A stretch of DNA of 43,148 bases from Verrucomicrobiota bacterium (lineage in GTDB: Bacteria; Verrucomicrobiota; Kiritimatiellia; SS1-B-03-39; UBA6053): assembly GCA_020831635.1 (NCBI GenBank), contig JAFIGC010000034.1, forward strand, positions 1 to 43,148, written 5' to 3'. This document shows, piece after piece, positions 1 to 43,148 of the stretch. The position numbers and the translations under genes are program-made. The notes under the pieces were generated by a model, which saw nothing but the letters and a program-made list of their open reading frames with translations, had not been told where the DNA came from and ran no database searches. The stretch's first letter is position 1. Each line of letters begins with the position of its first letter.

Positions 1-26
1 TTGCTTACTTCAAAACATTCCAAAGC

Positions 27-1520
27 ATGGCTCTCTTAGAAAAATCAGCCGTACGGAAAAGCCTCATGGAGCAATGGCGCGAACGCCTGGAGGAATTCCT
101 CGACATCGAATTGAAGGAGATCGGCTGTTTGGGCGGCGGACGCCGGAAATTGAAGGGACGCATCGACATCGCCATCTTGCAAAGCCTGGTTCGCAAGGAT
201 GTCGTCGATGACCGGGTGGCCGAATACGGTCATGTGGTGGTCGATGAATGCCACCATGTCTCCGCAAGGAACTTCGAATTGGCGGTCCGGCGCGCAAAAG
301 CCAAATACGTCACCGGGCTGACCGCCACGCCCACGCGAAAAGACGGGCACCAACCCATTATTTTCATGCAATGCGGACCCATCCGCCACCAGGTGGATGC
401 CCGCCATCATTCCTCCACTGAAGCCCTGGAACGTCAGGTCATCGTCCGCCCCACTTCCTACTCCCCCATCAATCCGCTTTCTGAAAATTTGCGCACCGCC
501 TTTATGGAGTTGATCGATCAGCTGACCGTGGACGCCCCCCGAAACCAAATGATTTGTGAAGAGATTGAAACCGCCGTCAAAGCGGGAGCCCATCCCCTGA
601 TCCTGACGGAGCGCACCGCACACATCCAGTTGTTGGCGGAAGAATTGAACGCGCGGGGATTGGAGACCTGTATTCTGCAAGGGGGCATGACCCGCAAGCT
701 GACCCTGGAAACCTTCGAACGCCTGCGGGCGGACCCGAAAGACCATGCCCCCGTCTTGATTGCCACGGGCAAATTTGTCGGCGAGGGATTTGATCATCCC
801 CCGCTCGACAGCCTGTTTTTGACCCTTCCCATTTCCTGGCGCGGCACCGTGGCCCAATATCTGGGCCGATTGCACCGGCAATACGAAGGAAAACACAAAG
901 TGAAAGTCTATGACTACGCCGATCTGAATGTCCCCATGCTCGCGCGTATGTTCAACCGACGCTGCAAAAGTTACGAAAAGTTGGGCTACACCGTCCTCAT
1001 GCCCGCCAGCGCCCTCCCCGGATGGCCTCCGGAGGTTCCCCTGCCCTTGGATCATGAATGGAAACAATCCCATGCCGCCAGCGTACAGCGTTTGGTGCGA
1101 GACGGAATCGCCACGCCGTTGGCCAAACTGTTCGTGGACACAACCTCCGTGCACGAGTTGAAAGAATTGAAAGACATCCAACGGGCAAGAAGCGCCGCCG
1201 AAGCCTTTCTCTTCGAACGCCTGCAAACGCTTCCCGAGACCCGGGATCGCTTTCGCCTCAATCACCGCCTCCCGATTCCCTTTCAGGGATACCCCCACAT
1301 GGAAGTCGATTTTCTCTGCGTAGAGAAAAAACTCGTCATCGAACTGGATGGCCCCGAGCACTTCAACCGGGAAGAAGCTTATCGACGCGACCGCAAGAAA
1401 GACATGCTGCTCCAGGAAAACGGCTACCGAATCCTCCGTTTTCTCACCGGCGACTTGGGAAAGGAACTCAACATGGTCCTCGATACCATTCTACGGGCAC
1501 TGGCACATGGAATTCGCTGA
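27..1520 (+). CDS. SF2 helicase-DUF559 nuclease fusion, 5'-truncated remnant
   Basis: The protein has the Walker B motif DECHH (about residues 73-77), the TATP motif III (99-102), a full helicase C-terminal half with a GRLHR motif VI near residue 280, and a C-terminal DUF559/Vsr-like PD-(D/E)XK nuclease domain (about 400-495) with EVDFLC and ELDGPEHF. By family knowledge this arrangement resembles the COG1061-type helicases of TOTE-type conflict systems. Such proteins normally carry an N-terminal ATPase segment with Walker A and a VLVHR strand before the RKSLMEQW stretch. Here the reading frame is open to the left edge, but the residues before RKSLMEQW do not look like that strand in any frame. 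I therefore infer that the gene is truncated near position 50 and cannot hydrolyse ATP normally. The 5' end could differ outside the window. The domain calls are firm; the truncation is an inference. Confidence 0.8.
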   Translation: MALLEKSAVRKSLMEQWRERLEEFLDIELKEIGCLGGGRRKLKGRIDIAILQSLVRKDVVDDRVAEYGHVVVDECHHVSARNFELAVRRAKAKYVTGLTATPTRKDGHQPIIFMQCGPIRHQVDARHHSSTEALERQVIVRPTSYSPINPLSENLRTAFMELIDQLTVDAPRNQMICEEIETAVKAGAHPLILTERTAHIQLLAEELNARGLETCILQGGMTRKLTLETFERLRADPKDHAPVLIATGKFVGEGFDHPPLDSLFLTLPISWRGTVAQYLGRLHRQYEGKHKVKVYDYADLNVPMLARMFNRRCKSYEKLGYTVLMPASALPGWPPEVPLPLDHEWKQSHAASVQRLVRDGIATPLAKLFVDTTSVHELKELKDIQRARSAAEAFLFERLQTLPETRDRFRLNHRLPIPFQGYPHMEVDFLCVEKKLVIELDGPEHFNREEAYRRDRKKDMLLQENGYRILRFLTGDLGKELNMVLDTILRALAHGIR

Positions 1521-1573
1521 AATTCCAATCAAATAGGGCAGTGCATCGCATCGTGTTTGTTATTTGGGGTGCA

Positions 1574-1593
1574 AATTCGCATTCACGCGAATT
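1574..1593. terminator. Weak hairpin between converging genes
   Basis: AATTCGC and GCGAATT form a 7-bp inverted repeat around a 6-nt loop in the 71-nt gap between the helicase remnant and the converging repeat-protein gene. It overlaps the stop codon of the latter and has only a short following T stretch. It may act as a bidirectional terminator, but the support is weak. Confidence 0.3.
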
Positions 1594-2719
1594 ATTTCCC
1601 TGGCATGTCAGTTTGAGAGAGGTAGGATTGAAAGTCACGGGGCTGATCGTGCAACCATTTTTCCGCGGAAGCGGTGTCGGAACGATTCCAAACGGCGTAG
1701 ACCTCTTTGAAGATTTCCTCCCTTCCGGCGAGGGCGTCCTGACGATTGACCAGCCAGGCCATGGCTTCGGAGGGTTCGCGTTCCGCCCAGGTGACGAACA
1801 TGAGGCGGAAGCCTTCTTCGTATCCCGCGATCTCGGTTGAATTCGCCTGAAGGGTGCTCCAAAGGGTGTCGGGATGCAATTGGTGACTGGGCGCGGTGAG
1901 GGCAAATACCCGCCAGGCCATGGTTTCATCGGATTGAACGAGAATGCCCGCCATCACGGGGGCCAGCATCCGGCGGAGGTCGTGACCGTCGGGTAATTCG
2001 GCGTAGGCCCGCAAGGCGGCGTCGGGATCCGTGCCCGCCCATTTGCGCATCGCCTCCAGTCCGCGTGACTTGCCGAGGGGGCCGGGAATGTGCATGGAGA
2101 GATGGAATGCGGTTTCCGCGTCCGATTCCATCCTGGCATCGGACAAAAGAGCGGCCAGATGCGGATCGGCGTTTTTCTGCTCCGGGGTAAATTCCTGATA
2201 AAACGCGAGGGCGTCTTGGGGATCCCGTTGGTTCCATGCGTTGAGGGCGCCGCGAAGCGCGGGTCTGCGGAAGGGGTGTTCAATGGGCAGTTCCAGGGCG
2301 GCATGCGCGGCGGCGGAAGGATCGTCTTGACGCCATGCCGTCCAAAGTACGACCCAAGCGCTGGTGTTGAACCCATCGGGGTCCGTCTCCAGCAAGCGGG
2401 AAAAGACCTCCGGGAAGGGTTCGGGTTCCATCAGGCGTGGAGAGCGTTGAGCGTTCAACCGATCCTCCGTACCGGTCTGTGGGACGCGTTGTTCGGCCCG
2501 CATTTCCCCCGGATGTTTTTCGGAAAGAGGGGTGTGCGCGGATGGTGCCCGCGGGTCAGGCAAGGGCGCGGTCTTTCCCGGCGACTCCGGTGGCGGAGGC
2601 GCGGCGGGACGCGGCCCCCGCTGAAGGAGGAGCAGCGCCCCGCCCAGGAGGACGCCGCCCGCGAGAACGGGCAACGTCTTGGGGCGGCGCGTCCCCGGGG
2701 ATGACCGGGACTTTTTCAT
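1592..2719 (-). CDS. Membrane-anchored protein with W/D-P-x-A-A helical repeats
   Basis: This 375-residue protein starts with a basic stretch and one hydrophobic segment (about residues 17-33), which suggests a signal anchor. A proline-rich linker follows to about residue 70. The rest consists of loosely repeated helical units of the type W-x-x-x-D-P-x-A-A-x-x-A-x-x-LP, for example WRQDDPSAAAHAALELP, NQRDPQDALAFY and GTDPDAALRAYAELP. Such repeats are common in uncharacterised Verrucomicrobia proteins and look like an alpha-solenoid (TPR/HEAT-like). The ATG overlaps the TGA of the upstream giant secreted protein (ATGA), so the two are probably translationally coupled and work together, perhaps with this protein as periplasmic scaffold. 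I do not recognise a specific function. Confidence 0.8.
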   Translation of the reverse strand: MKKSRSSPGTRRPKTLPVLAGGVLLGGALLLLQRGPRPAAPPPPESPGKTAPLPDPRAPSAHTPLSEKHPGEMRAEQRVPQTGTEDRLNAQRSPRLMEPEPFPEVFSRLLETDPDGFNTSAWVVLWTAWRQDDPSAAAHAALELPIEHPFRRPALRGALNAWNQRDPQDALAFYQEFTPEQKNADPHLAALLSDARMESDAETAFHLSMHIPGPLGKSRGLEAMRKWAGTDPDAALRAYAELPDGHDLRRMLAPVMAGILVQSDETMAWRVFALTAPSHQLHPDTLWSTLQANSTEIAGYEEGFRLMFVTWAEREPSEAMAWLVNRQDALAGREEIFKEVYAVWNRSDTASAEKWLHDQPRDFQSYLSQTDMPGK

Positions 2720-5700
2720 GGGGTGACGGGCACGAAACGAATGGCGTCGGCGATGACGAAGCCATTGGTACCGGCATTGGAGATGACCACGTGGCCGGTG
2801 AATCCGCTCTCGAAGGAGTAGGTCCCCAGGGTGTGCCAGATGCCTCCCCCGCTTTGCTGGTTGACCGTGACGGTTTCAGAACCTTCGGCGTGATGGATGG
2901 TGACCGGTACATTGCTGGCTCGGTTGGAGAAGGCGCTGTAGATGATTTGCACCTCGTAGAGCCCTTCGACCAGACCGGCCTGATAAATGACCGATCGCTG
3001 GCCTTTGTTGCTATCTCCATCGTGCAGATAATCCTCGCCGATGAATTGGCCGCCTCCGGTGAAGGTGCTGGTGGTCCATGTGCCGATCACTTCCACCACA
3101 TCCTCGTCGGAATTGTCCGCCATCACCATGACCGGCACTGAACTTTCATGGAGGAAGCGGGACCCGGGAATGATTTCCCCCTCCCCTCCCTCAAAGGAGA
3201 AAAGAACTTCCTGGAAACCGTCCGGATCGTTGGTGAAGTACTCCACCCGGAAGGCGTGGTATCCGGGGAAAAGAAGGATATCCCCGGAGACTTCTTCATT
3301 TGGATCCAGACCGTCGTGCTCAACCACCAACGCATCTCCGATCCAAAGCCGAATGGTGCCCTTGCTCCGGGTGGTGAAGGTGTAAACCCCTTCTTCATCG
3401 ACTTCCACGAAGCCCTCGAAAACAAAGGCATACTGCTGGTCGCGCAGACGCAGATCCAAGTCAATTTGCGGCGTGACCCCCTCTTCGACAGGAATCAGAC
3501 TGTTGAATTCGGGCATCTCGCTCCAGGTCCCCTCGTAGTAAGCGTAGTGCAGACCGGATTGGGCCACCACCACGGTATCTGGTTCCCGTGGCGGTGGAGG
3601 TGTGGTCAAAGTGACCACATTGCTCGGGTCGGACACGCCAAAGTCGTTCAAGGCACGGACCCGGTACTGATAAGTGGTGGACCCTTCCGCAGTTTGATCG
3701 ACAAAAGAGAACATCCCTTTCACGACATTGCCCACCGCGGTCCAGTCACCTCCATCTTGCGGGGCTCTCTCCAGCCGATACCCGTATTCCTGGTCACTGT
3801 TGTGTTGCCATTCCAGGGCCACGCTATTGTAGGCCAACACGTTGGCGTACAGAGAGTAGGGCGCGGATGGAAGATCACCGGGCATTGGCTCAACCGGAAC
3901 CTCATCGGGTGCGAAGACGGTATAGAATCCATCGACGAAGGCATTCATTTCAGACTGGATCGGGTCCTTCAAGAACAAGCTGGGTGTGGTCGTGGCTCCG
4001 GCAAGCACCAGGTGCTGGTATCCATCGATCCGGCGGGTGGCCACTGTATAAGCGGTGCCTCCGGGAGCCATGCGGGTCATGAATTCCCGGGTCGTGAAAT
4101 CCGGGCTCATGATCATGAGCCAGCTTCCTCCTGAGTAAGCTCCTGTTCCTGGAGGATTCCAGCTGAGTGGCATGCCTGCGGCGGCACGGCCCGACAAAAA
4201 GACCCGACCCTCTTCGTCTGCCTCAATGGCCAAGGGCCGAACGCCATTGCCTTCCCCGCTGCTTAAACGTCCGCAGAATTCCTGACCCGTCAGGTACTCG
4301 CCTGTTTCCGCCTCATACCGGGCGAAGAAGGTTTTGTGCTCCGCGTTCGAATTGAAGAACTGATGGTGCCAATCTCCGTGGACAATATCCACCGGCTCCA
4401 TGATATCAAAGGGCGAGTAGCGGAAAATGTGATTTCCGCCCGCCGCCTCAAAGGCCAGGTAAAGGTATCCGTCGCGCCCGATGCTGGCGCGGATGCCCCG
4501 GGTATCCGCCATGTTGTTGTTGGACCGATTGAGGAAGTTCTCATGCTCGGTGTCCGTGGGCCAGTCATAACCCGTGTATTTCACGTTTCCAACATAATCG
4601 ACGCCGCGGAAATAAGAGATCTGCACCGGCAGCACTTGCTGGCTGCCGTCCGGCTGCCAGGAATTGGCCTGTCTCCAGCCAATGAAAATGACCGTTTCAC
4701 TGTCCTCATGCACGGCCACGTCAAGGGTGTTGTGACGTCCGGCGAAGTTTCCGATGATTTCCCCCGCAGGACTGAGGACATGGATCCGGCCCGTACCCGG
4801 GTTATGGGCATGGGGATTGCTCAACCCGGCACCATGAAACAGCGCGACGACTGTTCCGCCGTCCGAGGTGTCCACCCGCCAGGGGTTGCGCCCTTCGGGA
4901 TCGGTATGGTTCCAGATCACGGCGGTTGCGGTTGAGTTGAGTTTGAGTATCCCCGCTTCCCAGGCGGCCACGTACAGGTTGTCGTTCGCATCGGCCGACA
5001 GGTCGGTCACCCGACTGGAGACCCGGGTAACCGAGAGCACCCTGCGTCCATCGGATGAGAGCCGCACAATCGCACCCGAAGCGTCTTTTGTGGCGCCGTG
5101 CAGAAGCATGGGAGGAACGCCGTCGGGAATGGCGTCCGATAGATTCGCGGCCAACACAATTGTTCCGTCGGACAGAATCACCGATCCAAGCACCGCGTCT
5201 TCTTCGCTGCTGCCGCCGAGGAAGGTGGAGGTGGAAACGATCCCCTCGTTGACCTTGGGCAACACGGAGGTGGTGATGCCAACCGTATCCGTGTAGTGCG
5301 ACTCTCCCCCTTCATTAAAGGCGAACATGCGATATTCGTAGGAGGTTCCGGGTTGGAGTCCCTCGTCTTCCCAAGCGGTTTCCGTCGCATCGAGCACCTG
5401 GGCGACCGTCCACGGTTCATCTCCGGTACGGCGTTCAATTTGCACGAAATCCGCCCGTTCGTCACTATACCCCCAGGAGAGCAAGGCATGGTCCACACGG
5501 AAGGACTCGGCCTGCAGATCCACAGGTACATCGGGCAGGGGCACCACCGGAGTCAGGGTGGTTACGGAAACGATCTCCGACCAATCCGAGGTGCCGCGCG
5601 CATTGCGGTTGGCCACCCGGTAATGGTAGGTCGTTTCCGGCTCCAAGCCGACATCGATAAATTCCGTTTCACCGAAAGGCAGGGCGGCGATGGTGGACCA

Positions 5701-8700
5701 GTTGGCCCCGTCCTCCGAGCGCTGCAATTCATATCCATCCGCATTGTCGGCGGGATCCTGCCAAGTGAGAACGATGGAACGCGGGGTCAGCGAATCGCCC
5801 AGCAACCCGGTGGGGCTCACTGGGACTTGGGTTTCAAATCCGAAGGAATGCGATGTGTACAAGGTGAGGTCCTTCAGGGTGAAGTTTCCCCGCCCGGCGA
5901 ACACCAGCGAATTGATGGTCGTCGGTCCACCATCGGCAACGGTGTGGGTGCTGTAAAAGGTGACGTTTCCATACTCCCCTTGCACCCGATAAGAGATGCC
6001 ATCCGCCGACCCCGTGTGATTGCGGTCCTCGCGTTCGGTTTGGTAAAAAGTGGTGTATCGAATCTGGGTCTCGGAGACACGTTCCAAACGAATCACCCCG
6101 TTGATGGGCTTGCCATGATAAGCCAGCTCATGAACATTACTGACCAGCCGTCCGCCAGCTCCGTCGACATCATTCGCGCTGAATGTACCTTCCTGGGTGG
6201 CGTGGTTGACCAACGGTTGGGGACCGCTGCCCTGACGATACATTCCACTGTTTTGGGAAGGACGGGAGTTGCCTTCACGAACTCCGATGGCATGAAAGTA
6301 CCCCTCCCAACCCCCGGTGATGTGGGTCTGGGCATGATCAGTCACATGCTCTCCATTGAACAGACCCCAGACAATTCCCTGGGTAGTGTTGTTCGAAGCC
6401 CCGCCATTCCATGAAAATTCAATTTCCACAAAATCACCCTCCTGGGCCATTTCCACCGGGGGAAAATTCGCCACGACACCTTGTAAACTGTCTTCGCCAT
6501 TCCGGACGAAAGTCTTGTCCTGGTCATTCCAATGACCGTCGTTAATCGCATACCACGAACCCACCGGATCCGGATGCGCATGGGTAGTGGCGTTGACGAC
6601 CGAGGTCCAATCCGAAGCGCCAACCGCGTTCAAGGCCCGAAGGCGATAGCTGTAGCTGGTTTGGATGTCCAGCATGAGATCGGCGTGGAACTCGATTCCG
6701 GCGTCGATCACCGCGATGGTGGACCAGTCGGTGCCGGACTGGGAACGCTCGATCTCAACCTGATCGGCCTGATCGCCGATCTCTTCCCAAGTCAGATTAA
6801 TGCGCTGGGTGGTCACCGCGGTGGGGGTCAGGTTTGATGGCGTTTCCGGCGTCTGTTGGGGTGCCGGGGGAGTGACAACCTCGACCGGATCCGTCCAGTC
6901 GGACATCCCTTGCGGGTTCTCCGCCGCCAACCGGTATTGGTAGAGGGTTTCATTCTCCGTGCCGTCATCCACAAAACCGGTGGCGTCCCCCGGCAGTTCG
7001 GCCAGCCGGATCCAATTTCCACCGTCGGTCGAACGGTCCAGAAGCAGGTTTTCGGTTTCTGGATCAACGGGTTCCCAGATCAACAGCACCTGGCTGTCCT
7101 GACCAATCTGGGCACTCAACCCGCTCGGACTGGAAGGCGGGGCCAAGGGGGGATCCATCGTGCCGGCAAGAATCGTCTCTGACCAGTTGGAATCTCCGGT
7201 CTGATTGCGGGCGAGTATCCTGTATTCATAGTTCGAAGACGGAGACAGTCCTTCATGCAGATACTCCGTATCTGAGGCTGGCAAGGTAGCCAGCTCGGAC
7301 CAACTCCCGCCTTCGGGACGGTAGGAAAGCACGAAGGTTTCCGTTATCGATGAAGTGTCCGTCCAGGCGAGGGATATCTCCGATTCGGAGATCCCCGTGG
7401 CCGTGAAACCGGAGGGCGTGGTTGGCGCCACGGGGGTGGGCGCACTTCCGCCCGAAGACGATAGGGACACATTACTCAAATGAAAGGTATCCCGTCCGGC
7501 CATTACCAACGCATTCACAGTGCCCGGCACACCATCGGCGACGGTGTGCGTGCTATAGAAGGTCACGTCTCCATTTTCCCCTTTCACCCGATAGGATATG
7601 CCATCCTCCCACCCCGTATTATTTCGGTCGGAACGTTCTGTTTCATAAAAGGTGGTGTAGCGAATCTCGGTCTCGGAGATGCGTTCCAAACGAATCACCC
7701 CGGTTATGGAATGACGGCCATGATAAGGTAACTCATGAACATTGCTGTTCAGCCTTCCGCCGGCTCCGTCGATATCATTCGCCGCGCTAAATGTACCATC
7801 CTGGGTGGCATGATTGATCAATGGTTGGGGACCGCTGCCTTGGCGATACATTCCGCTGGGCTGGGAAGGACGGGAGTTTCCTTCACGAACCCCGATGGCA
7901 TGGAAGTACCCTTCCCAACCAGCGGTAATCTCCGTCTGGGCGTGATCGTTCACTTGATCGCCATTGAACAGTCCCCAGACGATTCCCTGGCTGGTGTTCG
8001 TCGAAGCACCGCCATTCCAGTCAAACGTCAACTCCACAAAATCACCGGGTTCGGATAGTTCCACCGGATCAAAATGGGCCACCACGCCTTGAAAGACGTC
8101 ATTTCCATCCCGGCCGAATTGGCCGGTTTCCGCATCGTAACTGCCTTGGTTGATGGTGAAGAATGCACCCAACACCTCGATCTCTTGAGGGAGAGTGACG
8201 GAGACCGCCGCGGAGGAGTCCGATTGACCCGCTTCGTTTTCGGCGATCAGGCGATACCAGTAGGTCGCCCCCGCCGAGACATCGTGATCCTCCGTCTCAA
8301 CAGAGGCGCCATCCAAGGAAGTCAGCAAGACCCAAGTCTCCCCATCCAGCGAACGCTCGACATGCAGGGTTTCGGTTTCAGAATCAACGGGATCCCATGT
8401 CAACAGTACTTGACTGTCCTGACCAACCTGTGCGCTCAACCCGATCGGACTGGACGGCGGAAGCGGATTGGGTTCGGAGGGAAGGAAATGGATCTCCAAA
8501 AAAGCGATTTTGTTGTTCTGAGCATTGGAGGCGTTGGAGATGATGAGCCGTCCGTCGCCAACGCTCACGATTTCCTCTCCTTCAAACCAGCGGATGTTGG
8601 CATCAGGCGTGCCTTCAACGACCCGTGTCTCCTCGGCATTGATTGCATACACACTGTCATCGTGGCTGGGATCTCCGGCGATAATCCTCACCTGATACTC

Positions 8701-11700
8701 CCCATTGGGTACTTCGATTTCCCAAGTGTACTCCCCGTCCTTCTGCATGTGCACCAAAGTGTCATGCAGAAAATCCGGCGAAGAATTGTTGTTACGTTGG
8801 CGTGCGGTGTCGGTAATATTCCCGGACCAGCCGTAACTGAAGCCGTTGCCCCGGTCACCGAACACTTTACCGGAGTCCTTCAACCAACCCTCCGGAGCCG
8901 GCTGATCGTCGGTCTGGAAGTTCACCCGGGCAAAAAGTTCGGGGCTCGTCAATGGCGGGGTCGTCGTCAGGGAAACCGCCTCCACGGCCACCGCCCCTCC
9001 GGCATTGCTCACCACCACCCGGTAAAGCCCCTCGTCCACGCTCTGCGCGTTGCTGATTTCCAGAGTGGGGGAGTTGGCGCCGGAAATGGGCTCGTCGTTC
9101 AAGTACCATTGGTAGGTCAGCGAGGCATCGCTGGTTGCGGAAACGGAAAAAACAGCCGTTTCTCCTATCAGGATTACCTGGGAGATCGGCTGTTGCGTGA
9201 TCTCCGGCGGATCAATTACAACAGGGTCAATACCGGTCAACCGGATGATCAGGCGCATGAACCTGAGGGTTTGGTTCTGGAGCAGTTCCACGTCCTCTAC
9301 AACCGTTTCCCCTTCGACGTTCTCCGCGCCCGTCGAGGTCCAAATGGGCGCCGCACCCCAATTCATCAGGTCATCGGTGGCCCAGACCTCGTAAGTCAGG
9401 TTCGGGTCGGCAACCCGCTGGAATCGAAGTCCAAATCGTCCGCCGTCCAGCTCCGGGCGCGGGTTGAACTCGTTGGACGGCGTGTCCGCCGCTCCCCCCA
9501 AGGCGTAACGCCAAAGATTGGGAACGCCACCGGTCAGATCCGTGGGGCCGCCGACGATGTTGTTATCCTCCACCCAGAGGTCGTAGAGATCGGGAGGCGA
9601 GCCCTCCGGGCTTCCCAATACTTCGACCCGGTCCACCTGGGTCCGGTGCCAGGAACCGGAGGGGTCCAGGCTGCGGGTGTAAACGCGGAACGTGACCGCC
9701 TGGTCCGTGAGGCTCAGCATCGTGAGATCCACCAGTTCTTCGTTGAATTCCCCGTTGTCGCCCGCGGTAAAGACCGTGCCCACGTTCGCGCCATAGTTGT
9801 CGAGGCTGGTGCGGATGGATATTTGGGACCGACGGGCGGCCGAATAGGAATTCCAACCGCCCGAGTTGGTCCATTGTTGTCCGGAACGGGACACGATGCG
9901 GAGAACCTCCAGCGAACCCAAACCGTCCAAGGTGAATTCATAGTATGCGTTGCCGGAACCACCGGACTCCCATTGGAACAGCGCGCTTTGCTCCCCGGCG
10001 ATTTGTGCAGCCCCGGCGATGCCGTTTTCGCTGTCCGTGGCAATGACCTTGCCCTCGGCGTTCGATCCTTCGAAATTGCGGATGTGGAACGGGGAGGCGA
10101 CAATCCCCGGGTCCGCAAATTCAGCGTCCGCTTGGCGGACGAGAGAACTCGCGGAATGCTGGTCGGAGATCGAAGGCACGTTCTCGAAGGTGTAACGAAC
10201 CAGAAGAGATTCCGAGGCCGGACCCACCAAAAGTGCCGCCGACTCGCTTTCGACGTAACCCATGTGGTTACTGATCAACACATGATAGCTTCCTTCGTTG
10301 GCCGGACCGACGTTGGGAATTTCCAGGGTTGCGGAAGTCTCGCCCGGAATTTCGTCGTCATTGAAATACCATTGGTAGTCCGGGGACGGCTGGCCAAAAG
10401 CGGTGACGGTGAAAGCCACCGTCACCCCTTCGATCACCGATTGTGATTGGGGTTGTGCCGTGATCACGGGCGGCGCGGGTTCGTCCGCATCCGCAGTGAT
10501 GGCGGAGGCTTCCGCGCTCCAGGGGGAATCCCCGCCCTCGTTGCGGGCCAACACGCGATAGTGGTATGTGGTGGAGGGGGACAAACCGCCGTGCGCGTAG
10601 TCCAGGACATCGGCAGATACGGTGGCCAGCGGCTCCCAGTTACCCCCACTGGCACGGCTTTCCAAAACGAACTGCTCGGCAAGGGCGTCCCCGGCTTCCC
10701 AGGAAACCAAGATCTGCTCCGCCGAAGCGGTGGAAGCGATCAGGTCCACCGGAGCCGCCGGCGGCTCGACCGGCGGGGGATCTCCGCCGCCGTTCTCGTC
10801 TTCACTCGTGGACCTGACGACAACGTTCTGCACGTTGAAATTACCGCGCCCGCCAAACACCACCGCATTGACGGTCGTAGGCCCGCCAGCGGAAACGTTG
10901 TGCGTGCTGTAGAAAGTCGCCTCGCCATCCGCCCCTTTCACTCGGTAGGAAATGCCACCGGCTGACCCCGTATTATTGCGGTCGTCGCGACCAGTTTCGT
11001 AAACGGTAGTGTAGCGAATCTCGGTTTCAGAAATACGTTCCAATCGGACCACTCCGGTGATAGGCTGACCATGATAGGCCAACTCATGTTGATTGCTGTT
11101 CAGTCTTCCACCGGCTCCGTCAACATCATCCGCATGAAACGTACCGTCTTGAATGGCATGATTGATCAACGGTTGTGGACCGGCGCCTTGACGATACATT
11201 CCACTGTTTTGGGAAGGACGGGAGTTCCCGCTACGAACCCCGATGGCGTGGAAGTATCCCTCCCAAGCCGAGGTGATATTGGTCTGGGCATCGGCATTTA
11301 CATTGCTTCCATTGTACAAACCCCAGACGATTCCCTGGGTGGTGTTATCCCCGGCCCCACCGCTCCACTCAAAGGTCAAATCCACAAAGCTGCCAACCTC
11401 ATCAAGAGATACCGGTTCAAAGTGAGCGACCACTCCTTGAAACTCATCACCGCCATTTCGGCTGAATTGGCCGGTTTCCTCATTGATCGTCCCTTGGTTG
11501 ATGACAAATAAGGAGGAAATCTCCTGTCCCAGGGAAAGGGTGAACTCACTCGCCGAATTACTGGCCGCGGATTGACCGGCAATACTGTAGGCCACTACCC
11601 GGTACCAATACTGGGTACTGGAGATCAGGCCGCCGTCGATATAACCGCTGGTCCCGCGATCCAGGGAGGCAACTTCTTCCCACGTGAACCCATCCTGGGA

Positions 11701-14700
11701 ACGCTCGACAAGAAATCCGTCTTCATCGTCCGAATTGACGGTCCAGTTGAGTTCAATCTCACTGTCGGAAACCACCGAGACTTCAAGATTCGAAGCGGCG
11801 GTGGGCGGATGGGTGGGATCGGGAATGGTGGTGCCACTGGCGACCGCACTCCACTCGGAAATCCCGGTGATGTTGCTGGCCGCCACGCGGTAGTGGTAGG
11901 TGGTGTCCGATTCCAGCCCTTCGTCCAGATAACGGTCACTACCTTCCGGCAAAGCGGCAATTTCCGTCCAATTGCTGCCATCAGCAGAGCGTTCGACATG
12001 ATAAGTCTGCTCGTTCCAGGCATTGTCCTGCCAAGTCAGTTCCAATTGCGTGCGAAAACCGGGCTCGACCACCAGATCGGAGGGAGCCTCCGGAATGCGG
12101 GGTTGGGCGAAGGCGAGCACTCGTCCGGTGGTGGTGGTGACAATTACGTGATCGTGGGCAATGGCGATCCCATCGGGAATGATCTCCTCACTGTTGGCAT
12201 TGGCATCAATTTCAGTAATCGTGAAGGATTCCTCGTTGGGATCGATGACCGCAATGCCGATTCTGTCATTATTGCGACGGGCAACCAAATAACTGAACCG
12301 TCCCGCGCCAAACATGTATTCCTCCATGAACCTCCGCGAGAAACGGTTTTCCGGAAAAGCAAATTCCCGCAAAACAACATCATGGTCATCCGCGGAGAAC
12401 TCCAAATAAACATTTTCACTCGCTCCGCGAAAAACGATAAAACGATCTTCCTGCTGAACGGCAGTTCGGGAATCACCAGCCACAGAGGCCTCATACATCC
12501 CCGTCCCCGAGCGGAAATTCGCCCCCATCCAGATCTGAACGGGACCAATCCAACCGTGTCCTCCGTCATGTCCACGGGCCACCGGATACACGGCCGGGGC
12601 GGGACTGCGGGGGGTAATTCGTTCCAGGGTATCCGGATCAATATCGGTGTAGGCGATCCGCAACCGGCCATCTACCACCTGCATAATGTCATTGATATGG
12701 TTGTTTTCCGGATCATTCAACACTCTGTGGTTGATCGGCTCACCGTTGGTGGGATCCAGCGCCCAGACATAAATCCCGTTGTCAATATTGGTATGGCGAC
12801 CGGCCGAGACATAGAGGGTTCCATCGTAAAGAACCGGACTGGAGCGAACGGGGTGGGTGCTTTCCATCTGGGAATGCGCGTTGTGCAGGCGCTCATAGGG
12901 GGCGGCGAGGAAAGTCCAGATAATGCTGCCATCAGACAAATCAATCGCCGAAACGGTGCCGTCATTCACCCCGACAAACGCCACATCACCAGCCAGGGTC
13001 GGAGGGGCGGCCACCCGTCCGCTCAAACGAGTTGACCAGCGTTCAGCGCCGTCGAGCAAATTCAGCGAAACCAGTTTGTGCCGGTCCGGTACGGAGATCA
13101 GTATTTGATTACCGTCAACCACTGGTTGAGTGATCGCACCTGGGCTGTCGCTGTTCATCGTCCACACGTAGGGGATAGCTCCCTCCGGACCCGATAGATC
13201 GATCTCTGATGACCAGGCTAGCTCAAGCGGCCCCTCTGGTCCGTCCACTGTCCTCCAGCCACGGCGCTTGAAGTCACCACGGAAGGTCGGCCAATCCCCC
13301 GCTTCCTCTGCCAACGAACCCTGTGCGGTGCCCGCAACCAGCAAGCGCTCCGAATAGGGAACGAATTCAGGAAAGGAGGGTTCGTTGACCAGAGCCACCG
13401 TCTCGCCGATATAGCGCGAGGAAGCGCTGGAACGAAAACCGGAAGTTACATACCACATATTGTTGGCCGCCTTGTTGAATCCTCCATAGTCCTCGAAAGT
13501 GACCAGGTCCGTGGTGTTGTCTATCTCCGTGCCGTCGTAGGAGGTAAAGATGTTGTTGCGGATGATATAATCCTTGGTCGCTCCGCTGAAGCGGGTGTAA
13601 CGACTGGTCCGTCCCGCGGAGTTTTCATGGACCCGCTCGCCGGTCATGGCGTCGAAAACATAAGCAACCCCGGCCTCGTTGAAAATAATGTAATCCTCGG
13701 ACAAAGCCAGGTTGGCCCGATGGCCTGTCAACATCGGGACGTCCATGAAGTCATTTACACCCGTTCGACGGAAGCGCTCCTGACCGGTTGCCGGGTCAAG
13801 CGAAGCCAGGAAGTTGTTGGCGACTTGTGCATAAGAAGGAACGCCTGCGTTATTCGCGGTTTCCTGCGCCTTCTGCGGATCGTTCAAATGACTCGACACA
13901 ACCAGGTGACCAAATTCCATGATGATAAATTTCAAGGCGTGGTCATGCACGCCGTCATAACGCCACAGTTGCTCCCCGGTCGCCGGATTCAGCCCAACCA
14001 CCGCAGTGGCAATGTTGTCGTGCCGCTCAAAAAGACGCATGCTGGCAAAGGGATTGTTATCGGTGGAGGCCAAAACCACCGCCAGCACATCCGCTTCGCC
14101 GTTTTGATCGATCGCCAGCATGTCGGTGTACTCATGTGCAGGAAAGGTTTTTTCCCAAAGCAATTGGGTTCCATCGGCACTCAGGGCCCGCACGATGTTG
14201 CCGCCGTCCGCGTGATAGATGCGCTGCTCATCAGAAATCACCCGATAGGTGAAGAAATTGTTCATATTCCAGTGTCCCATCTGGATTTCCTGGTTTTCCA
14301 AGCGATCATTCCATTGAATCAGAGGTAGAGATTCTTCAATGATTTGACCGGTGAGTATGTTGCGCGATTCCATAAACAACGGCTCATTGTCACGACCATC
14401 ATGATAGGTATTTCCCGCTTGCGGTTGCGGGAGAAAAAGGCGTTCACCGTCGCTAAAGGCGATGAAAGGCCAAACCAGGTACTCTCCCATCGTATGACGC
14501 TCGTTCCATAAGGTTACGCCGCTGAAGGCGTCGCGGGCATGGGGGTTGCGCGGCCGGTTGCCGAATTGGGTTGTATAACGGCTTTGAAAACGAGGATTGT
14601 TGCCACTCACGAAATGCACCCGCTCCGATATGATATGGTAGGCCGCCGGAATACCACGTGCGCCGCCGAGCCACTGGATACTATTGGGCGGCTGAACCGT

Positions 14701-15228
14701 GTCACGGCTCAGGTTATTGCCGGTGGCATCTCGATTGCGTCCCAGCCAAACGTCCATCCCCTCCGGACGCTCTTTGCGGATCTCGGTCAAATCGTCCCCC
14801 ACCAGCGCAACCCCATGGGCCGGGGCAATGACCCGCGTCACCTCATCCTCACCTAGCGCATCAAATTGCGCTTGGGACAAAACCAGGACGTTGACCGCAT
14901 TGCTTTGAAAAGGAAGCGCTGCCGTATTGCGCCATTGCTGGGCATCGGCGATGGGGTGCACCTCGGCATTGACGAAGGCTTCGTCGAACTGATCCACTAA
15001 CTGTGGATCCGAACTCAAGGCCACAATCACATGTTTGCCGGCGTCAGCTAAATCAATGGCGGTTTGGGAACCCGAGGGCTCGACCAAAACCACCAAACCC
15101 GCCTCCCCTCCGGCTCGTCCGGTAATGTCACTTGGCTCTACCGCATGTGCTTGGAGACTTAAGCACGTGAGGAGCACGAAGAGGAGGGCGGAGAATCTGC
15201 GGCGGTAGGGGTAATTGATGTCTCTCAT
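2716..15228 (-). CDS. Giant secreted PQQ-propeller/FN3/Ig/PA14/golvesin-like protein (4170 aa)
   Basis: I chose the ATG at 15228 because it has AAAAGGAA 8 nt upstream and opens a clear signal peptide ending in AHA; a GTG at 15255 would only add nine residues. In order: signal peptide; a degenerate Rossmann, methyltransferase-like region (about residues 30-140); a large PQQ-type beta-propeller (about 190-1045); two FN3 domains; module A copy 1 (about 1238-1474); FN3; Ig-like domain (1586-1668); a region of unknown fold (1670-1995); a second Ig-like domain (2005-2090); a malectin-like domain (2096-2246); FN3; module A copy 2 (2353-2591); three FN3; module A copy 3 (2889-3126); two FN3; a second propeller-like region beginning STFLGGSSEEDA (3323-3776); FN3; PA14 (3881-4016); a golvesin C-terminal-like domain (4029-4170). 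The domain set suggests extracellular glycan or surface binding. There is no PEP-CTERM tail. The next gene overlaps by ATGA. Confidence 0.85.
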   Translation of the reverse strand: MRDINYPYRRRFSALLFVLLTCLSLQAHAVEPSDITGRAGGEAGLVVLVEPSGSQTAIDLADAGKHVIVALSSDPQLVDQFDEAFVNAEVHPIADAQQWRNTAALPFQSNAVNVLVLSQAQFDALGEDEVTRVIAPAHGVALVGDDLTEIRKERPEGMDVWLGRNRDATGNNLSRDTVQPPNSIQWLGGARGIPAAYHIISERVHFVSGNNPRFQSRYTTQFGNRPRNPHARDAFSGVTLWNERHTMGEYLVWPFIAFSDGERLFLPQPQAGNTYHDGRDNEPLFMESRNILTGQIIEESLPLIQWNDRLENQEIQMGHWNMNNFFTYRVISDEQRIYHADGGNIVRALSADGTQLLWEKTFPAHEYTDMLAIDQNGEADVLAVVLASTDNNPFASMRLFERHDNIATAVVGLNPATGEQLWRYDGVHDHALKFIIMEFGHLVVSSHLNDPQKAQETANNAGVPSYAQVANNFLASLDPATGQERFRRTGVNDFMDVPMLTGHRANLALSEDYIIFNEAGVAYVFDAMTGERVHENSAGRTSRYTRFSGATKDYIIRNNIFTSYDGTEIDNTTDLVTFEDYGGFNKAANNMWYVTSGFRSSASSRYIGETVALVNEPSFPEFVPYSERLLVAGTAQGSLAEEAGDWPTFRGDFKRRGWRTVDGPEGPLELAWSSEIDLSGPEGAIPYVWTMNSDSPGAITQPVVDGNQILISVPDRHKLVSLNLLDGAERWSTRLSGRVAAPPTLAGDVAFVGVNDGTVSAIDLSDGSIIWTFLAAPYERLHNAHSQMESTHPVRSSPVLYDGTLYVSAGRHTNIDNGIYVWALDPTNGEPINHRVLNDPENNHINDIMQVVDGRLRIAYTDIDPDTLERITPRSPAPAVYPVARGHDGGHGWIGPVQIWMGANFRSGTGMYEASVAGDSRTAVQQEDRFIVFRGASENVYLEFSADDHDVVLREFAFPENRFSRRFMEEYMFGAGRFSYLVARRNNDRIGIAVIDPNEESFTITEIDANANSEEIIPDGIAIAHDHVIVTTTTGRVLAFAQPRIPEAPSDLVVEPGFRTQLELTWQDNAWNEQTYHVERSADGSNWTEIAALPEGSDRYLDEGLESDTTYHYRVAASNITGISEWSAVASGTTIPDPTHPPTAASNLEVSVVSDSEIELNWTVNSDDEDGFLVERSQDGFTWEEVASLDRGTSGYIDGGLISSTQYWYRVVAYSIAGQSAASNSASEFTLSLGQEISSLFVINQGTINEETGQFSRNGGDEFQGVVAHFEPVSLDEVGSFVDLTFEWSGGAGDNTTQGIVWGLYNGSNVNADAQTNITSAWEGYFHAIGVRSGNSRPSQNSGMYRQGAGPQPLINHAIQDGTFHADDVDGAGGRLNSNQHELAYHGQPITGVVRLERISETEIRYTTVYETGRDDRNNTGSAGGISYRVKGADGEATFYSTHNVSAGGPTTVNAVVFGGRGNFNVQNVVVRSTSEDENGGGDPPPVEPPAAPVDLIASTASAEQILVSWEAGDALAEQFVLESRASGGNWEPLATVSADVLDYAHGGLSPSTTYHYRVLARNEGGDSPWSAEASAITADADEPAPPVITAQPQSQSVIEGVTVAFTVTAFGQPSPDYQWYFNDDEIPGETSATLEIPNVGPANEGSYHVLISNHMGYVESESAALLVGPASESLLVRYTFENVPSISDQHSASSLVRQADAEFADPGIVASPFHIRNFEGSNAEGKVIATDSENGIAGAAQIAGEQSALFQWESGGSGNAYYEFTLDGLGSLEVLRIVSRSGQQWTNSGGWNSYSAARRSQISIRTSLDNYGANVGTVFTAGDNGEFNEELVDLTMLSLTDQAVTFRVYTRSLDPSGSWHRTQVDRVEVLGSPEGSPPDLYDLWVEDNNIVGGPTDLTGGVPNLWRYALGGAADTPSNEFNPRPELDGGRFGLRFQRVADPNLTYEVWATDDLMNWGAAPIWTSTGAENVEGETVVEDVELLQNQTLRFMRLIIRLTGIDPVVIDPPEITQQPISQVILIGETAVFSVSATSDASLTYQWYLNDEPISGANSPTLEISNAQSVDEGLYRVVVSNAGGAVAVEAVSLTTTPPLTSPELFARVNFQTDDQPAPEGWLKDSGKVFGDRGNGFSYGWSGNITDTARQRNNNSSPDFLHDTLVHMQKDGEYTWEIEVPNGEYQVRIIAGDPSHDDSVYAINAEETRVVEGTPDANIRWFEGEEIVSVGDGRLIISNASNAQNNKIAFLEIHFLPSEPNPLPPSSPIGLSAQVGQDSQVLLTWDPVDSETETLHVERSLDGETWVLLTSLDGASVETEDHDVSAGATYWYRLIAENEAGQSDSSAAVSVTLPQEIEVLGAFFTINQGSYDAETGQFGRDGNDVFQGVVAHFDPVELSEPGDFVELTFDWNGGASTNTSQGIVWGLFNGDQVNDHAQTEITAGWEGYFHAIGVREGNSRPSQPSGMYRQGSGPQPLINHATQDGTFSAANDIDGAGGRLNSNVHELPYHGRHSITGVIRLERISETEIRYTTFYETERSDRNNTGWEDGISYRVKGENGDVTFYSTHTVADGVPGTVNALVMAGRDTFHLSNVSLSSSGGSAPTPVAPTTPSGFTATGISESEISLAWTDTSSITETFVLSYRPEGGSWSELATLPASDTEYLHEGLSPSSNYEYRILARNQTGDSNWSETILAGTMDPPLAPPSSPSGLSAQIGQDSQVLLIWEPVDPETENLLLDRSTDGGNWIRLAELPGDATGFVDDGTENETLYQYRLAAENPQGMSDWTDPVEVVTPPAPQQTPETPSNLTPTAVTTQRINLTWEEIGDQADQVEIERSQSGTDWSTIAVIDAGIEFHADLMLDIQTSYSYRLRALNAVGASDWTSVVNATTHAHPDPVGSWYAINDGHWNDQDKTFVRNGEDSLQGVVANFPPVEMAQEGDFVEIEFSWNGGASNNTTQGIVWGLFNGEHVTDHAQTHITGGWEGYFHAIGVREGNSRPSQNSGMYRQGSGPQPLVNHATQEGTFSANDVDGAGGRLVSNVHELAYHGKPINGVIRLERVSETQIRYTTFYQTEREDRNHTGSADGISYRVQGEYGNVTFYSTHTVADGGPTTINSLVFAGRGNFTLKDLTLYTSHSFGFETQVPVSPTGLLGDSLTPRSIVLTWQDPADNADGYELQRSEDGANWSTIAALPFGETEFIDVGLEPETTYHYRVANRNARGTSDWSEIVSVTTLTPVVPLPDVPVDLQAESFRVDHALLSWGYSDERADFVQIERRTGDEPWTVAQVLDATETAWEDEGLQPGTSYEYRMFAFNEGGESHYTDTVGITTSVLPKVNEGIVSTSTFLGGSSEEDAVLGSVILSDGTIVLAANLSDAIPDGVPPMLLHGATKDASGAIVRLSSDGRRVLSVTRVSSRVTDLSADANDNLYVAAWEAGILKLNSTATAVIWNHTDPEGRNPWRVDTSDGGTVVALFHGAGLSNPHAHNPGTGRIHVLSPAGEIIGNFAGRHNTLDVAVHEDSETVIFIGWRQANSWQPDGSQQVLPVQISYFRGVDYVGNVKYTGYDWPTDTEHENFLNRSNNNMADTRGIRASIGRDGYLYLAFEAAGGNHIFRYSPFDIMEPVDIVHGDWHHQFFNSNAEHKTFFARYEAETGEYLTGQEFCGRLSSGEGNGVRPLAIEADEEGRVFLSGRAAAGMPLSWNPPGTGAYSGGSWLMIMSPDFTTREFMTRMAPGGTAYTVATRRIDGYQHLVLAGATTTPSLFLKDPIQSEMNAFVDGFYTVFAPDEVPVEPMPGDLPSAPYSLYANVLAYNSVALEWQHNSDQEYGYRLERAPQDGGDWTAVGNVVKGMFSFVDQTAEGSTTYQYRVRALNDFGVSDPSNVVTLTTPPPPREPDTVVVAQSGLHYAYYEGTWSEMPEFNSLIPVEEGVTPQIDLDLRLRDQQYAFVFEGFVEVDEEGVYTFTTRSKGTIRLWIGDALVVEHDGLDPNEEVSGDILLFPGYHAFRVEYFTNDPDGFQEVLFSFEGGEGEIIPGSRFLHESSVPVMVMADNSDEDVVEVIGTWTTSTFTGGGQFIGEDYLHDGDSNKGQRSVIYQAGLVEGLYEVQIIYSAFSNRASNVPVTIHHAEGSETVTVNQQSGGGIWHTLGTYSFESGFTGHVVISNAGTNGFVIADAIRFVPVTP
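5850..6560 (-). repeat. Module A, copy 3 (intragenic ~235-residue repeat)
   Basis: This is the third copy of a module that contains WEGYFHAIGVREGNSRPSQ, GMYRQGSGPQPL, DGAGGRL and GISYRVQG. It is flanked by FN3 domains on both sides. I do not recognise the domain family. Confidence 0.85.
7455..8170 (-). repeat. Module A, copy 2 (intragenic ~235-residue repeat)
   Basis: This second copy shares the same landmarks as the other two (WEGYFHAIGVR, GNSRPSQ, GMYRQGSG, DGAGGRL, GISYRVKG), and long stretches are also alike at the DNA level. The FN3 domain on each side (near 7030-7135 and 8345-8455) is a recent duplicate as well, both carrying QDSQVLL, so the duplicated unit is larger than the module alone. 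Confidence 0.85.
10805..11515 (-). repeat. Module A, copy 1 (intragenic ~235-residue repeat)
   Basis: This first copy begins near FVINQGTINEETGQF and ends near NFNVQNVVVRST. It keeps the shared core of tryptophan, glycine and asparagine landmarks. It is predicted to be beta-rich and of a size typical of a carbohydrate-binding or LamG-like domain. Confidence 0.85.
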
Positions 15229-15623
15229 GGTAGAATTCCTTTTGGGATGTTGCACTGAAATAACGTTTTTTCTTCAATCTTCTTGATTCTTCCACAGGTC
15301 ACCATCTTTTGTCTACATATTTATCTATGTTATTTTGCGACAGCACTTGTGTCAAAATGCGTATTACTCATATAACTGTATGTACATAATAGTCTTTATA
15401 GGTTTACGTATATACACTTCATAGGTTGTTCATAGTGAGCTTTATATGGCATAATAACGACACACGTTCCGTATGGGGAAATCTCGAAGTGAAGTTTTTG
15501 TTCTGAAAATATACCTGGATGCTTTTCCTAATTTACGCCCATTATTTTCTTGATTGGGCAGACCCTGTGGTCCATCTTCCGAGAATTCAAACGACTCAAT
15601 CGAAAACCGACCGCCCATACATC
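15229..15623. other. AT-rich divergent intergenic region, no gene seen
   Basis: About 395 nt separate the giant secreted gene (minus) from the small membrane protein (plus). The stretch 15300-15480 is markedly AT-rich with many TAT/ATA steps and must hold the promoter of the giant gene. I see no convincing operator, repeat or RNA structure. An extended reading of the small protein back to 15519 is possible but not favoured. Confidence 0.5.
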
Positions 15624-15833
15624 ATGACAAGCGAAAACCATAAACCGAACGAAGCAGAAGCAGAACCGGCGCAGACCGGCGTCGACACGGACGCGCTCCT
15701 GCGTGAAATCATCGCCAAACAGGAAGAACAGCAGGACATGCTGATCACGATTAAAGACAATGTGGGCTGCCTGTTCGCTTACATGGTTGTGAGCATCATT
15801 CTGGGGGTCATTTGGGCTTTGATGAACGCTTGA
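15624..15833 (+). CDS. Small single-pass membrane protein
   Basis: This 69-residue protein has an acidic, polar N-terminal half with a likely short amphipathic or coiled segment (ALLREIIAKQEEQQDML) and one C-terminal transmembrane helix (about residues 48-66, FAYMVVSIILGVIWALM). I chose the ATG at 15624 over the one at 15519 because the extra 35 residues look like non-coding translation. No strong ribosome binding site is seen at either. It resembles many short uncharacterised membrane proteins; I cannot assign a function. Confidence 0.55.
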   Translation: MTSENHKPNEAEAEPAQTGVDTDALLREIIAKQEEQQDMLITIKDNVGCLFAYMVVSIILGVIWALMNA

Positions 15834-16018
15834 ATTCCCCGGGCCTTGCCCGAAAAGCCCTCCAGCTTGATAACGGCCTCGAAAACAGGGGCTGAAAAAA
15901 ACCTTTTGGGACAAAAAACGACTATATTTGCGACAAAGGGGACTGCCGCCCGACGAAGATCGCATGATTTCATCCCATTTTGCGTGAACAGTTCAACCGG
16001 ACTTGGTATGAGATCGGC

Positions 16019-18874
16019 ATGAGCAACCCAACTTTTTTCTCCGAATTGACCGCCGCGATGGGTGACCGGGTTTCCACCGGCGAATTGACCCGCGGCATCC
16101 ATGCCACCGACGCGAGCCACTACCAGATCATGCCGCAGGCCGTGGTCTGGCCGCGGAACGAGGCGGACGTCGTCCGCACCCTCGAATTGGCCGCCCGACA
16201 CAAGGTGCCCAGCACCGCGCGCGGGGCCGCGACTTCGCTTTCGGGTCAGACCCACGGACCGGGGTTGATTCTGGACGTGTCCCGCCATATGAATCAAATT
16301 CTGGCCCTGAACGCGGAAGAGGGATGGGCCCGGGTGCAACCGGGGGTCATTCGGGATCAACTCAATGCCGCCGCCGCCGAACATGGCCTGCATTTTGCCC
16401 CGGATCCCGCCACCACCAGCCGGGCCACCGTCGGCGGTATGATCGGCAACAATTCTTCGGGCACCCGCTCGGTGATCTACGGCAAAACCAGCGACCACCT
16501 GCTCTCCTGTCGCATCGCCCTCGCCGATGGGCGCGTGCTCGATCTGCATCCCGCCAAATTGCGGAATTGGGAAGGCGAAGAGGCGGGCGAACTGTTGCGG
16601 GGACTCAAGGACATCATCGACACCCATCGCGACGCCATCGCCAAACGCTTTCCCAAAGTCATGCGCCGGGTCAGCGGCTACGCCTTGGACGCGTTTTTGG
16701 ACGATCCCGCCGAAACCCCTTGGAATTTGGCCCGCCTCATTTGCGGAAGCGAGGGCACCCTGGGCGTGCTCCTCGAAGCCACCGTCAAACTGGAGCCCCT
16801 CCCGAAGGCCACCTGCGTGGTGGCGGTGCATTTCAACGACATCCTCGAATCCCTCCGCAACATCGAACCCATGCTGGCCTTTGGACCCAGCGCCATCGAA
16901 TTGCTCGACCACACGGTTCTGCGGGAGGCCCAAACCAACGGCAGCACCCGCGATATCGCCGACTTCATTGAGGGAGCGCCCAAGGCCATGCAATTGGTCG
17001 AATTTTTTGGAGAAGATCCCGCCGACGCCGCCCAAAAAGCGGAATCCATGATCGCCGACCTCAAAAAACGCGGCGTGGGGTATGCCTGGCCGCTTTTCGC
17101 CGATCCCATCAGTCAGCAGAAAGCTTGGGACGTGCGCCGTTTGGGACTGGGCCTCATCACCAACGTCAAAGGGTCCACCAAGGGACAGGCTTTCGTGGAG
17201 GACGCCTGCATTCCCCTGCCCCACCTCCCGGAATACATTGAAAAACTGACCGAAAAATGCCGGGAGGAGGAGGTCAACCTCATCCTCTACGCCCATTCTT
17301 CGGTGGGGGTGTTGCACGCGCGTCCGGAATTGGATCTGCACAAAACCTCGGATGTCGAAAAAATGCGGCGCATTGCCGAGTACGCCTTCGATCTCTGCGT
17401 GAAATACGGGGGCGCCTGGGCGGGCGAGCACGGCGACGGACTGGTGCGCGGTGAATTTATCGCCAAATTTTTCGGCCCCGAGGTCTATGGCGCCTTCAAA
17501 AAGGTGAAAGCGCTGTTCGATCCGAACAACCTCATGAACCCCAACAAGCTCATCGATCCCCCGCCGATGACCACCCACATGCGCTATCAGGTGCCGAACT
17601 ACGCCGAAAAAGCGGCGGCGGCGGAAAAAAAGGCGCTCTTCCATTACCGCGCTCAAGGCGGGTTGACCCTCGCGGTGGAGCAGTGCAACGGGGTCGGTGC
17701 CTGCCGCAAACTGGGCAGCGGGGTCATGTGCCCCAGCTTTATGGCCACCCGCGATGAAAAAGACAGCACCCGCGCCCGCGCCAATGCCCTCCGCCTCGCC
17801 ATCACCGGACAACTCAAACAGGGTGACAGTGACGCCGCCATGGCTTCCGACGAAATGCAGGAGATCATGGGCCTCTGCCTCGGCTGCAAGGCCTGCAAAA
17901 AAGAATGTCCCAACGCCGTGGACGTGGCGAAAATGAAGGCCGAAGTCCTGCAACGCCGCTACGATGTCAAGGGTACCCCCTTCGGCGCCCGGCTGGTGGG
18001 CGGATTGCCCGCCATGGCCCGGTTTTTCTGTGGACCACACGCGCCCCTCATCAACTGGGGCATGAATCTGCCCTTCAAGAGGCGCATGTTGGAAAAAATC
18101 ACCGGCATCGACGCCCGCCGTCCCCTGCCCCGTTTTGCAACCCAATCCCTGCGCCAACGTCTGGGCGACACCCGGTCACGCGGCACCCCGGACCGGGGAG
18201 AAGTCGCCCTCTACATCGACTCCTACACCAACGCCTACGATCCCCACATCGGCGAAGCCGCCCTCGACCTGCTGGCCGACTGCGGTTACCGCGTTCATCC
18301 CGTGTTTGCAGGGGACAGCCAACGTGCCCGCATTTCCAAGGGCCTGTTACACGCCGCCAAAAAACATGGCGAAACCACCCTGCGCAATCTCGACGTCTGG
18401 GCCGCTCAAAACATTCCCATTCTCTGTCTGGAACCCAGTTGCGCCTCCGCCCTCAAGGACGATCTGCCCGACCTCCTCGATGACGAAGCCTTGGGGCAAC
18501 GCGTGGCGGCCCACATTTTCCTCGTGGACGAATTCCTGCACCGCGAAAAAGTGACCGTCAAACTCAAATACGAAAAGTTGCTCGTACACGGACACTGCCA
18601 CCAAAAAGCCCTGTTTGGCATTACCGGACTACGGGCCCTGTTGCCGGGGGCCACCCTAATCGACGCCGGCTGCTGCGGCATGGCCGGCGCCTTTGGCTAC
18701 GAACACCGCGACCTCAGCCTCAAAATCGGCGAAGACCGCCTCTTTCCCGCCATCCGCGCCGCCGCCGCGGACACCGTCGTGGTCGCCAACGGCTTCAGTT
18801 GCCGTCACCAAGTCCACGACGCCCTCGGCATCCTGCCCAAACATTTCGTGGAAGTGGTTGAATTCACGCGTTGA
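16019..18874 (+). CDS. FAD-linked oxidase fused to Fe-S/CCG reductase (D-lactate or D-2-hydroxyglutarate dehydrogenase type)
   Basis: The N-terminal half is a GlcD/PCMH-type FAD-binding domain (TARGAATSLSGQT, GPGLILDVSRHMNQIL) followed by a FAD-oxidase C-terminal domain with GGAWAGEHGDGLVRGEF. The C-terminal half has two ferredoxin-type cysteine clusters (near residues 556-568 and 620-632, the latter CLGCKACKKECP) and CCG-type heterodisulfide reductase motifs (GHCHQK near 859 and GCCGMAG near 884). This fused layout is that of membrane-associated flavin/iron-sulfur dehydrogenases such as YdiJ/Dld-II-like enzymes, which oxidise D-2-hydroxy acids and pass electrons to the quinone pool. The substrate cannot be read from the sequence. 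The start at 16019 (ATG) is preferred over a TTG at 15980, giving 951 residues. It converges on the next gene with only 5 nt between stops. Confidence 0.88.
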   Translation: MSNPTFFSELTAAMGDRVSTGELTRGIHATDASHYQIMPQAVVWPRNEADVVRTLELAARHKVPSTARGAATSLSGQTHGPGLILDVSRHMNQILALNAEEGWARVQPGVIRDQLNAAAAEHGLHFAPDPATTSRATVGGMIGNNSSGTRSVIYGKTSDHLLSCRIALADGRVLDLHPAKLRNWEGEEAGELLRGLKDIIDTHRDAIAKRFPKVMRRVSGYALDAFLDDPAETPWNLARLICGSEGTLGVLLEATVKLEPLPKATCVVAVHFNDILESLRNIEPMLAFGPSAIELLDHTVLREAQTNGSTRDIADFIEGAPKAMQLVEFFGEDPADAAQKAESMIADLKKRGVGYAWPLFADPISQQKAWDVRRLGLGLITNVKGSTKGQAFVEDACIPLPHLPEYIEKLTEKCREEEVNLILYAHSSVGVLHARPELDLHKTSDVEKMRRIAEYAFDLCVKYGGAWAGEHGDGLVRGEFIAKFFGPEVYGAFKKVKALFDPNNLMNPNKLIDPPPMTTHMRYQVPNYAEKAAAAEKKALFHYRAQGGLTLAVEQCNGVGACRKLGSGVMCPSFMATRDEKDSTRARANALRLAITGQLKQGDSDAAMASDEMQEIMGLCLGCKACKKECPNAVDVAKMKAEVLQRRYDVKGTPFGARLVGGLPAMARFFCGPHAPLINWGMNLPFKRRMLEKITGIDARRPLPRFATQSLRQRLGDTRSRGTPDRGEVALYIDSYTNAYDPHIGEAALDLLADCGYRVHPVFAGDSQRARISKGLLHAAKKHGETTLRNLDVWAAQNIPILCLEPSCASALKDDLPDLLDDEALGQRVAAHIFLVDEFLHREKVTVKLKYEKLLVHGHCHQKALFGITGLRALLPGATLIDAGCCGMAGAFGYEHRDLSLKIGEDRLFPAIRAAAADTVVVANGFSCRHQVHDALGILPKHFVEVVEFTR

Positions 18875-18879
18875 AACAA

Positions 18880-20817
18880 TCACATTCCCTCTTCAGGCGG
18901 GAAATATTCCCGCAAGCTCCAGAAAAACAAGGGCTGCGGGGAAGATATTTCGAGGGCGTTCGGGCCGGGGAGACATTCGAAGGGTTCGCCGATGTCCTGC
19001 ATGTCTCCGGTCAGCGAGTCGGTGCCCTGGAGGATGTACTGTTGATAAAATTCACCGGTGAACGTCAGTTCGAATGAGCTGGTCCCGGTGTTCCGCAGGC
19101 TGCGGAAATGAGAGAGTTCCATATCCTCCTCGTAAGTCCTCAGCTTTACATCGGCACGGGGGGGGACACCCGAATCCGCAACCAAGACCGGGCGCGCGTT
19201 TTCCCAGTATTTCGAATCGAAGGTTCTCCAGGCCAAACCAGGGGTCTGCGGTGAAAAAAACAAGAGGTATTCTCCCGGCGGCAAACCGCCCAGCACATAA
19301 TTTCCATCGGAATCAGAGAGGGTTTCACTTATGAATTCGTCAGTCTCAAATCCATAGGCCACAACATAAACCTCCTCAACTCCCTCCCCATTGTCCTTTC
19401 GGGTTACGGTTCCGATAACCGTGCGACCGAGTTGCAAGCTCATGTCAAATCCCGCGTTCACACTTTCCGCGTCAATCTCGACGGTGTCATTTCCCGGGCT
19501 ACTTTCGTAGCGGGCACGGACATGAATGAAATTCGGGTCGCTGAAGCGAAGTTGATAGGCCCCACCCGCCAAACCGCCCAACGCATAGCTTCCGTCTGCA
19601 AGAGTGTACGTGCTGATGGCGTAGTTTTCGTTTAAAACCTCATCAAAATATGGAATCGCCTCAACCTGGATTCCCTCCAAGGGATCCCCCGTGTCCACGT
19701 CAGTCACGCTTCCCTGTATGAGGGCGGCGGAGGAAAGCTCCATCCCGAAATTTTGCAAGTGAAAGCCGGTTGAAAGAATGACTCCGGTTTGGGTGCGGCT
19801 CATGGCATAAATCGCGCCCAAACCATCTATAAAGACAAGCCGGTACTCTCTGGGGGGAAGTCCTCCGATCACATAATATCCGTTTTCATCCGTGAGTCCC
19901 GAGGCTTGAATAATCCATGAACCGTAACCAGAATCAAAATATTCCAAAAAAACAGAGATATTGGCAATGGGGAGTTCCGAACCCGCCGCCGTGACGATAC
20001 CCGATATTTTCGCACCTTGAATCATGGTAATATTGTGAGGGCCGCTGACATTCCCGGATGTGAGCCAGATCCCCTGCGATAACTCGAAAAGATGAACATC
20101 CCCATGAAAGGTTGTCAAAAATTCAGTGTGGTTTTGATAAACCAAAACCCCGATATGGTGCGCCCCCTCCGTAAGACCGCCCACGTAATACGTTCCGTCC
20201 TCAATCGTCGAGGCGCTTCCCACCCAGTCGAAGTCCCCCCATTCAAGATTGGGTTTGAAGACATCGATTGGCAGTCCCGCAGCCGGAGTGACGCCATCGG
20301 GCTCATAAACGGTTCCAAAGAGGACCCCACCCGTGTCCTGCGTGAGACTGAACCCGAAATTATCCGCGGTTCCATCGGTATAAACCGCGATGCGATAGGT
20401 TTCATTCGCCTCCGCCAGAAAATACAAATTGTGATCGGAAAACCAAAAGTTGTAAACCGAAGCATTGACTTTCTGAAGATTTTCCGGATCGTTTCCCTTC
20501 CAGACGGCGACCTGCAGATTCCCGGCTCCTATCGCGTATACCGACCCCCACACCCGGGTGGTTTCAGTTACCGACAGGCTGTACCAGGCGGATCCAGAAA
20601 CCGCATCCTGATATCCGATGGTATCCAGGGTCTCGTTCTCTTCAAGAAACGCCCCCGCCAAAGTCCCCACATCCCAGTAGGGCAGTTCCGTAACCGGAAT
20701 GGCATTTGCGAATGAAAAGTTTTCGGGAACGTCGGCATGGATGTGCGTGCTTTGCAGTTGAAAGACAACCGCAAAAATTGCATGAACAAATCTAAAACGT
20801 TTCAGCTTGGTTTTCAT
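18880..20817 (-). CDS. Secreted protein with carboxypeptidase-regulatory-like repeats
   Basis: The ATG at 20817 has GGAA about 8 nt upstream and starts a signal peptide (about residues 1-29, ending HIHA). The 645-residue protein then has a pre-peptidase-like beta domain (about 35-150) and five or so CarboxypepD_reg/SdrD_B-like beta-sandwich repeats. These are recognisable by the pattern I-x-G-x-V ... G-x-Y-x-(I/L)-GGL-x-x-G-x-Y, for instance ENGYYVIGGLPPREYRL and DGNYVLGGLPPGEYLL. The tail (LTFTGEFYQQYILQGTDSL) resembles the C-terminal module of many Verrucomicrobia secreted proteins. No PEP-CTERM tail or catalytic residues are seen. It lies 86 nt downstream of a PEP-CTERM gene without a clear terminator between them, so the two are probably co-transcribed. 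Confidence 0.8.
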   Translation of the reverse strand: MKTKLKRFRFVHAIFAVVFQLQSTHIHADVPENFSFANAIPVTELPYWDVGTLAGAFLEENETLDTIGYQDAVSGSAWYSLSVTETTRVWGSVYAIGAGNLQVAVWKGNDPENLQKVNASVYNFWFSDHNLYFLAEANETYRIAVYTDGTADNFGFSLTQDTGGVLFGTVYEPDGVTPAAGLPIDVFKPNLEWGDFDWVGSASTIEDGTYYVGGLTEGAHHIGVLVYQNHTEFLTTFHGDVHLFELSQGIWLTSGNVSGPHNITMIQGAKISGIVTAAGSELPIANISVFLEYFDSGYGSWIIQASGLTDENGYYVIGGLPPREYRLVFIDGLGAIYAMSRTQTGVILSTGFHLQNFGMELSSAALIQGSVTDVDTGDPLEGIQVEAIPYFDEVLNENYAISTYTLADGSYALGGLAGGAYQLRFSDPNFIHVRARYESSPGNDTVEIDAESVNAGFDMSLQLGRTVIGTVTRKDNGEGVEEVYVVAYGFETDEFISETLSDSDGNYVLGGLPPGEYLLFFSPQTPGLAWRTFDSKYWENARPVLVADSGVPPRADVKLRTYEEDMELSHFRSLRNTGTSSFELTFTGEFYQQYILQGTDSLTGDMQDIGEPFECLPGPNALEISSPQPLFFWSLREYFPPEEGM

Positions 20818-20903
20818 GATCAATTCCAGGTTTTGTGCGTCAGGGATTCAAGACTATGATATGGCAAGGACACCCTATTGGGCTCCGGGGATGCTGCACC
20901 CCT

Positions 20904-22943
20904 TCAATTCGCGTTTTTTCGGGGATGTTTGCTGCGGCGGCCAAGAAGCAGAGCGCTTCCCAGCAAGATCATGGTTAAAAGGATGGTCGACGGTTCAGGG
21001 ATCACCACAAGTTGGAGACTTCCATTCTGGAAGTAGGCGAAACGATCATCGCCTATGGATTGTCTGTTTCCAAATCCGAAATTGGAGATGTTGTTGAAAC
21101 CGCTTAGCGTAGAGATCAGGGTGTAAACCCCGTCATCGATCATATTCCAGTCAATCAGGGTACCATCCGCATTTACCAGGTTTGAAATACCAAATGTGTC
21201 ATGCATCGCGACGGATTTTCCATCCAGAACAGTCAACGTCGTCATTGGATTAAAGACAAAGTTGGCGCCGGGTGAAAAAGTCATATCGCTGCTAATGGTT
21301 CCCATCCCGCCGAAGGCGGCACCAGAAGCAATGTGAAAGGCTCCTCCACCGGTGTGGGCACCGTTCAAAAATAGAGTGCCTTCGTTAACAAAGGTTTCGC
21401 CAGTATAGATGTTGTTTCCGGACAGGACGAGTACTTCCGCGCCAAGCTTAACCACTGAGCCATCACCAGTAATCGACCCGGATAAGTTTATATAATCAGA
21501 GCGGTGAAAATGTACTTGTGTGCCTGGTGAAGTGGTTATATCACCATGCACCCAACCCGTTGAAGTATTGTCCCCGATTTTCAAGGTCCCTTCGTTCACA
21601 AACGTGCCAGCGGTGTGGGTGCTGTTGCCTGTAAGTGTCAAAAGACCAGCTCCATACTTAACCAAACTTCCTTCACCAGAGATGTCACCAGCGAATGTCA
21701 GGTTGTTAGAACGATGGAACTGAAGCCCCGTGTTGGCGGATAAACTCACATCGCCCGAAAGAAAACCGTTTGTGGAATTGTTGCCAATTCTCAAGGTTCC
21801 TGCAGAAACAACTGTTCCTCCAGTATGTGAAATATTCCCGGTGAGGGTTAATGTGTTTTCTGATAATTTCTCAAATATACCCTGACCAGATATATTCCTT
21901 GTAAAAATTACGTCATCAGATCGGTTAAATTGGAGCCGTGCACCGTTATCAATTCGAATATTACCGGCAACGGTTCCAGTTGTAGTGTTGTTACCCAATC
22001 GAAGTGTACCTCCAGTAACAATTGTTTGGCCAGTTATAGAATTGTTTTGTAATAATGTCAGCATGTTTGATCCATTTTTGATAAAATTGCCCGAGCCAGA
22101 CACCACATAATTATAAGTGATATCATCAGATCTTCGAAACGCGAATACTCCATTTCCGCTAACGAAAACATCGGAGCTAATTTCACCATTTGTTCCATTA
22201 TCACCTACTGTAAGTGATCCATTTTCAACTCTAGCTTGCTGCGCAAAGGTGTTATTTCCTGTCAGGGTTACTGCGCTTGCCCAGCCATCAACTATAAGGT
22301 ATCCATTTCCCGAAATTATCCCACCATACGTGACGGTTCCCGCATCAAAGGAGACCCTGCCTGAATTCAACAAACTAATGTTTCCTGTAACCGATCCTCC
22401 AACATATAAAGCCCCAATTGACAACCTGCCAGAATTAACAGTTGTTCCGCCTGTGTAGGTATTGTTTGCCCATAAATAAACTGTTCCAGAGCCCCTTACT
22501 TCTATACCGCCACTTCCTGAAATCACTCCTCTCAATCTGATTCCTGAGTTACTGCCTGAAGGATCGACACTTAGAGTTCCTGATGGGATTTCGATAGGAT
22601 TCCATATTGACCAATGTTCCCCCGTAATAGAAGAAATGGCTTTCAATGTTTGATTAAATGTAATTTTTTCTCCGGTTATGGAGACACTTCCTGATCCATA
22701 TTTTTCAATAGACGCGATTGTGATAGGATTCGTTACGGTCACATTTGCTGATACTGAACTAAATTGTGCACGCTGGTTTCCGCTAGCAAAAGGGCTGAAA
22801 CTGTACAAATTCCAATTTTGCCGATTATTCCAGTTGTTATCTGTACTGCCGGTCCAACTTCTAATAGTTTGAGCATGGACAGAAAGCATCCCCAGCCCGA
22901 GGAGGGTGGAGAGGATGAGGGTTTTTATTTGGTTTGGATTCAT
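20904..22943 (-). CDS. PEP-CTERM autotransporter-type beta-strand repeat protein
   Basis: The 679-residue product begins with a signal peptide ending SVHAQ. It carries about eight beta-helix rungs of the autotransporter-associated type (GNNTYTGGTTVNSGRL, LTLTGNISHTGGTVVSAGTL, LTLTGNSTHTAGTFVNEGTL) and ends with VIPEPST, a hydrophobic helix and an unusually long basic tail (GRRSKHPRKNAN). By family knowledge this tail is cut and sorted by an exosortase; none is encoded here. I chose the ATG at 22943 because the signal peptide begins there, although an in-frame ATG at 22979 is possible and neither has a clear ribosome binding site. A 48-bp element shared with the LuxR-type gene starts 70 bp upstream. 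Confidence 0.85.
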   Translation of the reverse strand: MNPNQIKTLILSTLLGLGMLSVHAQTIRSWTGSTDNNWNNRQNWNLYSFSPFASGNQRAQFSSVSANVTVTNPITIASIEKYGSGSVSITGEKITFNQTLKAISSITGEHWSIWNPIEIPSGTLSVDPSGSNSGIRLRGVISGSGGIEVRGSGTVYLWANNTYTGGTTVNSGRLSIGALYVGGSVTGNISLLNSGRVSFDAGTVTYGGIISGNGYLIVDGWASAVTLTGNNTFAQQARVENGSLTVGDNGTNGEISSDVFVSGNGVFAFRRSDDITYNYVVSGSGNFIKNGSNMLTLLQNNSITGQTIVTGGTLRLGNNTTTGTVAGNIRIDNGARLQFNRSDDVIFTRNISGQGIFEKLSENTLTLTGNISHTGGTVVSAGTLRIGNNSTNGFLSGDVSLSANTGLQFHRSNNLTFAGDISGEGSLVKYGAGLLTLTGNSTHTAGTFVNEGTLKIGDNTSTGWVHGDITTSPGTQVHFHRSDYINLSGSITGDGSVVKLGAEVLVLSGNNIYTGETFVNEGTLFLNGAHTGGGAFHIASGAAFGGMGTISSDMTFSPGANFVFNPMTTLTVLDGKSVAMHDTFGISNLVNADGTLIDWNMIDDGVYTLISTLSGFNNISNFGFGNRQSIGDDRFAYFQNGSLQLVVIPEPSTILLTMILLGSALLLGRRSKHPRKNAN

Positions 22944-23012
22944 AGCGGCGGATGGGTTGGAAAGGTTTATATCAAACATGAACCCCCATAGGATGAACCT
23001 TTCAGGAGATTC

Positions 23013-23060
23013 CGCCAAGATGTTTGAAAAAGAAAAAGCCGGGTACGAAGTACGGACATT
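23013..23060 (-). promoter_or_regulatory. Shared 48-bp upstream element, copy 1
   Basis: This 48-nt block matches the block at 29899-29946 at 39 of 48 positions with no gap. Conserved parts are CGCCAAGATGTT at one end and two GTAC words three nucleotides apart, followed by GGACATT, at the other; an A-rich stretch lies between. It sits 70 bp upstream of the PEP-CTERM start at 22943, nearly the same distance as the other copy has to the LuxR-type gene. It is likely an operator or promoter of a common regulator. Confidence 0.7.
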
Positions 23061-23092
23061 CAGCCCATGATATCCGGCAAACCCTCACCCCC

Positions 23093-23971
23093 TCAATGGG
23101 GAGGAAGTCGACGACTGCGCTGGAGGACTTTGCTGACGGCGGCGGGAGTCATCTGGAGCAGTTGCCCGAGGGTTTCGGTGTTCAATCCCTCGCGGGCGGC
23201 GCGGCAGATGACGAGGTCGCGCCCCGGATGTCCGTGAAGGTCCCGGAAATCGTCCCAGGACAGCCCCTGTTCTGCTTCGGCCTCCAGGATGAGGCGGTGG
23301 AGCACGTCCTCGGGGAGCACCAGGGAAACTGCAGTCGGGCACGTGGAGAGCGGGCCCGGCAGGGAGCCAATCCCCTCGTGGATCCCTTCCCGCAAAACTT
23401 GCAGAAGCAGGGAACGGTAGTCCGTTCGCTGGGGTTGTGGCTGAATCCAATCCCGGCAATGGGCGGGGTTGAGCCAATCCGCGACGCTGCTCCACCCATG
23501 GGCAATCATTCCGCTGATGGCCATCTCCGGGTTGGAGGCGGTTCCGGATGGAAGCCAGGGCAAAGCGGGTCCGTGAAAGCCCTGCGCGGTTCGATGCGGA
23601 TGGAGGTGAAGGTAATGTGAGGCCCTTAGCAAGGTGTCGTCATCCTCCGCCAGGGCCTTGGCATCATAGTTCCCGGCGAACAAATGTCCCCGGAAATTGT
23701 GGCGGGCGCGGTGCCGATGGCCGTAACAGAGGTTCATCCAGTGCATGAATCGCGGCAAAACGCCTTTTTCAACATGCAAGACCACATGGAAATGGTCAGG
23801 AAGCAGTACATACCCCGAAATCCGCACCGCGTGCAACCCTGTCCCCTCCGACAGGCAGGAGACCATGTGCGAAAAATCCTCCGCGTCCCGGAACAGGTGA
23901 AGTCCCGGGTTGGAGCGATTGGTGATGAACCACCATCCCGCATTCTGGAAGTCTGATCGTGAAACTGCCAT
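23093..23971 (-). CDS. RAYT: REP-associated Y1 (IS200-like) transposase with HTH tail
   Basis: The 292-residue protein has the Y1 transposase fold with the HUH-type motif HFH at residues 60-62 (LLPDHFHVVLH) and the catalytic tyrosine probably Y120 (ASHYLHLHPHR). A C-terminal region (about 215-292) resembles the DnaA-like helix-turn-helix found in many such single-copy transposases. These enzymes bind and process hairpin REP sequences and are usually not mobile themselves. I chose the ATG at 23971 with AGG 5-6 nt upstream; a longer reading to 24100 adds residues with no family match. It sits between PEP-CTERM genes on the same strand. REP-like hairpins occur further right in the window, though none clearly flanks this gene. 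Confidence 0.85.
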   Translation of the reverse strand: MAVSRSDFQNAGWWFITNRSNPGLHLFRDAEDFSHMVSCLSEGTGLHAVRISGYVLLPDHFHVVLHVEKGVLPRFMHWMNLCYGHRHRARHNFRGHLFAGNYDAKALAEDDDTLLRASHYLHLHPHRTAQGFHGPALPWLPSGTASNPEMAISGMIAHGWSSVADWLNPAHCRDWIQPQPQRTDYRSLLLQVLREGIHEGIGSLPGPLSTCPTAVSLVLPEDVLHRLILEAEAEQGLSWDDFRDLHGHPGRDLVICRAAREGLNTETLGQLLQMTPAAVSKVLQRSRRLPPH

Positions 23972-24053
23972 AAAACCTGCTGCACGAATTGTGCGGAAAA
24001 TGCAAAAAAATGTCAATGGGGAAATGTCTTGTGAAAAAAAACGAAACTTCTTC

Positions 24054-25190
24054 TTACGTTTTTTTGCGGACGCCCCAAAAAACCAAACACAAGATCCCAC
24101 TGATCGCCATGAGTGAGAAAGCGCTCAATTCAGGAATCACCACATATAAAGCCACCCCTTCTTGAAGGCTCGGATGCAAAGTCGACGGTTGATACGTGAC
24201 ATGAAACATGGCGTGGCCAAAGGTCGCAACCACATCCCCTTCCGCCAAACCAAAGAATGCGCCCGTGAGAACGCCGGAAGTTTCCAAAATCTGAAAAACA
24301 TCCCCCTCATTCGGAGTATAGCCATTGATCAAACTCAAGGAAAGGCCACCGTCCAGATTGACGTTGCCGAGAACGCGCAACACATCGAATTCCCCCATGC
24401 CCGTTCCCCCCAGCTCCATTTCCAGGATGCCGGTGGCCATTTGGGTGAAATTTCCGTCGATGGTGAGCAGTCCGGGGGAATTTCCCGGGGCGACCACGCC
24501 ATGATTGATCACATTTGCCTGAACCAGCCCCCCGCCACCCGTCAAGGTCCCGGTTTGCCAAAGGGTGATCGCCCCAGAAGCAAGCACGATCTCCCCCCCG
24601 TCACGCACCTCCAGGATGCCGTTCCCTCTGGACTGGGAGTTGTGCCCCCCGACACGGACGGCGTTGGAACTGCTCCACTTTGATCCGTATCCAGAGACCG
24701 TCGCATGTCCCGTGCCCGTCAGCGTTTCCCCCAAATATGCAATTCCGGCTGTCACCAGCTCTGCGCCGTCAAGAATTTCCACCGTTCCCTGCCCGATACG
24801 TCCTACTGAAAAATGCCCTGTACTTGTGCTCGTGGAGAAAAACGTAGATCCTACACCCTCCACCCGCACGAGTGCTTGAGAATGTGAGCCATTGCCAATA
24901 TATGTGATGCCGTTTGACATCAAAGTACCAGCGGTATCAACTGAGATCTCGATATTTCCATTTAAACTGAAACTCCCGGCCGACATTTGGGACTCAGATC
25001 CTTCTATCAGAATTCTGTTTGGGCTACCACTTTCAGACGATGATATTGAAATAGAAGCCGACAGGTCCAAACTTCCTCCCGAGTGTATATGAACAAGACT
25101 ATCACCAGAACTCAAATTGAGTTGGCCGGCCTGAAAAGCCCCCTCTAACTGCAGGGTTGATTGGGATACAGTTAAATTCTGTTGAATCAA
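24054..25190 (-). CDS. C-terminal part of a PEP-CTERM-like protein, out of frame with its N-terminal half
   Basis: This frame carries the continuation of the beta-helix protein encoded upstream. It has repeats of the type VRVEGVGSTF and GHATVSGYGSKWSS, a typical GVVAPGNSPGLLTIDGNF late-repeat motif, and a C-terminal sorting-like tail (VIPELS, hydrophobic helix, VRKKT). It has no signal peptide or credible start: the first codon available is a TTG in mid-domain. It joins the upstream gene across a run of nine G at 25192-25200 (minus strand). Removing one G gives a continuous 1028-residue protein. Note that the sorting motif reads PEL, not PEP. Confidence 0.8.
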   Translation of the reverse strand: MIQQNLTVSQSTLQLEGAFQAGQLNLSSGDSLVHIHSGGSLDLSASISISSSESGSPNRILIEGSESQMSAGSFSLNGNIEISVDTAGTLMSNGITYIGNGSHSQALVRVEGVGSTFFSTSTSTGHFSVGRIGQGTVEILDGAELVTAGIAYLGETLTGTGHATVSGYGSKWSSSNAVRVGGHNSQSRGNGILEVRDGGEIVLASGAITLWQTGTLTGGGGLVQANVINHGVVAPGNSPGLLTIDGNFTQMATGILEMELGGTGMGEFDVLRVLGNVNLDGGLSLSLINGYTPNEGDVFQILETSGVLTGAFFGLAEGDVVATFGHAMFHVTYQPSTLHPSLQEGVALYVVIPELSAFSLMAISGILCLVFWGVRKKT

Positions 25191-27141
25191 GCCCCCCCCC
25201 TTGAATCACCATAGAACCTGGACCTGCCACCCTCAGTCTACGCAAGGGCTGGGTGGTCGATAATCCGTTGATAAACAATGCCGAGGCGGAATCATCCACG
25301 AAGACATATAATCCTTCATTCTCGCTCAGGCTTGCCACTTTTCCTGTGACAGCTAAGCTGGCACCGGATGCGATTCCAAGCATTGCCTGCGTGCCAAATG
25401 ATTGGTGATTCAATAATAAATCACCAGAGAGGGTAACATCAGAATTTTGCAGTACGGCAAGAGAAGCGTTTCCCAATCCAGGGGAAATTGCTTCAGTAAG
25501 TTCGTTGACCACAATGGATTTCGTTAGTGATATGCTTCCGTCGAAAGCAACAGCACCATCTCTGTGCAAATAAACTAAACCACCATCAGCTCCGAGTGCA
25601 TTTGCATTGTTGATGGTAGTGTAGATGCCAAGGTATGTGTCTCCAGTATACGCATTGATCCCGCTCAATTTCAGCTGAAACGAATTGCCAGAGGTATATA
25701 AACCCAAGCCTACGGCTTCCAAACCGGCGGTACCAGTGATCACGGAGGAAATTTCTTTCAACCCTCGGGCGCTCACCCCTGAATTAGAGGACAGGGCAAT
25801 TACCCCGGTTGTGTTGCCAAAGGCAAGGGTGCCACCGTGAATGTTCGCATGTTCATTCATCAACACCACCCCGCTCTGCAGGGAAAGGGTGTTGCCCGGG
25901 CCGATGTTCAAATTAGTCCCAGCCACACTGTTGTTGTCGTTGATAAACAGGGAATTTGCGGACGCGTTGGCGGACAGTGAAGCAGATGCGGTCATCCGCA
26001 CATTATCATCCAGCGTCCCCTGGAAATCACTCCGGTATTCGGTGGCGGTGTTCAGGTGCCGCACGCCGCCCTGGGAGTCATAGGTGGTCAGGCCATAGCT
26101 TAACGCGTGCGCATAGAAAATATGGGGGGAAATGGAAAGCTGCGTGGAATCGGCGGCGCCCCCGCCACCCAGCAAGCTGGGCGAGGCACCAAAAAATAGG
26201 CGAGTTGCGCCGGGACCCGTTTCACCCAGATTCGGGCCGCCCAGCAACAAAAACGCGCCCGCTTCCCGTTGCAGGGCCTGTTGGGTAACTAGCTCCACCT
26301 GGGTGGAGGCGTTTGGACGGGACAATGTCAAAATGGATGTCCCAGCTTCCAAGGAGAGCAGGCTGATCACTTCACGGGTGGTGGTGTTATGATTACTTCC
26401 ATGCAATGTAAACCTTCCTGATCGCAAGAACAGTTCGGCATCGTCATGGATGCGATCTGGATTTTCGGACAAAGAGGTTCCGTCACCCGCCTGTAAATGC
26501 CCACGATGAGAAATCTGTATACGTTGCGTTTCAAGAAAACCACCACTATCCCCTAGCAGATTGAACGAACCCCAACGAGCGATTTGCACGTCACCCGAAA
26601 AAAGATTTGAAGCATAAAAATTGGCGTGATCTGAGCTGGTGGTGGTTTGAATTCCGCCAGTACCAAAAATATTCCCGTAAAAATGCTTTTGTCCACCCAG
26701 ATCAATGCGTAAATCCTGTCCATTGGTCTGAATGTTCCCAAGAAAGGTCATGGCTTGACCAGGCCCAACTTGTACCCGATCCCAATTGCTTGGATTCAAG
26801 GCTAGGTCTACATTGAAAACATGCGCTCCAGTAGGAGCTCTTGCGTTAACACTCCGTATTGTGAGTGTTGATGCGTTGATACCATCAAAAGTATGTGCGG
26901 CTGCGGTGTTGTTAAACTGAACATTTGCCACCAACCAGTCCGCATCCAGGGTGATGGTCTGTGGCGTCAATGAAGCGATTGTGATTGTGGCGGTGCCATT
27001 GTTCGTGGGCATGACCCCGGTCGACCAATTGTCCGGGTTGGACCAGAGGGTGTCCGATCCATTTCCGGTCCATGTTTGTGCATGGCTCTGGACGGTGACC
27101 GCCCCAAGCAAAACACACAAGCCTCTGATGAAGTACCGCAT
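25102..27141 (-). CDS. N-terminal part of PEP-CTERM-like beta-helix protein, frameshifted at a G9 tract
   Basis: The ATG at 27141 has an excellent AGGAGG a few nucleotides upstream and a signal peptide ending SHAQ. The protein is a passenger of the autotransporter type (WTGNGSDTLWSNPDNWSTG start; later NAYTGDTYLGIYTTINNANALG). After residue ~649 (SMVIQGGG) the frame runs through nine G and then into 29 residues of nonsense before a stop at 25102. The product as written is 679 residues and lacks a sorting tail, so it would be released rather than anchored. It is 30 nt downstream of the preceding PEP-CTERM gene and so is likely in the same operon. Confidence 0.82.
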   Translation of the reverse strand: MRYFIRGLCVLLGAVTVQSHAQTWTGNGSDTLWSNPDNWSTGVMPTNNGTATITIASLTPQTITLDADWLVANVQFNNTAAAHTFDGINASTLTIRSVNARAPTGAHVFNVDLALNPSNWDRVQVGPGQAMTFLGNIQTNGQDLRIDLGGQKHFYGNIFGTGGIQTTTSSDHANFYASNLFSGDVQIARWGSFNLLGDSGGFLETQRIQISHRGHLQAGDGTSLSENPDRIHDDAELFLRSGRFTLHGSNHNTTTREVISLLSLEAGTSILTLSRPNASTQVELVTQQALQREAGAFLLLGGPNLGETGPGATRLFFGASPSLLGGGGAADSTQLSISPHIFYAHALSYGLTTYDSQGGVRHLNTATEYRSDFQGTLDDNVRMTASASLSANASANSLFINDNNSVAGTNLNIGPGNTLSLQSGVVLMNEHANIHGGTLAFGNTTGVIALSSNSGVSARGLKEISSVITGTAGLEAVGLGLYTSGNSFQLKLSGINAYTGDTYLGIYTTINNANALGADGGLVYLHRDGAVAFDGSISLTKSIVVNELTEAISPGLGNASLAVLQNSDVTLSGDLLLNHQSFGTQAMLGIASGASLAVTGKVASLSENEGLYVFVDDSASALFINGLSTTQPLRRLRVAGPGSMVIQGGGLDSTEFNCIPINPAVRGGFSGRPTQFEFW
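25192..25200 (-). repeat. G9 homopolymer (C9 on plus strand), candidate phase-variation tract
   Basis: Nine consecutive C on the plus strand lie exactly where the reading frame of the beta-helix protein breaks. With eight G (or eleven) the two halves fuse into one frame that ends in the sorting tail; with nine they do not. A sequencing error in the run cannot be excluded. Confidence 0.85.
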
Positions 27142-27171
27142 GCCCCCTCCTGATAACGTGAAATTAAAGAA

Positions 27172-29082
27172 CTAAATCCGCTTGCCCGCCTTTTTGCAGC
27201 GGCGATTATGGGTCAGTCCCAAGGCGGCGAAGGTAATGGCCATAAGGATGATTGCGGCGGGTTCTGGGATGGCGGAATAGGTGAGATAGATGTCATTCTC
27301 ATCAACCAACCATGCGAAACCGGCATTAGCCCTTACGCTCTGCAAAGACACGCCCAAACTATCAGGGCTAAGCATATTGGAAGAGAAGATGGAGTTTAAG
27401 ATGAGATTCGGCTCGTTGAGATTCTCGAACACCAGCCAGATCTGGTCATTGTCCCAAAATGAATCCCCCCAATTCACGGATGAATTGAGATCATCTGTTT
27501 CCGAATTAAACACCAAACTCGCGGTAACTCCACTATCGATAAACAAGGTTCCATCTATAACATTTACACCATCATAAGTGATTCCCCTGTCTGACAAATC
27601 ATTTCCGTTCGAGAACAACTCCCATTCAAAAACGGCGCCAGTATTGTAAGATAGTCCATCGCTAAAAGATTGGAGCCCGGGGCTGTTACCTGGACTGTGG
27701 GTGCCTCCATCTTGAATCGTAGTGTTGGACGCAATGGTACCACTACCGCCAAGAATGCCTGGACCAGAGACGATGAGTCCGCCTGTTCCAGCAGAACCAT
27801 TTACAACCAACACGCCTTCTAGAATGGTCGTAGTGCCCGTGTACGTATTGTTGCCCCCGAGAATTTGGGTGCCAACCCCCTTTTTGACAACATTAATGTC
27901 GCCGGTTATGACACCAGAATTTTGTGGGGTTCCATCTCCAAACACAAAAACTTCGTTACTGTAAGTATCAATGGTGAGCACAGAACCATTAGACCCCGTA
28001 ATTTGATTGAATTCCGAGTACGGACTTTCGACTGAAATGAGACCACCAACAGTTTGGTTGCCTGGCAAAGACAGGTGACCAGATGAATAACTTTGACCAA
28101 ATGAGATATAACCGAATGGATTCAAAACATCATTTCCCGCCAAATTGACACTTCCTGACTGTATCCACAGGTTCTGAACATAACTATTGTTTGTTTGGGT
28201 AAGTTGAAGAAGTCCCTCTCCTTGTTTGATGAGCGACCCCCCGCCAACATTTCCAGTGAGAACGTAGTTGGAATCCATTTCAACCCGAATAGCAACGTCA
28301 GAAATGCCCCCACCAAGATTTATGTCATTGTGTATTGTTTGAAAAGAGCTGGAAGTAGTGCCGCCCGACAGTATTAAACCCGGCGTTTGATCTTGATTCA
28401 TCTCACCAAGGTTTATCACGGCACTACCCAAATTCCATTCATGTCCCGAAGGTCCAATGAATTGTAGTTGAGCCCCGGTCTCAACAGTGATAGAAGATGT
28501 CGACGAGATTTCCGAACCACTGGTAACGCGCAAGCGGCCTTCACTTACAACAGTCGCTCCTGTATAGGTGTGATTGTCGACCCCTGAGAGGGTTAAGGTG
28601 CCTTGACCCGCTTTAGTCAGGCCGCCGGAACCGCTAATTGGGCCGGAAATCTCCAAAGCGCCGGAACTTGATGTGGTTTCCACATTATTGACGGTTACCA
28701 CGACGTGACTTTGCAAAGATACGGGCGTGAGAATTTTATTCGTCGTGTCCCCATCGCCTGAGACGGTAATTGTACTCGCGAGGATGCCGGAGTCTAAGAT
28801 CAAATCGCCACCGGAACCGCTGTTCACCGAAAAATCAAACCCGGTGTTGTTCGTAATGCTTATGGAGCCAAGGGTTATATTTTGATTTAAGGAAACAGAG
28901 AGGTCATCCGAAGGGGATGTGAAAACCGCCCCTGCTCCAACGCCATTGGGAACGGTTGAAGGCGACCAATTCGACGAAGTGCTCCAATCCATATTAGAAC
29001 CTGAGCTTGGAACCCAAGTACTCTGGGCGTTCGCAATAAACGTGAAGTTCATGCAAGTGAAAATGAAAATATTCTTAATCAT
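27172..29082 (-). CDS. PEP-CTERM autotransporter-type beta-strand repeat protein
   Basis: I chose the ATG at 29082, which starts a signal peptide ending IANAQ; a longer frame to 29133 adds a non-signal leader. The 636-residue protein has a WSTSSNWSPSTVPNG opening like other PEP-CTERM passengers, rungs such as GLTKAGQGTLTLSGVDNHTY and LGGNNTYTGTTTILEGVLVV, and the GTHSPGNSPG motif before the last domain. It ends with AIPEPAAI, a hydrophobic helix and NRRCKKAGKRI. By family knowledge the tail is an exosortase signal. It is 115 nt downstream of the LuxR-type regulator and 30 nt upstream of the next beta-helix gene, with no clear terminator on either side, so a regulator-led operon is likely. Confidence 0.85.
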   Translation of the reverse strand: MIKNIFIFTCMNFTFIANAQSTWVPSSGSNMDWSTSSNWSPSTVPNGVGAGAVFTSPSDDLSVSLNQNITLGSISITNNTGFDFSVNSGSGGDLILDSGILASTITVSGDGDTTNKILTPVSLQSHVVVTVNNVETTSSSGALEISGPISGSGGLTKAGQGTLTLSGVDNHTYTGATVVSEGRLRVTSGSEISSTSSITVETGAQLQFIGPSGHEWNLGSAVINLGEMNQDQTPGLILSGGTTSSSFQTIHNDINLGGGISDVAIRVEMDSNYVLTGNVGGGSLIKQGEGLLQLTQTNNSYVQNLWIQSGSVNLAGNDVLNPFGYISFGQSYSSGHLSLPGNQTVGGLISVESPYSEFNQITGSNGSVLTIDTYSNEVFVFGDGTPQNSGVITGDINVVKKGVGTQILGGNNTYTGTTTILEGVLVVNGSAGTGGLIVSGPGILGGSGTIASNTTIQDGGTHSPGNSPGLQSFSDGLSYNTGAVFEWELFSNGNDLSDRGITYDGVNVIDGTLFIDSGVTASLVFNSETDDLNSSVNWGDSFWDNDQIWLVFENLNEPNLILNSIFSSNMLSPDSLGVSLQSVRANAGFAWLVDENDIYLTYSAIPEPAAIILMAITFAALGLTHNRRCKKAGKRI

Positions 29083-29197
29083 GATGATTTTTTCCGGGAT
29101 TTTCAGGTTTATGTTTTCTTTTGAATTTACCACAAATGATTTTGCAGGTTTTCATGTTAGTGTCAACTGACGGCGCTGCCGCTTATTTACGGCAAAC

Positions 29198-29830
29198 TCA
29201 ATTGGAGAAATGCGGACTTTTCCCGGAATTGCCGGAAAGGAAGGCGGCGGGAACCCGGCACAACTCGGCAAAGCTCGCAACCTGCAATTTTTCCATCGCC
29301 CTTTTTTTGTAGCTTTGAACGGTACTGATCCCCACCTGTAATTCGTCCGCCACCTGCTTGAAACTTTCTCCGTCACAAAGGCGGCGCACGACCTCCCTTT
29401 CCCGCACTGTCAGCTTTGCGCATTTCGCCTCCAGACTGTCCTGTCTCCAATTCGCGCACACCATATCCAACAGGATCCCGGCTTCGGCGTGCTCCGGGAC
29501 CGTCAGTACCGTCCAGGAACCAGGCAGGTTCCCGATGGGATCATTCCCAATGCATACCAAGCGGCAGGTTCCGACAAAATCGATTTTCCGGAAAGCCGCG
29601 TCCTCCAATGACGCGTGGACCCAATCCCTCGAACTGATCACCACCGTGGTTCCTGAAACATTGTTGTGTATCTGATTCCAGTTTTCCATGCCCACCACTT
29701 CAATCGTATGTAGCCTGGCGCGGATCAACGCAATCATCCCCTCTCTCCATAGCGCACGGGGTTCCACTACCAAAAGTCCGCGGTGCTGCCCGCGGACATC
29801 GGGATGGTGTGCGGGATGGGTGCGGTTCAT
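29198..29830 (-). CDS. LuxR-type transcription regulator with degenerate receiver domain
   Basis: The 210-residue protein has a clear C-terminal LuxR/GerE helix-turn-helix (about residues 142-200: KLTVREREVVRRLCDGESFK, then STVQSYKKRAMEKLQV). The N-terminal part resembles a response-regulator receiver in outline (LLVVEPRALWREGMIALIRA, then TIEVVG), but the acidic pocket is reduced to E-P and the usual phospho-acceptor aspartate region reads VVISSRDW. It is therefore probably not controlled by standard phosphotransfer; this is an inference. It heads a minus-strand series of PEP-CTERM genes. A 48-bp element shared with a PEP-CTERM gene starts 69 bp upstream, which suggests autoregulation. Confidence 0.85.
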   Translation of the reverse strand: MNRTHPAHHPDVRGQHRGLLVVEPRALWREGMIALIRARLHTIEVVGMENWNQIHNNVSGTTVVISSRDWVHASLEDAAFRKIDFVGTCRLVCIGNDPIGNLPGSWTVLTVPEHAEAGILLDMVCANWRQDSLEAKCAKLTVREREVVRRLCDGESFKQVADELQVGISTVQSYKKRAMEKLQVASFAELCRVPAAFLSGNSGKSPHFSN

Positions 29831-29898
29831 GTGATTCTTGGATGAGTATGGATTATGTCAGACTCGAATCTTCATAGTTTAAAACTTTGGCAAGAACG

Positions 29899-29946
29899 CG
29901 CCAAGATGTTAAGAAAATAAAAAGATGGGTACTTGGTACGGACATT
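29899..29946 (-). promoter_or_regulatory. Shared 48-bp upstream element, copy 2
   Basis: This copy matches 23013-23060 at 39 of 48 positions. The two GTAC words are again three nucleotides apart, although the three spacer bases differ, as expected for a protein-contacted repeat. Read toward the LuxR-type gene, the element ends in TTGGCG. A TAAACT box follows 17 nt later and could be a -35/-10 pair; that reading is tentative and does not hold equally well for copy 1. Confidence 0.7.
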
Positions 29947-30114
29947 TCACGACACTTTGTCGATCTTCAACCATTTTCCGTGCGGCCCTCCGAGATGCCC
30001 GTGATGTTTGGGCCCGAGTCTCGGGGTGCGGTTTGAAAACCGTTCACCTGTTGCTATGAAAGCATACTTGATTTTGGCGTGGCCATTTCTTTTAGAATAT
30101 GCCACGGAAATTGG

Positions 30115-30768
30115 ATGTCTCTTTCGCCTAATCTTCGGAAACGTCTGCCCGCCGCCTGGAGCCCGGAGTGTTGGTCGGTTCAATATGCTTTTGACCGATT
30201 TCAGGTATGGCGTTATCGGCGGGCTCATGCGGATTTGCCTTGGCTCACCGAAGGGGCGAATGAAATTTTGATCCGGCACATCACCCCGGAGGACCGGGTG
30301 CTTGAATTCGGGTGCGGTGGCAGCACCCTCTTTTTCGCGCGCCATTGCCAACGGGTGGTCTCCATCGAACACAATTCCGATTGGCACCGATTGATTGCAA
30401 ATCAGTTGCTCGATGCGAATTTGGAGCCAAAAGTGGATCTGCGCCTGCGGCCCCGCGAATCATATGCCGAAGCCGCCAAATCACTGCCCGACCAGCATTT
30501 TGACATAGTGCTGGTGGACGGCATTCGCCGTGCCGAATGTGTTCTGGCCAGCCTTGGCAAACTCAAACCCGGAGGTTTGCTGATCGTCGATAACATCAAC
30601 CGCCATGTGCCCAACGACAGTCCCGGCCCCGGGTCACTTCGGGCTTGGGACCCGGATGATTCCGAACACATCCAGTGGCAGAACCTTCAGCATCAACTCG
30701 CAAATTGGGATCAAGTTTGGACCTGCAACGGGGTTACGGACACCTTGTTGGCGTATGCGCCCAGTTGA
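30115..30768 (+). CDS. Class I SAM-dependent methyltransferase-like protein
   Basis: The 217-residue protein has a glycine-rich SAM motif (RVLEFGCGGSTLFFA, about residues 60-74), the following acidic end of strand 2 (VVSIEHNSDW) and a motif resembling strand 4-5 (FDIVLVDGIRR ... GGLLIVDNINRH). This is the layout of small Methyltransf_24-like enzymes often found with glycan or surface-biosynthesis genes; the substrate is unknown. I chose the ATG at 30115 with GGAAATTGG just upstream. A longer reading from a GTG at 30079 adds residues without similarity. It stands 84 nt ahead of the antiporter gene on the same strand. Confidence 0.75.
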   Translation: MSLSPNLRKRLPAAWSPECWSVQYAFDRFQVWRYRRAHADLPWLTEGANEILIRHITPEDRVLEFGCGGSTLFFARHCQRVVSIEHNSDWHRLIANQLLDANLEPKVDLRLRPRESYAEAAKSLPDQHFDIVLVDGIRRAECVLASLGKLKPGGLLIVDNINRHVPNDSPGPGSLRAWDPDDSEHIQWQNLQHQLANWDQVWTCNGVTDTLLAYAPS

Positions 30769-30851
30769 TCCGGCATGACAAGATTGTAGTTCCGTGGGCA
30801 TTGCCCCGATTCCCGTATTGCATTCGGCCTGGTTTTGTCTATGAAATCGGC

Positions 30852-32117
30852 GTGGATTTCATTCTTGGCCAATTGCAAAACTTGAAACCGATCCTCGGCG
30901 AACATCCCATGTTCGCGGCGGGTCTTTTGCTTTTGACCGGGTATTTGATTGGCAAACTGGCGGCACTCTTGAAATTACCGGAGGTGACGGGCTACATTCT
31001 CGCGGGTTTGCTGGTGGGTGAATCGGTGACCGGGATTTTCCCTTCCGCCATGAACGACTCTTTCATCATCATCACCGAAACCGCCCTGGGCCTGATCGCT
31101 CTGGCCATTGGGGTCGAGTTCTCGGCATCCAAGCTCAAGCGAATTGGCCGGGCCACGATGGTCATCAATCTGGTGCAGGTGTTTCTGACCCTGGCCGCCG
31201 TAACATTGGCCATGTTATTGATGGGCATGGACCTGCCGTTCGCACTCCTGCTGGGCGCCGTGGCCACGACCACCGCTCCCGCCGCTTCCCTGGCCGTGGC
31301 CCATTCCCTCCGCGCCCGGGGCAAATTCGTCGATTACATTCACAGCATCATTGCTTTGGGCGACGCGGGTTGTCTGCTGCTCTTCGGGCTCATCCTATCA
31401 TTTATTGGCAAATTGCTCGGCGCGACCGGCGGCGGAGGCGGCGACATCCTGCACGCCCTGCGCGAAGTCGGCATTTCCCTCGTCCTCGGCCTCGTGGGCG
31501 GCTTTGCGCTTCACAAAATCACCCGCGACAAAAAAGGCCCGAACGAACTGTTGATTCTTTCATTGGCGATCATTTTCCTGACCACCGCCACCGCGATCAT
31601 CTTTCACCTGTCCCCCCTGCTCTCCAACATGACCATGGGATGCGTGCTGGTGAACCTCTCCGCCCGCAATCACCGCCTGTTCCGGGCCTTGGAACCTCTG
31701 ACCCCGCCCTTGTACGCCCTGTTTTTCGTCATTGCCGGCACCGAGCTCAACCTGGAAGTGTTTTATCGCCGGGAATTGGCATTGATGGGAGGCGTATACA
31801 TCCTGGTGAGAGCGGCGGGCAAATATTGCGGCGCCTGGCTGGGCTGCCTGGCCAGCGGTATCCGGGAACCGATCCGCGCCAACTTGGGTTGGTGCATGTT
31901 GCCCCAAGCCGGCGTCGCCTTGGGTCTGGTGCTACTCATCCAAACCTCGCCCGTCATGCAACGCCTGTCCGAAAGCCAGGTGCAAGTGCTCAACGACATG
32001 GTCAACATCGTCCTCATGTCGGTATTCGTCAATGAGCTGATTGGCCCGCCACTCTTGAAAATGGCCATTATGAGAGGGAACCAAAACGAGGACGAATTGG
32101 AGAAACACCCCGCATGA
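30852..32117 (+). CDS. Cation/proton antiporter, CPA2 (KefB/Na+-H+ exchanger-like) membrane domain
   Basis: The protein has about twelve hydrophobic segments and typical CPA2 features: LPEVTGYILAGLLVGE in an early helix, an AIGVEFSASKLKRIG loop, and ATTTAPAASLAVAHSLRARG in the place of the family's TSPA-type motif. It would exchange cations for protons across the inner membrane. No TrkA-N regulatory domain follows. The start is uncertain: I chose a GTG at 30852 (421 residues), because orthologous proteins begin a short way before the first helix; the first in-frame ATG is at 30909, and the region before 30852 overlaps the methyltransferase gene. The stop overlaps the start of the EIIA-like gene by ATGA, so the two are probably one functional unit. 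Confidence 0.82.
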   Translation: MDFILGQLQNLKPILGEHPMFAAGLLLLTGYLIGKLAALLKLPEVTGYILAGLLVGESVTGIFPSAMNDSFIIITETALGLIALAIGVEFSASKLKRIGRATMVINLVQVFLTLAAVTLAMLLMGMDLPFALLLGAVATTTAPAASLAVAHSLRARGKFVDYIHSIIALGDAGCLLLFGLILSFIGKLLGATGGGGGDILHALREVGISLVLGLVGGFALHKITRDKKGPNELLILSLAIIFLTTATAIIFHLSPLLSNMTMGCVLVNLSARNHRLFRALEPLTPPLYALFFVIAGTELNLEVFYRRELALMGGVYILVRAAGKYCGAWLGCLASGIREPIRANLGWCMLPQAGVALGLVLLIQTSPVMQRLSESQVQVLNDMVNIVLMSVFVNELIGPPLLKMAIMRGNQNEDELEKHPA

Positions 32118-32935
32118 ACTTTTATGACCTCACCTGCCAAGCCGCCTGCGCCGCCAATGTTCCCGCGCGACACCGCGAGGATATTCTCCGGGTCATTGCC
32201 CGCCAGGCCATCCATTCGCCCATTCTGAAAAAAATCGGGGAGGACGCCATTTATGAAGCCTTGCTGGCGCGGGAACATCAGGGCAGTACCGGCTTCGGGG
32301 ACGGAGCCGCGATTCCGCACGCGCGTTTCGACGATCTGGACGACTTCGTTTTTTTCATCGTCACCAGCCGCCATCCCATCGATTTCGAAGCCATCGACAA
32401 AAAAAAGGTCTCCGTCTTCTTCGTGCTCATCGGCCCCTCCGGCCAAGTCAAAGAGCACCTCAAAGCCCTGGCGGCGGTCTCCACGGTGCTGGCCCGCACC
32501 AACGTGAAAAACGAATTGAAGCTCGCCGCCGACGGCCCGGTGCTGTACGAAACCTTTTTGCGCCGCACCAAAGACGAAAAACCCGCCCATTTCCAACAAA
32601 AACACAAACTGCTCCTGGTCATTCTTTACGAAGACGATCTTTTTTACGACCTTCTCGAGTTTTTTCTTCAGGAAGGCATTGACGGTGCCACGGTGCTTGA
32701 TTCCCTGGGCATGGGACATTACATCTCCAATATTCCCCTCTTCTCCAGCTTTGTGAGTTTTATGAACGAAGATCACAACCGAAGCCGCACCATCATCGCC
32801 ACCGTGCCCGAAGACCAAATCAAAAGCCTGGTCAGCGGCATCGAGGACATCACCGGCGACCTGGACAAAACCCAAGGGGCCATGATCATGGTCCTGGACA
32901 TGGCATTTTCCAAAGGATCCATGAAAATGTTGTGA
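32114..32935 (+). CDS. PTS EIIA-like protein with C-terminal extra domain, coupled to the antiporter
   Basis: The first 150 residues match the mannitol/nitrogen-type EIIA fold, with the phospho-acceptor region GDGAAIPHARFDD and the candidate histidine at residue 69. Residues about 160-273 form a second alpha/beta domain (HKLLLVILYEDDLFYDLLEFF, then ATVPEDQIKSLV) that resembles P-II-like regulatory folds. The ATG overlaps the antiporter stop (ATGA), so the protein may regulate ion exchange in response to PTS phosphorylation or energy state. EIIA domains coupled to CPA-type transporters are known in several bacteria; the specific link here is an inference. 273 residues. Confidence 0.75.
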   Translation: MNFYDLTCQAACAANVPARHREDILRVIARQAIHSPILKKIGEDAIYEALLAREHQGSTGFGDGAAIPHARFDDLDDFVFFIVTSRHPIDFEAIDKKKVSVFFVLIGPSGQVKEHLKALAAVSTVLARTNVKNELKLAADGPVLYETFLRRTKDEKPAHFQQKHKLLLVILYEDDLFYDLLEFFLQEGIDGATVLDSLGMGHYISNIPLFSSFVSFMNEDHNRSRTIIATVPEDQIKSLVSGIEDITGDLDKTQGAMIMVLDMAFSKGSMKML

Positions 32936-32985
32936 TGAAAACCTTTTAGAAGCAACAATCCAACCCGAAAACAGGACAAGCGAAA

Positions 32986-33921
32986 ATGAACCAACTGGAA
33001 CAACTGAAACAACACACCGTGGTCGTGGCCGACACCGGCGATTTCGAAACCATGCGCGATTACAAACCCCGCGACGCCACCACCAACCCGAGCCTGATCT
33101 TCAAAGCCGTACAGCAAGACGCCTATCGTCCCCTGCTCGACCAAGCCATGCGCGATCACGCCGGAAAACCCATCGCGGAGATTATCGATCAAACCCTGAT
33201 CCTTTTCGGCCTGAAAATACTGGAAATCGTTCCCGGACGCGTTTCCACCGAAGTGGACGCCCGCCTTTCCTTCGACACCGAAGGCACGGTGGAAAAAGCC
33301 CGCCACCTCATCGAGCTGTATGCCCGGGCGGGCATCGACCGCGAGCGGATCCTCATCAAAATCGCCTCGACCTGGGAAGGCATCAAAGCCGCGGAAATCC
33401 TGGAAAAAGAAGGCATACACTGCAACCTCACCCTGTTGTTTTCCTTCGCACAGGCCGTGGCCTGCGCCGAAGCCGGGGTCACCCTCATTTCCCCTTTCGT
33501 GGGCCGCATCTACGATTGGTACAAAAAAGAAAACGGCAAGGACTACCAAGGCGCGGACGATCCGGGCGTGCAGTCCGTGGTCCGCATCTACAACTACTAC
33601 AAAAAATTTGACTACCCCACGGAAGTCATGGGCGCGAGTTTCCGCAATGCCGGACAAATCCGCGAACTCACCGGCTGCGACTTGCTCACCATCAGCCCCG
33701 CCTTGCTGGGCGAATTGCACGAAGCCGATGGCGATTTACAACCCCGCATCAGCGTGGAAGCGGCCAAGGCCATGGACATCGAGCGCCTGCATTTGCAGGA
33801 AAAAGACTACCGCTATCAGCACAATCTCGACCCCATGGCCGTCGAGAAACTCGCCCAAGGCATCCGCGCCTTTGCCAGTGACATCGAAGCCTTGGAAAAA
33901 CTGATCCAATCCGAAGGCTGA
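32986..33921 (+). CDS. tal: Transaldolase
   Basis: The 311-residue enzyme has all family marks of the TalB class: ADTGDF with a catalytic aspartate near residue 19, DATTNPSLI at 30-38, the Schiff-base lysine K125 in [11 protein letters not shown], and [12 protein letters not shown] followed by [11 protein letters not shown]. It transfers dihydroxyacetone units between sugar phosphates in the pentose phosphate pathway in the cytoplasm. The start at 32986 has AGGA about 10 nt upstream. It sits among other carbon metabolism genes, with the aldolase gene further along the same strand. Confidence 0.97.
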
Positions 33922-33937
33922 ACCCCGGAACCCGCCC

Positions 33938-34654
33938 GTGACCGCCCCTACCAAACCCGGGGGAACGCCCCGCCCTCCCCGCCATCCGCTTTGGGCCGTG
34001 GCCCTGCTGTTGCCGATTCCTTCCTTGGGCGGGGCGGCGGCCATGTGGTGGTGGCCGGACACCGTATTGGGCAAAAGCCTCTACACCTTCAGCAAGTTCG
34101 CCTTGCTTGCCTTTCCCTTGCTTTGGCACCGCCATGTGGACAGCGGGGACTTTCACCTGCCCCGTCCCCGCCTTGACGACCTGAAGAGAGGCCTGCCCTC
34201 GGGCCTGTTTTTCCTGTTGGCGGTTCCAGTCGGGTACATTTTAGTCGCCCGGCATTTCCTGGACCCCGCGGAGATTGCCACGCAACTGCAGTCCGTCGGC
34301 TTGGGACATCCCCTCACCTTTGCGGCCATGGCCGTTTATTGGTGTACGGTGAATGCGATTTTGGAAGAAATGGTGTGGCGCTGGTTTTTCTTCCGGCAAA
34401 TCCAACAACTCACCCCGCGGAAGACCCTGGCAATTGTTCTCTGCGCGGCCGGGTTTGCCCTGCATCACTGGGTCGTGGTCCGCGCCTGGCTTCCGACAGA
34501 CTCGACGGCGGCGGCGACCTTAGCCGTGTGGGTCGCCGGAGCCGTCTGGTGCAGGCTCACCCTCCAAACCAACCGCATCGTACCCGCCTGCATCAGCCAC
34601 ATGCTTGCCGACGTGGGCATCGTCCTTGTGGGTGTCTGGGTTCTGTTTGCCTGA
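33938..34654 (+). CDS. CPBP-family intramembrane metalloprotease
   Basis: The 238-residue membrane protein has about six to seven hydrophobic segments. It carries the CPBP/Abi motif pattern: EEMVWRWFFFRQI with glutamates E143, E144 and arginine R148, a HHW pair at residues 176-177, and SHMLADVG near the end. Proteins of this family are Rce1-like glutamate-dependent intramembrane proteases, sometimes linked to protein maturation or immunity. The start is a GTG at 33938, 17 nt after the transaldolase stop, so it is probably co-transcribed with tal. Confidence 0.8.
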   Translation: MTAPTKPGGTPRPPRHPLWAVALLLPIPSLGGAAAMWWWPDTVLGKSLYTFSKFALLAFPLLWHRHVDSGDFHLPRPRLDDLKRGLPSGLFFLLAVPVGYILVARHFLDPAEIATQLQSVGLGHPLTFAAMAVYWCTVNAILEEMVWRWFFFRQIQQLTPRKTLAIVLCAAGFALHHWVVVRAWLPTDSTAAATLAVWVAGAVWCRLTLQTNRIVPACISHMLADVGIVLVGVWVLFA

Positions 34655-34973
34655 GTTGGCATAGGGACCAGAGTAATATGATGTGCGGCTTGATGAAGAT
34701 CTTCTTTATGTTGACCCTATCCACTTCAGATAAACCTGAAACCGTGAGATCTTTGCTTTGAATCCGCACAATCTCATGGGCTGCAAAGAATTGTCGGGAA
34801 TACTCGACAGACCGCATGGGTATGCCTCGATTCCCGACAATTCCTTTCGCTCCATGATCTTGCACGCCTTCTTTGCAAATATCTCACGGATTCAGGATAA
34901 AAAAACATGTCTTCGAAAAGCACCTGAAAATTCAGTCCTTGCGTTTTTGCTCGTTAAGTGTCAAAATCATCTT
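34655..34973. other. Intergenic region with a perfect inverted repeat, no gene seen
   Basis: This stretch of about 320 nt before the STAS-like gene contains a perfect 14-bp inverted repeat (see 34788-34843) and a short GAAGATCTTC palindrome near 34694. The in-frame extension of the downstream gene back to 34758 translates to a composition unlike a protein and is not supported. Confidence 0.5.
34788..34843. repeat. Perfect 14-bp inverted repeat with 28-nt loop
   Basis: GAATTGTCGGGAAT at 34788-34801 pairs exactly with ATTCCCGACAATTC at 34830-34843. There is no T run after it, so it looks more like an operator, leader hairpin or small palindromic element than a terminator. Confidence 0.75.
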
Positions 34974-35360
34974 ATGATTCAGATAGACACCAGATCGCAT
35001 GGGTACACGGCCCTTTTAAAGGAGGAAATCGATTTACCCGCCGTTCAAGAATTGGACTTTGACCTCCGTAACGAGCTGGCCGGACTGGAGGACAGCGAGT
35101 TTGTCCTTGTCCTGGATGCCCGGAAATTCCATCATTTTACTGCCGATGGCCAAGCCCTCTTCGAAGAGTTGCTCGAATTCTGCTTCGAATCAGGTTTGGC
35201 CAGAATTTCGGTGCTTGCGGTCTCGACCGCCCACGCCGGCCTGTTTTGTGAAATGATGCTGCGGGCGGACCTGATGGACATCTACCAGTATCTGGATCTC
35301 TCCTATGAGGAGGATTGGCGGACCGAGCTGGAAACCTTTCTTGCGGAACCTTTTGATTGA
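34974..35360 (+). CDS. Small STAS/SpoIIAA-like cytoplasmic protein
   Basis: The 128-residue protein starts at an ATG at 34974 (MIQIDTRSHGYT). It has the alternating strands and helices expected of a STAS fold: a central strand FVLVLDARKFHHFTADG, a long helix QALFEELLEFCF, a strand ARISVLAVS, and a C-terminal helical EDWRTELETFL. The loop after the second strand lacks the serine/threonine seen in phosphorylated anti-anti-sigma factors (it reads HFTADG, with one threonine). I regard it as a STAS-like protein of unknown partner. It precedes the aldolase gene by 107 nt. Confidence 0.55.
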   Translation: MIQIDTRSHGYTALLKEEIDLPAVQELDFDLRNELAGLEDSEFVLVLDARKFHHFTADGQALFEELLEFCFESGLARISVLAVSTAHAGLFCEMMLRADLMDIYQYLDLSYEEDWRTELETFLAEPFD

Positions 35361-35374
35361 ACGACAGGTGAATT

Positions 35375-35415
35375 TTATCCCGCCCATACATTGACAATGT
35401 CAATCTTTGGGATAA
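35375..35415. promoter_or_regulatory. Nested palindrome upstream of the aldolase gene
   Basis: A 15-nt palindrome ATTGACAATGTCAAT (35390-35404) sits inside a wider inverted pair, TTATCCC (35375-35381) and GGGATAA (35409-35415). The structure lies 53 nt before the aldolase start and 15 nt after the preceding stop. It could be an operator or a leader hairpin. Confidence 0.45.
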
Positions 35416-35467
35416 GGGATTCCCCGATTCCCCCGCAAAATTGAAACCCTCATTAAAGGATAATTCC

Positions 35468-36493
35468 ATGCCCATTGCCACCACCGAGCAATACAAACAA
35501 ATGCTGGTGAACGCCAAGAAAAACGGCTTCGCCTACCCCGCCATCAATATCGTGAATTTGGAAGGCATCAACGCCGCCCTTGAAGCGTTCACCGAATGTG
35601 GATGCGACGGAATGATTCAAGTTTCCACCGGCGGCGGCGCCCATGCCACCGGCGCGCTGGCCGACTCCGCCGAAGGCGCCATCGTCTTGGCCGAAGCCGC
35701 CCACCGCCTCGCGGAAAGGCACCCCGGTCTCGTGGTCCTGCACACCGACCACTGCATCAAGGAAAAAGTCGATCCGTTCATGATTCCCCTCATCGCGGAA
35801 TCCGAAAGCCGGGTCAAAAAAGGCCTCAAGCCCCTCTTTAACAGCCACATGTTCGACGGCTCCGCCCTTCCCTTGGAAGAAAACCTCGAAATCGGCCTCA
35901 AACTCGCCCGCCGCCTCCGCGACATCGGCATGTTCATCGAAGTCGAATCCGGCGTGGTCGGCGGTGAAGAAGACGGCATCGACAACTCCGACGTCAAAGC
36001 CGAAAAGCTCTACACCACCCCTGAGGACATGATTCTCGTCTACGAAACCCTCAAGGAAGTGGAAACCTTCATGTACGCGGCCACCTTCGGCAACGTGCAC
36101 GGCGTGTACAAGCCCGGCAACGTCAAACTCACCCCCAAAATTTTGCGCGACGGCCAAAAAGCGGTGCAGGAAAAATGCGGAACCGGCCCCAACCCCTTGG
36201 ACCTCGTCTTCCACGGCGGTTCCGGATCCGACCCCGCCGAAATCGCGGAAACCCTCGGCTACGGCGTCATCAAGATGAATGTCGACACCGACACCCAGTA
36301 CGCCTTCACCCGCCCCATCGCCGACCACATGTTCAAAAACTACGACGGCGTGTTGCGGATTGAAGGGGAAATGGGCAACAAGAAGGTCTACGACCCCCGC
36401 TCCTACCTCAAGGCCGGCGTCGAAAACATGAAAGAACGCATCAAACGCGCCGTGCGCGAACTGAATGCCGAAGGCCACAGCCTCAACGCATGA
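35468..36493 (+). CDS. fbaA: Class II fructose-bisphosphate aldolase
   Basis: The 341-residue enzyme starts at the ATG at 35468 with AAAGGA 8 nt upstream. Family landmarks are VLHTDHC (D94 catalytic, H95 zinc ligand), ESGVVGGEEDG, FGNVHGVYKPGN with the second zinc histidine, and VFHGGSGSD with the third. It cleaves fructose 1,6-bisphosphate in glycolysis and makes it in gluconeogenesis, in the cytoplasm. The length and motifs fit the FbaA-type class II subgroup. A 21-bp tandem repeat begins at its stop codon, followed by a strong terminator. Confidence 0.95.
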   Translation: MPIATTEQYKQMLVNAKKNGFAYPAINIVNLEGINAALEAFTECGCDGMIQVSTGGGAHATGALADSAEGAIVLAEAAHRLAERHPGLVVLHTDHCIKEKVDPFMIPLIAESESRVKKGLKPLFNSHMFDGSALPLEENLEIGLKLARRLRDIGMFIEVESGVVGGEEDGIDNSDVKAEKLYTTPEDMILVYETLKEVETFMYAATFGNVHGVYKPGNVKLTPKILRDGQKAVQEKCGTGPNPLDLVFHGGSGSDPAEIAETLGYGVIKMNVDTDTQYAFTRPIADHMFKNYDGVLRIEGEMGNKKVYDPRSYLKAGVENMKERIKRAVRELNAEGHSLNA

Positions 36494-36595
36494 CCATGCA
36501 TCACCACGCATGACCATAGCATGACAATGTATGACCATAGCATGACAATGTATGTCCATGTATGACCATAGCATCACAATGTATGACCATGCATG
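36488..36595 (+). repeat. 21-bp CATG-rich tandem repeat at the aldolase stop codon
   Basis: Units beginning ATGACCATAG occur at 36510-36530, 36531-36551 and 36562-36582 (the third with one change), with a 10-nt partial unit between the second and third and degenerate partial units at both ends. The array starts on the last codons of the aldolase gene and runs to the terminator. CATG or GCATGA words recur throughout. Confidence 0.85.
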
Positions 36596-36601
36596 CCCCC
36601 C

Positions 36602-36633
36602 AAAAAGCGGCCTCTTCGGAGGCCGCTTTTTTT
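36602..36633 (+). terminator. Rho-independent terminator after the aldolase gene
   Basis: An AAAAGCGGCCTC / GAGGCCGCTTTT stem with a TTCG tetraloop is followed by a T run. This is a textbook intrinsic terminator and also works in the reverse sense because of the A run before it. Confidence 0.93.
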
Positions 36634-36680
36634 ATGGCAATAAAGCGTGCTTTTCCCGCCCTGCCTGCTTGATTGCCCCC

Positions 36681-37208
36681 ATGAAACGGATGCATAAAAT
36701 AATCCTCGCGCTCGTGCTGGGGATCGTATTGCTTGCCGGATGCGGGGTACACCAAAAGACCCCGCATCCAAGCGGCAGACTCGAACTGCCGGAGGCGGGC
36801 TTTTCGTATGTGACCCCGGACGGCTGGTATCGGACCAAACTCATGGGCATCGACCACATCATTGTTTCCGGCCCGGCGGATTACGGCATTGAGCCGAATC
36901 TCTTTGTGCGCTTTGTCAAACCCGCCTCCGACAAAAGCATGAAGGAAGAAATGCTGGAAATCTACAAGCAGAATCAAAACGAATACGAGGTCGAACAAGA
37001 GGAAGATTTCGCGACGGACGCCGGCCTGCAAGGCACCAAAATCACCGCCCGGCACACATCCAAAGACGCCCTGCCCCTCGCCAAGTTTCATTACGTCTTT
37101 CAGGATGGCGACCGCCTCATCGGCATCACCGCAACCTGCGCATCTCCCAGGAAAGAGCGCTACGAGCCCATTTTCGATGCGGCCATGAAGTCGTTGCAAA
37201 TTGAGTGA
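36681..37208 (+). CDS. Putative lipoprotein
   Basis: The ATG at 36681 opens a lipoprotein signal peptide (MKRMHKIILALVLGIVLLAGC) with a clean lipobox LLAGC, cysteine at residue 21. The mature part (about 155 residues) is an alpha/beta domain with no motif I recognise: ELPEAGFSYVTPDGWY, ISGPADYGIEPNLFVRF, and a late AAMKSLQIE helix. Its outline resembles PsbP/MOG1-like lipoproteins, in which a GFSY-x-x-P-x-GW start and a final pair of strands are common, but this is only a suggestion. It lies between the aldolase terminator and a REP array. Confidence 0.75.
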   Translation: MKRMHKIILALVLGIVLLAGCGVHQKTPHPSGRLELPEAGFSYVTPDGWYRTKLMGIDHIIVSGPADYGIEPNLFVRFVKPASDKSMKEEMLEIYKQNQNEYEVEQEEDFATDAGLQGTKITARHTSKDALPLAKFHYVFQDGDRLIGITATCASPRKERYEPIFDAAMKSLQIE

Positions 37209-37246
37209 ACGGATGGATCATCCTGAAATCGCATGGGTACCAGGAA

Positions 37247-37268
37247 GAGTGGCATCCCGTTGGGATGC
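37247..37268 (+). repeat. REP-like hairpin family 1, forward copy
   Basis: GAGTGGCATCCCGTTGGGAT followed by GC: a GAGTG head and a hairpin CATCCC-GTT-GGGATG. See the array note under findings. Confidence 0.8.
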
Positions 37269-37287
37269 GCTTTCGGGGGGGCGCGGT

Positions 37288-37306
37288 CCAGGGGTTTCAC
37301 CCCTGG
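37288..37306. repeat. REP-like hairpin, CCAGGGGT-TTC-ACCCCTGG
   Basis: A perfect 8-bp stem with a three-base loop lies between the two forward family 1 copies. Confidence 0.8.
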
Positions 37307-37311
37307 CTGAT

Positions 37312-37333
37312 GAGTGGCATCCCGTTGGGATGC
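37312..37333 (+). repeat. REP-like hairpin family 1, forward copy
   Basis: This is an exact repeat of the 22-nt unit at 37247. Confidence 0.8.
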
Positions 37334-37363
37334 AAGTTCCTGGATGCAAACCCATTCCCGATT

Positions 37364-37384
37364 GACCCCAACGGGGTCCCACTC
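37364..37384 (-). repeat. REP-like hairpin family 1, inverted copy
   Basis: Read on the minus strand it is GAGTGG, then the hairpin GACCCC-GTT-GGGGTC. The stem differs from the forward copies by compensating changes. Confidence 0.8.
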
Positions 37385-37433
37385 GTCAGCCCGGCGGCAA
37401 CGCCCCGGGAAACGTATCCCAATCCCATTTGAC

Positions 37434-37454
37434 GACCCCAACGGGGTCGCACTC
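37434..37454 (-). repeat. REP-like hairpin family 1, inverted copy
   Basis: Read on the minus strand it is GAGTGC, then GACCCC-GTT-GGGGTC. It forms the right end of the array, just after the stop of the next PEP-CTERM gene. Confidence 0.8.
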
Positions 37455-37490
37455 CTCTTCGGGGGCAGAGAAGAAACGCCGGATGGTCGC

Positions 37491-38408
37491 TTACTTCCGG
37501 CGGCGGAAGATCGCCAGAGTACCCATGGCGATGACCAACAACATCAAGGTCCCTGGCTCGGGGATGGGCGCGACCGACTCAAAACTGAAGCCCAGACGGG
37601 CTTCATCGAAAATAAACGAAGGGTCCTGCACACTGTTGCCCGTTTCTCCCCGCAGGATAAGGGCGTTGAGGTTGTGTCCCCCAAAATGATCGGCGGCAAA
37701 AGTGTAGTCGGCGGTGCCGGGGTTGGTCAGGCTCGCGGGATTGGCCCACACCTGAACGGTTCGATTGCCTTGCCCTCCATCGTGAAATCGGGCAATGACC
37801 AGGTGCGTGGTATCGGCGGCAAAGACATCAGTGCTTGTGCCAAAGGTATTGCCTGTACCCGCAACGAGGTTGCCGGATGCGTTAAAGCCGAAAAAATGTT
37901 CCCGGGGTCCTCCGGTTTGGCTGCTACCGACCTGCCAGCGCATGGAGCCTGCGGTGCCCGGAGAAAACTGAAGCAGACCGCTCATATAAAAGGTGTCTCC
38001 GAGCCCGCCTGTAGTGGGGATCGCATTACGTCTTACTCCCTTGGTTTGGCCGCCGGAGGCGCTGCCGGAGCGGAAAATCTCCAAGGCGCCCGCGGTGGTG
38101 ATCAAAGACTCGGTCCCTGTCTGGTTGGTCCAAGTGAGGCCGGTGCTGTTGACGCGGGGGTAGACGCTCGCCGCCACACTATCTTGGTTGACCCAAGCAT
38201 TTTCCGTACTGAAGCCGAGCCGATCCGGGGCCTGACCGTGGAGGGCGTCATTGTTTGTTCCATTCGTGGATGCGGGTTCGGATTGGTATTCATTTGCGGC
38301 GGGAAATTCGCCCCCGGCGAGAAAACCATCGTAGGCCAACAAGCTGGCGGAAGCTTGGGCGGCGACCATGAGGACGGCGAGGGATGGAATAAAGGGCTTT
38401 AATTTCAT
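37491..38408 (-). CDS. PEP-CTERM protein, LamG/concanavalin-like
   Basis: The ATG at 38408 starts a signal peptide ending ASAS (about residues 1-21). The mature part (LLAYDGFLAGGEFP opening, beta-rich, with a late ALILRGETGN and a FIFDEARLGFSF strand) resembles the LamG-like PEP-CTERM proteins common in Verrucomicrobia. The C-terminus is IPEPGT, a hydrophobic helix and AIFRRRK. It shares that tail almost exactly with the genes at 39200 and 41860. A 44-bp element shared with the other PEP-CTERM/AraC intergenic region lies 89 bp upstream. 305 residues. Confidence 0.87.
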   Translation of the reverse strand: MKLKPFIPSLAVLMVAAQASASLLAYDGFLAGGEFPAANEYQSEPASTNGTNNDALHGQAPDRLGFSTENAWVNQDSVAASVYPRVNSTGLTWTNQTGTESLITTAGALEIFRSGSASGGQTKGVRRNAIPTTGGLGDTFYMSGLLQFSPGTAGSMRWQVGSSQTGGPREHFFGFNASGNLVAGTGNTFGTSTDVFAADTTHLVIARFHDGGQGNRTVQVWANPASLTNPGTADYTFAADHFGGHNLNALILRGETGNSVQDPSFIFDEARLGFSFESVAPIPEPGTLMLLVIAMGTLAIFRRRK

Positions 38409-38496
38409 GGTTTGTCTCTTGGATCGGAAAAGTATGTGTAACTACTTGATTTTCCCATAAAGACGGTTGCACGGCAAGGGGAGAAATTTGATTAAA

Positions 38497-38540
38497 TTAC
38501 GCATATTTTTGATCAAACCGCGCATTTCGGTTTGATTTTG
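38497..38540 (-). promoter_or_regulatory. Shared 44-bp AraC-type operator candidate, copy 1
   Basis: This block matches 40184-40227 at 39 of 44 positions with no gap. Read toward the PEP-CTERM gene it holds two ATGCG-type words 21 bp apart, and a TCAAACCG/CGGTTTGA inverted pair. Direct repeats at two helical turns are typical of AraC-family sites. It is 89 bp upstream of the PEP-CTERM start. Confidence 0.7.
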
Positions 38541-39136
38541 TGGTTTTTGTTTCCTTCTGTTCAAACCACGATGAAATTGAACAGAAGCACGCGAAGGGAG
38601 CGAAGGAATTTTCCATGCAGCCAAGAGGGTGTGCGGAATACGGAGTTCCCAAAGCGGCAGCTCCGTTCGTCCCTCACTGCGCTACCGCACTCCAAAGACG
38701 CTTCGCGTCCGCGCGTGGAGAGTTGTAGCGGCATCCTTGTGTTGGCGCGGTTCGGAAAGAAGCGGTCATTCGACAAAGTGCCCCCGCCTCAGAAAGTGCG
38801 GGGACGCGAAGCGTCTTTGGAGTGCGCGTACCTTCAGGTACCTCTTTTTGAACGACATCCCTCATTCCGCAATCCGAAATCACGATGGGGTTGAAACCCC
38901 CAGGTCCTTCAGGCGACGCTACGCGGCGCACTCAACCTGCTGTTTCCCGCTCCGTGGATTGAAATCCACGGCTATGCGTGGGCCTGTCGCTACGCGACAC
39001 AAGAACATCAGTAAACTTGTGGTCAGTTTCTAAAAATTGCCCCTCCAAATTGAGTTCTGGAGCCCGTCGACCCCCGCACCCTAAAACGGCAGCAAAAGCG
39101 ACCGCACTCCGAAGGCGCTTCGCGCATCCAGCAATC
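38541..39136. repeat. Gene-free stretch packed with REP-like hairpins and shuffled repeats
   Basis: No credible gene is seen. It holds an 11-bp inverted repeat CTTCTGTTCAA/TTGAACAGAAG (38554 onward), a 60-nt block (38651-38710) repeated at 41400, an inverted hairpin copy GACGC-GAA-GCGTC with TTTGGAGTGCG (38803-38826), GGGGTT-GA-AACCCC (near 38887), CCGTGGATT-GA-AATCCACGG (38952-38971), TGTCGC-TAC-GCGACA (38985-38999), and a degenerate copy of the 60-nt block near 39085-39130. Confidence 0.75.
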
Positions 39137-39174
39137 AAAAAAAGCGCGGGCTTCCGAGATCGGAAACCCGCGCG
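39137..39174 (-). terminator. Rho-independent terminator of the PEP-CTERM gene
   Basis: On the minus strand a GCGCGGG-rich stem (with TTCC/GGAA inner pairs around GATC) is followed by seven T. It lies 26 nt after the stop of the gene at 39200. Confidence 0.9.
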
Positions 39175-39199
39175 TAGAGGAATCGGGAATTGGCACTAC

Positions 39200-40078
39200 T
39201 TACTTCCGGCGGCGGAAAATCGCCAGGGTACCCAAAGCGATGCCCAAAAGCACCAGGGTGCCGGGTTCGGGGATGGCGACGATGTCACTGAGGGACTGGC
39301 TTATTACGATTTCATCTGTCGTGACCGATCCACCTTCACTCAAGGTATTTGAGAATCTCAAAGTATTAAATGGCAATGGATTGCTTCCCCCATCAAAAAA
39401 GCGGAGGATACCCCAGCCACTTCCATCCGCCGTGCCCAAATTGGCGAGTGTGGGATTGGGGTCGGCAGTAATCTCGGGGTTCACCCATATATCGTAACGT
39501 TCAAAAAATGCACTGTTCGGATTGCCTTCGCTCTGCTGATAGGCCCTTAAAACAATCAGATGCGTTTCGTCAGCCGCAAGATTGGAATTGAACACAGTGG
39601 CAGATCCTCCATTTGGCGTGAAGGAAAAGGCCCCTGTACTGTGATTGATGCTAAAAACAGATGGACGATTTTTCTCATTCGTAAAGGTCAGCGTGCTGTC
39701 AGCGGTAGCCCCTCCAGAATAACTCACCAAAAATGAGAGAAAATAATCATCGGTATTGTCCATCACGTAATTCAGCCCTCTGGTGAGGGTTTTCGCATGT
39801 GACCCACCAGAAGCGCGAAAATGCTCCAGAGATCCGTTGCTCGTGGGGGCATAATTCTCGTAGCTCAACCCGCTGGACCGTGGGACATAATCAACCACGC
39901 CTGCTGCCATGCCGCCTGTCTGAGACCAATTCCCGGTGAAACCTGTTTTGGCAGGACCTTGGCCTACAATGGTTGTATCTACCGTATAGCCTGAAAACCC
40001 TTCATACACCAACAAGTCCGCATGGGCCTGATGCACGAAGAGGGCGGCGATGAAGAAGGGTAAGGTCTGTATTTTCAT
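39200..40078 (-). CDS. PEP-CTERM protein, LamG/concanavalin-like
   Basis: The ATG at 40078 has AGGAG 7-8 nt upstream and starts a signal peptide ending QAHA. The 292-residue protein has a LLVYEGFSGY opening, a beta-rich LamG-like body (LSYENYAPTSNGS, YDIWVNPEIT) and the tail IPEPGT ... AIFRRRK. It is a paralogue of the gene at 37491. The divergent AraC-type gene starts 175 bp away, and a 44-bp shared element lies between. A strong terminator follows the stop. Confidence 0.88.
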   Translation of the reverse strand: MKIQTLPFFIAALFVHQAHADLLVYEGFSGYTVDTTIVGQGPAKTGFTGNWSQTGGMAAGVVDYVPRSSGLSYENYAPTSNGSLEHFRASGGSHAKTLTRGLNYVMDNTDDYFLSFLVSYSGGATADSTLTFTNEKNRPSVFSINHSTGAFSFTPNGGSATVFNSNLAADETHLIVLRAYQQSEGNPNSAFFERYDIWVNPEITADPNPTLANLGTADGSGWGILRFFDGGSNPLPFNTLRFSNTLSEGGSVTTDEIVISQSLSDIVAIPEPGTLVLLGIALGTLAIFRRRK

Positions 40079-40183
40079 AATTTGTCTCCTGAGAAGTGGG
40101 TTAAGGTTCAGGTATCGTCATGATTGACCTCATCAGTTTGCCACAAAATGAGGGCAGGCGGCAAGAGCAGGTGCTTGTTAGAT

Positions 40184-40227
40184 TTACGCAAAGTTTTGCT
40201 CAAACCGCGCATTTCGACTTGATTTTG
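40184..40227 (-). promoter_or_regulatory. Shared 44-bp AraC-type operator candidate, copy 2
   Basis: This copy is 106 bp upstream of the PEP-CTERM start and only 27 bp before the AraC-type gene on the other strand. A regulator bound here could act on both promoters. The 21-bp spacing of ATGCG and TTGCG words is kept; one arm of the inverted pair is changed (TCAAGTCG). Confidence 0.7.
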
Positions 40228-40253
40228 AGCGGAAATTGGGCATGTGTGGATGA

Positions 40254-41153
40254 ATGACGGACGCATACGAACCACGATCACCGGTATTGCGGCAGGCGGA
40301 TTGGGCCTCGCTGACCTTTTCCCTGCAATGGGTGTATGAGAGTGAAGTCCCCTTCGACGGGCGGGGTCCCCGATCCAATCCGGATTTGGCGGCTTGGTTG
40401 TTGCTGCACGGCACGGCATCCGTGCGGGTGGATGGGCAGCGTCCGGTGGATGCGAACGCGGGAGATTGGCTGTTTCTTCCGGCGGGTGACCGGATTCAGG
40501 ATTTCTCTGAGGATGCCCGCATTTTGTCACTGTGCTGGCGGGCAAAATGGCCGGATGGCCGCAATCTTTTTGATCAGGGGTTGCCGATGGTGATTTCATC
40601 GGAGGCGCAACCCGAATTGACAACGGCGGCTCGAAAACTTCTTTTCTTTTCGGAAAGTCGCTTGCAGGACGTCCCCATGCCGACGTGGCGGTTACGGGCC
40701 TCGGCACGGTTGGACGGTGACGGGTTTTTTGAGGGGGAGATTCTCCTGCTGCAATGGATAAGAATGGTGATGGGGGGCTTGGCCGCTCGGGGCGTGGTGC
40801 CCTCGCTGCACGACATTCCGGATGACCGGGTCTTGCAGGCGCTGGAACACATCGAATTCCTGCCATTGCACCGGGCTCTGAGTGTGGAAAAGCTTGCCGG
40901 GAAAGTGGGCCTGAGCACCAGTCAATTGAACCGCCTTTTTTCCCGACATGTGGGCCACACCCCCAAGGCGCATCTGCATCTGCGCCGCATTTCCGAGGCC
41001 AAACACTTGCTGCAAAGCGGGGACATGCCCATCAAGGAAGTGTCCTTCCAACTGGGCTTCGCCTCTCAAAGCGCCTTCAGCCACTGGTTCACCAAAGAAG
41101 TGGGCTGCAATCCCAAAACCTACGCGCGAAGACCGTTGCCGCCGGTGGGGTGA
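40254..41153 (+). CDS. AraC-family transcription regulator
   Basis: The 299-residue protein has an N-terminal cupin-like sensor domain (about residues 20-100, with AWLLLHGTASVRVDG and AGDWLFLPAG) and a C-terminal double helix-turn-helix of the AraC type (about 200-295: LSVEKLAGKVGLSTSQLNRL, then IKEVSFQLGFASQSAFSHWF). The sensor domain suggests response to a small molecule, possibly a sugar. It is divergent from a PEP-CTERM gene and shares with it the 44-bp element, also present at a second PEP-CTERM gene, so it probably controls a small surface-protein regulon including itself. The start is an ATG at 40254. Confidence 0.88.
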   Translation: MTDAYEPRSPVLRQADWASLTFSLQWVYESEVPFDGRGPRSNPDLAAWLLLHGTASVRVDGQRPVDANAGDWLFLPAGDRIQDFSEDARILSLCWRAKWPDGRNLFDQGLPMVISSEAQPELTTAARKLLFFSESRLQDVPMPTWRLRASARLDGDGFFEGEILLLQWIRMVMGGLAARGVVPSLHDIPDDRVLQALEHIEFLPLHRALSVEKLAGKVGLSTSQLNRLFSRHVGHTPKAHLHLRRISEAKHLLQSGDMPIKEVSFQLGFASQSAFSHWFTKEVGCNPKTYARRPLPPVG

Positions 41154-41801
41154 GGGGAGTGCGGAGTGCGGAGTGCGTGCGCGGCGAAGCCGCTTTGGAG
41201 TGCGCGTAGCGAGTGCAACGAAGCTACCGCTTTCCGGAGCCTGAGAATTCTGCCGATGCGGTTGGCTGTTGAAGGTTGCCGCTTCACCCTTCGATGTTCA
41301 ACGCTCGCTTTCCCCAATAAGATCCGTGCCCATCCGTATCCGTGGTTATGGATATCAAAGTTCAATGTCCGGTGTCCATCCAAAGCCCCCCAAGGCCCGA
41401 AAGCGGCAGCTCCGTTCGTTCCTCACTGCGCTACCGCACTCCAAAGACGCTTCGCGTCCGGGAATTTGGAGCTGTTCAGGCATCAATAGCCAGGGACTCG
41501 GCAACAACCCGGACCAGCCATTGCTTTGCGAGCTTCGCTTCCTTCTGTTCAAATACGTTGCATTGGAACAGAAGTACACGAAGGGAGCGAAGGAATCCTT
41601 TTTCTCGCATCCACTCCGTGCCTTTGTGCCTCTGTGAGAGACAATCACCAATGATGAGTGCGGAGTGTGGAATGCCCCCTTCGCCCCTGCCGATGCGGAG
41701 ATCCTCCTATGCGCTCCGCTGCTTCGGCGGACACGGTCGGCGCTCCTGTACCCCGGAACCCCGTTTGGACCCTTCACTGGCTTCCTCCCTCGAGTCCATA
41801 A
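41154..41801. repeat. Gene-free stretch with REP-like and shuffled repeats
   Basis: It starts with a short tandem GGAGTGC stretch (41157-41177) and a hairpin GCGGC-GAA-GCCGC with CTTTGGAGTGCG (41181-41204). It then holds the second copy of the 60-nt block (41400-41459) and the second CTTCTGTTC/GAACAGAAG inverted repeat (near 41542-41573), here after the block rather than before it. I see no credible gene. Confidence 0.75.
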
Positions 41802-41838
41802 ACAAAAACCCCGCGCTTCCGAAGAAACGCGGGGTTTG
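41802..41838 (-). terminator. Rho-independent terminator of the PEP-CTERM gene
   Basis: On the minus strand an AACCCCGCG/CGCGGGGTT stem is followed by a T-rich stretch, just after the stop of the gene at 41860. Confidence 0.88.
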
Positions 41839-41859
41839 CAGAGGCTTTTCGGGTGGCGC

Positions 41860-43128
41860 TTACTTCCGGCGGCGGAAGATCGCCAGCGTACCGAGGGCGA
41901 TGCCCAAGAGCACCAAGGTGCCGGGTTCGGGGATGACCACCAGTTTCAGGCTGCCTTCTTCAAAGTAGGCAGATCGGCCATCGCCCAGGTCGTGGGCGTT
42001 TTCGACGCCCCAATTGTTCACCCCGGTAAAATTAATCCCCGAGCCATCGATGAGCGTAAACTCGCCGATGCCGCCGAATGTGTCCAAGCCAAGCAGGTCC
42101 GTCACCCAGAAGTCGTCAAAGCTGACTGAGGCGTTTCCCGTGTTTAGCGTGGAGAACGGATCAAACACAAACCGGGCGCCGGATTCAAAGAAGATGTCAC
42201 GGTTGATGGTGCCATTGCCCCCGAGGACACCGTCGGATTGCACCGTGACCGTGTTACCATCGTCGGTCAATACCCCGGTGACAAGCAGGGTTCCGTTTGC
42301 AACCGTGGTGGTGCCATTATAGATGTTGTTGGCGTTGGAGAGTTCGAGGGTTCCGCCGCCTGAGAGGGTTAGATCTGCGGGGTTTGTGGGTGTGAGGGAG
42401 TCTCCTTTGCGCACCTGGGCACTGATCTCCACGTAGGAACCATCGGCAATATCCATTTCCATGGAACGGGCCGGGCTGCTTGTGTTTCCAATCCAGAACT
42501 CATTCCCGCCGAAGGTGGTTTTGCCGGTGTTGGTGATCACCAGGGTGGTGGTGTCGCTGTTTTCGGTTTCAAATCGGAACCCTCCATTCAGGGTGAGGTC
42601 TTCGCTCCCGGAAATCTCGGGATTTTGAAAAGCCTGGGATCCATCGATCGAGGTGACTCGAACAAGGTTGTCAATGGTGGCTCCACCCGAACCAGCCCGC
42701 AATTGGCTGTCGGCGTAGGCCTGCCATTCGATGACCTCAGCCGTGGGAAGATCAAAATCATTGCGAAGCTCCAACACGCCGCCACGGTGGGTGATGGCAC
42801 TCGAATGGCTGGCATCAATGAGCCCCCCGAGGGATAAGACGCCCGTAAACCCGATACCGGTACGAATTTCGCTGCCGCGGGTGTCGTCCGTACGGGAATA
42901 TCCATTGATCCATACGTTGCCTTCATTCACCACGTTTAAAAAACGTCCGTCATTTCCCGTGGTGTTTGAGCGAAACCCGCCATTAAAGTTCAAGGTGCCG
43001 CCCATCGGATCCACATTGCGGGGACCATTGTGACTGAACGAACGGTGTGGGAAAACCAAGTTTAAGCAACGACGTAAAATCGGGGTGGGGATACTTTTCT
43101 TGCTGCACATGCAGTCCTGATTTTTCAT
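41860..43128 (-). CDS. PEP-CTERM autotransporter-type repeat protein without clear signal peptide
   Basis: The body has beta-helix rungs (GGTLELSNANNIYNGTTTVA, GGNGTINRDIFFESGARF) and the cassette-like tail IPEPGT ... AIFRRRK. The N-terminus is odd: MKNQDCMCSKKSIPTP then a basic, arginine-rich stretch, with no hydrophobic core for secretion. I chose the ATG at 43128 with a GGAAGGG-type site upstream; ATG 43134 and GTG 43146 are also possible, and the frame stays open to the window edge, so the 5' end may be incomplete or recombined. As written it is 422 residues. Confidence 0.75.
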   Translation of the reverse strand: MKNQDCMCSKKSIPTPILRRCLNLVFPHRSFSHNGPRNVDPMGGTLNFNGGFRSNTTGNDGRFLNVVNEGNVWINGYSRTDDTRGSEIRTGIGFTGVLSLGGLIDASHSSAITHRGGVLELRNDFDLPTAEVIEWQAYADSQLRAGSGGATIDNLVRVTSIDGSQAFQNPEISGSEDLTLNGGFRFETENSDTTTLVITNTGKTTFGGNEFWIGNTSSPARSMEMDIADGSYVEISAQVRKGDSLTPTNPADLTLSGGGTLELSNANNIYNGTTTVANGTLLVTGVLTDDGNTVTVQSDGVLGGNGTINRDIFFESGARFVFDPFSTLNTGNASVSFDDFWVTDLLGLDTFGGIGEFTLIDGSGINFTGVNNWGVENAHDLGDGRSAYFEEGSLKLVVIPEPGTLVLLGIALGTLAIFRRRK

Positions 43129-43148
43129 GCGCATCCCTTCCTTCACGT

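Follow-up and report, generated by a model that had tools for sequence, protein, structure and literature searches.

The window analysed here, a stretch of 43,148 nucleotides from a genome of the Verrucomicrobiota, includes a cluster of repeat-protein genes (positions 20001-30000) with a G+C content of 49-51%, whereas most of the flanking sequence has about 55-60%. One of these genes, encoded on the minus strand, is split by a run of nine guanines (25192-25200; C9 on the plus strand of the window, G9 on the coding strand). As read, the upstream half (25102-27141, minus strand) comprises a ribosome site, a signal peptide, 650 residues of the secreted, beta-strand type and then 29 out-of-frame residues. 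The Shine-Dalgarno region, in which AGGAGG can be read directly (27145-27152, minus strand; CAGGAGGGGGCATG), precedes the ATG at 27141, and the N-terminus of the product is a plain signal peptide (MRYFIRGLCVLLGAVTVQSHAQ). The 378 codons of the downstream half (24054-25190, minus strand) encode two T5SS/PEP-CTERM-associated repeats, a C-terminal region common to relatives and a hydrophobic tail. On either side of the split gene and on the same strand lie intact genes for PATR beta-strand-repeat proteins with IPEP tails, one upstream (27172-29133) and one downstream (20904-23018). Directly downstream of the split gene, the region 23093-24100 produced a weak match to a REP-associated tyrosine transposase (33.5 bits against a cut-off of 80). 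Elsewhere, the window contains three further PEP-CTERM genes (37491-38408, 39200-40078 and 41860-43146) and an open frame of 4179 residues (2716-15255) encoding a giant secreted protein with six Fn3 stretches, an Ig domain, a PQQ-like propeller, PA14 and a C-terminal Golvesin domain.

The G9 run codes for Gly-Gly-Gly, and its length sets the reading frame. With nine Gs (codons GGG GGG GGG CTT), the frame that opens at 27141 yields 679 residues and stops at 25102, whereas with eight (GGG GGG GGC TTG) frame arithmetic gives a protein of 1028 residues ending at 24054. By the same arithmetic, eleven Gs would give 1029 residues with an unchanged end at 24054, and seven or ten a stop after 2-3 codons. 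From the tract onward, 378 codons of the downstream frame are open, and the nearest stop before them lies 8 bases upstream of the tract, which places the junction exactly at the tract, 63% along the gene. The run, the frame break located precisely on it and the fact that both sides are coding are directly observed, and the coincidence of run and break is real. One of the properties by which slipped-strand phase-variable genes are recognized is a short repeat that determines the reading frame through its length while both frames remain open, and the split gene has it. A preliminary description of this locus had noted the ribosome site and signal peptide of the upstream half, the lack of a ribosome site on the downstream half, the end of the nine-G frame 29 residues past the tract at 25102, and the division of a surface-protein gene by the G9 run, all of which agree with our results: there is one gene, with both halves open and the break on the tract. 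It also placed a further 1028 residues after the tract with eight Gs; there is indeed one frame to 24054, but 1028 is the length of the entire protein.

The two halves most likely represent one gene with a frameshift, because the downstream half lacks its own ribosome site, contains TIGR04393 repeats and has C-terminal homologues in relatives. TIGR04393 matches the downstream half in two stretches (45 bits against a cut-off of 23; two places were also recovered in the genome scan), which assigns it to the T5SS/PEP-CTERM-associated repeat proteins, and homologues of its C-terminal region are encoded by genus and family mates at roughly 30-47% identity. Codon-position G+C is similar in the upstream (0.53/0.48/0.53) and downstream (0.54/0.47/0.56) halves. 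Besides the two repeats, the split gene shares with this protein family the W..N..W N-terminal motif and the long beta-strand-repeat architecture; it differs in that the frame is broken between the N-terminal part and the repeats and in that the tail reads P-E-L. Apart from the single base, the 378 open codons of the downstream frame show no decay, which suggests a recent insertion or one that still reverts.

The upstream half produced no matches in Pfam or NCBIfam and resembles other secreted repeat proteins remotely, mostly in the N-terminal part. A comparison of the tract among orthologues came to nothing because a close homologue of this half is absent from three genus mates, the family, a 388-genome sample of the phylum and a species-wide contig scan. 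Nor did the genus, the family or the 388-genome sample yield a homologue spanning the tract and the frame break. The exact flank of the tract is absent from viral contigs.

The genome contains two exosortases (PF09721 matches of 184.6 and 153.6 bits), 106 PEP-CTERM matches and, next to the split gene, the two IPEP-tailed neighbours, the tails of which pass TIGR02595 (that of the upstream one, searched by itself, scores 18.9 bits). The split gene itself ends in VIPELSAFSLMAISGILCLVFWGVRKKT; its sorting-type tail (24054-24152, minus strand; ALYVVIPELSAFSLMAISGILCLVFWGVRKKT) resembles those of PEP-CTERM proteins in its hydrophobic stretch and basic end, but P-E-L replaces P-E-P, so that the near-invariant second proline is missing. 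Unlike the tails of the neighbours, it falls below TIGR02595 when searched alone, and neither TIGR02595 nor PF07589 matches the downstream half-protein. If a PEP-CTERM protein is taken as one with a C-terminal match to either model together with P-E-P, the product of the split gene falls outside the class. Among about 30 PEP-type tails compared in the fetched sequence, this is the sole one without P-E-P, and, given also the failure to match both models, exosortase sorting of the full-length form is doubtful. The label "PEP-CTERM-like" given to the gene originally is thus apt only in a loose sense, the tail reaching neither model, and the proposed anchored, exosortase-sorted "on" form is not supported. 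The corresponding contrast between a released and an anchored product is doubtful as well, since a two-membrane cell would more likely keep the tail-less form in the periplasm or degrade it. The leucine codon of P-E-L, TTG, is at least two substitutions away from every proline codon. The change to P-E-L is probably older than the frameshift, because a frame without a stop in 378 codons leaves little time for neutral decay.

The frequency of such runs was assessed in loci chosen around tracts, 0.93 Mb in all, and by pattern counts over the whole genome. The 6.0-Mb genome contains 126 G/C runs of at least nine bases, 45 of them of exactly nine, compared with about 156 exact nines expected under a scaled first-order Markov (dinucleotide) model. 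In the 0.91 Mb fetched, runs of 5, 6, 7 and 8 bases were observed 1913, 389, 91 and 26 times, against first-order Markov expectations of 2406, 758, 239 and 75, respectively, and the G9 counts carry on the smooth fall seen from lengths 5 to 8. A genome-wide excess of tracts is ruled out, nines being rarer than the dinucleotide expectation. Within the split gene, 38 of the 141 glycines are coded by GGG. When the order of its codons was shuffled, a G run of at least eight arose in 23% of the trials and one of at least nine in 8%; shuffling of synonymous codons, which leaves the protein unchanged, produced such runs in 31 and 15%, respectively. The run is best explained as a side effect of encoding glycines by GGG GGG GGC; it is not longer than composition explains, and the listed tracts show no concentration in surface genes. 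Many of the longer runs in the assembly sit at contig ends, most of them with G20 to G50 pointing outward. Contigs C6, C12, C21, C25, C135, C161, C253 and others end in 16 to 50 bases of poly-G, which is mostly G when read outward. This terminal poly-G has the appearance of an artefact of short-read sequencing that was retained in the assembly.

If tracts flipped freely, about two thirds of them would be expected out of frame. About twenty other interior tracts of at least nine bases (9-13) inside long open frames keep the reading frame. A dozen tracts of at least nine, flagged as possible splits by open-frame length, were each read by eye; besides the split gene, one appears to be a true break, and the rest are in frame (among them those in an SDR-type gene and a methylenetetrahydrofolate-reductase-like gene, both named by eye), at gene ends or in non-coding frames. 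The apparent break is a C15 run in contig C116 (L093:9802-9816), the two sides of which read by eye as one von Willebrand A-type membrane protein; Pfam named neither half. Among the listed tracts, a single PEP-CTERM coding sequence out of the 106 PEP-CTERM matches contains one, namely a gene of contig C230 with an in-frame G9 (C230:43544-43552, corresponding to L121:15544-15552) some 25-30 codons ahead of the P-E-P of its IPEP tail. A single slip would take off this tail; in the paralogues and relatives of the gene, the position of the G9 is occupied by a variable linker that lacks such a run. The listing leaves out 26 of the 126 tracts; the exact nines among these were recovered separately, and none lies inside a listed PEP-CTERM gene, whereas the longer ones were not placed. 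A concentration of tracts in PEP-CTERM genes was rejected, the one listed case being in frame and its run absent from paralogues.

We consider it probable that the split gene reflects a recent one-base insertion in the glycine codons of a lineage-specific gene for a secreted protein of the T5SS/PEP-CTERM-repeat type, rather than a switch. Under this scenario, one base would have been inserted into a run of about eight Gs in the gene for a glycine-rich, lineage-specific secreted beta-strand-repeat protein; the assembled genome would hold the disrupted allele, with a predicted product of 679 residues truncated after residue 650 of 1028 and deprived of the C-terminal repeats and tail; and the event would be recent or still reversible. 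Eight would then be the ancestral tract length, the change a mutation and not an error, and the tract presumably not selected as a switch. Plain mutation, standing phase variation and assembly error would all fit the locus itself, but the genome-level evidence favours the first. In support of plain mutation are the rarity of G9 relative to the dinucleotide prediction, the expectation of the run from glycine codons, the in-frame state of the other in-gene tracts and the off-consensus tail. What argues against it are the 378 open codons, with codon-position G+C like that of the upstream half and no decay past one base; moreover, slippage switches typically target surface proteins, and nine Gs fall among the tract lengths at which slippage is known elsewhere.

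An alternative is slipped-strand phase variation, with the G9 run as a contingency tract through which the population would switch between a 1028-residue surface protein and the truncated 679-residue form. Both halves are fully open, the break falls exactly on a slippable run, the product is a repeat-type surface protein, and a paper of 2011 had put forward mononucleotide slippage for Akkermansia muciniphila (PMC3048395). Nevertheless, we regard such switching as unlikely because tracts are in excess neither genome-wide nor in PEP-CTERM genes, other in-gene tracts are kept in frame, glycine codons predict the run, no homologue with a kept tract was found in the genus, the family or the phylum sample, and the tract lies so far into the gene that the off state still yields most of the protein. 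The on/off switch initially proposed is supported in part: one gene with a slippable G9 and open halves fits a recent or reversible event, but selection of the tract as a switch is not supported, given the lack of tract excess and the intact frames at other tracts. That the tract toggles a long surface protein between the full form and a form without the C-terminal sorting region seems quite unlikely. An error of sequencing, amplification or assembly, with a true tract of eight Gs and an intact gene, is improbable too: the assembly is broken into 308 contigs, with stretches of G20 to G50 at contig ends, and the C15 run in C116 likewise appears to break a gene, but the terminal poly-G suggests short-read data, which usually give the correct length for an internal run of nine bases, and the in-gene tracts of 9-13 that remain in frame do not favour this explanation either. 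Recoding, whereby RNA polymerase slippage or +1 ribosomal frameshifting at the G9 run would yield both forms simultaneously from one gene, needs just one +1 step at a homopolymer; it is highly improbable, given that transcriptional slippage in bacteria is known mostly at A/T runs and that a conserved frame break is absent from every relative found.

Compared with the slipped-strand mononucleotide phase variation of surface genes in Neisseria, Campylobacter and Helicobacter, the split gene is alike in having a G9 run in a surface-protein gene, the length of which sets the frame, and differs in that it is known from one allele, that tracts are not in excess and that the tract is located late in the gene. 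In A. muciniphila, PEP-CTERM genes are enriched near invertons of group 138 (PMC11892184), which also ties phase variation to PEP-CTERM proteins, but through DNA inversion; the intergenic stretches near the split gene contain no striking inverted-repeat pair, and an inverton acting there was rejected. Given this enrichment and the slippage proposal for the same species, the concept of phase variation in the PEP-CTERM class is not new (PMC3048395; PMC11892184), and what is left of the novelty originally claimed is that slippage acting on such a protein would be a new route. None of the papers searched brought together PEP-CTERM, exosortase and frameshift. To our knowledge, there is no earlier case of slippage, as opposed to inversion, acting on the PEP-CTERM/exosortase class.

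As it stands, the locus represents a surface-protein gene of a known kind in a frameshifted copy, and it serves as a caution that codon use gives rise to G runs in glycine-rich repeat proteins. If the length of the tract varied between cells, slippage would diversify surface proteins of the exosortase class, which would be new for this lineage.
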